This document shows, piece after piece, positions 1 to 64,000 of a stretch of DNA of 64,000 nt. Every line of letters begins with the position of its first letter. Position 1 is the first letter of the stretch. The DNA lies in NCBI RefSeq assembly GCF_001597725.1, contig NZ_LUTR01000013.1:1-64000 (forward strand). The letters are read 5' to 3'. The notes under the pieces are model-generated. The model was not told the origin of the DNA. It saw nothing but the letters and a program-made list of their open reading frames with translations, and ran no database searches. Position numbers and translations under genes: made by a program. This stretch comes from Neptuniibacter marinus (GTDB lineage Bacteria > Pseudomonadota > Gammaproteobacteria > Pseudomonadales > Balneatricaceae).

Positions 1-363
1 AAGGAGCGGGCGGCTTCCCCAGAAACGATTACCAATGATAAATAATCGTTGAGGTTAAACATACAAGGAGCTCACCCTGTGAGCGAATGAATTACGCTCC
101 AAGCCACAGAATCCAAATCCTTCGGCCAAAGGTTGGCCTCCTACAAACAAACACCTTTAGGAGCTCACCCTGTGAGCGAATGAATTACGCTCCAAACCAT
201 AAATTCAAAACCTTTCGGCTACCAAGGCACTTCCTACAAACGAAGCTTTTGGTGTAGACGCTAAACTTTATGCTCGGAACGAATGCCAGAGCGAATAGGC
301 CAGAGCCGATAAATATGCAAAACGTCCATGAAAAACAACAGGGAAAATAAAACGTTATAAAAA
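1..363. repeat. Intergenic region with a duplicated 37-bp repeat
   Basis: No gene is seen in this stretch. A 37-bp unit beginning AGGAGCTCACCCTGTGAGCG occurs at 66-102 and again, identical, at 159-195. Each copy is followed by a related segment containing TTTCGGC and CCTACAAAC. The unit carries a short internal hairpin (GCTCACCCTGTGAGC). It looks like a dispersed REP-like intergenic element; a related GGC/CCTACAA hairpin lies after gltX. Function unknown. Confidence 0.6.
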
Positions 364-391
364 AGGCTAACCTTCAGAAAAAGGTTAGCCT
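364..391 (-). terminator. Terminator of the tal transcript
   Basis: Perfect 11-bp stem (AGGCTAACCTT / AAGGTTAGCCT) with a CAGAAA loop. On the minus strand it is followed by a T-rich run (complement of ATAAAAAA). It lies 49 bases beyond the tal stop. Confidence 0.85.
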
Positions 392-439
392 CTTAATGTT
401 CACCGCCGGTTAGAGACGATGGGAGATAGTGCGTAGTGT

Positions 440-1390
440 TTAGATCTTTGCCAGCAGTTGTTCTAGCTTAACTTGGTCGGCGGCAAAGCTGCGAATACCT
501 TGGGCTAGCTTTTCTGTGGCCATAGGATCTTCATTCATCATCCAGCGGAACTCAGCTTCGCTCAGGGATAACTTACCCTGCTCAGACGTTGCATTTGCGG
601 CTGAGAGTTTAGTGGGCAGTGCTGCATTGTTATCTTCTAGCGCTTGCATTAGCGCTGGAGCAATGGTTAAACGGTCACAACCGGCGAGTTCTTGGATCTC
701 ACCAATATTACGGAAGCTCGCGCCCATCACAATAGTGTTGTAGCCATTGGCTTTGTAGTAGTTGTAGATATTGGTAACGGATAGAACGCCGGGGTCATTT
801 GCACCGCTAAAATCACCCTCTTCATTGGCTTTATACCAATCAAGAATACGGCCTACAAAAGGGGAGATAAGGAAAACACCCGCATCCGCACAGGCCGCAG
901 CTTGGGCAAAACTAAACAACAAGGTTAAGTTACAGTTGATACCTTCCTGCTCTAGCTGACGCGCCGCTTGGATACCTTCCCAAGTTGAGGCGATCTTAAT
1001 CAGAATGCGCTCTTTACCTATGCCCGCTTCAGCGTAAAGGCTGATCAGTTTACGTGCACGCTCAAGGGTTGCTTCCGTATTAAAAGATAAACGTGCATCA
1101 ACTTCGGTAGAGATACGGCCGGGAATGATATTAAGAATCTCACGACCAATTTCAACCGCTAAGCGGTCAGTCATATTGTCCAGCTGTTCCTGCTCAGAAC
1201 CGCCTTTACCTGTTGCCCACTCCTTAGCGGTAACAAGCAGTGATTTATACTGCGGTAACTCGGCTGCTTTTAGCATAAGAGAGGGGTTGGTCGTTGCGTC
1301 CACTGGCGTAAAACGAGCAATGGCTTCAATATCGCCTGTATCGGCTACGACGGTCGTGATCTGTTTAAGCTGTTCTAACTGCGTTGTCAT
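440..1390 (-). CDS. tal: Transaldolase (TalB type)
   Basis: Transaldolase of the non-oxidative pentose phosphate pathway: transfers a dihydroxyacetone unit from sedoheptulose-7-phosphate to glyceraldehyde-3-phosphate in the cytoplasm. The 316-residue length matches classical TalB. Asp17 (VADTGD), Glu96 (GRISTE) and the Schiff-base lysine Lys132 (ILIKIAST) fall at the same numbers as in E. coli TalB, and the TTNPSL motif is present at about 33-38. It follows dusA on the same strand with a 20-base gap, so the two are probably co-transcribed, and it ends before a strong terminator. Confidence 0.97.
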
Positions 1391-1410
1391 AATATCTAAT
1401 AATCCGTTTT

Positions 1411-2394
1411 CTAATCGGGTACACGTTCCAGTGCTGCTAAGAGTACCTCAATTGAGGCTCCAGGTTTATGGGCATTTTCGCTAATAAAGCGTCGGAACTG
1501 TTTACCGCCCCGTTGAGCATGAAAAAGCCCCAACATGTGGCGCACTATATGGTTTAAGCTGACACCTTGTTCTAATTGGCCCTCAATATAAGGGATCATA
1601 GCTAACGCAGCTTCTTTGCGGCCAATGATTGGCGCAGTGCTGCCATAAAAAGCTTGATCCACCTCTGCTAATAAATAAGGGTTTTGATAAGCTTCGCGCC
1701 CTAACATTACACCATCAACATGTTGCAGATGTGTGTGACATTGTTCAAAGGTTTTAATCCCACCATTGATATGGACTTCAAGCTCTGGATATTCTTGTTT
1801 AATGCGATAGACCCAGTCGTATTTTAACGGTGGCACATCGCGGTTCTCTTTTGGGCTCAGTCCCTGCAAAATCGCTTTTCGAGCGTGGATAATAAAGACT
1901 TTACAGCCTGATTGACGGACAACGTCAACAAACTCTTTTAGCTCATCATAGCTGTCCATATCATCAATCCCTAAACGATGTTTTATCGTAACAGGAATAT
2001 TGACAGCCGCTTGCATCTGTTCAAGACAATCAGATACCCGTTGTGGGTGCTCCATTAGGCAGGCACCGATCATATTGTTTTGCACACGATCACTTGGGCA
2101 GCCCACATTAAGGTTCACTTCATTGTAACCATAATCTTCAGCCATCTTGCTACACTGCGCCAGTTCTGCGGCATTACTGCCACCGAGCTGAAGTGCGACC
2201 GGCTGTTCCTCTTTGTTGTAACGAAGAAAACGGTCGGCTTCTGCATGAATAAGTGCGCCGGTAGTCACCATCTCTGTATAGAGAACCGCTTCTTTACTGA
2301 GTAAACGATGGAAATAACGACAGTGTTTATCTGTCCAGTCCATCATGGGTGCAACCGTGAAACGACGGTTTAGCGTATCTTTAGCTATGGTCAT
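1411..2394 (-). CDS. dusA: tRNA-dihydrouridine(20/20a) synthase
   Basis: FMN-dependent reductase that makes dihydrouridine at positions 20/20a of the tRNA D-loop. The 327-residue protein has the family start VAPMMDWTD at about 14-22 and the catalytic-cysteine motif NVGCPS with Cys at about 99. [16 protein letters not shown] and the NGGI flavin-phosphate loop are also present. The length and the HARKA/LSPKENR signature point to DusA rather than DusB or DusC. First gene of a probable dusA-tal operon, divergent from dgkA. Confidence 0.95.
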
Positions 2395-2577
2395 TAATGT
2401 GTAGGGCTTATCGTATTAAGTGGGTGCATTAAAAGTGATGTTAGATCTCGGACGAGATTATATACTGTCTGATTTTTTTGCGCTGCATAAAGCTTGATAA
2501 TGGTTGGGTATCTTTAGGGTAAATGTTAGCCTAAGGCCTTAATCGGAGCATCGTCTATTTAAAGGTTTTAAAGCGAT

Positions 2578-2967
2578 ATGGCTGAGAAAGAAAACGGGTT
2601 TACAACAAAAAATACAGGGTTTAAACGCTTTTATTATGCGTCTATATACTCCTGGCAAGGGCTCAAAGCCGCGTACGCACAAGAGCCGGCTTTTCGTTAT
2701 GAAACTTGGGCAAGCGCTGTTTTAATCCCTTTATCTTTTGTAGTTGCAGAGACGCCAATACAGTTAGCAGCCTTAATTTGTACCTGCTTGTTGGTACTGG
2801 CATTTGAGCTAGTCAATACCGCTATTGAGGCTGTTGTTGATCGTGCCGGAACAGAGTTTCATGCCTTGGCCGGCTTAGCAAAAGATTTAGGGTCTGCTGT
2901 TGTGATGGTTGCACTCGGGATGGGGGCGTTGATCTGGTGGGCCATTCTATGGACTAATTATTCATAG
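2578..2967 (+). CDS. dgkA: Diacylglycerol kinase
   Basis: Small integral-membrane kinase that phosphorylates diacylglycerol to phosphatidic acid in the inner membrane during recycling of lipid by-products. The 129-residue protein has three hydrophobic segments (about 45-65, 68-85, 105-125). It carries the family signature ELVNTAIEAVVDR with the catalytic glutamate, followed by AKDLGSA. The start ATG lies 183 bases from the divergent dusA; the ribosome-binding site is weak, so a slightly different start cannot be excluded. Confidence 0.93.
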   Translation: MAEKENGFTTKNTGFKRFYYASIYSWQGLKAAYAQEPAFRYETWASAVLIPLSFVVAETPIQLAALICTCLLVLAFELVNTAIEAVVDRAGTEFHALAGLAKDLGSAVVMVALGMGALIWWAILWTNYS

Positions 2968-3099
2968 TTTGCCACATATTGAACATTTTTCTTGTCAAGA
3001 TAGCGTACTGATACATTTCTTAGTGGCTCATAATGGGCCGCTAAGTATATAATTCCCTCCCATAAAATTTCTTTAAATTTATCGACTCCAAGGACACCA

Positions 3100-4602
3100 A
3101 TGACGACTGTTCGTACTCGTGTTGCACCTTCTCCAACAGGTGACCCCCATGTAGGCACCGCCTATATTGCGCTGTTTAACTTAGCTTTTGCCCGTCAGCA
3201 TGGCGGTCAGTTCATCTTGCGTATTGAAGATACCGATCAAACGCGTAGCACGGATGAGTCAGAACAGAAGATTCTTGATTCTCTACGCTGGTTAGGTTTG
3301 GAGTGGGATGAAGGTCCCGATGTAGGTGGCCCACACGGTCCCTATCGTCAAAGCGAGCGTAAAGACAGTTATGCAAAATATGCGATGCAGCTGGTTGATG
3401 AAGGCAAAGCCTTTCTCTGCTACCGCACAGGTGAAGAGCTAGATGAATTACGTACCGCACGTCGTGCTGCGGGTGGCCATACGGCGCTAAAACAGAGCGA
3501 CCTTGCACTACCTGAAGAGGAAGTGGCAAAGCGTAAAGCCGCAGGTGCACCTTATGTTGTGCGTATGTGTGTACCTGAAGGCGAAGGTGTGTGTGTTGTT
3601 GAGGATATGCTACGTGGCCCGATTGAGCTTGAATGGGGCATGGTCGATGCGCAGATCCTACTTAAATCCGATGGGATGCCAACCTATCATTTAGCTAACG
3701 TGGTTGATGATCACCTGATGGAGATCACCCATGTTATCCGTGGTGAAGAGTGGATCAACTCAGCACCTAAACATCAGCTGCTTTACCAATATTTTGGTTG
3801 GGATATGCCTAAGCTTTGTCATATGCCATTGCTGCGTAACCCTGATAAGTCAAAACTATCTAAACGTAAAAACCCAACCAGTATTCTGTATTACCAACGT
3901 ATGGGCTTTTTGCCAGAAGCCTTGCTGAACTATTTAGCACGTATGGGTTGGTCAATGCCGGATGAAAGCGAGAAATTTACGCGTCAGGCGATGTTTGATA
4001 ATTTTGATATTCAACGAGTATCTTTAGGCGGCCCAATCTTTGACCAGACCAAACTGAGCTGGTTAAACGGCCTATGGTTACGTGAAGATCTAACTACCGA
4101 GCAATTTGCTGCCAAATATCAGGAGTGGGCACTCAACCCTGAATACCTGATGCAGATCGTTCCTTTGATTCAACAGCGGGTTGAAACACTGTCTGACGTT
4201 GCGCCTTTAGCGAGTTTCTTCCTAGCGGGCATGTTAGATATTAGCGAAGGGGATTTTGAACATAAGTCCCTCGAAAAAGACGATATCCGCCGTATGCTGC
4301 AATATGCAGTCTGGTTATTAGATACTGAAAGCCAGTGGGATAAAGACCGTCTATTCAGCCAACTAAAACAGTTGGCCGATGCAATGGGCTTTAAGATCCG
4401 TGACTTCCTATTCCCGCTATTTATAGCGATTGCAGGTACAAACCAAACCGTATCGGTAATGGACTCTATGGCAATTCTAGGCCCAGATATGACCCGCGCC
4501 CGTTTACGCCATGCGGTGAACGTACTGGGTGGCCCCTCTAAGAAAGAAGCCAAGCGTTGGGAAAAAGAGTACCGAGACCTAAGCAGCCAGATCGAAGGCT
4601 AA
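3100..4602 (+). CDS. gltX: Glutamyl-tRNA synthetase
   Basis: Class I aminoacyl-tRNA synthetase charging tRNA-Glu in the cytoplasm. The HIGH-equivalent motif [12 protein letters not shown] is at residues 9-20 and the KMSKS-equivalent KLSKR at about 252-256. The 500-residue length and the anticodon-binding C-terminal half are normal for the family. AAGGA stands 8-10 bases before the ATG. Stand-alone gene, followed by a large hairpin. Confidence 0.97.
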
Positions 4603-4620
4603 ACAGGTTTTGCAGAGATA

Positions 4621-4664
4621 AAGGCCGGCGCCTACAAGCAGCTAGGTTGTAGGCGGCCAGCCTT
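4621..4664. terminator. Large hairpin after gltX, REP-like
   Basis: Arms at 4621-4637 and 4647-4664 (AAGGCCGGCGCCTACAA against TTGTAGGCGGCCAGCCTT) pair almost completely around a 9-base loop. It lies 18 bases after the gltX stop and may act as terminator or 3'-end stabiliser. No clear T run follows. The CCTACAA/GGCC content resembles the repeat family at 66-260. Confidence 0.6.
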
Positions 4665-4799
4665 TACGTCGCCAGGGGTGTCTGGCCGAAAGCTCTGAAT
4701 AAAGCCGTCTCAGGTAAGGTATTGAACTAATTGAATTTCACCCCTTCAATTTGCTTGACAGGCTAAACACCCCTCATTACTATAACGCCCACTCAATAT

Positions 4800-4875
4800 G
4801 GGGCCTTAGCTCAGCTGGGAGAGCGGTTCGCTGGCAGCGAACAGGTCAGCGGTTCGATCCCGCTAGGCTCCACCA
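4800..4875 (+). tRNA. tRNA-Ala (anticodon GGC)
   Basis: Complete cloverleaf. Acceptor GGGGCCT pairs with AGGCTCC, the anticodon stem is GTTCG/CGAAC with loop CTGGCAG giving anticodon GGC, the T-loop is TTCGATC, and CCA is encoded at 4873-4875. Its 3' end is the integration site of the element that follows. Confidence 0.96.
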
Positions 4876-4915
4876 TATCCAAGTCTTAATTCATCTTGTA
4901 TCGTCCTGAAGTCAG
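4863..4915. other. attL: tRNA 3' end plus flank
   Basis: GCTAGGCTCCACCATAT (4863-4879) is repeated as GCTAGGCCCACCATAT at 10065-10080, one base shorter. A second block, CATCTTGTATCGTCC then TGAAGTCAG (4892-4915), recurs at 10105-10128 with two substitutions. The two blocks are 29 bases apart here and 40 at the right end. Confidence 0.75.
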
Positions 4916-4933
4916 CGTAATTGCTGGCTTTTT
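4911..4933 (+). terminator. Terminator of tRNA-Ala
   Basis: Stem GTCAGC/GCTGGC with a GTAATT loop, followed by TTTTTTG. It lies 36 bases after the tRNA. Confidence 0.7.
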
Positions 4934-4966
4934 TGTTTATACTATGTCCAAGGTAGTCCAACTTGA

Positions 4967-5047
4967 TGCCCCCACATCCGGGGTAATAAGGGGGCATTGC
5001 TGGGGGCATTACACTCCAAACTAAGAAATGTCCTCAAAAATGCCCCC
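4967..5047. promoter_or_regulatory. Integrase arm-type site cluster, left end
   Basis: Four copies of the 7-mer GGGGGCA or its complement lie just before int: TGCCCCC at 4967-4973, GGGGGCATT at 4990-4998 and 5002-5010, and AATGCCCCC at 5039-5047. Two more copies of GGGGGCATT lie at the right end (9982-9990, 9994-10002). Position and repetition fit arm-type sites bound by the integrase N-terminal domain, or excisionase sites. The proximal copies could also allow autoregulation of int. Confidence 0.65.
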
Positions 5048-5067
5048 ATCATAGACAGGGAGGCAGT

Positions 5068-6306
5068 ATGGCGTTGACTGATACTCAAATTAGGCAAGCA
5101 AAGCCTAGAGAAAAGGCGTACCGGCTAAGTGATGCTAGGGGCTTGTATCTTGAAGTGACAACAGCGGGTTCTAAATGTTGGCGGCTCAAGTATCGCTTTG
5201 CTGGCAAAGAAAAGCGTTTATCAATGGGTATGTATCCACGAGTTACGTTAAAGGATGCGCGCAAAGCTTGTGATGTGGCAAAAGACCAGTTGGAACAAGG
5301 TATTGATCCCTCACAAGCAAAGAAAGCCAAAAAGGTAGAACTAGCCGCCGCACAAGCCAATAACTTTGAAGCAATTGCTTTAGAGTGGCACAAACAGCAA
5401 TCAGCTAAATGGTCTGAAGGTTACACGGCAAAAGTTTTACGTGCGCTTGAACGTGATTTATTCCCCTATATTGGCACGCTCCCTCTTGATCAAATATCCC
5501 CGCCTCAACTCTTGGCAGTGTTTAAACGTATTGAAAGCCGTGGTGCCACTGAGAGCGCCCACAGGGTTAAACAGATAACAGGGCAAGTATATCGCTATGC
5601 TGTGGCAACAGGCCGCGCACAACGGGATATAACACCCGACCTTAAAGGTGCTTTAGCCACTCATCAAACAAAGCATTTTCCTGCTATAACCGAGCCTGAG
5701 AAGGTCGGTAAGCTTTTATGCTTGATAGATAGCTATGAAGGCACCTCTACCGTTCGAGCAGCTATGAAATTAGCCCCGTTAGTATTTGTTAGGCCTAAAG
5801 AGCTACGTCATGCTGAATGGCCAGAGATTGACTTTGATAAAGCAGAATGGCGAATACCTGCCGAGAAAATGAAAATGGGGGTGGATCATATCGTCCCTCT
5901 AAGCCGTCAAGCCATTGAAATACTAGAAGAGCAACGATTATTAACAGGTCACTGGAATGGTTATGTATTCCCTTCAGCAAGAAGCCCACGCCGCCCGATG
6001 AGTGATAACGCAATTCTTTCCGCTTTCCGAACTATGGGAATTAGTAAAGATGAAATGACAGGGCATGGCTTTCGAGCAATGGCCCGTACCCTTCTTGATG
6101 AGGTGCTGGGAGAGCGTGTCGAACTGATAGAGCATCAACTAGCCCATGCCGTGAAAGATTCTTTAGGGCGAGCTTACAACCGTACAACGCATTTACCGCA
6201 ACGTAAGGAAATGATGCAAAGGTGGGCGAATTATTTGGAAGGTCTAAAATGCATGGTTGCTGCTAATAATATTTTTCATCTAAAGGATTACAAAGATGCA
6301 AATTGA
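5068..6306 (+). CDS. P4-type tyrosine recombinase / integrase
   Basis: Site-specific recombinase that inserts and excises this element at the tRNA-Ala 3' end. Order of domains in 412 residues: DUF4102-type arm-binding N-terminus (about 1-90, ARGLYLEVTTAGSKCWRLKYRF), core-binding domain (about 100-200) and a catalytic domain. The catalytic domain has Arg242 (FVRPKELRHAEW), His333-x-x-Arg336 (HGFR) and nucleophile Tyr370 (GRAYNR). It reads away from the tRNA and overlaps the next gene by 11 bases. It appears intact. Confidence 0.95.
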   Translation: MALTDTQIRQAKPREKAYRLSDARGLYLEVTTAGSKCWRLKYRFAGKEKRLSMGMYPRVTLKDARKACDVAKDQLEQGIDPSQAKKAKKVELAAAQANNFEAIALEWHKQQSAKWSEGYTAKVLRALERDLFPYIGTLPLDQISPPQLLAVFKRIESRGATESAHRVKQITGQVYRYAVATGRAQRDITPDLKGALATHQTKHFPAITEPEKVGKLLCLIDSYEGTSTVRAAMKLAPLVFVRPKELRHAEWPEIDFDKAEWRIPAEKMKMGVDHIVPLSRQAIEILEEQRLLTGHWNGYVFPSARSPRRPMSDNAILSAFRTMGISKDEMTGHGFRAMARTLLDEVLGERVELIEHQLAHAVKDSLGRAYNRTTHLPQRKEMMQRWANYLEGLKCMVAANNIFHLKDYKDAN

Positions 6307-6916
6307 TGTGATCGAGAGGATGGAAAGATTCTTAGATGCCCCATGGTACAAATCTAAAAATGAATTATTACCTCAAGAAATCTTAAATTATTTGAAGCTC
6401 AAGTATAGCCAATATAATGAGCTTGATAGTTGTGATGATTGGCGAGAAATGCATGAATTAATTCAGGAATGTGAACAGGCTTTAGCAACCGAAAGCATCA
6501 ATGCTAGTGGTACAAGTATGTTTCTTCTCGGTATTTTGACTCAAAAGCTTGGGAGCGTAGATCATAGGGAGGTCTTTTCCCTTCTAAGAGCCAAATATAA
6601 GAGGGAGGCTCCTCTTATAAAAAAAAGGAATGCTCAACAATATCTTACCGATATAGCAAAAGACGTTGCTACTGAAATTTGGGATGCAGATATAGATAAT
6701 GTGCTATCTATATCTGATGTATGTCACGAACTATATGCATGCTTGCACATCGCTTTACAAAAAACAGGGAAAAACGAATTGAATAAAGAACAAGAAGAGT
6801 TTCATACATTGTTATACAAAGTTTTTCCAAAAGACGCCCTTGGTTTTAAGCCGCATATAAGGTCTGTTGCTCCTGATTATTCAACAAGACCAGGAAGAAG
6901 AAAGAAGAAAGAATAA
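6296..6916 (+). CDS. Hypothetical island protein translationally coupled to int
   Basis: Not recognised. The 206-residue soluble protein has no signal peptide or membrane segment, is rich in charged helices, and ends in a basic tail (RPGRRKKKE). It overlaps the 3' end of int by 11 bases, suggesting coupled translation and a role linked to integration, replication or element maintenance. The AT-richness (long A runs, 6600-6780) differs from the chromosomal genes. Confidence 0.7.
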   Translation: MQIDVIERMERFLDAPWYKSKNELLPQEILNYLKLKYSQYNELDSCDDWREMHELIQECEQALATESINASGTSMFLLGILTQKLGSVDHREVFSLLRAKYKREAPLIKKRNAQQYLTDIAKDVATEIWDADIDNVLSISDVCHELYACLHIALQKTGKNELNKEQEEFHTLLYKVFPKDALGFKPHIRSVAPDYSTRPGRRKKKE

Positions 6917-6931
6917 AAAATAAATAACTAC

Positions 6932-6959
6932 TTCGTACGGGAATTATATTTTTCGTACG
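6932..6959. promoter_or_regulatory. Repeated TTCGTACG sites upstream of the alpA-like gene
   Basis: TTCGTACG occurs at 6932-6939 and 6952-6959, exactly 20 bp apart (two helical turns), each containing the palindrome CGTACG. It lies 70-98 bp before the regulator start, so it may be an operator. Inference only. Confidence 0.4.
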
Positions 6960-7029
6960 ATAACTAAATTTTTTTTAGTATGAATATCAGGAAGAATTAA
7001 TAGCTCCAGATCAGTCTTAGGAGCATAGT

Positions 7030-7230
7030 ATGAATACTCGTTTACGGGGTTATTATCGAATAAATCAAGTTCTTGAAATTATCCCTATTGGGAAAAGTAG
7101 TTGGTGGGCAGGAATAGCGAAAGGGCGGTATCCCAAGGGGGTTAAGTTAAGCCCCCGTACTACTGCATGGCGAGTAGAAGATATTGAGGCGTTACTAGAT
7201 AAGCTCTCAAATGGTGAGGGGGGGTTATGA
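7030..7230 (+). CDS. AlpA-family regulator / excisionase-like protein
   Basis: The 66-residue protein matches the small MerR-like AlpA fold: helix-turn-helix at about 9-35 (INQVLEIIPIGKSSWWAGIAKGRYP), then KLSPRTTAWRVEDIEALL. AlpA proteins activate int or act as excisionase in P4-like elements. A TTAGGAGCAT ribosome site precedes the ATG. It overlaps the next small ORF by ATGA. Confidence 0.88.
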   Translation: MNTRLRGYYRINQVLEIIPIGKSSWWAGIAKGRYPKGVKLSPRTTAWRVEDIEALLDKLSNGEGGL

Positions 7231-7403
7231 ATACTTATCGCGCCGAAATAATAATTAAGCGAGTGGTTGTCGTTGAGGTTGAAGCTTCTTCTGATTGGCA
7301 TGCCAAAGATGCAATCCTGCATAATCAAGGCAAGCAGGTTGGTGACGAATATTACCAAAGCCCGCGTATTGAAAACCTAAAGTTACTTGCTACGGAGGTC
7401 TGA
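7227..7403 (+). CDS. Small hypothetical protein (58 aa)
   Basis: The ATG overlaps the stop of the AlpA-like gene (ATGA), which argues for coupled translation. The 58 residues begin MNTYRAEIIIKRVVVVEVEA and contain a beta-rich N-terminus and a DWHAKDAI segment. No recognised family. Confidence 0.55.
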   Translation: MNTYRAEIIIKRVVVVEVEASSDWHAKDAILHNQGKQVGDEYYQSPRIENLKLLATEV

Positions 7404-7407
7404 AAAT

Positions 7408-7623
7408 ATGACTATCTGTAAAGGTAATAAACTTCTGAAATTGTACTGCGATTTTATACTTCTATTTTCGGTGCACCCTCATATATTAAGCATGTTGGGA
7501 GCAATCTATCCTCATATTGATTGCTCGGTAATTCATAATATATATAAAAGAAATATTACTTTCATTAGTGTTCGGAAAGGTCGGAAAAGGGATGAGTCTG
7601 ACAGCTGTTTTTCTAATGTCTAG
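7408..7623 (+). CDS. Doubtful small ORF
   Basis: 71 codons from an ATG with a good ribosome site (GGAGGT, 8 bases upstream). The C-terminal part overlaps the next ORF in another frame and the composition is unconvincing. The ribosome site may instead serve a leader for the downstream Rep-like gene. Confidence 0.25.
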   Translation: MTICKGNKLLKLYCDFILLFSVHPHILSMLGAIYPHIDCSVIHNIYKRNITFISVRKGRKRDESDSCFSNV

Positions 7624-8191
7624 GGTTGTTGTTAGGGCTGAACATGTAGTGCTAAAGAATCGTAGCTTCAATTTACCAAAAAGTAAGCAGGGTAAGGGAT
7701 TCTACCTGCCTATTTTGGATAAGTCCGTTGGTCAAATTGACGCGATGCTTACTTATCACTGTAAGCTTTTAATCTTTCGATTAGATTTTCATGTCTTTGA
7801 AACGTCTGAAAATAGCGAGCTAATTTCTTCTTTCATTCATAGGCTTAGAAGCTGGCTAAATAGAAAAGGTCATAAGCGCCTTGGCTATATCTGGTGTAGG
7901 GAGCAGGATAAGAGCCATTTACCTCATTACCATTGTGTATTTATTGTTGATGGCAATAAGAACCGACACCCTCTTAGACTAATTCAACAAATTGAGCACT
8001 ATTGGCAAGGGTGGGAGTATGGCTCTGTTTACACTCCTAAAAACTGTTATTACTTATTAAAGCGAGGCGATGACGCACGTTATCAGGACGTATTCTTGCG
8101 CGTTTCATATCTAGCAAAAGTAGCTACTAAGGGTAATGGTTCTAACACTGCTAATGATTATTCAACGAGCCGTATAAAACCGAAAATATAA
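7592..8191 (+). CDS. YagK/YfjJ/inovirus Gp2-like protein, HUH replication type
   Basis: Likely replication initiator of the element. The central motif HLPHYHCVFIVDG contains the His-hydrophobic-His (HYH) metal motif of HUH endonucleases. The following LIQQIEHYWQGWEYGSVYTPKNCYYLLKRG resembles the YagK/YfjJ C-terminal domain found in filamentous-phage Gp2 and P4-like islands. I chose the ATG at 7592; a GTG at 7568 and an ATG at 7616 are alternatives, and none has a strong ribosome site. A catalytic tyrosine is plausible among YCYYLL-region residues but cannot be assigned. Confidence 0.7.
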   Translation: MSLTAVFLMSRVVVRAEHVVLKNRSFNLPKSKQGKGFYLPILDKSVGQIDAMLTYHCKLLIFRLDFHVFETSENSELISSFIHRLRSWLNRKGHKRLGYIWCREQDKSHLPHYHCVFIVDGNKNRHPLRLIQQIEHYWQGWEYGSVYTPKNCYYLLKRGDDARYQDVFLRVSYLAKVATKGNGSNTANDYSTSRIKPKI

Positions 8192-8256
8192 TCAAGCTGG
8201 TGGGAATGATTAAACCATCAATTTTCCAAATGATTTAGGTTAAAAAAGGTGACTTT

Positions 8257-8850
8257 ATGGGTGGTGTCGGCAGCGGTAATTGGTATCGGTGGGATAAGAA
8301 AACAACGACCGATCAAGTAAAGAGGATTGATATTCGCTTTATGAAAAAACAGGGGTTACTCAAACCAAACACAACGGGCAGTTTGAATTGGTCGGTAAGA
8401 GGTGAGCCAAGTGGAAGCATTCGCTATACCTGTTATACAGATTATCTACAGCTTAGTTTCAGGCATCGCAATAGAGGTGATGATTGGCAGTCAGTAGAGC
8501 AGTATATCCCTTTTGATCGTACAGTCTGCCATTTTGGAGGTGAACGGCTTTGGTTCCTCTGTCCTAATTGTAGTAAGCGAGTAGGGCTGCTGTATGGAGT
8601 AGGAAAACTATTTTTATGTCGGCACTGTTATCAGCTTCCCTATAGTTCACAAAATAGTGGTTATATGGATAACTTAGTTGAGCAAAAAGACAAGTTAGGC
8701 GAGCGAATTTTTGAGTATTTTGAATATGGTGAGGGTTGGGGTAAAAAGAAAGGGATGCATTGGAAGACCTTTGAGCGGCTTTATGCACGCTATGAACAGC
8801 TAGACTATGCTATTAATTATCAAATAACTAAACGGGGTGATTTGGTTTAA
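8257..8850 (+). CDS. Island protein with a zinc ribbon (CPNC/CRHC)
   Basis: 197 residues beginning MGGVGSGNWYRW, a start common to a conserved family on proteobacterial mobile elements. A four-cysteine zinc ribbon is formed by LCPNC and LCRHC at about 105-128. The C-terminus is charged and helical. The function is not established; nucleic-acid binding is plausible because of the ribbon and the neighbouring Rep-like gene. AAAAAGGTGA precedes the ATG. Confidence 0.7.
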   Translation: MGGVGSGNWYRWDKKTTTDQVKRIDIRFMKKQGLLKPNTTGSLNWSVRGEPSGSIRYTCYTDYLQLSFRHRNRGDDWQSVEQYIPFDRTVCHFGGERLWFLCPNCSKRVGLLYGVGKLFLCRHCYQLPYSSQNSGYMDNLVEQKDKLGERIFEYFEYGEGWGKKKGMHWKTFERLYARYEQLDYAINYQITKRGDLV

Positions 8851-8978
8851 GCCGCTAACTATCTGCAGTTGTTCTCCTATTGAAACGTTGGTAGATTTAC
8901 CTTAATTAGTTCTACATGTAAAAGCCTGTCCTTTTAGGTTTGGCTATAAGGAATTCTCAATTGCAATAAGGGATATGC

Positions 8979-9539
8979 ATGAAAATCATACTTGTCATTT
9001 CAGTCTTGTTTTTTCTAACAGCTTGTGGCGCCTCTATTCAGACATACGAGTCATACTCAAAGACAGCTGGTATTTTGCAAACTGCCTCTATTGGTGGTGA
9101 GTTATATAGGGTTAACAAGGAAAAAGATTTACCAAATGCTTTTGGTAAAGCCGATCTGTTTGGCGGTAGGCTGAATGCAGGATATACCGAACTTAGATTC
9201 ATGGGGTTAACGCCTGAAGGTCACATCATTTTTAGGCTAATAGACATCGATATTGAATCTAATGAAACAACAATGAGTAGGTACGGTACAAGTACTACTA
9301 CGGTAAATTCAAATACAACAGCAAACGCTTCAGTTTACGGCAATTCAGCATATGGTACTGCTAATACAAGAACTGTTATATCGCACTATGAAAAGCCTTC
9401 GGCAACGGTTACTCAATTACCGCCAAATACAGTTGAATTTATATTTAACCCTGAAGACAAAATATTAGAACTTGAAGGGGTATCCGTTGAAGTGGTTAAA
9501 ACTACTGATTATTCGATAAGTTACGTACTTCATAGATAG
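8979..9539 (+). CDS. Putative lipoprotein, element cargo
   Basis: 186 residues with a short lipoprotein signal (MKIILVISVLFFLTAC, lipobox LTAC, lipidated Cys16). The mature part has a Ser/Thr/Asn-rich low-complexity stretch (about 105-130, TSTTTVNSNTTANASVYGNS) and an otherwise beta-rich sequence. No family recognised. Position at the cargo end of the element beside a small membrane protein suggests an envelope function, for instance exclusion of competitors; this is speculation. Confidence 0.65.
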   Translation: MKIILVISVLFFLTACGASIQTYESYSKTAGILQTASIGGELYRVNKEKDLPNAFGKADLFGGRLNAGYTELRFMGLTPEGHIIFRLIDIDIESNETTMSRYGTSTTTVNSNTTANASVYGNSAYGTANTRTVISHYEKPSATVTQLPPNTVEFIFNPEDKILELEGVSVEVVKTTDYSISYVLHR

Positions 9540-9582
9540 GGGGAGCTTTTTACTTATAGATATTTAGCCAATAGAAGGGTTT

Positions 9583-9891
9583 ATGAGCGAAAAAATAGTT
9601 AGATATGCAGCTATTTGTATTGGGTTAGCAGTTACTTTAGCCATCCTCTACATAAATGATGGTAATTTTTCACGTTATGGGCTTTTTGCGCAGAGTATCA
9701 AAGATACAGCGGCTTTTGATATTTTGAGGCAGATTGCTAAAGAGTTTACTCGTTACTCTACAGCTAGAAACTGGGCATATTTTCTATGGTTTGTTTGTCT
9801 TGGTACTGGTCTGTTATTGTCTTGGAAGTGTCGATTTAAAACAGCTACAGTTTTGACCAAGTTAATAAAATATATTCATAAAAAAGTATAA
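9583..9891 (+). CDS. Small two-segment membrane protein
   Basis: 102 residues with hydrophobic segments at about 8-24 and 65-83 and a Lys-rich cytoplasmic end (IKYIHKKV). No recognised family. It follows the lipoprotein by 43 bases and probably shares its transcript; it is the last gene before the right end of the element. Confidence 0.6.
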   Translation: MSEKIVRYAAICIGLAVTLAILYINDGNFSRYGLFAQSIKDTAAFDILRQIAKEFTRYSTARNWAYFLWFVCLGTGLLLSWKCRFKTATVLTKLIKYIHKKV

Positions 9892-9981
9892 TCTAATCCA
9901 ATATTCGTCTTTCTTTAGCCTTTACGAGCCTCTTGCGGTTCTTTTTTTGAATATGCTATTGCTGATTCAGAAAAGTAATTT

Positions 9982-10002
9982 GGGGGCATTTAAGGGGGCA
10001 TT
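9982..10002. promoter_or_regulatory. Integrase arm-type sites, right end
   Basis: Two direct copies of GGGGGCATT (9982-9990 and 9994-10002), 12 bp apart, mirroring the 12-bp-spaced pair at 4990 and 5002. Confidence 0.6.
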
Positions 10003-10064
10003 GTCTATATGTTATTTATTTATTATCCAATTAATACAGTTGGTTAGGGTTCTTAATCGATAGA

Positions 10065-10128
10065 GCTAGGCCCACCATATTCTTCATTTCCAAAACGTTT
10101 AAAGCATCTTATATCGTCCAGAAGTCAG
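10065..10128. other. attR: displaced tRNA 3' end
   Basis: GCTAGGCCCACCATAT (10065-10080) is the tRNA-Ala 3' end with one base deleted; 10105-10128 matches 4892-4915 at 22 of 24 positions. The 9892-10261 gap holds this site, the arm repeats and no gene. Confidence 0.7.
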
Positions 10129-10261
10129 TTAAGACGTACATCTCTTTTCCTCACTCTAATGACGCCAAGCATAAAGTTACCTCGTGCGCGAATACTCTTC
10201 TTTTTAGGCCTTAGCTTTTATTAGGGATAACCTCCTAAACTCCAATGGAAGGAAGATTTGA

Positions 10262-10644
10262 GTGACACGGATTTTTTTAACGAAAAAATTTGGCAAATGG
10301 TCTAATGATGTTGGTTTGGTTGATGAGAAAATCGTAAGAGCCATCACAGAAATAGAACAAGGGCTCATCGATGCCGACTTAGGTGGCTCCACTTTTAAAA
10401 AGCGTATTGGCATTAACGGTCAGGGTAAGAGTGGAAGTCTGCGCACAATTATAGGGTTTAAAAAAGGCGAGAGAGCTTTTTTCTTTATGGTTTTCCTAAA
10501 GGTGAAAAAGATAATATTACTAGGCAAGAAAAAGCTGCCTTAAAGGAAATGGCCAAAATATATTTTGAGCTGAATGCCCAAAAGCTGAAAGCGGCTTTAG
10601 AGTCCGGCGCATTAATTGAAATAAAAAAGAATATTAAGGAATAA
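10262..10644 (+). pseudogene. Frameshifted RelE/HigB-type toxin
   Basis: The first frame gives a RelE-superfamily start (MTRIFLTKKFGKWSNDVGLVDEKI, then KRIGINGQGKSGSLRTIIGFKKGERAFF). After the T run at 10477-10482 the family sequence continues in another frame as YGFPKGEKDNITRQEKAALKEMAKIY and ends LIEI-KKNIKE at 10644. One missing base explains it. The original frame stops early (10543), so a normal toxin is not made unless frameshifting occurs. The antitoxin follows by 5 bases. Confidence 0.8.
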
Positions 10645-10649
10645 CAGTC

Positions 10650-10952
10650 ATGAGTGATATTCTTAACGCTATACACGAAGATGTGACTGCTCTGCATGAA
10701 TGTGGAGCTGTTAATGAGATTACTATGCGCAATTTTGATGCGTTATGTTTGACACCTGTCCCAACCTACACGCCAGAACGAATCAAAGAGGTCAGGGAGA
10801 AAAATCATGTTAGCCAGTCTGTACTGGCGGCTTATCTGTGCGTTACAGTCAAAGCTGTGCAGCGGTGGGAACAAGGCTCCTCAAAACCATCTGGCGATAC
10901 GGCTAAATTGCTTGCTATCGCAGAAAAAAAAGGACTGCAAGCCATTGCTTAA
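10650..10952 (+). CDS. XRE-type antitoxin partner
   Basis: 100-residue DNA-binding antitoxin. A helix-turn-helix is seen at about 45-90 (KEVREKNHVSQSVLAAYLCVTVKAVQRWEQGSSKPSGDTAKLL). The N-terminal 40 residues would contact the toxin. It lies 5 bases after the broken toxin gene, the toxin-first order typical of HigBA-like pairs. It appears intact. Confidence 0.85.
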   Translation: MSDILNAIHEDVTALHECGAVNEITMRNFDALCLTPVPTYTPERIKEVREKNHVSQSVLAAYLCVTVKAVQRWEQGSSKPSGDTAKLLAIAEKKGLQAIA

Positions 10953-10980
10953 TGACCTTTTTAGAAGTGGTCAATAATTT

Positions 10981-11005
10981 AAAGTCCCTCTAAAGGGGCT
11001 TTCTT
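10981..11005 (+). terminator. Terminator after the antitoxin
   Basis: Stem AAAGTCCCT / AGGGGCTTT with a 4-base loop, followed by CTT. A weaker GACC/GGTC stem precedes it. Confidence 0.6.
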
Positions 11006-11785
11006 GCGAGCTTTCAGAGCAGCACCACATTTAACTATAGATTGAAATGCTGTCTTATATTGGTGAAAGAAGATAAGCATATTTCTCTTTTAAGGGGTGC
11101 CCGTCCCTCCTGTCCGCCTGCACCTACGGGATGCCATCTACCCATTTCACTCAATTGATATGGCAGGCGTAAATACCGGAACCGACGCAAGCGCCTACGT
11201 GAAGGTGTACTGATGTACAGAAGAGAGATAAGGCATGCGGTGTAATAGCCCCGCCACATACACCGCGTACAGAGTCATTGGATAGCCCACGGGGGCCTTC
11301 CTCTGCATCGCTCCATGCTTTAAATTGATTATAGAATAAAAAAACCAATGGCAGGAACTCAAGAAATGATAAGTATCGACTATGACAGTCAGCCGGTTGC
11401 TGATCTGTTAGATCAATTGTTGGCTAATAAAACCAACACCAAACTCGCATCGGGGAAAGTTAAGCGCTTATTGCTCTATGTGTAGGCGAATGATTGATAA
11501 TAATGAGTTGAAATATAAGGATGACTAGGGTCGCTCTGGCTGGAACGTTAACCATATTTTCTGCCCTGAACAGCACCGTTTACTGGCGGTTGAGACCGTT
11601 TACCTTTTCATGAAATAACAGTTTTAAAAGAATTTTATTGTTAAGATATAAGGCCGTTACGGCAGAGATCTAGTCAATTTTATATGGCGTATGTTTGTTT
11701 GCTTTAGCACAGGGCGACATAAGGGTTAATTTCTGCCAGAATCTAGCCCTATTAGGTTCACTATTAGATACAGCTTTTTTTTAAG
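11006..11785. other. Gene-poor decayed stretch, possible Mu gpG remnant
   Basis: No intact gene is seen. A 45-codon reading frame at 11348-11485 starts MAGTQEMISIDYDSQPVADL and resembles the N-terminus of Mu-like virion morphogenesis protein gpG, then stops; this is a weak call. The other reading frames look like noise. Confidence 0.4.
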
Positions 11786-12088
11786 GCTCGCCCTTACCCA
11801 ATAGAATCGAAAGCGTTTTACGACATCTTAAAATCCCTGTCGATTAAGTATGACTTCACCTACCCTGAAGATAAGATGATTGAATTGGCTAAGCATGCCA
11901 AGGAGGAGGTCGATAGCGTCGCCAGCTTCCCCGCATGGAACCAACGGGAAGATATCAAAGCCGAGCTAGAAGTGAAGTTAATCTTACTACTGGCCAAATA
12001 TGGTTATCCACCGGTGGCCAACGATGATGTTTATAAAAAGATCTTGGAGCAGGCGGAGAATTTTAAGAGAAATCGGGGGTGGGGGTAG
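11786..12088 (+). pseudogene. Remnant of a type I restriction subunit HsdR (C-terminus)
   Basis: About 100 codons (PIESKAFYDILKS, then MIELAKHAKEEVDSV, DIKAELEVKLILLLAKYGYPP, KILEQAENF) match the C-terminal helical domain of HsdR. The helicase, nuclease and specificity parts and hsdM/hsdS are missing. Only a tail is left, evidence of past loss of a restriction system here. Confidence 0.7.
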
Positions 12089-12161
12089 AATGGAAAAATA
12101 TGTGAAGGCTTTCCACATCGCACGTTAATCACTCTTAACCTGCGATGGTCTATTTTAGTCG

Positions 12162-12485
12162 TTATCTCTGATCATAAATAGGCGAGGGAAAGAGGTGTAT
12201 TTTTTTTCGTACAGAATACGAAGAAAGTGTGCCATACAACTTGGCTCCCATATCAACACATCCTGAGGGCTTATTTTTACGGCTAGAGATACGAAGGCAG
12301 TAGAATTCAGCCCTTTGACTTAAATCCTTAATCATCTTTAGCGCGCCTTCGTTTATTTCAGTATAAAAAATCAATATACGAGATTGGTGGTCTTTTGGTA
12401 TTCCACTGAGTGTTTTTTGTATTGTCCCCCCAGTATGGATAACAGAGTCATAGATAACAATATTCTCTATATCTGGTTCCGGTGC
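12162..12485 (-). pseudogene. Remnant of a uracil-phosphoribosyltransferase-like protein
   Basis: An open frame on the minus strand, without a proper start, contains the PRPP-loop sequence IVIYDSVIHTGGTI and a C-terminal GCVDMGAKLYGT block similar to the end of UPRTase-type enzymes. A stop at 12486-12488 cuts it upstream, so the N-terminal half is lost. Confidence 0.6.
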
Positions 12486-12558
12486 TTAATGATCACTCCC
12501 ATATCGTATTCGTTAATTACGAGTGATAAATTAGCTATATCTACAACTAAATAATAAC

Positions 12559-12571
12559 GATAATGATTATC
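12559..12571. promoter_or_regulatory. Fur box upstream of flavodoxin
   Basis: GATAATGATTATC is a perfect 6-1-6 palindrome (GATAAT-N-ATTATC), the core of the Fur operator. It lies 84 bp before the flavodoxin start, where iron-repressed flavodoxins carry it. Confidence 0.75.
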
Positions 12572-12654
12572 AATTAAATTTATGGTATTTTAAAAGTCGA
12601 ACGCAAGCTATTTAGCGAGCAAAAGCCTCAAACTAGATTTAGAGACCTACTTTC

Positions 12655-13169
12655 GTGAAAACTGCACTCTTCTATGGAACAACCACAGGTAACACAGGCG
12701 ATATAGCCGATAAAGTAAAAGCGGAATGGGATATTTCCGATATTGATCTATTCGATGTGGCGGACACAACACTCGATTCGGCCAGCCATTATGATCTTTT
12801 GATCTTTGCTATTCCCACTTGGGATTACGGTGAAGTTCAAGAAGACTGGCTAGATGTTTGGGAAGAAGTGGACCAGCTTAATTTTGAAGGTAAGCAAGCA
12901 GCCTTTATTGGTTTAGGTGATCAATACGGTTACCCAGAGTGGTTTGTTGATGCTATGGGTATGCTACACGATAAAATTGTCAATAGGGGGCTGAAATCGT
13001 AGGCCACTGGCCTATCGATGGCTACGAATTTGAAGAATCAAAAGCCCTCACACAAGATAAAAAGCACTTTATCGGCCTCGCGCTAGATGAAGACTGGCAA
13101 CGGGAGCAAACAACAGAGCGTCTTACTGGCTGGTTAGATCAGGTCAAACTGGAGTTGGGCCTATTTTAA
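12655..13169 (+). pseudogene. Flavodoxin, broken by one frameshift
   Basis: Long-chain flavodoxin that would replace ferredoxin under iron limitation. The FMN phosphate loop GTTTGNTGDIADK is at about 9-21, and WDYGEVQEDW and GLGDQYGYPEWFVDA follow. The frame stops at 13002 after VNRGLKS. One extra base in the G run at 12986-12990 restores the rest: GAEIVGHWPIDGYEF and so on, ending LELGLF at 13169. Either real decay or a homopolymer sequencing error. Confidence 0.85.
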
Positions 13170-13371
13170 GGCTCTATATCTACTTAGTCTCATTCAAAGA
13201 TCTACCCGCTCCGTCGAGCGAAAACGGGGGCATGTTGGGAGTATAAATCAATAGCCCTCGTTCTAGCCTTATCATGTGTTTGGTGAACCTGACGTTGCAC
13301 AGCCCCTTTTGAGTAGTAAGAAACTTTATATTCACACCTTAGCTATATGGCGAATAGTGGATAGGGATACA

Positions 13372-14181
13372 CTAGACCAACTTTTTCAGAAGGGTTTCGA
13401 TCGTTTGAACTAATGCTTTGTTTTTTTCTGAATTAAGTGCATCGTTGTGTGGGGCAGAAAATGTGTTGCTGTCGTTATCGAAATACGTACCCGAAGCATT
13501 TGCAAAATCCTTATCTACTGCGGCTTTGACCAATACTTTTGCGCCAATTGAGAGGCTTTTTCCCTCTATGCCGTAAGCATTTTTAACCATTTTGCTCGCC
13601 AGTAGTGATCCGGGGTTAATTGCAATAATCGAAGGCCAATTGGAAGGGTGCTCTTGGGCTAGGTAGAAAGACCACATGGTTATGGCGAGTTTACTTTGGG
13701 CATAGGCCTGATTTGCATTATCGATTTTGATGCTTCCTCTAAGTGCATCGAGAACCACGGGGGCTTGTGCCGCAGATGAAAGATTAAGCACGCGGCCCGT
13801 TTCAGGCATGAGAGGGGCTATCTGCTTAGTTAATAAATAAGGAGCCAGAGTGTTGACGGCAAAACGCACATCAAGCCCTTGATCTGTTTGTGGTGAAGGA
13901 GTGGTATAGATACCTGCATTATTAATTAGCACATCGATTGTAGAATGGTTGTCTGTGATCGTCTTAGCGAGCTGCATTACGTTAGGCATATTAGAAAGGT
14001 CGGCTTGATAGGCTTTAAGCTTTTCTGATGTTGTTAAGGGTATAAGGTGTTCATAAGCCTTATTTAGCTTGGTTTTGTTGCGGCCATGTATCAGTATATT
14101 ATGGCCTTTTCGAGCTAATAATTTTGCTGTTTCCAGACCGATACCATCGGTAGAACCGGTGATTAATATTGTTTTTTTCAT
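13372..14181 (-). CDS. Short-chain dehydrogenase/reductase
   Basis: NAD(P)-dependent SDR of 269 residues. Cofactor motif TGSTDGIG is at 8-15, NNAG at about 87-90 and catalytic YAQSK at about 158-162, with serine in the preceding LNLSSA. HGRNKTK after beta-2 suggests NADP preference. The substrate is not deducible; the sequence resembles retinol-dehydrogenase/WW-type SDRs. Last gene of a three-gene minus-strand operon with the monooxygenase and the CmcJ-like gene (gaps of 15 and 18 bases). Confidence 0.9.
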   Translation of the reverse strand: MKKTILITGSTDGIGLETAKLLARKGHNILIHGRNKTKLNKAYEHLIPLTTSEKLKAYQADLSNMPNVMQLAKTITDNHSTIDVLINNAGIYTTPSPQTDQGLDVRFAVNTLAPYLLTKQIAPLMPETGRVLNLSSAAQAPVVLDALRGSIKIDNANQAYAQSKLAITMWSFYLAQEHPSNWPSIIAINPGSLLASKMVKNAYGIEGKSLSIGAKVLVKAAVDKDFANASGTYFDNDSNTFSAPHNDALNSEKNKALVQTIETLLKKLV

Positions 14182-14196
14182 GTCAATTTCCTAGGT

Positions 14197-15156
14197 TTAT
14201 ACGTCGGGTAGTAATTCGTTAGCGAGTTTCTTAATGGTTGTTTCAGGGTCTGAGCGGTTAAAGCGAAGATTGAGTGCTATATGATTAACACCAATATTGC
14301 GTCTGATTTTTAGGTAGTTGCGTAAGTGTTTAATTCCAAGTCTCAGCCCTAAATGTATGGGGGTGGGAGAGGCGTTGTCGTCAGGCAGCAAATCTATGTA
14401 GAGCGGTTCCATAACGGGTTTCTCCATTAGGCTTGCAGCTCGACTTAGTGATCTATATTTCTCAATGAGTTGTCTTTGTATATTTTCAGCTTTAGGGTAG
14501 GTTATCCAGCCGTTGGTGTTTTTTGCAATCCAGTCTTCAGACTGCTGGCTAATACCTGTAACCAACATGGGTATTTGATCGGAAACAGGTTTAGGAAACA
14601 TCTCTAACTTTCCATGTAGATGACCAAAACTATTATTGATCGTTGGGAAGGTCGTTGCCATTGCCCGTATATATTCGTAACTTTCCCTAAAACGCTCCCC
14701 TCTATTTTCAAAAATTATATTGTGTGCAGGATATTCTTCAGGTCGGTCTCCAGATGCAATTCCTAGGATTAATCGTCCTTGTGATAATTGGTCTGCTGTG
14801 GCTGCTGATTTTGCAATATGGGAGGGGTGACGAAGGGGCAAAATAACGCTTGAAACCCCTAATGCTATCTGACGGGTTTGTAGGGCAAGTGCGCCAAGAT
14901 AAACGAAAGGGTCATAAAGTTGACCTGCATCGCCAAAAGAGGGGACATTAAAGGGAATATCTCGTAACCAAACAGCTGAAAACCCTAGTTTTTCTGCACG
15001 CTGCACGCGTTCTATATGGCGTTGCATGGATGGTATCGAGGCATTGTCGTAATTTTCAATTGGAACCACTAACCCAAGGGATAGTTTTCCAAGTTTAAAG
15101 ACACGGTTATAACCCGAATTTATAGGCTTAAATTCAATGCGCTGTTCGGAGTTCAT
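14197..15156 (-). CDS. Luciferase-like flavin-dependent monooxygenase
   Basis: 319-residue LLM-class oxidoreductase that probably uses FMNH2 to oxygenate an unknown substrate. TIM-barrel motifs include LGFSAVWLRDIPF (about 57-69), the SHIAKSAATADQLSQGRLILGIASG block (about 111-135) and AMATTFPTIN. No flavin reductase is adjacent. Middle gene of the operon divergent from the LysR regulator. Confidence 0.85.
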   Translation of the reverse strand: MNSEQRIEFKPINSGYNRVFKLGKLSLGLVVPIENYDNASIPSMQRHIERVQRAEKLGFSAVWLRDIPFNVPSFGDAGQLYDPFVYLGALALQTRQIALGVSSVILPLRHPSHIAKSAATADQLSQGRLILGIASGDRPEEYPAHNIIFENRGERFRESYEYIRAMATTFPTINNSFGHLHGKLEMFPKPVSDQIPMLVTGISQQSEDWIAKNTNGWITYPKAENIQRQLIEKYRSLSRAASLMEKPVMEPLYIDLLPDDNASPTPIHLGLRLGIKHLRNYLKIRRNIGVNHIALNLRFNRSDPETTIKKLANELLPDV

Positions 15157-15174
15157 TTCAGCGGAGTTCCCTGA

Positions 15175-16011
15175 TTAGAAAAGAATTAATGTACGGGTTT
15201 CAAGGCTTATTCTCGGTTGAGTTGTCCCTGCCTCGTTACCTAAATCCATGGCTCCGTGAGCTAAACAGGGTTTTCCCTGGTTATCATAAACATTGAAGAT
15301 GACGATATCCTGTGGCGTCATCTGAGACATATAAAACCAATGATGTTGATGATTGGCGGTGACGCCGAGTATGTGGCCTTGTCTATCTGGGTAAACCAAT
15401 GCAATTTCCAGCCAGTCATCAGGGCTGACTGAGTCAGGATGAATAAAACCTAAGGGTGCAGTTTTTATTGGGCCTTCAATAGGTCGCCATAGGTTCACAA
15501 AAGCATAATGGCCTTTAGATATTTCAACCGCACGTTTAGTACCTACAAGATCCACTAAACGTTGCTTGGCCCCTTCGGGGCTATAATCGTTGTGTACATT
15601 CCGAGCGGGCCGTCGGATTGCATTTTTGCTATCTCTTCGCACTGTATGGTCAAAAATGATGACTTCTGTTGCGCCAATTTTCTCTGACAATAGCGTTGTT
15701 AATTCATTGTTATAGGTTTCTTGCCAACCGGTTGTTTTAGAAAAGCTTACTATTTGGCTGGTATGGCTTTCAAAAGTAATACCGTTATCTTCGAAGTTGA
15801 CCGTTAGATCGCCACGTCTTATATCTTGTACTTGGACTTGAGATGAGAGTAGCTCAGGCGATACAAGCTTACCTACGTCACCATTCGTATCAAAATAAAA
15901 TGCTTGTGAATAGGGAGATTTGACATGGTAGTTAACTGTCGCAGTGCTAAACATAAGTTGTGCCCCAGAATTACTGAGAGTTTTCACTCGATGAGTTGAA
16001 CTATATTGCAA
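15175..16011 (-). CDS. CmcJ/NvfI-family oxygenase-like protein
   Basis: 278 residues with the family signature: HNDYS (His-x-Asp metal pair) at about 140, an arginine-rich RRPARNVH segment before it, VNLWRPI at about 175, and a distal His in CLAHGAMD before the C-terminal PRISLETRTLILF. Some homologues (fungal AsaB/NvfI) are Fe(II)/2-oxoglutarate oxygenases, so a small-molecule oxidation is likely. First gene of the three-gene operon; starts 132 bases from the LysR gene. Confidence 0.7.
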   Translation of the reverse strand: MQYSSTHRVKTLSNSGAQLMFSTATVNYHVKSPYSQAFYFDTNGDVGKLVSPELLSSQVQVQDIRRGDLTVNFEDNGITFESHTSQIVSFSKTTGWQETYNNELTTLLSEKIGATEVIIFDHTVRRDSKNAIRRPARNVHNDYSPEGAKQRLVDLVGTKRAVEISKGHYAFVNLWRPIEGPIKTAPLGFIHPDSVSPDDWLEIALVYPDRQGHILGVTANHQHHWFYMSQMTPQDIVIFNVYDNQGKPCLAHGAMDLGNEAGTTQPRISLETRTLILF

Positions 16012-16143
16012 CTCATAAGTGTATTAAATGGGGGGTTATTTAGTTGAGAATTCGGATTATGAATATAATCTTTTAAGTTTTACTTGCATGGGGAGGGTAA
16101 AGGCAGTCATATAGATAGCCCTTTTCGTATGACGGATATAAGA

Positions 16144-17055
16144 ATGGATACCGAAGGAATAAGGCTTTTTGTTATGGCAGCGGATATGTTAAATATCAGT
16201 GCTGCTGGACGAGTGCTTGGCCTGGCTCCGGCTGTCGCTAGCGCCCGATTAGCAAAGTTAGAAAACCAGATGGGGGCGGATTTGTTACACCGTTCGACTC
16301 GGAAGGTATCGTTATCGATTGAGGGCGCAGAATTTCTGCCTTTTGCGAGGGAGATCCTTGCTCAAGAGGACGCGGCTCGCGCAGCATTGGGTCATGGTAG
16401 TTCTGAAATAAAAGGAACGCTGCGTTTTGCCGCATCCAGTACATTTGCCCAACTTTATATTGCCCCGATCTTGCCTGAATTTCTTGCGAGATACCCTGAG
16501 GTTAATTTGGAGTTAAAACTGTCTGATACTCAGATAAACCTTATAGAGGGCGGGTTTGATCTTGCCCTACGAAACTATGCCATTGAGGATAGTAACTTAC
16601 GGGCACGGAAATTGGCTGATGATAAGAGAATTCTCTGTGCTTCCCCTGAATACCTGTCTCGCAATGGCGTGCCTGAAACGTTAGAAGATTTGATATCGCA
16701 TCAGATGTTGGTTTTTATGGATGGCCCTGCTAGATCTCTGGTGTCTGAAGGAGATAAACCCAAAGGGTTTTTTCCACCAAAAGGTGCGGGGGCGCGTGTG
16801 ATCTGCGATGACGGAGCCAGTATGCGAATAGCGACCCAATCGGGTGTTGGAATTTCAATGAACTCATTGTGGAGCGTGTATCGCGATATTCAGGAGGGGA
16901 CGTTAGTGCGTGTATTGCCGGAGTATGAGGTAGAAGATCTGTCCGCTATCTGGCTGGTATATCCCAAGTCGAATATGTTGACGTCTAAAGTGAGGGTCTT
17001 TATTGATTTCCTTTTGGAAAAGCTGGGGGGGGTGGATGTTTGGGGGAATAAGTAG
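16144..17055 (+). CDS. LysR-family regulator
   Basis: 303 residues from the ATG at 16144. The helix-turn-helix is at about 6-50 (LFVMAADMLNISAAGRVLGLAPAVASARLAKLENQMGADLLHRSTRKVSLSIEG) and an inducer-binding domain follows (about 90-290). A longer frame opens at a TTG (16084) and an ATG (16129), but the family normally begins a few residues before the first helix and no start has a good ribosome site. It diverges from the oxygenase operon, which it probably controls. Confidence 0.88.
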   Translation: MDTEGIRLFVMAADMLNISAAGRVLGLAPAVASARLAKLENQMGADLLHRSTRKVSLSIEGAEFLPFAREILAQEDAARAALGHGSSEIKGTLRFAASSTFAQLYIAPILPEFLARYPEVNLELKLSDTQINLIEGGFDLALRNYAIEDSNLRARKLADDKRILCASPEYLSRNGVPETLEDLISHQMLVFMDGPARSLVSEGDKPKGFFPPKGAGARVICDDGASMRIATQSGVGISMNSLWSVYRDIQEGTLVRVLPEYEVEDLSAIWLVYPKSNMLTSKVRVFIDFLLEKLGGVDVWGNK

Positions 17056-17182
17056 GGGGCGCTAAAATTTAATTATATATAAAACCTAAAATCTAAAAAC
17101 TAATCTCAGTTTTTTGTTGTTTATGTATTTTCTGCGAAGTATATCGTTAGGGCATAACTTAACACCTTCATTGGAAAACCAA

Positions 17183-17496
17183 ATGAAAGCAATGATTCTA
17201 AAGAGTACGGAGATAACCCTGTATTCATTTCAACAGAGATGCCTAAACCTTCAGTTAATGCCGATCAGGTTCTGATTCGTATTGCTCTACCTGTGTCAAT
17301 ACGGTTGATATCTTGATAAACAGCTAGGCGAGGATCTGCCTTTGTCTCCGGACCTACCTGCGGTATTGGGGATTGTTGATGCCGGTGCTCTATAGCCTTA
17401 GTTGATGAGCAACGTTTTAGTTTTGCCGATGTGGGCAGCGTCTATGCTTACTTAACGAGTGGTTAAGCGATTGGTAAAGTTGTTGTAGAAATCTAA
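17183..17496 (+). pseudogene. Degenerate MDR alcohol dehydrogenase
   Basis: Pieces of a medium-chain reductase appear in different frames: MKAMILKS, then ISTEMPKPSVNADQVLIRIA, then DLPLSPDLPAVLGIVDAG, and a C-terminal AIGKVVVEI followed by TAA at 17494-17496. Several frameshifts and a large internal deletion remove most of the Rossmann domain. Confidence 0.7.
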
Positions 17497-18087
17497 AGCT
17501 TGCCAGAGAGACTGATTTACAAGTCAGCCTTTCTGACATGAAATGAAGGGCTTGAACGCTAGACGCTGCCTGATGTGCTTGTTCATTTTTTACAGGGAAG
17601 GCGGCCTCGACAAAATTGAGCTTTTCAGGCGCTTGGTATGGATACCTGTTTATTAAGTAGAGTACGTTAATACATGCTTTTATTGGTCTGTACTGAGTTA
17701 ATTACCACCGAGTATAGAACCCAATCCAAGTGGACATGGTGTGTTTGAGAGGACCGCATCATATAGTCATATGCCTAAAACGTTGTTGCTTCTTTTTCCT
17801 CTTTCTTCTCATTATCAGGAATATGCATCAGGTTTATCGCCTATTTGCATATTTTTGGTGCGCTTTTCACTTAAATTATATTCATATTACGAATTATGAA
17901 ATCCGATATAGGGTAATTTATTTAGATTAAGCACGTAACTATACTGTTTTTCAGTCTAATTTAAGTCTGTGTTTAAACGAGGGTTTTTGGCATGAAACTT
18001 AAAAAAACGATCAGCGGAGCTTGTCGTCGATACAACTAAAATTTGATCTTCTAGTCCTAAAACTAAAACCATACTGGAGAAGAAGAA
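17497..18087. other. Intergenic stretch without a supported gene
   Basis: AT-rich sequence after the MDR remnant. A 66-codon frame at 17730-17930 has no credible start or family and is probably noise. The last bases hold the ribosome site (GGAGAAGAAG) of the DUF1330 gene. Confidence 0.5.
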
Positions 18088-18390
18088 ATGGCTTATTACT
18101 CTGTGATAGAGGTAACACCAACAAGTGAAGATTGGATTCCTACGTATCTTGAAAAGTCAGGACCGATTTTAGCAAAGTATGGTGGAAAGTATCTTACTAG
18201 AACGGTTAGTCATGAACAGGTTGAAGGTCATGAAGATTTTGCAGCTCTTCGAATTATTTTAGAGTGGCCGTCTAAAGAGGCTGCACAGTCTTTTATGGAA
18301 GATCCTGATTATGCACCTTTACTTCAAGCCCGAACAGAGGGGTCTATAAGTAAGCACTTTTTAATAGAAGCGAAGGATGATATGGCCTAG
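18088..18390 (+). CDS. DUF1330 family protein
   Basis: 100-residue dimeric ferredoxin-like-fold protein. It shows the DUF1330 pattern: Y-S-VIEVTPTSEDWIPTYLEKSGPILAKYGGKYLTR, then EWPSKEAAQSFMEDPDYAPLLQAR. The family function is unknown; members often accompany catabolic enzymes. A GGAGAAGAAG ribosome site precedes the ATG. It stands 168 bases before the MDR gene. Confidence 0.85.
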   Translation: MAYYSVIEVTPTSEDWIPTYLEKSGPILAKYGGKYLTRTVSHEQVEGHEDFAALRIILEWPSKEAAQSFMEDPDYAPLLQARTEGSISKHFLIEAKDDMA

Positions 18391-18558
18391 ACTACTTTAT
18401 GGCCTTGGTCCGCTTATAACGGTACAAGTGCGAGCCAGCCCTTTTTGAGTATTGGCTTGCTTTATTAAAATTATGACGTCAATCCAGGTTTGCTAATATC
18501 TACAGCGTTTTATCTTTTTTAGGTATTGGTCAACTCTTTTTAAATGAAGGTTTTTAAA

Positions 18559-19572
18559 ATGAAAGCAATAAAAATAAAGCAGCAAGACGGTACCGATGGT
18601 ATTTATTTAGATGCTGTAGAAGATGCACCTCAGCCAGAATATGGAGAAATCCGAGTTAAAATTTATGCGGGCTCTCTTAATTTTCATGACTATCTAGTTG
18701 CTGCGGGTCAGCTTCCTACCGCTGATGGTCGGGTTTTACTTTCCGATGGGGCTGGCGTAGTGGAAGCCATTGGGCCAGGGGTCAGCGAGTTTAGCGTTGG
18801 TGATAATGTCGTATCTACTTTTTTTCCACAATGGCGTGAGGGCGCTGTGCCTTCTAGCGCAGGAGGCTTTAGCCAAACTCCAGGCGATGGTGTTGATGGC
18901 TTTGCCATTGAATATATCACTCGTTCAGAGTCTGCTTTTACCCATGCACCTAAGGGGTGGAGTCATGCTGAAGCAGCGACTATCACTACTGCAGGCTTAA
19001 CGGCTTGGAGAGCTTTAGTTGCCGATTGTGGGATTAAGGCTGGGGATAAAGTACTGACTTTGGGTACAGGTGGTGTTTCATTAGCGGCTATACAGATAGC
19101 TAAAATGCATGGCGCTGAAGTATTTATTACATCATCATCAGATGAAAAGTTGATGAAAGCTAAGGAGCTGGGTGCTGACCATGTCATTAACTATGCAAAG
19201 AACCCTAATTGGTCGGAAAAAGTTTTGGAGCTGACTCAAGGTAATGGTGTAGATCATGTGATTGAATTAGGTGGGCCTGGCACACTTGAGCAATCAACGG
19301 CCGCTGTTAAGGTCGGCGGTAATATTTCCTTAATAGGTGTGTTGACAGGTTTTGAGGGGGTATTCCCAACAGCTCAATTGATGTTCAAACAAGTGAAGCT
19401 TCAGGGATTACTTGTGGGTAGCAGGCAGCAACAGGCTGATTATATAAAGGCACTGGAAGGTAGCTCTATACGTCCAGTCGTTGATCGTGTTTTTAAATAT
19501 GAGAATCTTAAAGAAGCATTTGAATATCAGTTGTCTGGCGCTCACTTTGGAAAAATATGTGTTCAGTGGTAA
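18559..19572 (+). CDS. Zinc-independent MDR-type NAD(P)H oxidoreductase
   Basis: 337 residues from the ATG at 18559; an in-frame ATG at 18544 would add 5 residues, but GAAGG at 18546-18550 suits the second start. The N-terminal GroES-like domain (to about 120) includes NFHDYLVAAGQLP and GAGVVEAIGPGV. The Rossmann domain has GTGGVSLAAIQIAKMHGAEV (about 170-190) and DHVIELGG. Structural-zinc cysteines are absent, so this is probably a quinone-reductase or enoyl-reductase-like enzyme. The substrate is unknown. Confidence 0.85.
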   Translation: MKAIKIKQQDGTDGIYLDAVEDAPQPEYGEIRVKIYAGSLNFHDYLVAAGQLPTADGRVLLSDGAGVVEAIGPGVSEFSVGDNVVSTFFPQWREGAVPSSAGGFSQTPGDGVDGFAIEYITRSESAFTHAPKGWSHAEAATITTAGLTAWRALVADCGIKAGDKVLTLGTGGVSLAAIQIAKMHGAEVFITSSSDEKLMKAKELGADHVINYAKNPNWSEKVLELTQGNGVDHVIELGGPGTLEQSTAAVKVGGNISLIGVLTGFEGVFPTAQLMFKQVKLQGLLVGSRQQQADYIKALEGSSIRPVVDRVFKYENLKEAFEYQLSGAHFGKICVQW

Positions 19573-19764
19573 GGAAAAGTACATTAGCTAAGTGCGAGAA
19601 CTGCTACAGCTTTTTAAGTATGATCATTTGATACTAGCCTTCAATTAGGGTGTTTGACGATTTGATATAGGTTATGTATGCAAAGGTGGTTTAGGTTGCT
19701 TTTACCCTTAGTTTTGCTGATTAAAAGTGTAAGTTACTAAATTTAAAATAATTATGTGGCTATG

Positions 19765-19791
19765 GGCGCAGGTATTTCCTGCGCCTTTTTT
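19765..19791 (+). terminator. Rho-independent terminator
   Basis: Perfect 8-bp stem GGCGCAGG/CCTGCGCC with a TATTT loop and six T. It is oriented for plus-strand transcription and lies between the converging MDR and rhodanese genes. Confidence 0.85.
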
Positions 19792-19799
19792 ATTCTAAA

Positions 19800-20360
19800 T
19801 TAGCGATCTATGCGGTAGATTTTTTCTGGGTTTGGCTTGCTACCCCAAGGTAGGCCAGAGTTCTGCCAGCCGTTTTGGATACGGAAGCCGGTTTTTTCGC
19901 CTGCTTTAGCGCTGTCACCTTGGAAGCCGTTAATCATATAGGTTGCATTAGGGAAACCGTGTTTGCGTAGAAATTCTGCGCTTGGTAGGCCTCGTTCACT
20001 ACCAGAGCGACACATAGTGATAACGGTCGCTTGTTTGTCTAAGCCGCGTTCAAGCAGGGCTTGTTCAACCTGAGTGGCGAAATCTGGATTTTGGTAAAGG
20101 CGAAAGCGGTTTTTCTTAGCATCCCATTGGCTACGATCTACCATTAGGTAGGGGATATTTAGATCCACCTCATCGGTAAAGCCAATAAACATGATTTCAA
20201 TCGGGTCACGCACATCAATAAACAGCACCTCATCCGGTTTTTGTTGTAACAGTTCATAGGTGGCTTTGGGGCTGATACCGCTAATATCGCTTGCCTGAGC
20301 GCTACTCAGTGGCAGAGACATGATTGCACTGAGGAATAGCGGGGTTAGATATTTCTTCAT
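19800..20360 (-). CDS. Periplasmic rhodanese-domain protein
   Basis: 186 residues with a Sec signal peptide (about 1-23, cleavage after SSAQA). A single rhodanese domain has the active-site loop MCRSGSERG (Cys at about 108) and DVRDPIE at about 50. It probably handles sulfane sulfur or persulfide in the periplasm. It is divergent from the membrane-protein/persulfide-dioxygenase operon and shares an operator region with it. Confidence 0.88.
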   Translation of the reverse strand: MKKYLTPLFLSAIMSLPLSSAQASDISGISPKATYELLQQKPDEVLFIDVRDPIEIMFIGFTDEVDLNIPYLMVDRSQWDAKKNRFRLYQNPDFATQVEQALLERGLDKQATVITMCRSGSERGLPSAEFLRKHGFPNATYMINGFQGDSAKAGEKTGFRIQNGWQNSGLPWGSKPNPEKIYRIDR

Positions 20361-20431
20361 CGGATGTCCTCTCTTTTAAAAACTAAATCGGTAGGGTTAC
20401 CGCTATCTGCTGGTATTAAGGCAAATATCAT

Positions 20432-20481
20432 GTAATAACCTATTTAATATTAGTATTTTCTAATATAAAATAGGTTATTAC
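20432..20481. promoter_or_regulatory. Large inverted repeat operator, sulfur module
   Basis: Two 22-bp arms (20432-20453 and 20460-20481) are complementary at 21 of 22 positions around a 6-bp centre. The core ATATTAG-N6-CTAATAT recurs at 21878-21897. It lies between the divergent rhodanese and membrane-protein genes. The layout resembles sites of persulfide-sensing ArsR-family repressors (BigR/SqrR class); no such gene is in the window, so the assignment is inference. Confidence 0.75.
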
Positions 20482-20593
20482 AATAGGGTTGTAACTTTTC
20501 AGTCTGCTTTTGCTGAGAATATGATTTAGTTCTAAGCTTGTTAGTCGAGTGCAATCCTTCACTTTATAATTATCAAAGATAAGGAGATTACTG

Positions 20594-21805
20594 ATGTTAA
20601 GACGAGACCCTGAGCAGCCTTGGCATCCCAGCTATTGGTTGGCAGCACTGGGTGCTGGTGGACTTTCTATCTCATTTTTTATGTACCTGATGTGGTTGGT
20701 ACCTCATCAGGGTTTTCCTATGCCGACTTGGCAGCATCTATCGGCCTTACTGACTGGTACTACGCCATTATCTACTGGAGTCCGCCCGCTGGCTATTTTT
20801 GCGACCCTTTTTATGTTGTTGCTGGCTTTGTTGCACTTTACGCTGCTGATCTGGAATATTCGTGAATATAGTGCGGCACGCAGTACAGAAGCCTACCAGC
20901 GATTATTGGGTTCTCCCAGCGAAGTGCAGTTGATGGCCCAGCCGCTGACATTTGCGATGACTGTTAATGTTTGTTTTGCACTAGGTGCGCTCTGTGTGCC
21001 CGGTTTATGGTCTATTGTGGAATACCTTTTTCCTTTCGCTTTGTTGGCGTTTACTGCTATAGGCGTTTGGTCACTCAAACTCTATGGCCGTTATTTGAGC
21101 CGGATGCTTGTTAGCGGTGGGTATCGCCATGAAGAACACAATCATCTCTCTCCATTGATGGCTGTTTTCACCTTTTCCATGTTGTCTGTTGGTTTTGCCG
21201 CACCGGCGGCTATGTCGCACTTAGCATTTGTGGCGGCGTTGGCAGCAACCTTATCGATTCTGTTTTTGGTAATTGCCGTGGTCTCCGGTGTATTGATTTT
21301 AATATCGGGCCTGCAAGCGATGTTGCAGTATGGTTTACAAAAACAGGCTACGCCTAGTATTTGGATGCTGATCCCGATTATGACGTTGCTTGGGATTGAA
21401 TGGGTGAGGATGCAACATGGCTTGAGTCATCACTTTGCAACCCCTGTTGAGCAGGGCAGGTTGTTTGTTGTTTTGACAGCCATTTTTATGTTGCAGCTGG
21501 GCATTATGCTGCTGGGGTATCGTGTGATGCAGCTTAATGGTTATTTGACTGATCATCTTATAGGTGATCAGCGTAATCCCGTTAGTTTTGGCCTGATCTG
21601 TCCCGGTGTAGCTCTGTTTGTGATGGGCATGTTCTGGTGGCACTTGGTATGGGTACAAGGGGGTATAGTCACTGCGTTTGGCGTGGTTTACTGGTTGGGG
21701 ATTGCAGGGCTTGCGGTGGTTCAGTTTTTAACGCTAGGGGCATTACTACGTTTGAGTCATCGTTTGTTGCTACACAAACCTGTTGAGATTGCGTTAATGG
21801 AGTAA
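20594..21805 (+). CDS. Polytopic membrane protein of the sulfur module (TsoY-like)
   Basis: 403 residues with about ten hydrophobic segments (for example 17-38, 60-85, 120-165, 190-245, 255-270, 290-310, 330-385). The start MLRRDPEQPWHPSYWLAALGAGGLSISFFMYLMWLVPH resembles proteins annotated as TsoY family; I recall this family only by general appearance. Function unknown. It is the first gene under the 20432-20481 operator, upstream of a persulfide-dioxygenase-like gene, which suggests transport or sensing of a sulfur species. Confidence 0.65.
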   Translation: MLRRDPEQPWHPSYWLAALGAGGLSISFFMYLMWLVPHQGFPMPTWQHLSALLTGTTPLSTGVRPLAIFATLFMLLLALLHFTLLIWNIREYSAARSTEAYQRLLGSPSEVQLMAQPLTFAMTVNVCFALGALCVPGLWSIVEYLFPFALLAFTAIGVWSLKLYGRYLSRMLVSGGYRHEEHNHLSPLMAVFTFSMLSVGFAAPAAMSHLAFVAALAATLSILFLVIAVVSGVLILISGLQAMLQYGLQKQATPSIWMLIPIMTLLGIEWVRMQHGLSHHFATPVEQGRLFVVLTAIFMLQLGIMLLGYRVMQLNGYLTDHLIGDQRNPVSFGLICPGVALFVMGMFWWHLVWVQGGIVTAFGVVYWLGIAGLAVVQFLTLGALLRLSHRLLLHKPVEIALME

Positions 21806-21877
21806 ATACACTGTGGCTATTAAGGTCATAGTTAAATTTAAACGGCATGAAGAAGACAAGCGATGCAATTTTATTTA

Positions 21878-21897
21878 ACATTAGATGCGTCTAATAT
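21878..21897. promoter_or_regulatory. Second ATTAG-N6-CTAAT operator
   Basis: ACATTAG-ATGCGT-CTAATAT, the same core and spacing as the centre of the 20432-20481 repeat with one arm mismatch. It ends 20 bp before the persulfide-dioxygenase-like start, so it could act as a second promoter operator. Confidence 0.7.
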
Positions 21898-21917
21898 TTA
21901 TAAGCAGGAGATATACC

Positions 21918-22808
21918 ATGAGTGAAGTCCAAACTTCTCCGTGTGTGCCTCAGGTGAAAGCCTTTTTTGATGAGCCAACGAATACTTTTAGTTATGTAGT
22001 ACGGGACCCTGACTCTAATGCTTGTGCCATTATTGATTCGGTGTTGGATTTTGATTATGCCAGTGGTTCTACCGATGTGCGCTCGGCGGATGAGATCATT
22101 GCTTATGTACGTGATAACGATCTGTCGGTTGAGTGGATTTTGGAAACTCATGTTCATGCTGATCATCTGTCGGCAGCACCTTATTTACATCAAGCCTTAG
22201 GTGGTAAGACAGGTATTGGTGCTTTCATTACAGTGGTGCAGGACACTTTTGGCAAAGCATTTAATGCCGGTAGTGAATTTGTCCATGATGGTAGTCAGTT
22301 TGATCATCTGTTTGAGGAAGGTGATCGTTTTAATATTGGCAACCTTGAAGGCTATGTGTTGCATACGCCAGGGCATACTCCAGCCTGTTTAACTTATGTG
22401 ATCGGTAATGCTGCGTTTGTGGGTGATACGTTGTTTATGCCTGATTATGGAACGGCTCGTTGTGATTTTCCCGGTGGTGATGCACGTACCTTGTTTCGTT
22501 CGATCAAGAAGGTGCTCAGCTTACCCAATGAAACTCGAATCTTTCTTTGCCATGATTATAAGGCGCCGAATAGAGACGAGTATTGCCATGAAACTAGTGT
22601 TTTGGAACAGCGTCAGCACAACGTGCACGTCCATGAAGGTATTATGGAAGATGAGTTTGTACGTATGCGCACTGAGCGTGATGATACGTTGGAAATGCCT
22701 AGGCTAATTCTGCCATCGGTTCAGGTCAATATGCGAGCGGGTGAGATGCCGCCAGCAGAAGACAATGGCCAAGTGTACCTAAAAGTACCGATCAACCTAT
22801 TTAAATAA
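21918..22808 (+). CDS. Persulfide-dioxygenase-like metallo-beta-lactamase-fold protein (Blh/ETHE1 type)
   Basis: Likely oxidises glutathione persulfide to sulfite. 296 residues from the ATG at 21918 (AGGAG 7 bases before); the frame extends upstream into the operator, so the longer start is unlikely. The metal motif THVHADH (HxHxDH) is at about 77-83, HTPGHTPACLTY at about 152-163, GDTLFMPDYGTARCDFPGG at about 172-190, and a late His in FLCHDY. This iron-binding pattern fits ETHE1/Blh proteins. Followed by the DUF442 gene after 13 bases. Confidence 0.88.
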   Translation: MSEVQTSPCVPQVKAFFDEPTNTFSYVVRDPDSNACAIIDSVLDFDYASGSTDVRSADEIIAYVRDNDLSVEWILETHVHADHLSAAPYLHQALGGKTGIGAFITVVQDTFGKAFNAGSEFVHDGSQFDHLFEEGDRFNIGNLEGYVLHTPGHTPACLTYVIGNAAFVGDTLFMPDYGTARCDFPGGDARTLFRSIKKVLSLPNETRIFLCHDYKAPNRDEYCHETSVLEQRQHNVHVHEGIMEDEFVRMRTERDDTLEMPRLILPSVQVNMRAGEMPPAEDNGQVYLKVPINLFK

Positions 22809-22821
22809 GACCGAGGAATTT

Positions 22822-23244
22822 ATGGATATTAAAGAACTTGAACCGGGCTTTTCTATCAGCCATGCGATCTATCCCAGTGATATTGAAGAGCTGAAAACCC
22901 TTGGCTTTCGCGCGATTATCTGTCATCGCCAGCCAGGTGAAGCGGACGACCATATCGACGACTCCCTGCTACGCCAAGCAGCAGAAGCGGCGGGAATTGA
23001 ATGGGTCGAGATTCCTGTGACACCGGGTGAGTATACAACGGAAGCGATTGAGGCCTTTGGTGCCGCAATTGATAGGTTGCCGACGCCTATTTTGGGTTTT
23101 TGCCGCAGTGGTCGCCGCGCGGTATCTCTTTGGGTTCACAATCAAGTGCAGCAGGAAAGCTGTGATTTAGGGCAGTTGTTGAAGGCCGCCCATGCTGCGG
23201 GTCATGATTTACATGCAGAGAAGGATAGCTTTATTCAATGCTGA
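22822..23244 (+). CDS. DUF442 / TIGR01244 sulfurtransferase-phosphatase-fold protein
   Basis: 140 residues with the Cys-x5-Arg loop FCRSGRRA (Cys at about 94), as in tyrosine-phosphatase-fold proteins annotated as TIGR01244 sulfurtransferases. In many bacteria this domain is fused to the Blh metallo-beta-lactamase domain; here it is a separate, adjacent gene. It probably passes sulfane sulfur to or from the dioxygenase. GAGG precedes the ATG. Confidence 0.85.
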   Translation: MDIKELEPGFSISHAIYPSDIEELKTLGFRAIICHRQPGEADDHIDDSLLRQAAEAAGIEWVEIPVTPGEYTTEAIEAFGAAIDRLPTPILGFCRSGRRAVSLWVHNQVQQESCDLGQLLKAAHAAGHDLHAEKDSFIQC

Positions 23245-23323
23245 CCTCTGAGACTAGGCCTTGAATAGGGAGTAAAGTGCGTTAGAGGTTAAGAGAATAG
23301 GGCGTTAAGGGAATAGGTGGGCA

Positions 23324-25042
23324 GTGAATATTAAAAAATATCTCCCGATTTTGACATGGTTGCCAAATTACCGCTTGGCGATTTTTAATCAGGATCTGAT
23401 GGCGGCTGTGATTGTAACCGTGATGCTTGTCCCTCAGTCATTGGCTTATGCCATGCTGGCGGGATTGCCACCTGAAGTAGGGCTTTATGCCAGTATCGCC
23501 CCGTTATTGATTTATGCGGTGTTGGGCACAAGTAGTGCGTTATCGGTTGGCCCTGTTGCGGTAATTGCGCTGATGACGGTGACCACGGCCGGTAATATTG
23601 TTTCTCCCGACGGTGAGGCTTATCTAGCAACCGTTATCCTGCTTACATTTATCTCCGGTATTATGCTGACGCTGATGGGGCTATTTCGTCTGGGTTTTTT
23701 GGCCAACTTTCTAAGTCATCCGGTTATTTCTGGTTTTATCACGGCTTCTGCGGTGATTATCTCTCTTAGCCAGCTCAAACATATATTGGGCGTTTCGGTG
23801 AGTGGCCACAATCTGCCTGAACTGCTGATGGCTTTGATTCAAGCGTTGCCACAATTGAATTTGGCAACGCTGTTGATGGGTAGTGGAACTTTACTCTTTC
23901 TTTATGCAACTAGACGCTGGCTGGGTAAGCTTCTGGCTCGGTTGGGTTTCAGTCGATCAATCACTGGTAGTGTAGGCCGCTTGGCCCCCATTTTGGCGGT
24001 TGTGGTAACGACTTGGATAGCCGCTCAGTTTGGTTTAGTCGAGCTGGGGGTTGCCGTTGTCGGTGAAGTGCCTGCAGGCTTACCGCCTTTAGCGATGCCG
24101 TCTACGGATGTCGGCCTTTGGCAGCAACTGTGGGTTGGTGCTTTGCTGATCAGTATTGTTGGTTTTGTCGAGTCGGTGTCAGTGGGGCAGACGTTGGCGG
24201 CAAAGCGTCGTGAACGTATCGATCCAGATCAGGAGTTAATCGGCCTTGGTTGTGCCAATCTTGGCGCTGCGGTCAGCACGGGTATGCCGGTAACGGGTGG
24301 TTTTTCTCGCTCGGTGGTAAATTTTGATGCGGGTGCGCGAACCCCTGCGGCTGGGGCATTTACTGCCTTGGGCATTTTAGTGGTTATTCTTTGGTTTACG
24401 CCCTTATTGCAGACGTTACCGATTGCCACGTTGGCGGCGACAATTATTATTGCGGTACTGTCGCTCATTGATATTCATGCTATTAAGCATACTTGGCGCT
24501 ATTCTAAAGCTGATTTCTCGGCGATGTTGCTAACGGTTGTGATCACCCTGTTACAAGGGGTCGAAGCGGGTATTCTCGCTGGGGTTGGTTTGTCTCTAGC
24601 GCTACATATTTATCGCACAAGTCGTCCACATACCGCAGTAGTTGGACGGGTGGCTGACAGCGAACATTTTCGTAATATAGAGCGACACTTAGTAGAAACT
24701 AGTCCTAATCTGTTGATTATTCGGGTGGATGAGAGTCTCTATTTTGCCAACGCCCGTTATTTGGAGGATCAGATACAGGCGCTGGTTAGCCAAAACCCAG
24801 AACTTCAGCATTTAGTGATCAGTTGTCAGGCGGTCAATCTGATCGATGCTTCAGCATTGGATAGTTTGGAATCGATCAATGCGCGCCTGAAGGATACCGG
24901 CATTAAATTGCACTTGGCCGAAGTTAAAGGGCCGGTTATGGATCGTTTGGAGCGGGTTGAGTTTCCGGAGCATCTGAGCGGTGAGATATTTATCAGTACG
25001 TTTGCTGCTTGGCAGCGGTTGAAGAGCGGTGATAAAGATTAA
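23324..25042 (+). CDS. SulP-family anion transporter with STAS domain
   Basis: 572 residues starting at GTG 23324 (AGGTGG ribosome site). The N-terminus LPNYRLAIFNQDLMAAVIVTVMLVPQSLAYAMLAGLPPEVGLYAS is the SulP signature. About 12-14 membrane segments run to residue about 430, and a cytoplasmic STAS domain covers about 450-565 (LVISCQAVNLIDASALDSLESI). It probably carries sulfate or sulfite across the inner membrane, so it could export or exchange the product of the persulfide enzymes upstream. Confidence 0.93.
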   Translation: MNIKKYLPILTWLPNYRLAIFNQDLMAAVIVTVMLVPQSLAYAMLAGLPPEVGLYASIAPLLIYAVLGTSSALSVGPVAVIALMTVTTAGNIVSPDGEAYLATVILLTFISGIMLTLMGLFRLGFLANFLSHPVISGFITASAVIISLSQLKHILGVSVSGHNLPELLMALIQALPQLNLATLLMGSGTLLFLYATRRWLGKLLARLGFSRSITGSVGRLAPILAVVVTTWIAAQFGLVELGVAVVGEVPAGLPPLAMPSTDVGLWQQLWVGALLISIVGFVESVSVGQTLAAKRRERIDPDQELIGLGCANLGAAVSTGMPVTGGFSRSVVNFDAGARTPAAGAFTALGILVVILWFTPLLQTLPIATLAATIIIAVLSLIDIHAIKHTWRYSKADFSAMLLTVVITLLQGVEAGILAGVGLSLALHIYRTSRPHTAVVGRVADSEHFRNIERHLVETSPNLLIIRVDESLYFANARYLEDQIQALVSQNPELQHLVISCQAVNLIDASALDSLESINARLKDTGIKLHLAEVKGPVMDRLERVEFPEHLSGEIFISTFAAWQRLKSGDKD

Positions 25043-25198
25043 AAGCCTCGTTTGATGAGAGGTTGTAAGGATAGATGGCAATCATGCCATAAATTTCTGC
25101 TATGAAGCCTATTGTTAGTATAAATTTTATTTGGTTATAAGCTTATAGTATTATGTTATTAAGCAAGGGCAGCAATGCTCACTAAACTAAATTTCCAA

Positions 25199-25226
25199 AA
25201 CGAAAGTAAGATAACGAAAGTAAGAT
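25199..25226. repeat. Exact 14-bp tandem duplication upstream of peroxiredoxin
   Basis: AACGAAAGTAAGAT is repeated twice without a gap, ending 17 bp before the start codon. It lies in the leader immediately before the ribosome site GGAGA. It may be a recent slip or a regulatory repeat. Confidence 0.7.
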
Positions 25227-25243
25227 AACTGGAGAAATGAAAG

Positions 25244-25894
25244 ATGGCACTTCGAATCAATGACATTGTACCTAACCTCGATTTGAAAACCGATCTAGGC
25301 GACTTCAAACTGCATGATTTTATCGGTGATAGCTGGGCTATCCTGTTCAGTCACCCGAAAGACTTTACACCTGTTTGTACCACTGAATTCGGTGCAGTCG
25401 CGCAGCTGGCGGCTGAGTGGGAAAAGCGTGGTACTAAAGTGATTGGCCTGTCTGTTGACGGTGTTGATGAGCATGTTGAATGGAAGTCAGATATAGAGAA
25501 ATATTCAGGCGCGCCAGCAAAATTCCCAATTATTGCTGACGAGGATATGGCGGTTGCCAAGGCACTGGATATGCTACCGGCCGATGCTTACTTGCCAGAT
25601 GGCCGCACTGCCGCAGACTCCGCTAGTGTACGTGTAGTATTTATCTTCAGCCCAGATAAAAAACTGCAGCTGTCGATGACCTACCCAATGTCTGTTGGCC
25701 GTAACTTTGCCGAGGTTCTACGTGCGTTGGATGCATTACAAGCAACCGCTGGAGCACCGATCGCAACGCCTGCTAACTGGGAAGTAGGGCAGGATGTTAT
25801 TGTTGGGTTGTCTTTAAATGATGACGAGGCGAAAGCAAAATTTGGTGATGTTGATATAAAACTACCTTACCTACGTACGACTAAACAGCCATAA
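25244..25894 (+). CDS. 1-Cys peroxiredoxin (Prx6 type)
   Basis: Cytoplasmic peroxidase reducing H2O2 and organic hydroperoxides. 216 residues. The peroxidatic cysteine is in HPKDFTPVCTTE (about 37-48), the conserved Arg in SVRVVFIFSPDKK (about 127-139), and the long C-terminal extension is typical of the Prx6 group. The monocistronic unit ends in a strong terminator. Confidence 0.95.
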   Translation: MALRINDIVPNLDLKTDLGDFKLHDFIGDSWAILFSHPKDFTPVCTTEFGAVAQLAAEWEKRGTKVIGLSVDGVDEHVEWKSDIEKYSGAPAKFPIIADEDMAVAKALDMLPADAYLPDGRTAADSASVRVVFIFSPDKKLQLSMTYPMSVGRNFAEVLRALDALQATAGAPIATPANWEVGQDVIVGLSLNDDEAKAKFGDVDIKLPYLRTTKQP

Positions 25895-25923
25895 TGACTG
25901 ATTAGTTAGCCGTGCTAGATTCC

Positions 25924-25966
25924 AACGCCCTGCCCGCAACTTTGGTTTGCTGGCGGGGCGTTTTTG
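25924..25966 (+). terminator. Terminator of peroxiredoxin
   Basis: Stem AACGCCCTGCCCGC against GCGGGGCGTT, followed by TTTTTG. The rest of the gap to 26263 holds no gene, only the promoter region of the next one. Confidence 0.8.
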
Positions 25967-26263
25967 TATCTGTGTGCCTTACTTAACGACCTAGCTGTTT
26001 TCTTTATTCTAATGATATAGGGCCTAACCATCATAAGGCTTAACCTGCCTATCGCCCAGCATGCCAACAGATCCTGTTGTTGTGGGCGGTTGATTCACTA
26101 ACCCTATAATAGCGGTTTTATTCCTACTTTCTCTGTGTCTGCGAGGGTGTGGATTACCTCTTTACCTCTCTGTTTTGATTTTACCTAACTTTACCTTTCC
26201 ATAATCCAAGTTTACCTGCCTCTGTTTCACTATAGCGTTGTCAATCGAATAGGAGATAGGCGC

Positions 26264-26788
26264 ATGAAACAGGCATTTTTTGGCTTTGTTGTTGTAAGTA
26301 TTTTGATCACGAATGCTGGGGCTGTTAATGCCGCGCCAGGTGCTCATCATCAGCGACCTCATGGTCCTGTTGATTTCCTGCCCGCTACAGCCGCTCATTT
26401 GGTGGTGGAGGGGGTTAAGTACTGGTTATCCGATGGAGTCTATTACCGTAAGGCGGGTGAGCATTATGTGGTGGTTGATAAAGCCCCAGGTTTACGTCAC
26501 CTACCCAAGGGGGCCGTGCTTGTTAAGCGAGGGGGTAAGGACTATTTCCGGCATGGCGATATTGTTTACCGTTGGGTGCCTGAGGTGCGTGAGTACCAAG
26601 TGGTTGAGTTAGCGGTTTCAGGGCCAGCAATCTATCAACGGGGGAGTGTTTTAGAGAGTCTTCCTGATGGGGCCTACGCTAAAAAGGTCAACGGTGTGCA
26701 GTATTTTACGCTGAATGGACAGTTTTTTATGCCGTCTAAGGTGAATGGTAAGGCGGTGTATGTCGTGGTTGATATTGATGCACACTAA
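26264..26788 (+). CDS. DUF6515-like periplasmic protein
   Basis: 174 residues with a Sec signal (about 1-24, cleavage near NAAPG). Repeated short beta motifs follow: VEGVKYWLSDGVYYRKAGEHYVVV, VKRGGKDYFRHGDIVYRWV, VNGVQYFTLNGQFFMP, each with the pattern G-x-x-Y/F-x-x-x-x-G-x-F/Y. It resembles DUF6515 family proteins of unknown function. GGAGATAG precedes the ATG. Confidence 0.75.
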   Translation: MKQAFFGFVVVSILITNAGAVNAAPGAHHQRPHGPVDFLPATAAHLVVEGVKYWLSDGVYYRKAGEHYVVVDKAPGLRHLPKGAVLVKRGGKDYFRHGDIVYRWVPEVREYQVVELAVSGPAIYQRGSVLESLPDGAYAKKVNGVQYFTLNGQFFMPSKVNGKAVYVVVDIDAH

Positions 26789-26979
26789 GGTGGTAGGACG
26801 TGGTCAGGAGTTTAGGCCAGCAGCTAGCACAATCGAATGATTAAACGTATGTGGGTAGCCGTTTTACGCAGATACGTAGTTTGAGATCGAGTTTAAACCT
26901 GAGTGATTTATATGGGGCGGTTGCGTTGCATAGCACTCTTTAATGTTTGATTATCTAAAAAAGATAGAGAGGGTTTGTT

Positions 26980-27222
26980 ATGAAAAAATCGGCACTTTTG
27001 TTAGCGACGGTTATTATGTCAGCAAGTATCTTACCTGCGCATGCAAAGGGCGATCGTCCGGCACCACCGTCCTTTGAGGAGCTTGATATTAATGGCGATG
27101 GTGAATTAAGCAAAGATGAACTGAAGGGGCCTCTTTTAGATGGTTTTGACAAGTTCGATACGGATGGTAATGACACATTAAGTAAGTCTGAACTGCCTGA
27201 GCCGCCACGACCTAAACGCTAG
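26980..27222 (+). CDS. Small secreted EF-hand protein
   Basis: 80 residues with a signal peptide (about 1-22, cleavage after AHA) and two EF-hand loops, DINGDGELSKDE (about 36-47) and DTDGNDTLSKSE (about 60-71). Calcium binding in the periplasm is likely; the partner is unknown. Pro-rich ends flank the pair. Confidence 0.85.
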   Translation: MKKSALLLATVIMSASILPAHAKGDRPAPPSFEELDINGDGELSKDELKGPLLDGFDKFDTDGNDTLSKSELPEPPRPKR

Positions 27223-27244
27223 AGCGTTTAGCGACATTTAACAT

Positions 27245-27311
27245 CTAGCCAATGCCCCACTATTCCTCAACATGAAGGGCCATCTTCAGTTAAACATGGG
27301 GCGTTGGTTAG
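27245..27311. terminator. Long-range inverted repeat between converging genes
   Basis: CTAGCCAATGCCCCA (27245-27259) pairs with TGGGGCGTTGGTTAG (27297-27311) at 13 of 15 positions around a 37-base loop that has its own GAAG/CTTC stem. It is located between the EF-hand gene and the converging lipoprotein hydrolase. It may be a terminator or a folded element. Confidence 0.45.
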
Positions 27312-27424
27312 TGTACTTTACAACCCTCTCAGAGGGATGGTAAGACTCTAAGACCGTCGCAGAAAGGGCGACTTTACTTCCAGTTATCTCTAACACAAGC
27401 ACACCATCGCTCTAATAACGAGTG

Positions 27425-28261
27425 TTAATGTGTGGTCGTTTTTACCGCTTCTAGTCGTTCTACCCACTGCTTTTCCCAGCAGCAGCTATGTGTAGCGCCA
27501 TCGATGATATAGATAGAAACCTTATGTTTTAAATAGCGAAACTTGTCGTGAAATTTTTGTAATAAAATTGGCGGCGTATTTTTATCCTTGGCACCGACAA
27601 AGTGGTGTTGCTCGATCTGTGAAAGCTGCTTGATGTAATGGGCTGGGTTCAGAGAGTCTGCTAGAGGTGAAACATGATGGTAATTAGACCATTCTGTATG
27701 GTCGAGGTTTGCTGAGAGGGTGATAACTTTATTGATATCATTCCTTCTGAGTGCGATCAGTGTCGCCACCGTTCCACCTCCTGAAAAACCGATGAGGTTG
27801 ATGTGTTTAGCCTCAGCGTTTTGAACCGCTTTATCTATGGCTTGACTCATTGCTTGAATAACCTCTTCAGCGTACCTTGCTGAGGTCCAGTAGCGGTTAT
27901 TGCAATGAGGTTGTGTTGGGATATATTGACAGGGTCTCGCTAGGTAAAGGCTATCATTTTCATGTGCGGCAAGTGCTAGCTTCAGCGCAACTGGATTTTT
28001 AGGTGTCGGATCTGATGAGGGTTTTGTTCGGGATGACCAAGCGAAACCATCACCTTCTATATAGATGGTTAACAGGTCAGATTTTACTTTGTCGGCGGGT
28101 TGATAGCTCCGAAGCGTGAATTGTGATGTTGTTATATCTACTGCCACCCAGTGTTTAGTGGCGGCTAACGTTTCTGCTGTTGGATAGGTATTGTAGGAGC
28201 AGGCTGTTAACGTCAGTGTTAGGATAAGGGTTAACTTTATTAAGGTTGAGGTGTATTGCAT
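27425..28261 (-). CDS. Alpha/beta-hydrolase-fold lipoprotein
   Basis: 278 residues with a lipoprotein signal (LTLILTLTLTAC, Cys21). The nucleophile elbow GFSGGG is at about 161-166, and a late His is in DGATHSCCWEKQW (about 256). The substrate is unknown. Similar lipoproteins are annotated only as alpha/beta hydrolases. Transcribed alone. Confidence 0.8.
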   Translation of the reverse strand: MQYTSTLIKLTLILTLTLTACSYNTYPTAETLAATKHWVAVDITTSQFTLRSYQPADKVKSDLLTIYIEGDGFAWSSRTKPSSDPTPKNPVALKLALAAHENDSLYLARPCQYIPTQPHCNNRYWTSARYAEEVIQAMSQAIDKAVQNAEAKHINLIGFSGGGTVATLIALRRNDINKVITLSANLDHTEWSNYHHVSPLADSLNPAHYIKQLSQIEQHHFVGAKDKNTPPILLQKFHDKFRYLKHKVSIYIIDGATHSCCWEKQWVERLEAVKTTTH

Positions 28262-28338
28262 TGGCTAACGCGTCCTTTTTAGGGTGGCTTCCCTACATGG
28301 ATGTTCCCCTTCTTAAATTAATTTTACAAGAGTGAGCT

Positions 28339-28833
28339 ATGTATAGGCGAAGGTTCTTAGGGCTTTTGTGTGAAGCGGCAGTGATCGCACCTTTAGTGTT
28401 TCAAATTAGAACGGCTTCAGCCTCATTAGATAAAGTGGGGGTGAATAGCGAAACATTGTCTGCTTTTCTTGATGTTCTTATACCTAAAGATGAGACACCC
28501 TCTGCGAGCGAACTGAATACCCATACAAAAATTATTGCGCATGGGTATCGAATTGAGAACTACATTGTTTTATTGCAGCAAGGATTGGCGTGGTTGGACC
28601 GGCAGTCTGTGACCTATTTTATGAAGCCTTATGCGGCGCTTAGTACAAGGGAGCAGGAACGTGTGACCTACCTAGCGTCAACACCAGATGCGCCGAGTAT
28701 TGTTCAACTATTTTTTAGTCGAATTAAAAATGATGCACTATTTATTTACTACACTCAACCGGAAAGCTGGAAGGGCATGATCGAGTCGCCTCCTCAGCCC
28801 TATGGTTATCCTGATTTTCAAGAGATCGGCTAA
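28339..28833 (+). CDS. Tat-exported small subunit of a GMC dehydrogenase
   Basis: 164 residues of the gluconate 2-dehydrogenase subunit 3 type. A twin-arginine signal (YRRRFLGL, then a hydrophobic stretch to about 28) would carry the folded complex to the periplasm with its signal-less partner. The body has LDVLIPKDETPSASEL and a C-terminal YPESWKGM-like block (QPESWKGMIESPPQPYGYPDF). Its stop overlaps the next start (TAATG). Confidence 0.85.
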   Translation: MYRRRFLGLLCEAAVIAPLVFQIRTASASLDKVGVNSETLSAFLDVLIPKDETPSASELNTHTKIIAHGYRIENYIVLLQQGLAWLDRQSVTYFMKPYAALSTREQERVTYLASTPDAPSIVQLFFSRIKNDALFIYYTQPESWKGMIESPPQPYGYPDFQEIG

Positions 28834-30497
28834 TGGGCTTTTTACACGAAGATTATGATGTCGTCATTGTAGGGGCCGGTGCTGGCGGTGGTGCGATGGC
28901 TTGGGCGTTGGCACAGGAAAATATAAAGGTTTTAGTTTTAGATGCTGGGCCTGCTTATGCGCCTGAGGTGGATTTTAAATTAACAACTCAGCACTGGGAG
29001 GATAGCTTTCCCGCTAAATATAAAAGCCCTGCTGTTCAGTTTGCCTCCCATCAACCATTAAAAAAACAGTATAAAGGGCTGAGATCGTGGAATCACCTTC
29101 GTGGACTGTTAAATACCAGTAATGAACGTATATCCTTTGGTTATCATCGTGTTCAAGGGATAGGGGGGAGTTCGCTGCATTATAGTGCTGAAGCCCATCG
29201 AATGAATCCACATGCCATGAAAATGCATAGCCGGTTTGGTGTGGCAGCTGATTGGCCTTTGACCTATGAGGAGCTGGAACCCTTTTATGCGCAGGCTGAA
29301 GAGGTGATGGGGGTTGCCGGGAATTCTGCTCATCCACCTCGATCGCGTTGGCGCAGTACGCCATTTCCGCAAAAAGCCCACCCGCTGTGTGCACATAGCC
29401 AGATTTTGAGTCGAGGTTTTAATCAATTAGGTCTTAATCTAGAACATAATTCATTAGCGATTTTGTCGACACCAACGGATGGGCGTCCTTCATGTAATTA
29501 TTGTGGTTGTTGTTTGAAAGGTTGTTCACGGATGGACAAAGGCACTGTTGACCTTACCTATATTAAACACGCTGTAGCGACCGGGTTTTGTACGGTTGTG
29601 CCCAATGTATCGGTCAAAAGAATTGAAACGGGAGATAAGGATAAAGTCACGGGTGTTCAGTTGGTACACGAAGGGAAAGAGATGCACCTCCGGTGTGATT
29701 TATTAGTGGTTGCTGGCGGTGCAATTGAGACACCACGTTTGTTACTTGCGTCAAAGAGTGCTCAATCGCCCGATGGGTTATGTAATGAGTCTGGGCAAGT
29801 CGGAAAAAACTTTATGGAGACGCTTCTTTGGACGAGTAGCTGTTTTTATCCACAAGCGCTGGGTAGCTATAAAGGGACCGCGGTTGACGCTATCTGTTGG
29901 GATTTTAATGACCCTGATGCTATCCCCGGTGTGATTGGTGGATGTCGATTTAGCACATCGGTTGCTGAGTCTGACTTGCTTGGCCCGCGCGCGTATGCAA
30001 CACGCGTAGTAGACGGTTGGGGGCTTGATCATAAAAAGAAAATGAGAGCCTTATTTGGCTCTGTTTTGTCGGTGTCGGGTATTTGTGAAAGCCTCCCCCA
30101 TGAAAAATCTTTTGTAAGCTTATCCATAGATAAAGATGAGTCGGGAATGCCGTTACCAGTTATTAGTAGTTACCTAGACGAGGAAGCCATTAATCGCATC
30201 GCGTTTATGTCAGACAAATGTAGAGAGGTCCTTAGTGCAGCGGGTGGAGGTGAGATTTTTGAGGAGTTTAGTTCCTACGACATATTCAGTTCGACTCACG
30301 TTTTTGGGACATGTCGAATGGGTAATGATAGAGGACGCTCGGTGGTTAACCGTTTTTGCCAGAGTCACCGCTGGGCTAATCTTTATCTTGTTGATGCAAG
30401 TGTGTTCCCTAGCTCCGGTGGGGGAGAATCGCCGAGCCTTACTATTCAAGCATTAGCCATACGAGCGGCGAAGCATATTATAAATAGATCAGGTTAG
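28833..30497 (+). CDS. GMC-family FAD dehydrogenase large subunit
   Basis: 554 residues. The FAD motif GAGAGGGAMAWALAQE is at about 15-30, the GIGGSSLHYSAEAHR block at about 110-124 and the C-terminal HVFGTCRMG ... LYLVDASVFPSSGGGESPSLTIQALAIRAA. A cysteine cluster CNYCGCCLKGC (about 222-232) resembles the Fe-S site of FAD-dependent glucose/gluconate dehydrogenases. It would oxidise a sugar or alcohol in the periplasm and be exported with the Tat subunit. No cytochrome c subunit follows, so the electron acceptor is unclear. Confidence 0.88.
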   Translation: MGFLHEDYDVVIVGAGAGGGAMAWALAQENIKVLVLDAGPAYAPEVDFKLTTQHWEDSFPAKYKSPAVQFASHQPLKKQYKGLRSWNHLRGLLNTSNERISFGYHRVQGIGGSSLHYSAEAHRMNPHAMKMHSRFGVAADWPLTYEELEPFYAQAEEVMGVAGNSAHPPRSRWRSTPFPQKAHPLCAHSQILSRGFNQLGLNLEHNSLAILSTPTDGRPSCNYCGCCLKGCSRMDKGTVDLTYIKHAVATGFCTVVPNVSVKRIETGDKDKVTGVQLVHEGKEMHLRCDLLVVAGGAIETPRLLLASKSAQSPDGLCNESGQVGKNFMETLLWTSSCFYPQALGSYKGTAVDAICWDFNDPDAIPGVIGGCRFSTSVAESDLLGPRAYATRVVDGWGLDHKKKMRALFGSVLSVSGICESLPHEKSFVSLSIDKDESGMPLPVISSYLDEEAINRIAFMSDKCREVLSAAGGGEIFEEFSSYDIFSSTHVFGTCRMGNDRGRSVVNRFCQSHRWANLYLVDASVFPSSGGGESPSLTIQALAIRAAKHIINRSG

Positions 30498-30837
30498 GTT
30501 AGGTAATCGTTTTTAAGGGAAGGAAAGGGGGAGTGGCGAAGGAGTAAGCGCTCCGTTATTGGTCAATAATAAGGTTTTTTCTGTTTAGTGAGCTTTGATT
30601 TTTAAAACAAAAAAATAGTATTAAGTCTGTATGTTTTTTTATGAAGGTTGTTATAAGCTTCCAGTACCTATGGTGTGTTCAGGTGTTATTAATCTTGAAT
30701 TACTGTCTATTAATTGACCTTTTTTTAAACATTGTATCTTTATTTTCTGTTTATTCTCCCGTTTGAATCTAAATCCTTGCTGTTGAATCAGCAGTGGCTA
30801 TACTGATGAGTATCTTTAAGTTTTTAAAAGGAACGAT
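30498..30837. other. Intergenic region before the autotransporter
   Basis: No gene is seen. AT-rich, with several T runs (30720-30740). A plausible promoter region and an AAAAGGAACG ribosome site precede the next ATG. No clear terminator for the GMC gene was found. Confidence 0.5.
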
Positions 30838-32475
30838 ATGTCTCTCATTAGACGTTTTTTGACACTGGTTGTGTTGTTGGTAAGTATGCAGGCTAATGCC
30901 GGCCATCTGTTTACACAGAATGTTATTAATACGCCTATTAATCTTACCACTGGTACCGGAATAACTATTACACAGAAAACCTATGAAGGTGGCGGTGTTG
31001 ATGGAACGGTCACGGTTAATTTTGGTGGGGATTGGGATGCAGGTGATGTGATGACCATCACGATCGGTACTTATACTCAAACCTTCTCATATGACGACCC
31101 GCTAGCAGGAACGACTCAAGATGTGTCGAACCTCTATGTTAATGACCCAACCTTAGATGCGCTTGATCTTGGTGGAACATTTCCAGCAGATCAGGAATGG
31201 TCTTTTGCCGCTGTGCAGGGTGATTTTACCTTAGAAGGTTACCGTATTTACCTCGTAGGCCAGACCTTTAATGGAACCGGTGCTGGTTTGATTGACCAAT
31301 CACAGGTTGTAGTCGTTGGACCAACGGAGGTCTTTGAGCCGGTATCAACCGATAATACAACGGGTACGGGTGAGATGCTAGACCAGCTAAATGGTAATGT
31401 GACCGGTGAAATGGCTACAATCATTGCTGATATGGCAGCTTTGTCTGATAATGATAGGCAAGCAGCAGTAAAAAAAGTGTCACCTGAAACAGGTGCGGCC
31501 TTAAGTCAGGCTGCTACCCAAACAATAACGGGTGCGCTTGATACGGTGCAGGTTAGGTTAAATTCCCTTCGTTCTCAAAGTTTTTCAACGACCGCACTAA
31601 ATTATGATGCCGAAACCGGTCTGTCAGCAGGTGATGAGCACTACCGTCAATCGATGTGGTTAAAAGCGTTTGGCGCGTCGGCCCATCAAGGTGGTAACGA
31701 TGGTTATGCTGGTTACGGAAGTGATATCCATGGTATTGCTGCGGGTGGTGATACCTTATTGGAAAATGATTGGGTTTTAGGGGGGGCATTTACCTATGCC
31801 AATACAGATGTGGAACTTGGCGATTACCGCGACGGTGATGGCTCAGATATAGAAACGTGGCAATTTACGGCTTATGCCTCACGTGATTTTGGTAAGTGGT
31901 ACCTAGAGTCAATGTTAGCGTATGCCTATCAGGATTATGAAACACAACGGGATACCGGCGTGTCAGGCATCGCGAGTGGTGACTTTTCCGGTGATATGTA
32001 CGCCTTGCGTGTGACGGCTGGTATGCCCCTTGAGTACACGTCTGGTATCACTATTACCCCTTATGCGGGTCTTGAATACTCTTACATGACCCTAGATGGT
32101 TATACCGAAACAGGGGCGGGTGTGATGTCCTTAAATGTTGAAGAGCAGGATGTAGATCGAGGCTGGGTATTATTAGGTGCTAGAATTAGCAAAGACCTAG
32201 TGTTAGATAGTGGGGCTGAAGTAACGCCTTCTGTCCAGTTTGGTTTACGTCACGCATTGAATAACAGTGGTATTAATACTGTGACATCCTTTATTGGCGG
32301 TGGTGGTAACTTTATCTCAGAGGGTCAAGATATTCATCGCAATGTTTATAGTATAGGCCTTGGACTCGATATTCAGCGCTCTGATAACTTTACGCTTTCG
32401 TTGTTACTTGATACTGCGTTTGCAGATGAGTATGAGAGTTATCAAGGTCAAGTTGTTGGTAATTGGCGGTTCTGA
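30838..32475 (+). CDS. Autotransporter-domain outer-membrane protein with a short passenger
   Basis: 545 residues. The signal peptide spans about 1-21 (ANA/G). A Gly/Thr-rich beta passenger (about 22-180) contains VTVNFGGDWDAGDVMTITIG. A linker helix with LSQAATQTITGALDTVQVRL precedes a C-terminal beta-barrel of about 270 residues (from about 275) ending in aromatic VVGNWRF. It should insert in the outer membrane through BAM. The passenger is short and not recognised. A strong terminator follows. Confidence 0.87.
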   Translation: MSLIRRFLTLVVLLVSMQANAGHLFTQNVINTPINLTTGTGITITQKTYEGGGVDGTVTVNFGGDWDAGDVMTITIGTYTQTFSYDDPLAGTTQDVSNLYVNDPTLDALDLGGTFPADQEWSFAAVQGDFTLEGYRIYLVGQTFNGTGAGLIDQSQVVVVGPTEVFEPVSTDNTTGTGEMLDQLNGNVTGEMATIIADMAALSDNDRQAAVKKVSPETGAALSQAATQTITGALDTVQVRLNSLRSQSFSTTALNYDAETGLSAGDEHYRQSMWLKAFGASAHQGGNDGYAGYGSDIHGIAAGGDTLLENDWVLGGAFTYANTDVELGDYRDGDGSDIETWQFTAYASRDFGKWYLESMLAYAYQDYETQRDTGVSGIASGDFSGDMYALRVTAGMPLEYTSGITITPYAGLEYSYMTLDGYTETGAGVMSLNVEEQDVDRGWVLLGARISKDLVLDSGAEVTPSVQFGLRHALNNSGINTVTSFIGGGGNFISEGQDIHRNVYSIGLGLDIQRSDNFTLSLLLDTAFADEYESYQGQVVGNWRF

Positions 32476-32497
32476 TACCGCACACTTAAACCGTATT

Positions 32498-32524
32498 AAG
32501 CCCGGTTAAGTGCCGGGCTTTTTA
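32498..32524 (+). terminator. Terminator of the autotransporter gene
   Basis: Perfect 8-bp stem AAGCCCGG/CCGGGCTT with a TTAAGTG loop followed by TTTT. Confidence 0.88.
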
Positions 32525-32567
32525 ATGGGAAATATTTTATTACTTGAATGTAGAATAGGTAATCGAG

Positions 32568-33617
32568 ATGCGATGGGTAACACTTTTATTAACGCTGATC
32601 GTCAGTATCAACAGCGCTTTAGCGTCGCCGCTTGAAAATGGGCTCAAGAAAGCTTCTGAGGGTGACTTTAAAACGGCTGTTGAGTTATTAGAGCCGCTCG
32701 CTGAAACAGGTAATAGTGATGCTCAGTATAATTTAGGAGCGATTTATTATTCTGGAAAGCTGGGTGTTGCTAATCCCGCTAAAGCGATTAAATTGTTTAA
32801 TACTGCCGCAGAGTCAGGTCATGTAGAGGCTGCTCATAATTTAGGTTATATCTTTTACATGGGGGCAGGTGCTAAACGAGACCTTACTTTGGCGTTTAAG
32901 TGGTTTTCGCAAGCTGCCAGTGCCGGACATATAGAATCCCAAGTGAGTTTAGCCACCCTGTATGTGAATGGGCAGGGCGTAACGAAAGATATTAGTAAAG
33001 CGGCCAATTGGTTCGAGCGAGCAGCTGAAAAAGATAATATGCAGGCGGCTTATAACTTGGGCATTATTTTTTCATCGGGTGAAGGTGTAGAAAAGGATTA
33101 TCAAAAAGCGAAAAAGTGGCTCCTGCGTGTCGCTGAAAAGGGGCATGTTAATGCGCAGTTCTATTTAGGGAATTTATACCTGAATGGACGGGGTGAAAAA
33201 GCGAACCCCGTTGTGGCAAAGCAGTGGTATAAAAAAGCAGCGAACGCTGGACATGCTGAAGCACAATACGCGTTAGCTATGCTGGACTTTATTGGTATTG
33301 ATGGACAGCCGGACTATGAGGCGGCGTTAGCTATGTTCCACAAATCGGCAAACGGTTGGGATAGGAATGCACAGTATTATTTAGGCCATCAGTATTATTA
33401 TGGACTAGGGGTGAAAAAAGATGCGATGGAAGCGTATAAATGGTTTGATTTGTCAGCAGCCAATGGACATGTAGGTGCACATTATATGCGTTCGATTGTG
33501 GCACATCACTTAACAGAAAAGCAGGTTGGTACTGCGCATAAGAATGCATTGCAGTGGTTTGATGCTAACCATGATAACCCGCACAAACATTATGATTTGA
33601 AGCCTCACAGCCATTAA
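32568..33617 (+). CDS. Sel1-repeat protein, secreted
   Basis: 349 residues with a Sec signal (about 1-19, cleavage after ALA). About eight Sel1-like repeats of 36 residues follow, each with the pattern A-x-x-x-L-G-x-x-Y-x-x-G-x-G-V-x-K-D-x-x-K-A-x-x-W-x-x-x-A-A (for example AQYNLGAIYYSGKLGV, AAYNLGIIFSSGEGVEKDY). These superhelical repeats mediate protein contacts. The partner is unknown; it may work with the autotransporter upstream. Confidence 0.9.
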   Translation: MRWVTLLLTLIVSINSALASPLENGLKKASEGDFKTAVELLEPLAETGNSDAQYNLGAIYYSGKLGVANPAKAIKLFNTAAESGHVEAAHNLGYIFYMGAGAKRDLTLAFKWFSQAASAGHIESQVSLATLYVNGQGVTKDISKAANWFERAAEKDNMQAAYNLGIIFSSGEGVEKDYQKAKKWLLRVAEKGHVNAQFYLGNLYLNGRGEKANPVVAKQWYKKAANAGHAEAQYALAMLDFIGIDGQPDYEAALAMFHKSANGWDRNAQYYLGHQYYYGLGVKKDAMEAYKWFDLSAANGHVGAHYMRSIVAHHLTEKQVGTAHKNALQWFDANHDNPHKHYDLKPHSH

Positions 33618-33669
33618 GTTAATTCCGTTGCATGTGATTACCTGTTTGTAACCACTAAAAAGCTTATAG

Positions 33670-33695
33670 AAACCAGCGTAACTGCTGGTTTTTTG
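33670..33695 (+). terminator. Terminator of the Sel1 gene
   Basis: Stem AAACCAGC/GCTGGTTT with a GTAACT loop followed by TTTG. Confidence 0.85.
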
Positions 33696-33815
33696 TTTAT
33701 ACCCCATTCCATTTATAGGGAGCTCCCCCTATAACCAAGCAGACGCGGAGCATATAGGTATTAATGGAGAGCTCGATTTATTTAGGATGTTGATCGCTTG
33801 TATTTTTGGCTGGGT

Positions 33816-34172
33816 TTAAAACGGAATATCATCATCGAATGATGCTGCTTCTGGCGCATAGTTGTCCAGTGGAGGCTGTTCTTGATTCATATGGCTATTA
33901 ATAGAGGAGCCTGTTTCAACTTTCCAGGCTTGGAGGTTGTTGAAGTAACGGCCGTTATATTCCCGGCCACGAATATCAAAAGTAACTGTGACATCCTGAC
34001 CCACTTGGAGGTTGTCGAGTAAGCTCACCTTGTCTTGAACAAATTCAAGATTAATCTCCTGCGGGTACTTACCATCTTCAACGATGACGACCATTTCGCG
34101 CTTAGTAAAACCGCTGTTAAATGTTTGAGGGTCTTGAATTAATTTAACTTTACCTGATAGCTCGTAAGCCAT
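33816..34172 (-). CDS. DUF3127 OB-fold protein with an SSB-like tail
   Basis: 118 residues. The DUF3127 domain (about 1-92) begins MAYELSGKVKLIQDPQTFNSGFTKREMVV and contains FDIRGREYNGRYFNNLQAWKVE. The C-terminus is a flexible Pro/Glu segment ending SFDDDIPF, matching the conserved acidic tip of bacterial SSB (DDDIPF). That tip recruits RecQ, PriA, ExoI and others, so this protein may compete with or supplement SSB. Function not proven. Transcribed alone. Confidence 0.88.
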   Translation of the reverse strand: MAYELSGKVKLIQDPQTFNSGFTKREMVVIVEDGKYPQEINLEFVQDKVSLLDNLQVGQDVTVTFDIRGREYNGRYFNNLQAWKVETGSSINSHMNQEQPPLDNYAPEAASFDDDIPF

Positions 34173-34408
34173 TATTTCCTACCTTTAAGAAGACTATCGC
34201 AGGGATTAATTAAACCAGAAAAGAGGAGCGATTACCTCAGATTCAATCTATTTTTCATTGAATTATATAGTCACTGTTAGACATATAGCGTTGGAATCTC
34301 TATTTAGTTTCTCTTGGGCGTTGTATCTATTTAGTAATAATAAATTGTATTAATGATAGATTTTTTTGTTATAAATCTTCTCCATCATCTTCACTTAAAC
34401 CAAACACT

Positions 34409-34424
34409 TGTTTAAGCTTAAACA
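34409..34424. promoter_or_regulatory. Perfect 16-bp palindrome before the YeiH-family gene
   Basis: TGTTTAAGCTTAAACA is a perfect palindrome 118 bp before the YeiH-family start. It lies in a 369-bp gene-free stretch (34173-34541) otherwise AT-rich with no other recognised feature. Likely operator; the regulator is unknown. Confidence 0.5.
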
Positions 34425-34541
34425 GGTCTATGTGAACGATTCTTAATTACTTATCTGTAGTGGTAACTTACGGCTTCTGCGAAATACTTCGTGGGAGGGA
34501 GATCGTTATCCCATGACCTTGTATATATGTTGGAGAATGCG

Positions 34542-35573
34542 ATGTCCCACATCGGAAAAAAAGCGCCTTTTTTTAATGGAGGTCGAATGGCCGGGTTTAG
34601 TCAAATGATTCCCGGTTTTGTGCTTTGTATAGTTGTAGGAATGGCTGCTACTTTTGTATCTGAACACTATGGTGGCCCAACTATTCTTTACGCACTGTTG
34701 ATTGGTATGTCCTTGAACTACTTATCATTGGAAGGGCGCTGTGTATCGGGCATTCAGTTTTCAGCTAAGTCAGTATTAAGATTCGGGATTGCTCTGTTAG
34801 GTGCAAGGATTACCTTTGAGGAACTATTAGGGCTAGGTTTAACACCCATTGCCATTGTTTTAGTGGGCGTTCCTTTAACGATTCTTTTTGCTGTTGTGTG
34901 TGGGCGCTGGCTCAAATTAGGTAAGTCTCAAAGTATTTTATCGGGTGCTTCTGTAGGTATTTGTGGTGCATCCGCAGCATTGGCTGTATCTGCTGTGTTA
35001 CCGGATGATGAAGAATCAGAGCGTAATCTGATTTTCACTGTTATTTGTGTAACTGCTTTAAGTACGATCACAATGATCGCTTATCCATTACTGGTAACTA
35101 AGCTTGGGTTTACAACCGATGAAAGTGGGATTTTCCTCGGTGCAACTATCCATGATGTTGCGCAAGTGGTGGGGGCTGGTTATATGATGTCTGACGATGT
35201 TGGTGATGTAGCGACCTTTACTAAGTTACTGCGTGTTGCTCTGCTTGTTCCTGTGGTTATTGTTATTTCATTGATGTTTGCTCGAAGCGGGGTTGCTAAA
35301 AAAGAGGGCGCTTCATCCCTTCCATTACCTGGATTTTTGATCGCGTTTATGATTATTGTGGTGATCAATAGTGCAGGCTATATACCTTCTTTGGTTTTAG
35401 AGGGTATGACTGAGTTATCACGTTGGTGTTTAATTATCGCGATGGTGGGCCTAGGCATGAAAGCATCCTTTAAAGAGCTTTCATTAATGGGTTGGAAACC
35501 GATTGTGTTGATGGTTTCTGAAACTATATTTCTAGCTATTCTTGTGGCTATTTGGCTTTTTACGGTGCGTTAA
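34542..35573 (+). CDS. YeiH/UPF0324 family membrane protein (putative sulfate/sulfite exporter)
   Basis: 343 residues from the ATG at 34542, chosen because GGAG lies 6 bases before it; a GTG at 34491 would add 17 residues. About ten membrane segments. The family motifs SILSGASVGICGASAALAVSAVLP (about 132-155) and GATIHDVAQVVGAGYMMS (about 202-219) are clear. Members are proposed exporters of sulfate or sulfite; the evidence is indirect. Ends in a perfect convergent hairpin. Confidence 0.88.
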   Translation: MSHIGKKAPFFNGGRMAGFSQMIPGFVLCIVVGMAATFVSEHYGGPTILYALLIGMSLNYLSLEGRCVSGIQFSAKSVLRFGIALLGARITFEELLGLGLTPIAIVLVGVPLTILFAVVCGRWLKLGKSQSILSGASVGICGASAALAVSAVLPDDEESERNLIFTVICVTALSTITMIAYPLLVTKLGFTTDESGIFLGATIHDVAQVVGAGYMMSDDVGDVATFTKLLRVALLVPVVIVISLMFARSGVAKKEGASSLPLPGFLIAFMIIVVINSAGYIPSLVLEGMTELSRWCLIIAMVGLGMKASFKELSLMGWKPIVLMVSETIFLAILVAIWLFTVR

Positions 35574-35589
35574 ATTTGTAGATGTATTA

Positions 35590-35621
35590 ATTAACCACAC
35601 CTCAACTGAGGTGTGGTTAAT
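35590..35621. terminator. Bidirectional terminator hairpin
   Basis: Perfect 15-bp stem with a 2-base centre (35590-35604 and 35607-35621, ATTAACCACACCTCA and complement) between the converging YeiH and transglutaminase genes. There is no strong T run on either side. Confidence 0.75.
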
Positions 35622-35638
35622 GTATATCTGTGCTGATA

Positions 35639-38600
35639 TTAAGTTGGAGAATAACGCCCAGAATCAACACACCTTAAATCAAGAGTGTATGGATATTCTT
35701 TAGTGAATATTTCATCCCCTATAGGTGCTGGTTTTGGTTTGGAGTGATCAGGACCAAACTCTCGTACGACTTGAGCACCTGTGGTTCCTGTTATGCTACC
35801 CGGTGTATGACCAAATTCATCGTAGCGATTTACACGACGAGATTCAGCTTCGTGGCTGTTAACAGGGTAGGTGTCATAACTTCTCCCCCCTTGGTGACTA
35901 ACATGATAGACGCAACCACCAATGCTGTGGCCATTCCATGTATCAATTAAGTCAAAGGTAAGAGGAGCATGTACACCTATCGTTGGATGCAGTGCTGAAG
36001 GTGGTTGCCAAGCTCTATATCTAACACCAGCAACGTATTCACCATTACGGCCAGTATTGTGCAGTGGCACTCGGTGACCGTTACAGGTTAGGGCATAACG
36101 ACTTTCATCTAAGCCCGTTAGTTTAACTTGTAAGCGTTCAACTGATGAGTCTACATAACGGGATGTGCCAAAACTGCTGATCTCTTCACCGAGTACATGC
36201 CAAGGCTCGATCGCCCAGCGCAGTTCCAAGGCAACGTTATCAATCTGCACACGACCATAATGTGGATAACGGAACTCTTCAAAGGGTGCTAACCAATCTA
36301 GTTGGAAAGGTAGGCCGTGGGCTTGTAGATCGTTAACTACATCTTTGAGGTCGGACCATGCAAAGTGCGGCAGCATAAATTTATCATGCAGTCCTGTACC
36401 CCAGCGGGCTAATGGTTTGTGGTAAGGCTCATCCCAGAAACGGGCGATTAGGCTGCGAATGAGGAGGGCTTGTACTAAGGCCATTCGTGAGTGAGGTGGC
36501 ATTTCGAAACCACGGAACTCAAGGATACCTTGACGACCGCTCGCGGTGCCAGGCGCGTAAAGTTTATCGATACAGAACTCTGCACGATGGGTGTTACCCG
36601 TCATATCAACAAGGAGGTTACGTAGGATTCTATCCACTAACCAAGGTTGATCAATAATCCCTTCAGGCATCTGACTAAAGGCGATTTCTAGCTCATAAAG
36701 CATCTCATCACGTGCTTCATCAACACGGGGTGCTTGGCTGGTCGGGCCAATAAACATGCCTGAGAATACGTAAGATAGGCCTGGATGATGCTGCCAATAG
36801 GTGATAATACTACGTAATAAATCAGGTCTACGGAGTAGGGGACTATCGGCAGGGGTATTACCGCCAATGGTAATGTGATTACCGCCGCCGGTGCCAGTAT
36901 GACGACCATCAAGCATGAATTTTTCTGTACCTAAGCGACATTCATGGGCGGCTTGGTAAAGGCGACTGGTATTGTCAACTAACTCTTCCCAGCTATAAGC
37001 GGGGTGAATATTAACCTCAATAACACCAGGGTCTGGCGTAACCAATAGCTTTTTCAAACGGTGATCTTTCGGTGGCTCATAGCCTTCAAGCACAACGGGT
37101 ATACCTAGTTCCTTCGCTGTTTTTTCGATGCTCGAGATAAGTAAAATATAGTGTTCTAGGTATGAAACAGGTGGCATAAAAAGATAAAGCTTACCGTCAC
37201 GAGGCTCGATACTTAAAGCCGTTCTAATCACTTCTTTTTGTGAGGTTTGGCTTAATGCGGTTGGGCGTTCAGGCGCAATTTGCTCAACAATTTCTGCATG
37301 ACCATCTCTTGTTGGAAGTGGTCGTACAAGTTCAAATGGATCAGATTCGGGTTGTACCTGCTGCTCTTCTTCGGTTCGATCAGGTAGGGAATCAAGCGGC
37401 AACCTGAAGCCTAAAGGAGAATCGCCTGGTATCAAAATAATCTGGTCGCGACGCATGGGCCAAAGGCTTGAGCGCCAACCAGAATTAAAATAATCCCAAG
37501 CTAGGGGCAAAATAAAGCCTGTTGCTGTACTTAACCCCCGTTGCATCAGCTGGGCGATACGTTTACGTTCTAAATCGCCGTCAAAATCGCCTTTGATAGG
37601 ATCTATATTGTCCGGTAAGTTCTGTTCTTTCCAAAGATAGTAAATAGCGTCTTCATAAGCGGGCTGCATAAACTTATCTTCTAGCTTCAAATTACTAGAA
37701 AGGTGCTTAAAAAATTGCTTGGCGGTATCTATATTATGACCGTAATCTTTATCTACCCGTGCGAGTAGGGAAGGGTCATGCCATAAGGGTTCGCCATCTT
37801 CTCGCCAGAAACAACCCAGTGCCCAGCGAGGGATCTCTTCGCCGGGATACCATTTTCCTTGTCCATAATGTAACAAGCCACCGGGCGCGTATTCCTCGCG
37901 TAAACGTAATAAAAGGTTTTTGGCTAAGCTAAGTTTGTCATCACCTAATGCTTCGGTATTCCACTGCGGCGATTCCATATCGTCAACTGAGACAAAGGTA
38001 GGTTCGCCACCCATGGTTAAGCGGACATCTTGTTCATTTAGCTGTTCGTCCACAGTGTGGCCGAGCTGCATAATATCTTGCCACTGCCCATCGCTGTAAG
38101 GTTTTGTGACGCGCGGGTCTTCAACAATACGGGTGACTGAGTTTTCAAATTCGAACTCTACTTCACATTTGCTAGTAGCGCCGGTAACGGGGGCGGCTGA
38201 AACAGGGTCCGGTGTGCAGGCAAGTGGAATATGGCCTTCACCTGCGAATAAGCCAGAAGTTGGATCTAGGCCTATCCAACCTGCGCCGGGTATATAAACT
38301 TCACACCATGCATGAAGATCGGTGAAATCTTCTTCAGCACCAGCAGGGCCGTCAAGTGGCTTAACATCAGGTTTGAGTTGGACAAGGTAACCGGATGTAA
38401 ATCGTGCGGCTAATCCTATTTTACGTAACACTTGTACCATTAGCCATGCGGTATCACGGCAAGAACCTTTCTTTTTCGTTAAGGTTTCTTCGCAGGTTTG
38501 AACGCCGGGCTCCATGCGGATACCGTAATCAATCTCTTTTTCTAGACTTTGATTAAGTGCAACAAGGAAGTCATTGGTGGGAGTAGGTTCTAGACTTATT

Positions 38601-38998
38601 TTTTTAACCCATTTATCTAATAATGGGCTTTCTTCTGTACATTCTCGGTAAGGCTTCAGCTCTTTTTTAAGTTGCTTGTCATACTTAAAAGGGAATTTTT
38701 CTGCATATTCTTCAACAAAGAAATCAAACGGATTGATCACTGTCATGTCGGCGATGACTTCAACTTCAATGCTAAACTCATCGGCTTTTTCTGGGAAGAC
38801 TAAACGTGCTTGGTAGTTCCCAAAAGGGTCTTGTTGCCAGTTTAAAAAGTGGCCTTCAGGTTCAACTTTAAGCGAATAACCATGAATATGGGTACGGGAA
38901 TGCGGGGCTGGCCGCAGACGTAGAACATGGGGGAATAGGTTTACTCTACGATCAAATTTATATTTGGTTTTATGATTTAAAGCTACCCGAATTGCCAT
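35639..38998 (-). CDS. Transglutaminase-like protein with DUF2126
   Basis: 1119 residues, cytoplasmic by appearance. The bacterial transglutaminase N-terminal domain covers about 1-110 and the transglutaminase core about 150-265. The core has catalytic Cys in KKGSCRDTAWLMVQVLRKIGL, His in DLHAWCEVY and Asp in WIGLDPTSGL. The long DUF2126 region (about 320-1105) includes RLTMGGEPTFVSVDDMES and LMLDGRHTGTGGGNHITIGG-like blocks. In many bacteria it sits beside a circularly permuted ATP-grasp and an alpha-E gene; neither is next to it here. Substrate unknown. Confidence 0.93.
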   Translation of the reverse strand: MAIRVALNHKTKYKFDRRVNLFPHVLRLRPAPHSRTHIHGYSLKVEPEGHFLNWQQDPFGNYQARLVFPEKADEFSIEVEVIADMTVINPFDFFVEEYAEKFPFKYDKQLKKELKPYRECTEESPLLDKWVKKISLEPTPTNDFLVALNQSLEKEIDYGIRMEPGVQTCEETLTKKKGSCRDTAWLMVQVLRKIGLAARFTSGYLVQLKPDVKPLDGPAGAEEDFTDLHAWCEVYIPGAGWIGLDPTSGLFAGEGHIPLACTPDPVSAAPVTGATSKCEVEFEFENSVTRIVEDPRVTKPYSDGQWQDIMQLGHTVDEQLNEQDVRLTMGGEPTFVSVDDMESPQWNTEALGDDKLSLAKNLLLRLREEYAPGGLLHYGQGKWYPGEEIPRWALGCFWREDGEPLWHDPSLLARVDKDYGHNIDTAKQFFKHLSSNLKLEDKFMQPAYEDAIYYLWKEQNLPDNIDPIKGDFDGDLERKRIAQLMQRGLSTATGFILPLAWDYFNSGWRSSLWPMRRDQIILIPGDSPLGFRLPLDSLPDRTEEEQQVQPESDPFELVRPLPTRDGHAEIVEQIAPERPTALSQTSQKEVIRTALSIEPRDGKLYLFMPPVSYLEHYILLISSIEKTAKELGIPVVLEGYEPPKDHRLKKLLVTPDPGVIEVNIHPAYSWEELVDNTSRLYQAAHECRLGTEKFMLDGRHTGTGGGNHITIGGNTPADSPLLRRPDLLRSIITYWQHHPGLSYVFSGMFIGPTSQAPRVDEARDEMLYELEIAFSQMPEGIIDQPWLVDRILRNLLVDMTGNTHRAEFCIDKLYAPGTASGRQGILEFRGFEMPPHSRMALVQALLIRSLIARFWDEPYHKPLARWGTGLHDKFMLPHFAWSDLKDVVNDLQAHGLPFQLDWLAPFEEFRYPHYGRVQIDNVALELRWAIEPWHVLGEEISSFGTSRYVDSSVERLQVKLTGLDESRYALTCNGHRVPLHNTGRNGEYVAGVRYRAWQPPSALHPTIGVHAPLTFDLIDTWNGHSIGGCVYHVSHQGGRSYDTYPVNSHEAESRRVNRYDEFGHTPGSITGTTGAQVVREFGPDHSKPKPAPIGDEIFTKEYPYTLDLRCVDSGRYSPT

Positions 38999-39390
38999 TC
39001 CTTAATGCTCCTAAACTGAACGTACATTACTAAGTCATTATATTGGCAGGCAAATATGAAAGTAACGTTGCCATATCATCTGACTTTATGGTTTTTACTA
39101 ATGAAGCCTTTTTATAACAGGGGCTTTTTTTAATGAGGTCTTTAGTACGAGTCAAAAAAAGACTATGTCTAAATGTTGTATCGTTAGTGAATTTATAAAG
39201 CAAAAACTAAGCCAGTTGCATTTATAAGGCTTATAAACATCAGTATAGAATATAAAAGCCTGAGCGGTTATATATTACTTGCTTATGAGGGGGTAAGAGT
39301 CAGTCAAGCTTTTCTTAATGGGCTAAAAATGGTTAAACACTGATAAATTATCGATGTTTAACCTATGCTTATAATGGAATTTAAGGCTGT
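38999..39390. other. Intergenic region with XRE-gene terminator
   Basis: No gene. A perfect 9-bp stem GGTTAAACA/TGTTTAACC (39331-39339 and 39355-39363), with a partly paired centre, lies 28 bases beyond the XRE-cupin stop; on the minus strand it is followed by ATTTTTAG. The part near 38999 should hold the promoter of the transglutaminase gene. Confidence 0.6.
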
Positions 39391-39984
39391 TTATTCATCT
39401 GCATAGTTGATAATTGAAAGCAGTTGAATTGGGACCTCTACGAGTTTCTCTGGTCCGTGTGGTATCTCTGCGTCAAAGGTTAAGCTATCTCCAGCTTCCA
39501 TCTCATATAGATGGTTACCGTGACGGTAGACTAATTTCCCGCTCACTAGATAGATAAACTCTTCACCAGGATGGGAAAATGTTGGGAACACCTCTGAAAG
39601 GTCATCCATGGTTATCATAAAAGGTTCAAATGAGGTTTTTCCGCCCCTTTTATAGGTTAACAGTTGGTAAGTGTGTCCCTTTTCTGTTCCACGTCTGACG
39701 ACCTCTAAACCGGATCCAGCCTTAGTAAATTGTGCACCACCTTCGGGTCTATCGAAATCATTAAACAGTTTAGAGATGGAAAGTCCTATAGCTGAACATA
39801 ACTTATTTAAGGTTTCTAGGCTGGTTGATACTTGTGCATTTTCAATCTTACTGACCATTCCCTGACTAATGCCAGATATTCTAGCGACATCAACTAGTTT
39901 GAGACCCTCATCTAAACGCGCCTTCTTTACTTTCATGCCTATATATTGATCTAGATCGAATTGATGGCCCTTAGTATTTGTCAT
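39391..39984 (-). CDS. XRE-cupin transcription regulator, divergent from gmaS
   Basis: 197 residues. The XRE helix-turn-helix is at about 15-70 (VKKARLDEGLKLVDVARISGISQGMVSKIENAQVSTSLETLNKLCSAIG) and the C-terminal cupin domain at about 115-190 (HPGEEFIYLVSGKLVYRHGNHLYEMEAGDSLTFDAEIPHG). Such regulators bind a small ligand in the cupin. Adjacent to gmaS with an inverted repeat between them, it likely controls the N-methylglutamate genes. Confidence 0.88.
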   Translation of the reverse strand: MTNTKGHQFDLDQYIGMKVKKARLDEGLKLVDVARISGISQGMVSKIENAQVSTSLETLNKLCSAIGLSISKLFNDFDRPEGGAQFTKAGSGLEVVRRGTEKGHTYQLLTYKRGGKTSFEPFMITMDDLSEVFPTFSHPGEEFIYLVSGKLVYRHGNHLYEMEAGDSLTFDAEIPHGPEKLVEVPIQLLSIINYADE

Positions 39985-40118
39985 AAATATTGCTCCATTC
40001 TAGTGCTGTACGCTACATAAGTGGGCGTTTTTGTTAGGGGTGTTTTTTTTAATTTTAGGCACTTTATATTCCCATAAGTAAATATTTTTTACTAGATCCT
40101 TATAATTCAACAACTTAT

Positions 40119-40147
40119 CCCAAAAGGAAATAAATATTCCTAAAGGG
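40119..40147. promoter_or_regulatory. Inverted repeat in the gmaS/XRE intergenic region
   Basis: AGGAA (40125-40129) and TTCCT (40137-40141) flank a 7-bp centre, and outer CCC (40119-40121) and GGG (40145-40147) extend the symmetry. It lies 115 bp before gmaS and 135 bp before the divergent regulator. A likely operator of the XRE-cupin protein. Confidence 0.5.
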
Positions 40148-40261
40148 AAATTCATTGGCACGCATCGTGCTTTCCTATTAGGTAAGTAAATTTACTGAAA
40201 AGAATATTTCTATTAGTGAATGCATCTATAAAATGTTAGAGATTAAGCGGAGTGCTAAATA

Positions 40262-41593
40262 ATGTCTTTAGATATTGATAAGTTTATTAGTGAAAATGAG
40301 ATCAAATATATCCTCGCTCAGTTCGTCGATATTCATGGCGTAGCCAAGACCAAATCGGTGCCTGCCCACTGTCTGATGGATGTTGTTAATAAAGGTGCAG
40401 GCTTTGCCGGTTTTGCGGTATGGGGCTTAGGTATGGAGCCTCATGGGCCTGACTTTATGGCGCGAGGTGATCTCGATACGCTCTCTATTGTTCCTTGGCA
40501 ACCAGGCTATGCACGTCTTGTATGTGATGGTTATGTTAATGATGAACCTTATATCTATGACAGTCGTGTTGTACTTAAGCGACAGATACAGTTATTGACT
40601 GATAAAGGTTGGACCTTGAATACAGGGCTTGAGCCAGAGTTCTCTTTGTTTAAGCGTGATGAAAGCGGCAACCTTCAGACGGTTGATGATACTGATGTAC
40701 TGGATAAGCCTTGTTATGACTATAAAGGTTTATCCCGTTCCCGTGAGTTTTTGGAAACCTTAGTGGAATCCTTACAAAAGGTTGATTTTGATGTTTATCA
40801 AATCGATCACGAAGATGCGAATGGTCAATTTGAAATCAATTATACCTACGGCGACGCACTTGAATCCGCCGACCGCTTCACATTTGTGCGTATGGCAGCA
40901 GGCGAGATTGCAAACGACCTTGGAATGATCTGCTCATTTATGCCTAAGCCTGCGTCTGATCGTACAGGTAACGGTATGCATTTCCATCTTTCTATTACCG
41001 ATGATGAGGGTAAAAACCTTTTCAACGATGATAGCGATGTAAATGGTATGGGCTTGTCGAAAATGGCTTATCACTTTACCGCCGGACTACTTCATCATGC
41101 TAAAGCATTGTGTGCGATTGCTGCTCCGACGGTTAACTCCTACAAACGTCTTGTTGTTGGTGGTTCAGCTTCCGGTGCCACATGGGCTCCTGCTTATATT
41201 GCGTATGGTGATAATAACCGATCTGCAATGGTGCGTATCCCTTATGGCCGTCTTGAATTTCGTCTTCCTGATTCCGGTTGTAACCCTTACCTAGTGCACG
41301 CTGCTTTGATCGCTGCGGGACTTGATGGTATCGAGCGCGAGCTTGACCCAGGTGAACCGAAAAATATTAACCTTTACGCCCTGACTCCTGAAGAGCGTGA
41401 AGCTGAAGGTATTGAAATTCTTCCACAGAACTTAAATGAAGCTCTAGACGCATTGGAAGCCGACACTGTTTTGACTGAGCGTTTAGGTAAAGAAGTTGTG
41501 GGTGAGTTCCTGAAAATTAAGCGTGCTGAGTGGATCGACTATAGCCGCCATGTGTCCGATTGGGAAACCAAACGTTACGCAGAATTCTTCTAA
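40262..41593 (+). CDS. gmaS: Gamma-glutamylmethylamide synthetase
   Basis: Glutamine-synthetase-family enzyme joining methylamine to glutamate with ATP, giving gamma-glutamylmethylamide, the first step of the N-methylglutamate pathway. 443 residues. GlnA signatures are seen: the beta-grasp domain, ELEP-type GLEPEFSLF (about 122-130), [24 protein letters not shown] (about 182-205), NGMHFHLSI (about 238-246) and [20 protein letters not shown]. Its place ahead of mgsABC separates it from glutamine synthetase proper. First gene of a long operon. Confidence 0.95.
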
Positions 41594-41631
41594 AATTTTA
41601 TGTGATTGGACAAGATTACGAGGGTTTATAT

Positions 41632-42534
41632 ATGTGTGGAATTGTCGGCCTTTATTTGAAAAACAAGGCATTAGAAAGCCAGCTGGGTGCGCTTTTTACA
41701 CCCATGCTTATTGCGATGACAGATCGTGGCCCTGATAGCGCTGGTTTTGCAATTTATGGTGATGAGGTGCCGGATGGCTCAACTAAACTGACCCTTAGGC
41801 ATATTGATGAAAATTATGACTGGGGCAGTTTGGCGGGCAGTATTAAGGATGATCTAGACGTCACCGTAGATTGGTTTAAAAACAGCAAAGTTGCTGTGTT
41901 TAAAGTGGGATGCGAAGCGGAGGTTATTCAGAATTACCTTACTGAAAAAGAGGCTGACATTCTTATTTTAAGTGCAGGTCAGTCTATAGAGATTCTTAAA
42001 GAGGTCGGTTTACCTGAAAATATCGCTGATACATTTAACTTAGTGAGTATGAAAGGTAGCCACATTATCGGTCATACACGTATGGCGACTGAATCTGCGG
42101 TAACAATGGAAGGTAGTCATCCTTTTTCAACAGGCCAAGATCTTTGCTTGGTTCATAACGGCTCCCTATCTAACCACAACCGTTTACGTGAAGAGTTAAA
42201 GCGGGAAGGTGTGACATTTCAAACGGAAAATGATTCAGAAGTAGCGGCAGGTTACCTAACTAACCGCTTACGTAAAGGCGATACGTTGAATGAAGCACTG
42301 CAAGGCGCACTTAAAGATCTGGACGGTTTCTTCACATTTACAATCGGTACACGAGATGGCTTCGCTGTAGTGCGTGACCCTATTGCATGTAAGCCTGCAG
42401 TGATGGCTGAAACTGATGATTATGTTGCCATGGCTTCAGAGTATCAGGCGTTAACAACATTGCCGGGCATAGAGAATGCCAAGGTGTGGGAGCCAGAGCC
42501 TGAAACAATTTATGTTTGGGAACGTGATCAGTAA
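41632..42534 (+). CDS. mgsA: N-methylglutamate synthase subunit A (glutamine amidotransferase type)
   Basis: 300 residues from the ATG at 41632, where Cys2 (MCGIVGLYLKNK) is the Ntn-hydrolase nucleophile; an earlier in-frame start would hide it. GAGG precedes the ATG. Class II amidotransferase motifs GHTRMATESAVTMEGSHPF and LVHNGSLSNH are clear. MgsABC moves the methylamino group from gamma-glutamylmethylamide to form N-methylglutamate. It resembles the N-terminal domain of glutamate synthase. Confidence 0.93.
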   Translation: MCGIVGLYLKNKALESQLGALFTPMLIAMTDRGPDSAGFAIYGDEVPDGSTKLTLRHIDENYDWGSLAGSIKDDLDVTVDWFKNSKVAVFKVGCEAEVIQNYLTEKEADILILSAGQSIEILKEVGLPENIADTFNLVSMKGSHIIGHTRMATESAVTMEGSHPFSTGQDLCLVHNGSLSNHNRLREELKREGVTFQTENDSEVAAGYLTNRLRKGDTLNEALQGALKDLDGFFTFTIGTRDGFAVVRDPIACKPAVMAETDDYVAMASEYQALTTLPGIENAKVWEPEPETIYVWERDQ

Positions 42535-42557
42535 GTGTGGAATTAAGGAATAAAACG

Positions 42558-43241
42558 ATGAAGACAATTGATTTGCAAGAACACACAGTTCGAGACCTTA
42601 ACCAAGCCTTACATGATCAGGCTGGGGAGTGCACGATTCGTGAGTGGGAGGTACTTGAGCCTAAAGGTCAGCACAATATTGCTTGTGGATTGGACCAGAG
42701 CCTAGCCGTGGATATTAAAGGTCATGCGGGGTATTTCTGCGCAGGTATGAATAAGAAAGCCCATGTCACTATTTTTGGTAATGCCGGTCAAGGTGTTGCT
42801 GAAAACATGATGTCGGGCACTGTACGCGTAAAAGGTGATGCCTCTCAAGCGGCCGGTGCTACAGCCCACGGTGGGTTGCTAGTGATTGAAGGTAATGCCG
42901 GTGCCCGATGTGGTATTTCCATGAAAGGTGTAGACATTATTGTTAAAGGCAATGTAGGCCATATGAGCTGCTTTATGGGCCAAGCTGGTTCACTTGTTGT
43001 CTGCGGGGATGCAGGTGATGCCTTGGGAGATTCCCTCTATGAAACACATATCTATGTTAAAGGTAGCGTTAAATCTTTAGGCGCGGACTGCATCGAGAAA
43101 GAGATGCGTGAAGAGCATATTGAAGAGTTAACAGAGCTGCTTAATCGTGCGGGTGTAGAAGAAGATCCAACAGCATTTAAACGTTATGGCTCAGCTCGCC
43201 AACTTTATAACTTTAAAGTCGATAACGCGTCTGCGTACTAA
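42558..43241 (+). CDS. mgsB: N-methylglutamate synthase subunit B (GXGXG domain)
   Basis: 227 residues from the ATG at 42558 (AAGGA 9 bases before; a GTG at 42537 is less likely). Right-handed beta-helix with repeated Gly-rich turns (IFGNAGQGVAENMMSGTVRVKGDASQAAGATAHGG, EGNAGARCGI, KGNVGHMSCFMG), like the C-terminal domain of glutamate synthase. Structural subunit of MgsABC. Confidence 0.92.
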   Translation: MKTIDLQEHTVRDLNQALHDQAGECTIREWEVLEPKGQHNIACGLDQSLAVDIKGHAGYFCAGMNKKAHVTIFGNAGQGVAENMMSGTVRVKGDASQAAGATAHGGLLVIEGNAGARCGISMKGVDIIVKGNVGHMSCFMGQAGSLVVCGDAGDALGDSLYETHIYVKGSVKSLGADCIEKEMREEHIEELTELLNRAGVEEDPTAFKRYGSARQLYNFKVDNASAY

Positions 43242-43266
43242 CAGCTGAATCATCGAGGACAGAATT

Positions 43267-44595
43267 ATGAGTGAAGATATTAATGTAAAAGATGGCCTAC
43301 GTGAGTCAGCGACCTTTGATCGTACAACAATGACTGAGATTCGTCGTGCGGCAGAAACTGGTATTTACGATATTCGAGGTTTTGGTGCTAAGCGAAAGCT
43401 GCCACATTTTGATGATCTGCTGTTTTTAGGCGCTAGTATGTCCCGCTACCCACTGGAAGGGTACCGTGAAAAATGTAATACCTCGGTTACTTTAGGCTCT
43501 CGTTTTGCTAAAAAGCCGATTGTGATCGATATTCCCGTAACGATTGCCGGTATGAGTTTTGGTGCGTTATCCGCTAATGCAAAGGAAGCGCTGGGCCGTG
43601 GTGCCTCAATCATGGGTACATCGACCACAACCGGCGATGGTGGTATGACACCGGAAGAGCGTGGTCAGTCTAGTAAATTGGTGTATCAATACTTGCCATC
43701 CCGTTACGGCATGAATCCTGATGACTTACGTAAAGCGGATGCGATTGAAGTTGTACTAGGACAAGGTGCAAAACCCGGCGGTGGCGGTATGCTGCTTGGT
43801 CAGAAAATCACTGACCGCGTAGCTAAAATGCGTACCTTACCTATGGGTGTAGACCAGCGTTCTGCGTGCCGTCATCCAGATTGGACAGGCCCTGATGACT
43901 TAGCCATTAAGATTCAAGAACTGCGTGAAATCACTGATTGGCAAGTGCCGATTTATATCAAAGTGGGTGCTACCCGTACTTACTATGATGTGAAATTAGC
44001 GGTTAAAGCCGGTGCGGATGTGATCGTTGTTGATGGTATGCAAGGTGGTACCGCGGCGACTCAGGATGTCTTTATTGAACATGTAGGTATCCCAACATTG
44101 GCGGCGATCCCACAAGCGGTTCAAGCGCTACAAGAGATGGGCATGCACCGTAAAGTTCAGTTGATTGTCTCCGGTGGTATTCGCAACGGTGCCGATGTTG
44201 CTAAATGTATGGCATTAGGTGCTGATGCGGTCGCAATTGGTACGGCTGCTTTAGTTGCTTTAGGTTGTAACCACCCTAAGTATGATGAGGAGTTTAAGCA
44301 GATAGGTTCGGCTGCTGGCTTTTATGATGATTACCATGAAGGCAAAGACCCTGCCGGTATCTCTACCCAAAATCCTGATTTAATGAAGCGTTTAGATCCT
44401 GTTGAAGCCGGTCGTAAACTCGCTAACTACCTCAATGTGTTGACCTTAGAAGCACAAACTTTAGCCCGTGCCTGCGGTAAGAATGACTTACGTAACTTAG
44501 AGCCGGAAGATCTTGTAGCCCTTACGGTTGAGTCCGCAGCAATGGCACGTGTTCCACTCGCGGGTACAAGCTGGGTGCCTGGTCAGAAATACTAA
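43267..44595 (+). CDS. mgsC: N-methylglutamate synthase subunit C (FMN domain)
   Basis: 442 residues resembling the FMN-binding catalytic domain of glutamate synthase. MSFGALSANAKEALGRGASIMG (about 97-118), PGGGGMLLGQKI (about 170-181), VDGMQGGTAATQ (about 257-268) and VSGGIRNGADVAKCMALGADAV (about 300-321) are conserved blocks. The usual Cys triad for a [3Fe-4S] cluster is not seen at the YDDYHEGKDPAG segment. Completes mgsABC. Confidence 0.94.
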   Translation: MSEDINVKDGLRESATFDRTTMTEIRRAAETGIYDIRGFGAKRKLPHFDDLLFLGASMSRYPLEGYREKCNTSVTLGSRFAKKPIVIDIPVTIAGMSFGALSANAKEALGRGASIMGTSTTTGDGGMTPEERGQSSKLVYQYLPSRYGMNPDDLRKADAIEVVLGQGAKPGGGGMLLGQKITDRVAKMRTLPMGVDQRSACRHPDWTGPDDLAIKIQELREITDWQVPIYIKVGATRTYYDVKLAVKAGADVIVVDGMQGGTAATQDVFIEHVGIPTLAAIPQAVQALQEMGMHRKVQLIVSGGIRNGADVAKCMALGADAVAIGTAALVALGCNHPKYDEEFKQIGSAAGFYDDYHEGKDPAGISTQNPDLMKRLDPVEAGRKLANYLNVLTLEAQTLARACGKNDLRNLEPEDLVALTVESAAMARVPLAGTSWVPGQKY

Positions 44596-44621
44596 ATAAC
44601 CCATGTTTTAAATAGCGATAC

Positions 44622-44645
44622 CGTGAGATGAAAATTCATCTCACG
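44622..44645. terminator. Perfect hairpin between mgsC and purU
   Basis: CGTGAGATGAA and TTCATCTCACG form an 11-bp stem with an AA centre, 27 bases after mgsC. No T run follows, so it may be a partial terminator or an mRNA end that sets mgsABC above purU-folD in level. Confidence 0.65.
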
Positions 44646-44713
44646 TGGCTTTCTGCATCTTAAAACAGCATTTAACAGACTTTAAGGAGGGGCCTTTTAG
44701 GGTCACTTTTGAA

Positions 44714-45580
44714 ATGAAAAGTACAGATACTAACGAATTTATTCTTAAAACCAATTGTGTCGCAGGTAGTGGAATAGTCGCTGCTGTGTCCTCTTTTCTA
44801 TCTGAAAGAGGTTGTTATATCAGTGAAATGAACCAGTTTGATGATCCTGAAAGTGGTCAGTTTTTTATGAGGATGCGATTTCATGTGGAATCAGGCGAAT
44901 ATGAGTTAGAAAAGCTGTCAGCAGAGTTTGTGGCTATCTCTGAGAAGTTCAAGATGGATTGGCGAATGGTGGCCGCGAATGCACCTACCAAGACATTGAT
45001 CATGGTGAGTAAGTTTGATCACTGTTTGGATGATTTAATGTACCGCTTGCACAAAGGTGAGATCAATATGGAGATCACTGCCATTGTTTCCAATCACAAA
45101 GATTTACGTCCAATGGCCGAGCGAGAGGGTATCCGCTTCATTCACTTACCAGTGACTAAAGATAATAAGCCCGAACAGGAGCAGGCATTGTTAGACGTTG
45201 TTGAAGAGACCGGCACTGAGTTGGTTGTTTTAGCACGCTATATGCAGATCCTTTCGGATAATTTATGTAAAGAGTTGAGTGGCCGTGCAATCAATATTCA
45301 CCACTCATTCCTACCCGGTTTTAAAGGGGCTAAACCTTATCATCAAGCCCATACCCGCGGCGTTAAATTAATCGGTGCTACCGCTCACTATGTTACGTCG
45401 GACCTTGATGAAGGGCCTATCATTGAGCAGTCTGTTCAGCCCGTTGATCACACCTATAGTCCAGAAGCGTTGGTCGCTGTAGGTCGTGATACTGAAACCG
45501 TTGCGCTTGCGCGTGCCGTAAAGCGTCATGTTGATCACCGAGTTTTTCTTGATGGCAACAAAACCGTTGTCTTTAAGTAG
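44714..45580 (+). CDS. purU: Formyltetrahydrofolate deformylase
   Basis: Hydrolyses 10-formyl-tetrahydrofolate to formate and tetrahydrofolate. 288 residues from the ATG at 44714. The ACT-like N-terminus (about 8-80, [27 protein letters not shown]) precedes a formyl-transferase fold with [46 protein letters not shown] (Asn, His and Asp catalytic residues). AAGGAGG at 44684-44690 is 23 bases upstream, an unusual distance; a GTG at 44645 is the alternative. Paired with folD to drain methyl carbon. Confidence 0.93.
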
Positions 45581-45591
45581 GAGAGATAAGC

Positions 45592-46476
45592 ATGACCGTA
45601 TTAATTAATGGCAAGCTGATCTCCCAGCAAGTGATCGACAAAACAGCTGAAGAGGTTACAGCCTTTGATGAGCGTTTCGGCCTAGCGCCGGGTCTTGCTG
45701 TTGTGCTTGTGGGCGAAGATCCCGCGAGTCAGGTTTATGTACGGAATAAAGTGAAACGTGCAGAAGAGGTTGGAATTAGGTCGTTGGAGTATAAGTTGCC
45801 AGCCGATAGTTCGCAGGCGATGTTGAATGACCTAATCCAAACACTCAACGCAGATCCTAGTGTTCATGGCATTTTGGTACAGCTGCCGCTGCCTAACCAT
45901 CTGAATGAAGAGGAAGTTCTATTAGATATAGATCCTGCTAAGGATGTTGATGGCTTCCACCCTCTAAATGTTGGCGCATTAGCCTGCGGGGAGGCATCGC
46001 TTGTTCCCTGTACGCCTATGGGCTGCATGATCATGTTAGAACATGTACACCAGGATCTTAGTGGTAAAAGGGCGGTTGTTATCGGTCGATCCAATATTGT
46101 TGGAAAGCCCATGGCTGCACTGTTATTACAAGCAAACTGCACGGTTACGATTGTGCATTCACGGACGAAAGATATTGAGTCGATCTGTTCGCAGGCAGAT
46201 ATCGTTGTGGCGGCCATTGGTCGCCCAGAGATGGTTAAAGCCAGCTGGATTAAACCGGGGGCGACCGTGATCGATGTTGGTATTAATGCCATCGAGCGGG
46301 ATGGCAAACGTAAGCTTGTGGGTGACGTCGATTTTGCCGACGTTGAACCTGTTACTAGTGCTATTACGCCGGTTCCTGGAGGGGTAGGTCCTATGACGAT
46401 TGCTTGCTTAATGAAAAACACAGTTCAAGCAGCGTTAGATCAAGAACTGAAACGTCAGGCTTTTTTAGCGCAGTAA
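45592..46476 (+). CDS. folD: Methylene-THF dehydrogenase/cyclohydrolase
   Basis: Bifunctional enzyme turning methylene-THF into 10-formyl-THF with NADP. 294 residues. [14 protein letters not shown] holds the catalytic lysine (about 55), [11 protein letters not shown] is the active-site strand, [11 protein letters not shown] follows, the Rossmann motif GRSNIVGKP is at about 166-174, and [10 protein letters not shown] at about 261-270. 11 bases after purU. A second, housekeeping folD probably exists elsewhere (inference). Confidence 0.95.
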
Positions 46477-46575
46477 TTACAGTAAAAACAGGCATCAAAG
46501 CATATATCGAGCTAATAGATTGTGCATTGATTCGATTTTCTCACTGAGCGATATGACATTTAAGGAGGGAGAGGA

Positions 46576-47823
46576 ATGCCTTTCTCACTATTAAAATATG
46601 GTCTAAATAAAGACTATCCGTTTGAACAGCACGCGGATTTACCAAAGCCAACTGTGCTGAAGTCTCATTATGATGTCGTTATTATCGGCGGTGGGGGGCA
46701 TGGTGTTGCCACCGCTTATTACCTAGCTAAGTATCACGGTATCAATAATGTTGCGATCTTAGAAAAAAGCTATTTAGGTGGTGGTAATACGGCCCGTAAT
46801 ACAGCGGTTATTCGTTCGAACTATCTCACCTCGGAAGGGGTTAAGTTTTACAGTGAATCGGTCAAACTCTTTAAGGAGTTATCCAATGAGTTTGATTTCA
46901 ATATTATGTATTCACAACGCGGACAGCTGACACTTGCACATACTGATGCGGCGGTGCGCGGCTTTCGTCAACGAGCAGAAGTTAATAAACATTTTGGCGG
47001 TAAGACTGAGCTGATTGATCCTCAACAGATCAGAGAGCTTGTACCGACCTTAAATATGAATCCTGCCGATATGCCGGTACTAGCAGGTTTGTGGCATATG
47101 GATGGTGCAACAGCTCGCCATGATGCGGTGGCTTGGGGTTATGCCAAAGGCGCTACACAGAGAGGCGTTGAGTTACATCAGTTGACAGAGGTAACTGATG
47201 TTATTGTCGAGCAGGGCAAAGTTACGGGCGTTAAAACCAACCGCGGTAATGTGAGCTGTGGCTGTGTAGTGCAAGCGGTGGCGGGTCATAGTTCGCTTTT
47301 AGCTGCAAAAGCCGGCTTTAAAATGCCGATCACAACTTTCCCATTACAGGCGATGGTAACTCAGCCTGTTAAACCGTTTTTAGACCCACTAGTCAGTTCT
47401 CCATCCTTGCATTGCTATGTTCAGCAAACAGGGCGTGGCGAATTAGTTTTTGGCGGCGGCTCCGATCCTTATCCTTTATATAGCACCCGTTCAACCATGG
47501 ATTTAAAAGAGAGCTTATTAGCCAACGCAGTCGAGCTCTTTCCCTTTATGGCCAATATGCGGTTAATGCGCCAATGGGCGGGTCTAACGGATATAACATC
47601 CGATTACAGCCCGATTATGGGACTGAGCCCCGTGGACAACTACTATCTTGATGCGGGATGGGGTACTTGGGGATTTAAATCAACACCGATTTGCGGCAAA
47701 TCAATGGCTGAGATGGTGGCGAGTGGCGGCAAGGTGCCTGAGCTTATTAAGCCCTTCTCTATGGATCGCTTCAACTCCTTCCGCCAAGTTAACGAAATGG
47801 GCGCGACTGCGGCTAGCCACTGA
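46576..47823 (+). CDS. mgdA: N-methylglutamate dehydrogenase subunit A (SoxB-like)
   Basis: 415 residues, homologous to the beta subunit of heterotetrameric sarcosine oxidase. The FAD motif VVIIGGGGHGVATAYYLA is at about 34-51, LGGGNTARNTAVIRSNY follows, and WHMDGATARHDAVAWG (about 172-187) contains the His that in sarcosine oxidases carries covalent FMN. MgdABCD oxidises N-methylglutamate to glutamate and methylene-THF. Preceded by a strong AAGGAGGGAGAGG. Confidence 0.93.
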   Translation: MPFSLLKYGLNKDYPFEQHADLPKPTVLKSHYDVVIIGGGGHGVATAYYLAKYHGINNVAILEKSYLGGGNTARNTAVIRSNYLTSEGVKFYSESVKLFKELSNEFDFNIMYSQRGQLTLAHTDAAVRGFRQRAEVNKHFGGKTELIDPQQIRELVPTLNMNPADMPVLAGLWHMDGATARHDAVAWGYAKGATQRGVELHQLTEVTDVIVEQGKVTGVKTNRGNVSCGCVVQAVAGHSSLLAAKAGFKMPITTFPLQAMVTQPVKPFLDPLVSSPSLHCYVQQTGRGELVFGGGSDPYPLYSTRSTMDLKESLLANAVELFPFMANMRLMRQWAGLTDITSDYSPIMGLSPVDNYYLDAGWGTWGFKSTPICGKSMAEMVASGGKVPELIKPFSMDRFNSFRQVNEMGATAASH

Positions 47824-47841
47824 TTGGATGAGGTAAGAATT

Positions 47842-48144
47842 ATGAAAATGATGAATTGCCCATTAAACGGGCTACGAAATATAAGTGAGTTTGTGCATGG
47901 GGGCGAGGTGAAAGAGATGCCTGATCCCAATAGTTGCAGTGATAAAGAGTGGGCTGATTACGTCTTCTTCTCTGACAATGCCATCTCTGTAGTAACCGAG
48001 TGGTGGTTGCATGCACCTTCTGGTTATTGGTTTATTGCTGAACGGCATACCGGAAGCGATGAAATTTTAAAAACCTATGACCCTTCAGTACTTTTTAGTG
48101 AACGTGTTGAGTTTAGTGCACCTGCGACGGAGGTTAAGGCATGA
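47842..48144 (+). CDS. mgdB: N-methylglutamate dehydrogenase subunit B (SoxD-like)
   Basis: 100 residues from the ATG at 47842 (GAGGT 7 bases before); a TTG at 47824 also opens the frame. SoxD signature: MMNCPLNGLRNISEFVHGGE with a zinc-ligand Cys and His, DKEWADYVFF and HAPSGYWFIAERH. Its stop overlaps the mgdC start (ATGA), so translation is coupled. Confidence 0.92.
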   Translation: MKMMNCPLNGLRNISEFVHGGEVKEMPDPNSCSDKEWADYVFFSDNAISVVTEWWLHAPSGYWFIAERHTGSDEILKTYDPSVLFSERVEFSAPATEVKA

Positions 48145-51044
48145 ATGATACCAATATGCGCTTAAATGCCCCAATGGGGTTGTTGCTTAATCGTAATGAG
48201 CAGGTTGAGTTTCTTTTTGAAGGGCAGCGTTATCAAGGTTATGCAGGTGATTGTATTGCCAGTGCATTATTAGCTAATGATCAGTGGTTGATGTCCCGTT
48301 CTTTCAAATACCATCGTCCTCGTGGGCCTTTAACTATGGCGGGGCAAGATGCCAATACCTTAGTGCAGCTCGGTGGTGATCCAAATGCGTTGGCAGATAG
48401 AACGGCCATTGCACCGAATATGCAGATCGAAGGGCAGAATTACAACGGTACTCTAGATAAAGACCGTGATGCTATTCTGGGTAATTTTGGCCGTTTTATG
48501 CCTGTAGGTTTCTACTATCGCTCATTTTTTAAACCTATGGGTGTTTGGGATAAATGGGAAGGTTATATTCGCGAAAAAGCGGGTTTAGGTAAGTTAGATC
48601 TGAACTTTACCCCAGAATATTATGATAAAAAATATCTCTTCACCGATGTTATGGTGGTTGGCTCAGGCCCTGCGGGTTTAAGTGCTGCGCTTAAGGCAGC
48701 GGACGGTGGTGCTAAGGTTTTATTGGTTGAAGAGATGCCGTTAATGGGTGGCGCTTTAGCCTATAACCGTTTTGATATAGAGGGCATCACGGCTGATCGC
48801 TTACGTGCAGAACTGATCGCAAAAGTAGAAGAGCATGACAATATCACCGTTATGGTCGATACCGTGTGTAATGCGTGGTTTACCGATAACTATTTACCTT
48901 TGATTCAAGGTAAGCGCCTATTCAAGGTGAGGGCCAAAGAGTGCATTATCGCCTCGGGTGCTTATGAACAGCACGTTGTATTCCGTAATAATGACCTTCC
49001 GGGTGTTGTTATGTGTAGTGCCGCTACGCGAATGATGAAGCTTTATGCCATTAAACCGGGTGAGAGCTCTGTTGTATTAACCGGTAATGATGATGGCTAT
49101 TTGACGGCCTTAGAGCTTAGCGATCAAGGGGTGAATGTTAAAGCGGTCGTTGATATGCGTGAAGGTGTCGCAACGCCTGAGTTGATCGATGCTTTATCTG
49201 AGCGTGATATCACCTTGCATCAAGGCTATACCGTGTATGAAGCACTTGCAGAAAAGGGCAATAAACGCATTAAAGGGGTGGATGTTCGTAAAATCACCGC
49301 TAAAGGTGAGGTCGGTAACGCCAGCCGTATTATTGACTGTGATCTGCTCTGTATGTCGGCCGGTTATATGCCTGCTTACCAGCTGTTATGCCAAGCAGGT
49401 GCACAGCTTAGTTATGCGGATGAGTTGGCTGAATTTACTTTGTCAAAGCTGCCGGAGCATCTACATATTGCCGGTTCCGTGAACGGTATACACCAGTTAG
49501 ATTCAGTAGTCGCCGATGGGCAACGGGCTGCTCAGCTTGCTTTGAATAATTTAAATCTTAGTGATGAACTACCTGGCAAAGTTAGCTGTAGGGTTAAGCC
49601 GAACTTTGATTGGCCGATCTTTAGTCACCCTAAAGGTAAAGACTTTGTCGATTTTGATGAAGATCTACAGGCGAAAGATATAGTCAATGCGACGCGATTA
49701 GGCTATCGCGATGTACAGTTGGTTAAACGTTTCTCCACAGTGGGTATGGGGCCTTCACAAGGACGGCACTCTGCGCTACCGACGGCTCGTTTAGTTGCAA
49801 ACTCAACAGATAGAACGGTAACTGAAACCGGTGTGACAACGGCCAGACCTCCGTTTGCGCCGGAGAAACTTGCACATATTGCCGGTCGTATATTTGATCC
49901 TTACCGTCGTACACCTATGCATCATCGACACCTTGAATTAGGGGCCAAAATGATCCCTGCAGGTAATTGGAGGCGTCCGGCCTTTTATGGTGATCCCAAT
50001 AAGCGAGATGCGTGTATCCATGCGGAATCGGTACATGTGAGGAATAAAGTAGGTTTGATCGATGTTAGTACATTAGGGGGTATTGAGTTAAAAGGCCCTG
50101 ATGCGGCAGAGTTTATGAATCGTATCTATACCTTTGCTTTTTTAAAGCAGCCAGTCGGTAAAACGCGCTATGCGGTATACACCAATGAGCATGGTGTAGT
50201 GATTGATGATGGTGTTGCCTGTCGAATAGCTGAGGACCACTTTTACGTGACTGCCACAACCAGTGGAGTTGACCGTGTTTATCGAGATATGACTAAGTGG
50301 AATACTCAATGGCGTTTAGATGTAGATATTCTGAATGTGACTTCAGCTTATTGTGCCGTGAACTTAGCGGGGCCTGACGCTCGTAAAGTGCTAGAAAAGT
50401 TAGTCACAGGTACCGACCTTTCGACGGAAGGTTTTCCATTTTTGGCATACGGTGAAGCTGATGTGGCAGGTATTCCTGCACGCTTGCTCCGTGTGGGCTT
50501 TGTGGGTGAGTTGGGTTATGAGATTCATGTACCGTCACGCTATGGCGAAGCTTTATGGGATCTGCTGATGGAAGCTGGCGAAGCGTTTGATATCAAACCT
50601 TTTGGTGTTGAAACCCAACGTTTATTACGTCTTGAAAAAGGCCACGTTATTGTTAGCCAAGATACGGATGGAATGAGCCATCCAGGAGAGCTATCAATGA
50701 ATTGGGCGGTTAATAGGAAGAAACCTTTCTTTGTTGGTTGTCGCTCAGTGGATATTGTTATGGCGCAGCCTCAAACACGTAAGTTGGTAGGTTTTGCTTT
50801 ACCGGCAGAGAGTAAAAAACCTGAGGAGGGGCATCTTGTATTAGAAGGTGATGGGATTACCGGTAATGTCACTTCATGTGAATACTCTCCAGCGATGAAG
50901 AAAATAGTGGGTTTGGCTTTTGCTGGTATTAATTCTAGCGAACCTGGCGACAACATTAGTATCCGTGTTGATGGTCAGATTGTCGAAGCAGAGGTGGTTA
51001 GTCTGCCGTTTTATGATCCAAACAATGCAAGACAGGAGATGTAG
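48141..51044 (+). CDS. mgdC: N-methylglutamate dehydrogenase subunit C (SoxA-like)
   Basis: 967 residues. The N-terminal ferredoxin-like segment (about 15-95) contains FEGQRYQGYAGDCIASALLAN. An NAD/FAD Rossmann domain has DVMVVGSGPAGLSAALKAADGG at about 171-192. A C-terminal aminomethyltransferase (GcvT) domain covers about 575-965 and binds THF, so the methylene group is passed on without free formaldehyde. Length fits the alpha subunit of sarcosine oxidases. Confidence 0.94.
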   Translation: MNDTNMRLNAPMGLLLNRNEQVEFLFEGQRYQGYAGDCIASALLANDQWLMSRSFKYHRPRGPLTMAGQDANTLVQLGGDPNALADRTAIAPNMQIEGQNYNGTLDKDRDAILGNFGRFMPVGFYYRSFFKPMGVWDKWEGYIREKAGLGKLDLNFTPEYYDKKYLFTDVMVVGSGPAGLSAALKAADGGAKVLLVEEMPLMGGALAYNRFDIEGITADRLRAELIAKVEEHDNITVMVDTVCNAWFTDNYLPLIQGKRLFKVRAKECIIASGAYEQHVVFRNNDLPGVVMCSAATRMMKLYAIKPGESSVVLTGNDDGYLTALELSDQGVNVKAVVDMREGVATPELIDALSERDITLHQGYTVYEALAEKGNKRIKGVDVRKITAKGEVGNASRIIDCDLLCMSAGYMPAYQLLCQAGAQLSYADELAEFTLSKLPEHLHIAGSVNGIHQLDSVVADGQRAAQLALNNLNLSDELPGKVSCRVKPNFDWPIFSHPKGKDFVDFDEDLQAKDIVNATRLGYRDVQLVKRFSTVGMGPSQGRHSALPTARLVANSTDRTVTETGVTTARPPFAPEKLAHIAGRIFDPYRRTPMHHRHLELGAKMIPAGNWRRPAFYGDPNKRDACIHAESVHVRNKVGLIDVSTLGGIELKGPDAAEFMNRIYTFAFLKQPVGKTRYAVYTNEHGVVIDDGVACRIAEDHFYVTATTSGVDRVYRDMTKWNTQWRLDVDILNVTSAYCAVNLAGPDARKVLEKLVTGTDLSTEGFPFLAYGEADVAGIPARLLRVGFVGELGYEIHVPSRYGEALWDLLMEAGEAFDIKPFGVETQRLLRLEKGHVIVSQDTDGMSHPGELSMNWAVNRKKPFFVGCRSVDIVMAQPQTRKLVGFALPAESKKPEEGHLVLEGDGITGNVTSCEYSPAMKKIVGLAFAGINSSEPGDNISIRVDGQIVEAEVVSLPFYDPNNARQEM

Positions 51045-51046
51045 TG

Positions 51047-51718
51047 ATGGAAGAGATAACGAAGAACATTGTTAAGCCAGAGACTTATCTTGCCCGTAGC
51101 CCATTGTATAGAGTACATGAAGCAGCGGGTGCACACTTTGAAGCGTGCGCTTCTGCAGCTCAAGTTGCCTCTTATGGTGATCAGTCTGAACCTCTTGCTG
51201 CCTTAATTGACCTGTCGGTACAGCATAGGTTTGGAATACGAGGCGCCAATGCTATAGCCGCGTTGAGTGCGGCGGGTTTATCGGTTCCGGAAAAGCCAAA
51301 CCAATGTTTGAATTCAGCTAATGGTGAGACTGTATTGCGTCTTGGCAAAACTGAGTTTTGGGTATTAGGGGCGATGGAGAGCGGTACCTGCTCGGCGGAT
51401 TCTAGTGCATTTGCCGATTGTTATCCGGTTTATTGCCAAGATAGTCATGCATGCTTACTACTGAGTGGTGAGCAGCTGCCTGATATTATGGCCAAGCTTT
51501 GTGGTGTTGACCTGTCTGAATCGGTGTTTCCTAAAGGCTCTATAGCACAAACCTCTGTTGCAAGAATTAATGCGATTATCAGCCATCTACCGGATAAAGA
51601 AGGTACTCACTTTGTCATTTTGTGTGATAGCGCAGCGGCTGAATACCTTTGGGCTTGTCTGTTGGATGCAATGGATGAGTTTGGAGGTAAAGCAGCGGGT
51701 CTGAATTATCTTTTTTAA
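51047..51718 (+). CDS. mgdD: N-methylglutamate dehydrogenase subunit D (SoxG-like)
   Basis: 223 residues from the ATG at 51047 (AGGAGA 8 bases before; a GTG at 51044 overlaps the mgdC stop). It resembles the gamma subunit of sarcosine oxidase, a GcvT-like fold: ALIDLSVQHRFGIRGANAIAALSAAGLSVPEKPNQ. Last gene of the mgd set. Confidence 0.88.
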   Translation: MEEITKNIVKPETYLARSPLYRVHEAAGAHFEACASAAQVASYGDQSEPLAALIDLSVQHRFGIRGANAIAALSAAGLSVPEKPNQCLNSANGETVLRLGKTEFWVLGAMESGTCSADSSAFADCYPVYCQDSHACLLLSGEQLPDIMAKLCGVDLSESVFPKGSIAQTSVARINAIISHLPDKEGTHFVILCDSAAAEYLWACLLDAMDEFGGKAAGLNYLF

Positions 51719-52047
51719 ACTTAGGTTTTGAGTACTTCTTGTTAAAAATCAATTAGTAACCTCTTGGCAATTTATACATGTTGTTGAGGTGGATCTATTA
51801 CCCCCAAATCGATTACTGGTTCCCAGCTGATGTCGATTTAACCCCCAACCGGCGCTCTGCCTCTGTGCATAGTGTCGGTTTTTTATGTCAGCCATTTTAT
51901 TTTTAAAAACCTACCCCTTTTGGGGTACCCAATGAAGAGAATTGTGTTGGCGTGGCTAATGGTAAATATTGTTCCTATTGAAACCTTAATTAATTGTCAC
52001 CAGAAGGTGGCGGTAAACCTTAATTGGATTATTACTTGGAGGTCATT
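51719..52047. promoter_or_regulatory. dmmABC promoter region
   Basis: No gene in 329 bp. TACCCCT-TT-TGGGGTA (51912-51927) is an inverted heptamer pair spaced 7-2-7, matching the NarL code TACYYMT on the left arm and all but one base on the right. AAGAGAATTGT starts at 51935 and GTAAATATT is at 51962-51970. The tdm promoter has the same three elements at the same spacing. A lone TACCCCC lies at 51799-51805. Confidence 0.75.
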
Positions 52048-52575
52048 ATGGAGCCTGAAAGTGTTTCTGTTGTTACAAGTAAGCCTATTTATAGATCTGA
52101 GATAAGTGATGCTCCTTGTGCTTATAGCCTGTTTATTTGTGAACAATTAAGCACTGCTTTTTCAGACCTATATCAGAGCAAAACCGTAGCTAAAAAAGAT
52201 CTTGTTGATGACGGGGATCTAGACAGTGTTAAGGATCAATCAGTGAGGTTATTAGCCGATGCACCTGCGGCCACCTTGGTTTACTTATCGGGTACCGAAA
52301 AGTACATGTGGTTAGTGGGGGAGCAGTTAAAAGCTTTAGGCGTGACAGAAGATCAGATGGTTATGCTGCCGCCTTTGAATACGGAACGTAGTGTTTTTTG
52401 CTGCCACTGTTATACGGTAACCGATCATGTAGTAACAGCCCCAGCAACCTGCGCAGGATGCGGAAAACTGTTAGCTGTTACCGATCATTTTGCTAAATCA
52501 CATGCGGCGTATTTTGGTTATCAAGTCAATGCAGAAAACGCGACTGAGATCCCAGAAAGTGTGGAGTTAAGCTAA
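52048..52575 (+). CDS. dmmA: Dimethylamine monooxygenase, DmmA-family subunit
   Basis: 175 residues from the ATG at 52048 (TTGGAGGTC ribosome site; the frame opens earlier at a TTG). Flavodoxin-like N-terminal part and a C-terminal cysteine cluster, CCHCYTVTDHVVTAPATCAGCGKLL (about 118-142), consistent with a zinc or Fe-S site as in DmmA-family proteins. With the next two genes it converts dimethylamine to methylamine and formaldehyde. Subunit letter assigned from family memory. Confidence 0.8.
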   Translation: MEPESVSVVTSKPIYRSEISDAPCAYSLFICEQLSTAFSDLYQSKTVAKKDLVDDGDLDSVKDQSVRLLADAPAATLVYLSGTEKYMWLVGEQLKALGVTEDQMVMLPPLNTERSVFCCHCYTVTDHVVTAPATCAGCGKLLAVTDHFAKSHAAYFGYQVNAENATEIPESVELS

Positions 52576-53522
52576 TGAGTAATCAAATAAAAGTAGAAGT
52601 AGCCAGTATTTGCCAAGTAGCTCCAACCATCCGCGAATTTACCTTAGAGGCTATAGACGATGAACTTTATCCCTTTTCGCCGGGAGCACATGTTGTTGTT
52701 GAGATGCCGAGCGCAAAGAAGATATATAAAAACGCATACTCCCTGTTGAGTGACCCTGCGGATACCAATCGTTACCGTATAGCCGTTCGTTTACAGGAGG
52801 CGTCTAGGGGCGGCTCTATCTATATGCATGAGCAGGTAAAGGTCGGCGATCAATTACTAATTAGCCCACCCTCCAATTTGTTTTCTCCCTTCTGGCTAGC
52901 TAAAAAACACTTGATGTTAGCTGGAGGCGTTGGGGTGACACCCTTTATGTCATATATCCCTGAAATGCTTCGTCGTAATGCTGATTTTGAACTTCATTAT
53001 ATGTATCGCAGTTTGCAAACCGGCGCTTATAAAAATGAGCTTTCTGAGCAGTTAGGCGATAAGTACTTTGGTTATGACTCTGACCGTCATACGCGCTGTG
53101 ATGTTACAGAACTATTAAGCCAGCAGCCTTTAGGCACGCATATCTATATTTGCGGCCCCGAATCATTAATTCAGGCGGTGGAGGAGGCAGCACAAACCTT
53201 AGGCTTACCTGCCAGTGTTATTCATTCAGAAGAGTTTGCGGCACCTAAACCAGGGATGCCCTTTATTGCTGAAATTAAATCCAGCGGGCAGCAAGTAGAA
53301 GTCAGTGCTGAAGATAGCTTGCTAGAAGCGCTAGAAGCATCAGATATTTCCGTACCTAACTTATGTCGAGGCGGCGTTTGTGGTCAGTGTGTTTGTACTG
53401 TTGAAGAGGGCGATATAGATCACCGTGATCAATACCTCTCGGATGATGAGAAAGCGGCAGGTAAAACCATAATGCCTTGTGTTTCTCGTGCTGCGGGTGA
53501 ACGTCTGGTCTTGGATATTTAA
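52575..53522 (+). CDS. dmmB: Dimethylamine monooxygenase reductase (phthalate-dioxygenase-reductase type)
   Basis: 315 residues. Flavin-binding domain with NAYSLLSDP (about 55-63), NAD domain with LAGGVGVTPFMSYI (about 115-128), and C-terminal [2Fe-2S] domain with CRGGVCGQC ... MPC cysteines (about 264-304). It feeds NAD(P)H electrons to the haem subunit. Overlaps dmmA by 1 base. Confidence 0.88.
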   Translation: MSNQIKVEVASICQVAPTIREFTLEAIDDELYPFSPGAHVVVEMPSAKKIYKNAYSLLSDPADTNRYRIAVRLQEASRGGSIYMHEQVKVGDQLLISPPSNLFSPFWLAKKHLMLAGGVGVTPFMSYIPEMLRRNADFELHYMYRSLQTGAYKNELSEQLGDKYFGYDSDRHTRCDVTELLSQQPLGTHIYICGPESLIQAVEEAAQTLGLPASVIHSEEFAAPKPGMPFIAEIKSSGQQVEVSAEDSLLEALEASDISVPNLCRGGVCGQCVCTVEEGDIDHRDQYLSDDEKAAGKTIMPCVSRAAGERLVLDI

Positions 53523-53534
53523 GGAGAACTAATA

Positions 53535-54554
53535 ATGCGAGTTGCACCCAAAGAAGTTGAAACGTTCCGTGATGATTTTACTTACTCGAACAGTCCTGAG
53601 GCGATAAAACGTTTTCCTTTTCCCTTTCCTGAAGATGAGTACCGTTATTCCGTTAATATGGAGCCACATACTCCGAAAGGTCGTGAGGGCTCAGCCTATG
53701 AGCATTTTCTTGATATTGATGAGCACTACCTATCAGAAATGACTGAGCGCAAGTTAGTACTTGATGCTATGCCCCATCGTTGTCTTGCGATGGATCATAT
53801 GGAGCTTGCTTGTTGGGATATGCTTGAGCGGTTAATGACGTCCTTAGCTGAAGACTATTCTGATTACTTCAAACTGACCATTGAGGGTGATCAGTGGACA
53901 TGGGAAAACAAACTCCTCAATATCCACGACACTTTTACCTTTGGTGATAGTAGTACGTTACCTAAACCACCGTTGGAATATATTGGTTGCCAGGTACAGG
54001 GTGACTTTGCTCTTTTAGATCAACGCGATGGCGATCTTTTTCTCGATGCAGGAATGGTCACATGTCCAGCAGATTGGTCGCTCGCGTTTGATGCTGGGAT
54101 GAGCTTCAAGGAGTGGCATGGTCCTGTACCTATGGCTCATAACGAAGGTATTTTTGAGCGTGCATTGAAATATCTGACGGCCATGCAAGTGGGTAGTCCC
54201 ATCCGCCGTTTAAACTGGACATTAACCGTCAACGCTCGTATGGATACCTCACCTGAAACTTATCATGAGTGGGGGCACGAAAGGACCTCTGTGACGCCGG
54301 AGAACGTCGGTGAAAAAGTTTATCTGCGTGTTGAGGTACAAGTGATGGATCGTATGCCGCGCAGTAATGCACTGATGTTTATTATCCGTACTTATCTGAT
54401 TAGCTTGGAGGATATTGCCACTAATCCAGAATGGGCAAAACGGATGCATCGGACGATGAAAACACTACCCGCACCGTTGATCGAGTATAAGGGATTAAAC
54501 CGTTATCATTCGATGGTGGTTGATTACCTATCTCAATTTGATCCTGCTAATTAA
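53535..54554 (+). CDS. dmmC: DUF3445 haem-dependent oxidative N-demethylase subunit
   Basis: 339 residues of the DUF3445 family, whose characterised member (HODM alpha) binds haem in a PAS-like fold and demethylates dimethylamine. FPFPFPEDEYRYSVNMEP near the start, LGCQVQGDFALL-type core (IGCQVQGDFALLDQ), DAGMSFKEWHGPVP and MRTYLISL-type segment (IIRTYLISLEDIA) are visible. 12 bases after dmmB. A terminator follows, so dmmABC ends here. Confidence 0.86.
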   Translation: MRVAPKEVETFRDDFTYSNSPEAIKRFPFPFPEDEYRYSVNMEPHTPKGREGSAYEHFLDIDEHYLSEMTERKLVLDAMPHRCLAMDHMELACWDMLERLMTSLAEDYSDYFKLTIEGDQWTWENKLLNIHDTFTFGDSSTLPKPPLEYIGCQVQGDFALLDQRDGDLFLDAGMVTCPADWSLAFDAGMSFKEWHGPVPMAHNEGIFERALKYLTAMQVGSPIRRLNWTLTVNARMDTSPETYHEWGHERTSVTPENVGEKVYLRVEVQVMDRMPRSNALMFIIRTYLISLEDIATNPEWAKRMHRTMKTLPAPLIEYKGLNRYHSMVVDYLSQFDPAN

Positions 54555-54570
54555 TCAGGCTCTGCATTAT

Positions 54571-54588
54571 AGCCCTCTTTTGAGGGCT
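54571..54588 (+). terminator. Terminator of dmmABC
   Basis: AGCCCTC-TTTT-GAGGGCT, a perfect 7-bp stem, followed by CTATT. It begins 17 bases after dmmC. Confidence 0.75.
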
Positions 54589-54683
54589 CTATTATAAAGA
54601 AAAAATGCGTCTATCAAGGCGATTAGTGATGGGCTGAATAGCTGATCTATTTCTATCTGTATGAAAGAATATTTATTTAGAGG

Positions 54684-55007
54684 GTGAACTCAATGGGTTG
54701 GGTCTATTTAGCGATAGCTGGATTGATAGAGTGTGGTTGGGCTATAGGTTTAAAGTATAGTGATGGCTTTACAAGGCTTTGGCCTTCAGTAATAAGTGCG
54801 GTACTCATTGTGGTTAGCTTAGGACTTTTGTCTTTAGCTATGCGAACTATCCCCGTTGGTACCGCTTATGCTGCTTGGTCTGGTATCGGTGCTGTAGCTC
54901 TAGCGAGTTATGGGATTATATTTTTAGGAGAGTCCGGTAGCTTTGTGCGTATTTTATGTATTTTTCTGATTGTCACAGGTCTTGCTGGGCTGAAATTTTT
55001 TGAGTAA
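54684..55007 (+). CDS. SMR transporter, SugE/Gdx-like
   Basis: 107 residues with four membrane helices. [20 protein letters not shown] holds the essential glutamate (about residue 13) in the Gdx/SugE context (E-x-x-W-A) rather than the EmrE pattern. Gdx proteins export guanidinium. In this cluster an amine-type cation export role is conceivable but unproven. Separate from dmmABC by a terminator and close to the acetyltransferase (23 bases). Confidence 0.88.
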
Positions 55008-55030
55008 AAAATGTTTATGGACACAGAGGT

Positions 55031-55522
55031 ATGACTTTGAAAGAGATTAAAGTGGATCTGGTTGATTACACATGTAATCAAGACACTAAGGATATGATGG
55101 ATCTGCTGGCGTGCTATGCGCTCGATATTATGGGGGGAGGTGATCCTCTCAGTGAATATACTAAGGTTAACTTGGCGTCGGAATTAGCTAAGTTGCCTCA
55201 CGCCTTCTCTTTTATCTGTTACGTGGATAAGAAACCAGCTGGTCTTATCAATTGCTTCGATGCTTTCTCTACCTTTAAGTGTAAACCCATTATCAATATC
55301 CACGATGTAATTGTGCTGCCAGAGTATAGAGGCTTAGGGCTTAGCCAAATAATGCTCAAAAAAGTGGAAGAGGTGGCTGAACATAAAGGTTGCTGCAAAC
55401 TTACACTTGAAGTTCTCGAGGCTAATCAACCTGCACAAGCTGCCTATACCAAGTTTGGGTTTTCTGGTTATGAGTTAAATCCTAAGATAGGTCAGGCCCT
55501 TTTTTGGGAAAAAACACTTTAA
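55031..55522 (+). CDS. GNAT N-acetyltransferase
   Basis: 163 residues. The acetyl-CoA loop is in DVIVLPEYRGLGLSQIMLKKVEEVA (about 94-118, R/Q-x-x-G-x-G/A type) and the C-terminal YTKFGFSGYEL strand is typical of GNATs. The substrate is unknown. Follows the SMR gene and probably shares its transcript. Confidence 0.85.
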   Translation: MTLKEIKVDLVDYTCNQDTKDMMDLLACYALDIMGGGDPLSEYTKVNLASELAKLPHAFSFICYVDKKPAGLINCFDAFSTFKCKPIINIHDVIVLPEYRGLGLSQIMLKKVEEVAEHKGCCKLTLEVLEANQPAQAAYTKFGFSGYELNPKIGQALFWEKTL

Positions 55523-55721
55523 TCGACCTCCCTCCTATTTAGCTGAATCTAAGTTCAGCTACCTTTCTCGCGCCATATGAAGTGTGCAAAATAAAGTATG
55601 CAAAAAAAGTAATGTTGGTCACCTATTAAAACCTATTCATGAAAAAGTTTTATGTTAATGTTAAGTAGGCTTATGAGTTGTTCCCTTAATGTTAGCCTTG
55701 CTCAAGTGTGTAGGAGGTATT

Positions 55722-56612
55722 ATGTCTGACCGTAATCAGAGTGAAATCCCACAGGCAGCGTTCGATTGGTATGATGATTATGCCCATGGGGGTATTGATC
55801 GCCGCACCTTTTTGAAAAAGTTAGGAACATTAACGGCTGTTGGTTACTCAATGACTGTATTGACCTCTGCGTTATTACCTAACTATGCCTTAGCTGAACA
55901 GGTCTCTTTTAATGATCCTGAAATATTGGCGACTTATGAAACCTTTGATTCGCCTTTAGGTCACGATGAAGGGCAGGGTTACTTAGTGGTACCTAAAAAC
56001 ATCTCAGGGCCGTTGCCTGTTGTGTTGGTTATCCATGAGAATCGAGGTCTTAATCCCTATATTAAAGATGTTGCTCGCCGTTTAGCTAAAGCTGGTTTTA
56101 TCGCCTTTGCGCCGGATGCTCTGTTTCCTTTAGGCGGCTACCCAGGAAATGATGATGAGGGTAGGGCGATGCAGAAAAACCTTGAGCGTTCGAAAATAGA
56201 ACAGGATTTTTTAGCCGCGGCTAAATTTATCAAAGCCCATCCGAACAGTAATGGCCATCTCGGCGCGGTAGGGTTTTGTTTTGGTGGTTATATTGTGAAC
56301 TATTTAGCAGCCGTTGAATCTAATCTCCTTTCTGCAGGCGTGCCGTTTTATGGCACGCCAGCTGCAGCGGAATTAAGAGAGAATATTAAAGCGCCGTTGT
56401 TGGTTCAATTAGGTGAGTTGGATGAACGGGTTAATAAGACATGGCCTGATTATGAAAAAGATCTGAAGCGTTTACATGTTCCTTATGAAGTACATGTTTA
56501 TAAAGGCGCTAATCATGGCTTCCATAATGACTCAACTGCTCGGTATGATAAGCCAAATGCTGAGTTAGCATGGCAACGAACTATCGAATTTTTCCAAAAC
56601 AAGTTAAGTTAG
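55722..56612 (+). CDS. Tat-exported dienelactone-hydrolase-family protein
   Basis: 296 residues from the ATG at 55722 (AGGAGGT 5 bases before; an upstream start at 55689 is unlikely). Twin-arginine signal DRRTFLKK then a hydrophobic segment (to about 57). Cys nucleophile in GFCFGGY (about 183-189), Asp in ELDERVN and His in ANHGFHND. YghX-type member; substrate unknown. Confidence 0.85.
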   Translation: MSDRNQSEIPQAAFDWYDDYAHGGIDRRTFLKKLGTLTAVGYSMTVLTSALLPNYALAEQVSFNDPEILATYETFDSPLGHDEGQGYLVVPKNISGPLPVVLVIHENRGLNPYIKDVARRLAKAGFIAFAPDALFPLGGYPGNDDEGRAMQKNLERSKIEQDFLAAAKFIKAHPNSNGHLGAVGFCFGGYIVNYLAAVESNLLSAGVPFYGTPAAAELRENIKAPLLVQLGELDERVNKTWPDYEKDLKRLHVPYEVHVYKGANHGFHNDSTARYDKPNAELAWQRTIEFFQNKLS

Positions 56613-56649
56613 TTTAGCTTATTAAGATAATCGTAAAGGTAAAATAAAA

Positions 56650-56961
56650 ATGATAAAAGTCAGTGTGATGTACCCAAATAGTTCAGATGCGAAGTTTGAC
56701 ATGGATTACTACAATTCAACCCATGCACAGCTTGTATTAGATCGTTTAGGCGATACGCTAAAGAGCTTTACAGTTGATGCTGGTATCGCCGGTGGAGCAC
56801 CAGGTGAGGCCGCTGGGTTTATTGCTATGGGTCATCTGGTGTATGAGTCTGTTGATGCGTTTGAAGCATCATTTGGCCCTCATGCGGAAGAGTTGCTAGG
56901 CGATATTCCTAATTTTACTAATGTGCAGCCTCAGGTTCAGATTAGTGAAATTAAGCGTTAA
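56650..56961 (+). CDS. EthD-family protein
   Basis: 103 residues with a ferredoxin-like fold typical of EthD: KVSVMYPNSSDAKFDMDYYNSTHAQLVLDRLGD, then FTNVQPQVQISEI. EthD-like proteins assist oxidations; the specific function here is unknown. 37 bases after the hydrolase gene, followed by two hairpins. Confidence 0.85.
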   Translation: MIKVSVMYPNSSDAKFDMDYYNSTHAQLVLDRLGDTLKSFTVDAGIAGGAPGEAAGFIAMGHLVYESVDAFEASFGPHAEELLGDIPNFTNVQPQVQISEIKR

Positions 56962-57030
56962 TTAATCTATACATTAACGCTTTTCTTGTATAAGCCTGAG
57001 CTGAACATAAATGTTCAATCAGGCTTTTTT
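56955..57030. terminator. Double terminator between converging genes
   Basis: First stem GCGTTAAT/ATTAACGC (56955-56980) then TTTT; second stem AAGCCTGA with inner TGAACAT/ATGTTCA and TCAGGCTT (56992-57026) then TTTT. They serve the EthD gene on the plus strand; the second may also stop the cupin transcript. Confidence 0.8.
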
Positions 57031-57041
57031 AAAAGAGTAGC

Positions 57042-57389
57042 TCAGAGTTTAATCGTAAAGTGTTTAAATACTTTCTCTTCTATCTCCCAAACCCCAGTAA
57101 AGCCAGCTTCAATAACAAAAGAGTCTCCAGGCGATAGCGTTACGCTCTCTCCACCATCGGGTGTTATTGTTACTTTACCTTCAATAAGATGGATATATTC
57201 CCAGCTTTTGTATTCCGCTCGGTAGCTACCTTCTGTTGCTTCCCAACATCCCGCAATCATACTGCCATCTTCTGATGTGTATTCGATCCAGGTTTTCATG
57301 GTAGGTGTGCCAGATATTTTTTCCCAGCCTTCTAAATCTGTATCAATAGAGGTCACTGTTTTATCGATAATCTTTTTTATGTAGCTCAT
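57042..57389 (-). CDS. Cupin-domain protein downstream of tmm
   Basis: 115 residues of the Cupin_3/DUF861 type: GCWEATEGSYRAEYKSWEYIHLIEGKVTITPDGGESVTLSPGDSFVIEAGFTGVWEI. Only part of the usual metal-binding His set is present, so catalysis is uncertain. It lies 65 bases after tmm on the same strand and is probably co-transcribed; the linkage hints at a link to TMA oxidation. Confidence 0.8.
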   Translation of the reverse strand: MSYIKKIIDKTVTSIDTDLEGWEKISGTPTMKTWIEYTSEDGSMIAGCWEATEGSYRAEYKSWEYIHLIEGKVTITPDGGESVTLSPGDSFVIEAGFTGVWEIEEKVFKHFTIKL

Positions 57390-57454
57390 TGTGTGATTCT
57401 CATAAATTGTAAGTGTTGGAGAATGTTTTTACTGTCTGTTACGAGTCCTGCTAT

Positions 57455-58819
57455 TTAGCCCGCTTTTTTTACTTCCATGGTCTCTGATAGATAGGCCTCT
57501 AATGAATCATCTAAAGCGTCAATCCATGGTGTATGGTGTGGAGGAGACATAGTGCCGGTCATCAATGAGCGGTATGAGTGATCACGGAAAGTCATGATGT
57601 TTTCTTTCTTATGGTGTTTCCATTCGAGGAAGGTCTGTCGAACACCTTCAATGTCGAAGGTTGGGTAATCGGTTGCTTCGATCAGTTCTAGGATGTAATC
57701 CCCTTGGAAAGTGAACATATCTTCAGCTGTTTCTTGAAGGAGTTCCCTTTCGCGCCACTCCATTGAGTTTTTGGTCATCTCCTCTTTGGATGGCAGAGGG
57801 ATTCTGCTCATAATAATGTCGCGGACATACCAGGCCTGAGCATCAAACATATTGAATGTGTACCACTGATCTTGCATGCCGAGGTAGAACATCTGCGGAT
57901 TATTTTCCCAGACAACACCTTTATAGAGATCTAAAGGCCATAGGCGATTGTCTGTTTTAAGGCGAAGGTCTTCAGGTAAAAATGGGAAATGGTGGAGGTA
58001 GCCGGTGCATAGAATAATAGCGTCGATCTTGTCTGAACTGCCGTCTTCAAAGTAAGCGGTGTCTGTATCAACATGAAGGAGATTGGATTTCTCTTCCCAA
58101 TTTTCAGGCCATTTATAACCCATAGGGTTTGTTCTATAGCAGCTAATGAGTTTTTTTGCGCCGTATTTATAGCATTGTGAGCCGATATCCTCAGCGGAGT
58201 AGCTACTACCCACAAGGAGGATTGTTTTATCTTTAAACTCTAAGGCGTCACGGAAGTCGTGAGCATGGAGTATACGCCCGCCAAATTTCTGGAACCCTTC
58301 AAATTCAGGCACTCGAGGTGTAGAAAAATGGCCCGAGGCACAGATCACATAATCAAACTCTTCGGTATAAACTTCATCGGCATTATGGTCATGTACTGTG
58401 ATAGAGAAAGTCGAAGTATCAGAGTTAAAGATAACGTCGCGTACAGGGGTATTAAAGCGGATGTAATCACGTACCCCAGCTTTTTCTACACGGCCTTTAA
58501 TGTAATCCCACAAGACCTCACGAGGAGGGTAGGATGCGATCGCTTTACCGAAATGTTCTTCAAAGCTGTAATCTGCAAATTCTAAACACTCTTTAGGTCC
58601 GTTAGACCATAAGTAGCGATACATGCTGCCATGTACAGGCTCACCATTTTCGTCGAGCCCTGTCCTCCAAGTGTAGTTCCAAAGGCCGCCCCAATCGCTT
58701 TGTTTTTCAAAACAAACGATATCTGGAATCTCGGCTCCTTTTGCTTGTGCAGATTGGAAGGCTCTAAGTTGTGCTAGCCCACTTGGGCCTGCACCGATAA
58801 TGGCAATGCGTTTAGTCAT
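57455..58819 (-). CDS. tmm: Trimethylamine monooxygenase
   Basis: Flavin monooxygenase that oxidises trimethylamine to trimethylamine N-oxide with NADPH and O2. 454 residues from the ATG at 58819 (GGAGAAAC ribosome site); an upstream ATG at 58831 lies inside that site. FAD motif GAGPSG at 9-14, FMO fingerprint [15 protein letters not shown] motif VGSSYSAED at about 204-212 and [11 protein letters not shown] late. Bacterial Tmm length and the [12 protein letters not shown] segment separate it from other FMOs. Confidence 0.94.
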
Positions 58820-58910
58820 AAGTTTCTCCATGAAACGTCAGAATCAATGAGGAGGCTGTTGTTGATACAGCGTTATGATCTAAATTAATCAGCTTTTGGG
58901 GTTTGGAACA

Positions 58911-58947
58911 TTCCCTTCTATGGGTAATCAAAAAGGGGTAAGGCGGT
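58911..58947 (-). promoter_or_regulatory. NarL-type heptamers upstream of tmm
   Basis: On the minus strand: TACCCCT (58940-58934), TACCCAT (58926-58920) and, two bases after the latter, an AAGGGAA half-site (58917-58911), giving a 7-2-7 pair with an imperfect second arm. The strong half-sites match TACYYMT exactly. They lie 92-121 bp before the tmm start, in the gap after the PAS gene. Confidence 0.65.
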
Positions 58948-58991
58948 AGATATAAGTTGTCATCAGGGGTTTTGGGACTGTTGTTTTGTGT

Positions 58992-59786
58992 TTATTTAAA
59001 CTGGAATACAAAGCCCTCTACGCCTAGTATCATGCCGCTTTCAGAATAGAGTCCGCGTCCTTTTTCTTTGACAGTGATGCACTTACCGTTTGCTTGGTTT
59101 AAACGATATTGCAGCTCAAAAACCTGTTGGGTTTGTAGACAAAACTGTACTTGATTCCACACATAACCTGCATCCTCTTCGTGGATTAATTCGCCATAGG
59201 ATATTTGTGGTTGGTTGATAAGCTCTTCAGAGCTAAGGCCTGTGAGTTCTTTGCAGCCGCTACTCACATATTCCATGCTCCAACTGGTGTTATTTCGAGA
59301 ACGGTAAAGCATGGCAGGTAAACGGTTTACTAAGCTTTGCAAACTTCGGTGGCTGGCGTTACGTATCTGTTCGTTACGGATCTGAGGAGTAATGTCACAA
59401 AGGGTTGCACTGAGTGGGTAATGTTCATTAGGTCTCAGTTGTTGCACTCTCATTTCGCACCAATGAATATTGCCATCGGCGCTAATGATCCGGAACCAAA
59501 CGAGCTCACTTCCATGGCTATTGAAAACTTTACGAATAATGTCGTTCCAGATTTTTACATCTTCAGGGTGAAGGAAGTCTGTAAACAGTAAATTATGGGA
59601 GCTGCTGGCGGCGACGCCGGTGATTTTTTCCCAGCAGGTATTTACTAGAGATATGCGGTGGTTTTGATCGATGATCATAACTACATCGCCAAGGCTGTTG
59701 AATAAGGTCTCATGAAGATTGCTGTCATCAAGATTAAAGCTGTTGTCCCTATTAAAAACAGATTGAGGCCATTTTAGTAAGTTCAT
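58992..59786 (-). CDS. Stand-alone double-PAS protein
   Basis: 264 residues from the ATG at 59786, chosen because AAGGA lies 8 bases before it; an earlier ATG (59810) overlaps the response-regulator gene. Two PAS domains: about 25-130 (LGDVVMIIDQNHRISLVNTCWEKITGV) and about 150-262 (MLYRSRNNTSWSMEYVSSGCKELTGLSSEELI). No kinase, cyclase or DNA-binding output is attached. It probably transmits a signal to the kinase by protein contact. Third gene of the kinase-regulator operon. Confidence 0.85.
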   Translation of the reverse strand: MNLLKWPQSVFNRDNSFNLDDSNLHETLFNSLGDVVMIIDQNHRISLVNTCWEKITGVAASSSHNLLFTDFLHPEDVKIWNDIIRKVFNSHGSELVWFRIISADGNIHWCEMRVQQLRPNEHYPLSATLCDITPQIRNEQIRNASHRSLQSLVNRLPAMLYRSRNNTSWSMEYVSSGCKELTGLSSEELINQPQISYGELIHEEDAGYVWNQVQFCLQTQQVFELQYRLNQANGKCITVKEKGRGLYSESGMILGVEGFVFQFK

Positions 59787-59790
59787 GGGA

Positions 59791-60474
59791 TTAATCCTTA
59801 TCCAGATCAAAATGCTCTTTCGCGTTATTTGTATGGGCCCAGGCTGCTAACTCTAAACGTGAATGAAGGTTTAGTTTTCTTAATAGGTTTTTTACGTAGA
59901 CTTTGACGGTGCCATCACTGATACCTAATTCTCGGGCGATCAACTTGTTATTAAGTCCTTGGGCAATATAGGACAAAGTTTCTAGTTCGCGCTCGGTCAT
60001 TTCCGAAAAGATGGCATCCGCTTGATTAACCTCTGTTTCGTGAGTTTCGCGTAGCTGGTGGGCTAAAGAGGTTACCGCGTCTTCGTTGAGGGCGGTCTGG
60101 CCATTGAGAACATTGACTAAATGTTTAATGATTTCATCGGGTGGGGTATCTTTTTGTAGATATCCATTTGCACCACTTTTCAAGGCGGAAAAAAGCTGAT
60201 CATGATCGCTACAGGCGGTTAAGATAATAATTTTTAGTTGATCATCTGTTTTGCGGATGAGCTGTAATATATCTAGACCGCTGGTTTCAGGCATTTGTAA
60301 ATCAAGCAATAGAATATCTGGATAAAGGTCATCCAATTGTTCTAAAAGGTCGGTTGCGCCATCAAACTCGGCAATAACATTAAATTGCTCGCTGTCATTT
60401 AGTAGCTCTACTACCCCCCGCCGAAACAAAGGGTGGTCATCTACTACAATCACTGAGTGTGTGGGATTACTCAT
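59791..60474 (-). CDS. NarL-family response regulator
   Basis: 227 residues from the ATG at 60474 (GGAGATAACC just before). Receiver domain with acidic pair DDH (12-14), phosphoacceptor Asp58 (ILLLDLQMP) and Lys in YLQKDTPP (about 110). The C-terminal helix-turn-helix has LTERELETLSYIAQGLNNKLIARELGISDGTVKVYVKNLLRKL; TVKVYVK keeps the Lys-Val-x-x-Lys residues with which NarL reads its TACYYMT half-site. Overlaps the kinase gene by 8 bases. Likely controls tmm, tdm and dmm. Confidence 0.93.
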   Translation of the reverse strand: MSNPTHSVIVVDDHPLFRRGVVELLNDSEQFNVIAEFDGATDLLEQLDDLYPDILLLDLQMPETSGLDILQLIRKTDDQLKIIILTACSDHDQLFSALKSGANGYLQKDTPPDEIIKHLVNVLNGQTALNEDAVTSLAHQLRETHETEVNQADAIFSEMTERELETLSYIAQGLNNKLIARELGISDGTVKVYVKNLLRKLNLHSRLELAAWAHTNNAKEHFDLDKD

Positions 60475-61660
60475 GGTTATCTCCAATCTTCAATGTGAGT
60501 ATGACCTGTGTTCCTTGGTTGGGATGGGGTTGGATAAGGAGTCGTGCATCAATTCGTTCTGCTCGTTCATGCATGATTTTTAAGCCAAAGCTGTCGTTAC
60601 GTGCGTTTTTGGTATCTAAACCTATACCGTTATCTTCTATAAATATCTCTATGTGCGTACTTAATGTTTCTTTAATGACAATACGTGCGTGGCTGGCGTG
60701 TGAGTGCCTGACGATGTTGGAGAGGCACTCTCTAACGATATAAATCAGCTGCATAGATTGTTTAGGGCTTGTGATATTTTTCTTTAGCCGGTTGTCGTAT
60801 TCAAAAACAATAGCTGATTGCTGTTCAAATTCTGATACAGAATCGGAAATCGCCTGGGTTAAATTATCGCCCTTCATTGATAAACGTGATGAGGTGATTA
60901 ATTCTCGTGTTTGACGGTAGGCATAATGGGTATAAGCCGCCAGATCTTCTGTGACGGGCTTTAATCCATGGTAGGCACTGCTTTGGCAGAGGCTATCTAG
61001 CTTAGCGCTTTTAATTCTTAAATAACCGAGTACTTGTGCTAGAGAGTCATGTAGTTCCGCTGCATGGATGGCACGTTCTGATGTAACCGCTTTACTTATC
61101 TTTTTCTCTTGCTGCGCCCATGCTGAAAAGCCTTTTTTTAAAGCGTTTTCTACGGCAGTGAGCTTCCAGCGGACCTGGTTAGCGCTAGGTACTTTATTGG
61201 GGAAGATAGCTAATAGCCAAATATTCATCTCTTTACTTTCAGTTAATTTATAACCATAGAGAGGTTCGGGAAAACAGTGGTTAGATAGGGCATCTAGATA
61301 GAGTGTGTCGTGGATTAAATCATTGTGCCCATTAGTAAAAAAACGATGTAACGCATGCAGTATTTTACTGTGTGGGGTGCTATCAGATGGATGGTGGACA
61401 AAGGTTTCTGCGGTACTCGGTGAACTGAATACTATCTTTAGGCGGCACTGCTCATCGGCTGAAAAGCTTTGGCTTAGTTGTGCTTCAAGCTTCTTTAATA
61501 AGGGAGGTAAGGTTTGATTGATTTCGTCAGTTGTTGCTATATCAAAAGCAATATCGCCTAGGGAAAACAGATTCTCACTTACAGGGTTGGAGGGTTGGCT
61601 GGGGCTTTCAGTGTAAGCGTTAAAAAATTGTTCTAGCCATGTTTTGATGTTTATCGCCAT
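60467..61660 (-). CDS. Soluble NarX-type histidine kinase
   Basis: 397 residues with no membrane segment. The N-terminal sensing part (1-190) is unlike NarX and not recognised. Dimerisation/phosphoacceptor domain: ERAIHAAELHDSLAQVLGYLRIKSAKLD with His204. ATPase domain: N-box RECLSNIVRHSHASHA (about 315), DNGIGL and GTQVILTL. The H-box and C-terminal sequence are NarX/HisKA_3-like. A cytoplasmic signal, perhaps an amine or formaldehyde, is inferred. First gene of the three-gene operon. Confidence 0.92.
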   Translation of the reverse strand: MAINIKTWLEQFFNAYTESPSQPSNPVSENLFSLGDIAFDIATTDEINQTLPPLLKKLEAQLSQSFSADEQCRLKIVFSSPSTAETFVHHPSDSTPHSKILHALHRFFTNGHNDLIHDTLYLDALSNHCFPEPLYGYKLTESKEMNIWLLAIFPNKVPSANQVRWKLTAVENALKKGFSAWAQQEKKISKAVTSERAIHAAELHDSLAQVLGYLRIKSAKLDSLCQSSAYHGLKPVTEDLAAYTHYAYRQTRELITSSRLSMKGDNLTQAISDSVSEFEQQSAIVFEYDNRLKKNITSPKQSMQLIYIVRECLSNIVRHSHASHARIVIKETLSTHIEIFIEDNGIGLDTKNARNDSFGLKIMHERAERIDARLLIQPHPNQGTQVILTLKIGDNHE

Positions 61661-61942
61661 ATGTCCTCCCCTTTATTTCAATTGTTTGTGTTGAGGTCGC
61701 TTTCCCCACTCTCTGGTTAAGCAGTATTTATGCCACGTGAATGCCTGTTACCGCAATTACCCCCAATGGAGTATGCCTTCAAGAGGATTGTTTGAATTCT
61801 ATTGATAGTAAATATTTATAACCACTGGGAATTATAAAAAAGACAACATTCGATTGAGATATGTGTGCACTAGAGTCGACCTTTAATAGACCCAGCGCAC
61901 CAATCTTGAACTTTAAAAGACGGTTTTAGTAAGGGCGTGGAG
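61661..61942. promoter_or_regulatory. Divergent promoter region of the kinase operon and tdm
   Basis: 282 bp without a gene. TACCCCC-AA-TGGAGTA (61758-61773) is a NarL-like 7-2-7 pair. AAGAGGATTGT starts at 61781 and GTAAATATT is at 61808-61816. Element order and spacing equal those of the dmmA promoter. The long leader to tdm (about 120 bases) has no recognised structure. Confidence 0.75.
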
Positions 61943-64000
61943 ATGTCAGTAAATCAGAAAAATGATCTGCCGGATGCTTGCTATCTTAATATGCAAAATG
62001 ACAATAGCGTTCGATTATTTCGTGTTGAGGCCCATCAAGCCATCCGATTAGATCTGAAAAGGGGCGATCATTTTCAGATTTTTAGCCAAGATGGTGAGCA
62101 ACTGGCGGAACTGATTGTGCGGGATCGTCGAGGCTCGTCTGCAAATCACCTTTTAGCAACAGCCTTAGGTTTAGATGGGGTTAGTGGCTTACCTGCTGAG
62201 GGTATCAATGCTCAAATTGCTGAGAATAAATTGGCAGGGCAGGCGTTACAGGCGCAACTCAAGGGTTGGGGTATTAATGATTACCATCTATCTCAGGTGA
62301 TCTCCGTTGGAGCCGCAAGAGTAGGGGAGGGGCAAAACACGATTCCCGAACCTACCTACTTTGAGGCCTTAGATGATATCAATATTATCGTTGCAGCCGC
62401 TGGTTTATCTATGCCGATAGAGGGCCATGTACCGGTTACTGAGTTAGAAGTTAAAGTTAATTATTTAGATGCATCAGCAGCATTACTTCCTGAACCTTTG
62501 GCACCATCTCAATTGGAACTGCGTATTCCCCGTGCAAGTGCACGTGTCTATGAAGTTAAAGCGGGAGAGTGGATCCAAATTATTGATGTTGAGGGTAAGC
62601 AGTGTTCAGATTTTTTAGCTTTTGATAAAGCGGCGTTAGAGCAAGGAGAAGAGTTAGCTCTTGATGCTGTTGCGACTCGTACCCTGTTAGGTCTGAGTAA
62701 TCCTCAACCAGGTATCCATTCCCGTTTTTTAGGGGCCGATATGCAATCAATGGTCGAGGTGGTACAAGATACCGTTGGTCGCCACGATAGTTTTTTAATG
62801 GCCTGTAATCCGAAATATTATGAAGATAGCGGTTATTTTGGACACATTAGCTGTAGTGATAATTTCAACCGTGTATTGGCTCCATATAAGGTTAAGCCTC
62901 GTCCAGCTTGGCCTGCAATAAACTTCTTTTTTAATACCCATGTTGAACCGTGCGGATCGGTATCAATGGATGAGCCTTGGTCTCGAGCCGGAGATTACGT
63001 ATTGCTACGTGCTACCCGTGATCTGATCTGTGCATCATCAGCTTGCCCCGATGATATTGACCCGGCTAACGGTTGGCAGCCTACTGATATTCATGTGCGA
63101 ATTTACTCCGCTGATAATCATTTCCCTCGTTCTATCGCTTACCGGACCTCTCCTCAGGAGCTACCACGTATGACTAAAACAACAGGCTTTCACAGTCGTG
63201 TTTCTGCACTGACTAAACAGATGACTGAGTACCGTGGGTACTGGGTTGCTTCGGAGTATGAGGGATGGGGGGCTCAAGCTGAATATTTAGCCTGTCGGGA
63301 ACGGGTAGCTGTAATTGATTTAACGCCTCTTAGAAAGTTTGAGGTGACAGGGCCAGATGCTGAAGCCTTTTTACAATTTGCTTTAACACGAAATGTTAGG
63401 CGCTTAGCTATTGGTGAGATCGCGTACTCTGCTATCTGCCATGAAACGGGTGGAATGATTGATGATGGCACTATCTTTCGTATGGGTGAACAAGCCTTTA
63501 GATGGGTTTGTGGCGATCCTTACACCGGCTTGTGGTTAAAGAATCAAGCGCAAGAGCAGGGTTATAAAGTAAGCGTTAGGAATTCTACTGACCAGTTACA
63601 TAATATCGCAGTTCAAGGCCCGAAAAGTCGTGAGTTATTGAGCCAGATTATTTGGGCGCCTGAATGTCAACCGAGTATGGATACCCTGGCGTGGTTTCAT
63701 TTCATGATTGGTCGATTAGGTGGGCCCGATGGCATCCCTGTAATGGTGTCCCGCACAGGTTATACCGGTGAATTAGGGTTTGAGGTTTGGTGTCACCCGG
63801 ATGATGCCGAAGCAGTTTGGGATCAAGTATGGGAGACAGGTCAGCCATACAAAATTGCACCTTTAGGTTTTGACGCTTTAGATATGTTGCGTATTGAAGC
63901 GGGTTTGATTTTCGCTGATCACGAGTTTTGTCCTGAAACTAACCCTTATGAAGCGGGTATAGGTTTTACCGTACCAATGAAAACTAAAGCGGAGAATTTT
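61943..64000 (+). CDS. tdm: TMAO demethylase (partial, runs off the window)
   Basis: Splits trimethylamine N-oxide into dimethylamine and formaldehyde. 686 codons are visible from the ATG at 61943 (GTGGAG before it), with no stop before the edge. The DUF1989 domain (about 195-385) includes IDVEGKQCSDFLAF, NFFFNTHVEP and CASSACPDDIDPANGW, whose cysteines bind metal. A GcvT-type aminomethyltransferase domain starts at about 415 and can capture formaldehyde on THF (VIDLTPLRKFEVTGPDA, MVSRTGYTGELGFEV). The architecture is that of known Tdm. Confidence 0.93.
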   Translation, partial: MSVNQKNDLPDACYLNMQNDNSVRLFRVEAHQAIRLDLKRGDHFQIFSQDGEQLAELIVRDRRGSSANHLLATALGLDGVSGLPAEGINAQIAENKLAGQALQAQLKGWGINDYHLSQVISVGAARVGEGQNTIPEPTYFEALDDINIIVAAAGLSMPIEGHVPVTELEVKVNYLDASAALLPEPLAPSQLELRIPRASARVYEVKAGEWIQIIDVEGKQCSDFLAFDKAALEQGEELALDAVATRTLLGLSNPQPGIHSRFLGADMQSMVEVVQDTVGRHDSFLMACNPKYYEDSGYFGHISCSDNFNRVLAPYKVKPRPAWPAINFFFNTHVEPCGSVSMDEPWSRAGDYVLLRATRDLICASSACPDDIDPANGWQPTDIHVRIYSADNHFPRSIAYRTSPQELPRMTKTTGFHSRVSALTKQMTEYRGYWVASEYEGWGAQAEYLACRERVAVIDLTPLRKFEVTGPDAEAFLQFALTRNVRRLAIGEIAYSAICHETGGMIDDGTIFRMGEQAFRWVCGDPYTGLWLKNQAQEQGYKVSVRNSTDQLHNIAVQGPKSRELLSQIIWAPECQPSMDTLAWFHFMIGRLGGPDGIPVMVSRTGYTGELGFEVWCHPDDAEAVWDQVWETGQPYKIAPLGFDALDMLRIEAGLIFADHEFCPETNPYEAGIGFTVPMKTKAENF

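Follow-up and report, generated by a model that had tools for sequence, protein, structure and literature searches.

In the window, by which we mean the whole 64,000-nucleotide stretch of Neptuniibacter marinus DNA analysed here, three genes encoding a histidine kinase, a response regulator, and a PAS protein (the trio) form one operon on the minus strand between tmm and tdm. Gene coordinates and Pfam domains agree with this layout, which a preliminary description of the same DNA had proposed, and neighboring genes overlap or are separated by a 4-bp gap. The kinase gene (60467-61660, 397 amino acids) is followed by the genes for a NarL-like regulator (59791-60486, likely ATG at 60474) and a stand-alone double-PAS protein (58992-59810, likely ATG at 59786). 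On the same strand lie tmm (57455-58831), which matches the trimethylamine monooxygenase model NF058570 of NCBIfam with 835 bits (cut-off 675), and, after it, a EutQ-type cupin gene (57042-57389) that is kept in many relatives. On the plus strand, the gene that we take from homology and context to be tdm, for TMAO demethylase, starts with an ATG at 61943, fills the window to 64000, and runs to 64315 on the contig. A second plus-strand group (52024-54554), comprising dmmA (likely ATG at 52048), a dmmB-like reductase gene, and dmmC (HODM), encodes dimethylamine monooxygenase (NF041259, 74.6 bits, cut-off 60).

The kinase has a NarQ/NarX-like DHp and CA core at residues ~167-391, recognized by Pfam and curated models. 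The DHp is of the HisKA_3 type with an ELHDSxAQ box, and H204, N315, and the G-box residues are invariant (n = 24). Pfam scored HATPase_c at 43 bits and HisKA_3 at 21.1 bits, under the cut-off of 24; HisKA_3 was above cut-off in all three trio relatives scanned. Matches to the NCBIfam models for NarQ (166.5 bits, cut-off 553) and NarX (126.6 bits, cut-off 578) were confined to the core. The N-terminal region is divergent. No membrane helix was found in the kinase (maximum 19-residue hydropathy, 0.59), and none of 27 kinase relatives reached 1.6 on this measure, versus 2.78 for a membrane NarX-like control, L153. Pfam detected no periplasmic nitrate sensor domain in the kinase and was equally blank on that control. 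Such a domain is the defining feature of nitrate-sensing kinases according to the accessible part of PMC8199190; the kinase, in which neither sensor nor membrane part was found, is therefore not a nitrate-sensor kinase. The earlier proposal of a soluble kinase with a NarX-like core stands for solubility and for a NarQ/NarX catalytic core, but Pfam, NCBIfam, and hydropathy limit the likeness to that core. AlphaFold2 modelling of the kinase and of the PAS protein from three-sequence alignments gave results too poor for use (pLDDT 45 and 36).

The regulator combines Response_reg (REC) and GerE domains in Pfam and has the phospho-Asp, and its recognition helix, nearly invariant among relatives, reads TVKVYVK, as expected from the Lys-Val-x-x-Lys motif noted at the outset. 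Its best PDB match is Escherichia coli NarL (1.3e-41), and it scores 200.4 bits on the NCBIfam NarL model, below the curated equivalog cut-off of 250. Other NarL/FixJ-type regulators are also encoded in the genome. The third protein consists of a PAS and a PAS_3 domain by Pfam, with no PDB relative at E 0.001 and no PHROG match, and its PAS_3 half is more conserved than the first PAS. The stand-alone chassis, in which PAS_3 accompanies a NarQ-like kinase and a NarL-like regulator, occurs in the window and 34 relatives, and the PAS_3 module adjoins tmm on two other signalling chassis. At locus L104 it is fused directly to two HTH domains of the NarL type, with neither a kinase nor a receiver; at L110 and L112 it is fused to a HisKA kinase whose neighbor is a REC and LuxR-type regulator, FixJ-like by our reading. 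L113 likewise has a PAS_3-carrying protein. Because PAS_3 recurs beside tmm on these two other chassis, it is the best sensor candidate. The PAS protein is a candidate sensor or adaptor of the trio.

Whether the trio sits beside tmm and tdm in other genomes had been set as a check. Among 34 homologous trios from five families, tdm was within the stretch read in all 34 and tmm in 30: the family's own loci contributed tdm in 27/27 and tmm in 24/27 trio stretches, and the soluble-kinase loci of other families contributed tdm in 7/7 and tmm in 6/7. Within the family, the trio was found in 28 of 46 Tmm-positive genomes versus 1 of 70 Tmm-negative ones (Fisher 1e-13, uncorrected for relatedness). 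L153, from family f46, encodes, beside its membrane NarX-like kinase, a regulator resembling NarL and a protein with a PAS domain; the 17 kb read there contain neither tdm nor tmm, and it was rejected as an instance of the same system.

Candidate regulator boxes precede tdm, tmm, and dmmA. A matrix trained on other genera, with no dmmA site in its training set, placed these three sites at ranks 1 to 3 in the 64 kb. The first, at 61756-61780 on the plus strand (16-bp pair 61758-61773, TACCCCCAATGGAGTA), is common to the tdm and kinase promoter regions and scores 24.8 bits. The tmm box is on the minus strand at 58918-58942 (pair 58925-58940; 20.5-20.9 bits), and the dmmA box is on the plus strand at 51910-51934 (pair 51912-51927, TACCCCTTTTGGGGTA; 19.4-19.9 bits). 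Heptamers had been reported before all three genes, two of them as 7-2-7 pairs; the pairs are those at dmmA and tdm/kinase, and the tmm site has a good left heptamer and a degenerate right one (TACCCCT-TT-TTGATTA), then a direct TACCCAT. The box is close to an engineered NarL site, TACCCCTAAAGGGGTA, given in the accessible portion of PMC4549865. Conserved sigma-70-like elements of tdm follow on the plus strand (ATTG, 61787-61790; TAAAT, 61809-61813), the distance from box to ATTG is the same at dmmA (ATTG at 51941), and across tdm, tmm, and some dmmA promoters the extended box lies 28-29 bp before an ATTG/AATT element. Among the eight best held-out matches in the window, none was before gmaS or mgd.

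In 60 Markov copies of the window, the maxima averaged 14.1 bits and peaked at 21.3, versus 24.8, 20.9, and 19.4 for the real sites; one of the 60 exceeded the tmm and dmmA scores. When each genus was left out in turn, at least 10 bits was reached in 22/22 divergent tdm promoters and in 19/24 tmm upstream regions, the five tmm boxes below 10 bits being three of genus g5 and two of g12. As background, 383 coding stretches had a 99% quantile of 9.4 and a maximum of 12.3 bits, and 76 other upstream regions a maximum of 9.8. For tdm of L149 and L150, the opposite strand carries the best match. The dmmA box is more restricted, occurring in 5 of 13 family loci (two of genus g1 and three of g2; eight without it) and in one of four loci outside the family; it was not found in g6, g8, or g12, some of whose dmmA genes are inside a longer operon. 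The plain NarL consensus, TACYYMTNNAKRRGTA, with up to two mismatches had 390 matches per strand of the 3.45-Mb genome versus 396 for a reversed control, and we rejected it as evidence. A looser pair pattern, devised after the sites had been seen, gave no excess at up to one mismatch (45/48 versus 59/55 in the control); it matches exactly only at the dmmA and tdm sites, which is weak evidence because, by our rough estimate, chance alone would give ~2.5 exact matches on each strand. Heptamer frequency, set as a check in the preliminary description, thus goes against the plain consensus, which is at chance genome-wide, but not against the conserved extended box, with its held-out ranks 1 to 3, fixed spacing, and presence in five families.

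The trio operon itself is preceded on the minus strand by a sigma-54 -24/-12 promoter, TGGCATAAATACTGC (61721-61735), conserved among relatives: it was found in 31 of 34 trimmed regions, and in the other three it is inside over-extended kinase ORF starts. NtrC-like half-sites lie at 61866-61871 (TGCACT) and 61897-61902 (GCACCA), and TGGTGC/GCACCA recurs upstream of the kinase in 24 of 34 relatives versus 6.6 expected. As full palindromes, NtrC sites outscored shuffled sequence at few loci, and the near-identical L054 has a weak full palindrome (7/12). The conserved promoter and half-sites therefore make a nitrogen gate on the operon probable, judging from sequence.

We consider it likely that the trio works as a two-component system specific to this pathway, with its sensor detached, and that it switches on the trimethylamine (TMA) genes. 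Linkage in 34/34 loci, fixed spacing, and the held-out ranks uphold the idea of a NarX/NarL-like system dedicated to these genes, with NarL-type sites in front of dmmA, tmm, and tdm, and sites fixed in place in TMA-gene promoters across relatives suggest that the trio turns the pathway on. Binding by the regulator, its action as an activator and not a repressor, the identity of the signal, gating by nitrogen, and the part played by the PAS protein are our inferences. Nitrogen shortage, through NtrC~P and sigma-54, would turn on the kinase-regulator-PAS operon. Methylated amines are the presumed signal: when one of them or an oxidation product is present, the PAS protein, via PAS_3, would prompt the cytoplasmic NarQ-like kinase to phosphorylate its NarL-like partner. 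In its phosphorylated form the regulator would bind the 7-2-7-type boxes ~55-60 bp upstream of the predicted start and activate sigma-70-like promoters at tdm and tmm and, for this genus, also at dmmA; the tdm/kinase box may also feed back on the trio operon. A more tentative extension, which may well not hold, is that PAS_3 acts as a portable domain that senses trimethylamine or a derivative inside the cell and has moved among three signalling chassis beside tmm. On this view the stand-alone form would comprise three parts, with the free PAS protein driving a nitrate-type kinase that has no sensor of its own, and nitrogen starvation would be the gate.

The sigma-54 promoter and NtrC-like half-sites upstream of the trio genes, and the nearness of both kinase and regulator to the nitrate family, would also fit a nitrogen or nitrate/redox regulator that controls the TMA genes as those of one nitrogen source among several. 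Haem and flavin are common ligands of PAS domains, and the PAS protein would then sense oxygen, redox, or flavin/haem state, with amines not the signal. We think this unlikely, given that scans of the kinase revealed neither a nitrate sensor nor a membrane segment and that the trio goes with tdm in the loci read. Moreover, the extended box has 32 matches in the genome versus 22 in the control, counted by pattern alone, and the dmmA and tdm sites are two of the three with one mismatch. Activators usually bind upstream of a -35-like element, which is where the boxes lie, at fixed spacing from a conserved element in three promoters. This argues against the regulator being a repressor of the TMA genes that is relieved by the signal, a reading that we consider improbable, although NarL both activates and represses in the part of PMC4549865 available.

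With further NarL/FixJ-type regulators in the genome, the boxes could in principle be read by a different protein while the trio regulator acts elsewhere. This seems very improbable, since a box at tmm tracks the trio (22/27 with it versus 0/12 Tmm-positive loci without it, best 7.9 bits; G103 left out), the trio regulator scores 200 bits on the NarL model versus at most 156 for its seven nearest paralogues in the genome, and its DNA-binding domain is almost invariant among relatives. A thirteenth trio-minus Tmm-positive locus read, L104, with its NarL-HTH/PAS fusion beside tmm, has a box of 16.5 bits. G065 was ruled out as trio-minus; its regulator and PAS genes are at a contig end, with a box of 30 bits. 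That the heptamers are chance matches, as the genome-wide count of the plain consensus would allow, is scarcely credible, being contradicted by the held-out ranking, the five-family conservation, and the fixed spacing.

The trio resembles NarX/NarQ-NarL/NarP in its DHp/CA core, its NarL-like regulator with a TVKVxVK helix, and its candidate 7-2-7-type heptamer sites. It differs in that no periplasmic nitrate sensor or membrane helix was found in its kinase, in its additional PAS protein, in predicted targets that are aerobic amine catabolism genes, and in scores below the NCBIfam cut-offs of NarX, NarQ, NarL, and NarP. Among the Staphylococcus NreABC proteins, NreB is a soluble kinase of the HisKA_3 type, and NreC belongs to the NarL family of regulators. 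In this system for nitrate and oxygen, NreA is a GAF protein regulating NreBC (PMC8199190, accessible part). Like NreABC, the trio adds a further soluble protein, here a putative accessory, to a kinase and a regulator, but this protein is PAS and PAS_3 rather than GAF, the likeness being drawn from the arrangement, and the predicted targets of the trio are TMA genes. In Ruegeria pomeroyi, TmaR (AraC) and TmoR (GntR) control the same tmm, tdm, and dmm steps, as well as gmaS and mgd, according to the available text of PMC13390433 (2026); unlike the REC and GerE regulator of the trio, these are one-component regulators of unrelated families. A dCache_1AM amine-sensing histidine kinase of Methanosarcina mazei is encoded with a dimethylamine methyltransferase (PMC10104139, in part), and differs from the trio kinase in its dCache sensor domain and archaeal methyltransferase pathway. 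Among the matches listed in the open-access literature, subscription papers being outside its scope, none was a two-component system for tmm, tdm, or dmm. The initial remark that no described regulator like this was known for these steps holds for the two-component type within those matches; for the genes themselves, other regulators, TmaR and TmoR, are published.

Both trimethylamine and TMAO are important organic nitrogen compounds in the sea, and among the papers found, regulation of their aerobic breakdown has been worked out only for a Roseobacter (PMC13390433, as far as its accessible text goes). Our analysis names a likely regulator with its candidate sites, and points to a probable nitrogen gate, in bacteria from five or more families of this order. 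A nitrate-response toolkit has apparently been rewired to another substrate, and the trio offers a test case for an intracellular methylamine sensor.

Inside the window, the methylamine pathway comprises the genes at 40262-51718, dmmABC (52024-54554), tmm and tdm. Pfam or NCBIfam models cover dmmABC and tmm; we assigned the names gmaS-like, mgs, purU, folD and mgd (40262-51718), and tdm, from homology. The interval between tmm and tdm holds, on the minus strand, genes for a soluble kinase with a NarQ/NarX-like core (60467-61660), a NarL-like regulator (59791-60486) and a double-PAS protein (58992-59810), with neighbors overlapping or 4 bp apart. The contig is 90 kb long and the genome 3.45 Mb; the two named relatives in the kinase search were Neptuniibacter sp. 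1_MG-2023 (97%) and N. pectenicola (80%).

The preliminary description had asked whether this trio adjoins tmm and tdm elsewhere, and it does. A kinase search of the family's 116 genomes gave 30 loci: the window's own, two of NarX length that were left out, and 27 that were chosen irrespective of gene neighborhood and read over 18-20 kb each. All 27 contain the regulator, the PAS protein and tdm, whose product measures at least 645 aa, and 24 contain tmm. Of the three loci lacking tmm, two come from genomes (G041, G042) that carry it elsewhere, with a 26.7-bit match to the regulatory box discussed below; no tmm was found in the third genome, G044, which is 87% complete. An order-wide search covered 390 genomes, with at most four candidates scored per genome and 8 of 30 loci read. 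The soluble-kinase loci outside the family (families f6, f21, f27 and f38) hold the trio with tdm in seven of seven cases and tmm in six; the eighth locus, L153, encodes a membrane-type kinase, without tdm in the stretch read. Tmm is present in 46 of the 116 family genomes (cut-off E 1e-60), and the trio in 28 of these 46 compared to 1 of the 70 without Tmm; the Fisher value of 1e-13 is indicative only because the species are related.

We aligned upstream regions without using the heptamers, anchoring tdm on ATTG...GTAAA (19 of 22 loci fit) and tmm on GGGAAT/GAGGAAT (19 loci having tmm after the PAS gene). Both anchorings gave one common element, TAcYYC(c/a/t)-N2-(t)GRnn-TA-cCC. Its TA lies 28-29 bp upstream of (A)ATT(G), after which comes a TAAA-type -10, and the box-to-ATTG distance is identical at the five dmmA upstreams bearing the box. 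A matrix trained on 16 tdm and 16 tmm sites, all from other genera, gave the top three places across both strands of the 64 kb to the sites before tdm (61758-61773; 24.8 bits), tmm (58925-58940; 20.5) and dmmA (51912-51927; 19.9), in that order; NarL-type heptamers had been proposed in front of these genes. The fourth, inside mgdA, scored 15.5. In 60 Markov copies of the window the maximum score averaged 14.1 bits and reached 21.3. The tmm and dmmA sites are singly good, not overwhelming; jointly, at the right promoters, they are overwhelming. Across the genome, the IUPAC box gave 32 matches with at most two mismatches compared to 22 in the control; three have one mismatch, including dmmA and tdm, and the tmm site has two.

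Under leave-one-genus-out scoring, at least 10 bits was reached at 22 of 27 tdm, 19 of 24 tmm and 5 of 13 dmmA upstreams. For comparison, the maximum in 76 unrelated upstreams was 9.8 bits, and in 383 coding stretches the 99% quantile was 9.4 and the maximum 12.3. At all five tdm loci below this score, tdm lies downstream of tmm, and at the dmmA misses L073, L076 and L077, dmmA is directly 3' of tdm in the same operon. The dmmA upstreams of L065, L066 and L071 lack the box and show, by eye, a sigma-54-like TGG-N10-GC element; control of the dimethylamine step seems to have switched type there. Outside the family, all kinase-tdm or kinase-tmm divergent regions and all tmm of the seven loci carry the box at 15-31 bits, with the strongest tdm match on the opposite strand in L149 and L150. 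No box was found at tdm in L151 and L152, where tdm is downstream of tmm, and one of four dmmA upstreams (L146) bears it. At L147 and L149 the pair, by eye, adjoins a -35-like element instead.

The box follows the trio. Eighteen family genomes have Tmm without a detected trio; among the 13 read, 12 lack the box at tmm (best 7.9 bits). Excluding the thirteenth (G103), the box stands at tmm in 22 of 27 trio-bearing cases (19 of 24 plus G065, G041 and G042) versus 0 of 12. G065 had been a candidate for a 30-bit box without the trio and was rejected, as its regulator (340 bits) and PAS protein lie at a contig end that cuts the kinase. G103 has a 16.5-bit box at tmm, which is split into two ORF pieces; divergent from its tmm-tdm, a 299-aa protein (L104:11000-11899) fuses two NarL-type GerE HTH domains to PAS_3. 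This fusion is a kinase-free version of the trio circuit.

PAS_3 is the best sensor candidate because it keeps company with tmm where the NarQ-like kinase is absent. The fusion is the best G103 match to the window PAS protein (89 bits; next 51). In three genus g13 genomes the sole match genome-wide (E 1e-8) is a PAS_3-carrying protein adjoining tmm; such proteins lie at L110:8106-9859, L112:11071-12818 and L113:7656-8813. Those of L110 and L112 are HisKA kinases by Pfam, each with a response-regulator-like neighbor, which in L110 is a REC + GerE protein that we read as FixJ-like. The remaining trio-minus genomes read lack a PAS match beside tmm; in two of them that place is taken by a LysR-type regulator. 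LysR-type regulators beside tmm occupy L100:6972-7949, L101:10645-11580 and L102:194-1177; neither the L101 nor the L102 genome yielded the trio. The conserved PAS_3 motif is common to PAS_3 domains generally, and therefore the ligand is not readable from it.

The regulator (REC + GerE) has E. coli NarL as its closest PDB match (E 1.3e-41). On the curated NarL model it reaches 200 bits, under the cut-off of 250, and on NarP 160, under 343; its seven nearest paralogues in the genome, from 44 further matches, reach at most 156 on NarL. The kinase aligns to NarQ (166 bits) and NarX (127 bits) through its core only, and its catalytic residues are invariant across 24 aligned kinases. Pfam and NCBIfam scans found no nitrate sensor domain, and hydropathy no membrane helix in it or 27 relatives. 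In the alignment, the N-terminal region of several genus g12 kinases is rich in cysteine and may correspond to the NarX cysteine cluster. Upstream of the kinase, TGGCAY-N5-xTGC is kept in 31 of 34 trimmed regions and rarely equalled by shuffles; in L066, L071 and L072 it falls within over-extended ORF starts. NtrC half-sites occur in 24 of the 34 regions (6.6 expected), full palindromes seldom exceed shuffles, and those of L054, almost identical to the window, are weak. The trio operon is probably under a nitrogen gate.

No top-ranking box was seen at the monomethylamine steps in the window. A PuuR-like XRE-cupin regulator (39391-39984, minus strand), which scores 52 bits against a cut-off of 211 and is encoded divergently to the gmaS-like gene, is a candidate regulator of these steps. 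A conserved 119-aa protein past the window end (L081:4363-4722, contig 64362-64721) directly follows tdm in several relatives and in L072 precedes dmmA instead. At 5068-8850, after a glutamyl-tRNA synthetase-like gene, a tyrosine-integrase-like gene and small genes form what we take from sequence to be a probable integrated element. The 22-mer TAATCATAAAGGGATCCTCATC has six identical copies in the genome (C29, C33, C36, C39, C49 and C50), three about 140 bases or less from a contig end, and is a repeated element that possibly causes assembly breaks.

NarL binds inverted heptamers with a two-base gap, and TACCCCTAAAGGGGTA is an engineered 7-2-7 site for it (PMC4549865); three central bases distinguish the dmmA box from this site. 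TACYYMT is the NarL/NarP heptamer (PMC4886647). A review defines nitrate-sensing kinases by their periplasmic sensor and describes NreA as a soluble GAF protein regulating NreBC (PMC8199190); this is the closest working analogue of the trio. For Ruegeria pomeroyi, control of the pathway is assigned to TmaR (AraC-type) and TmoR (GntR-type), and the sections covered do not mention two-component, LuxR, kinase or NtrC (PMC13390433). By the feature tests, the trio is not a member of the nitrate-sensor kinases, although its working mode would resemble NarXL/NreABC. We predict from these sequences that the trio is a NarL-type two-component system dedicated to the methylamine pathway, with the detached PAS protein as its likely sensor.
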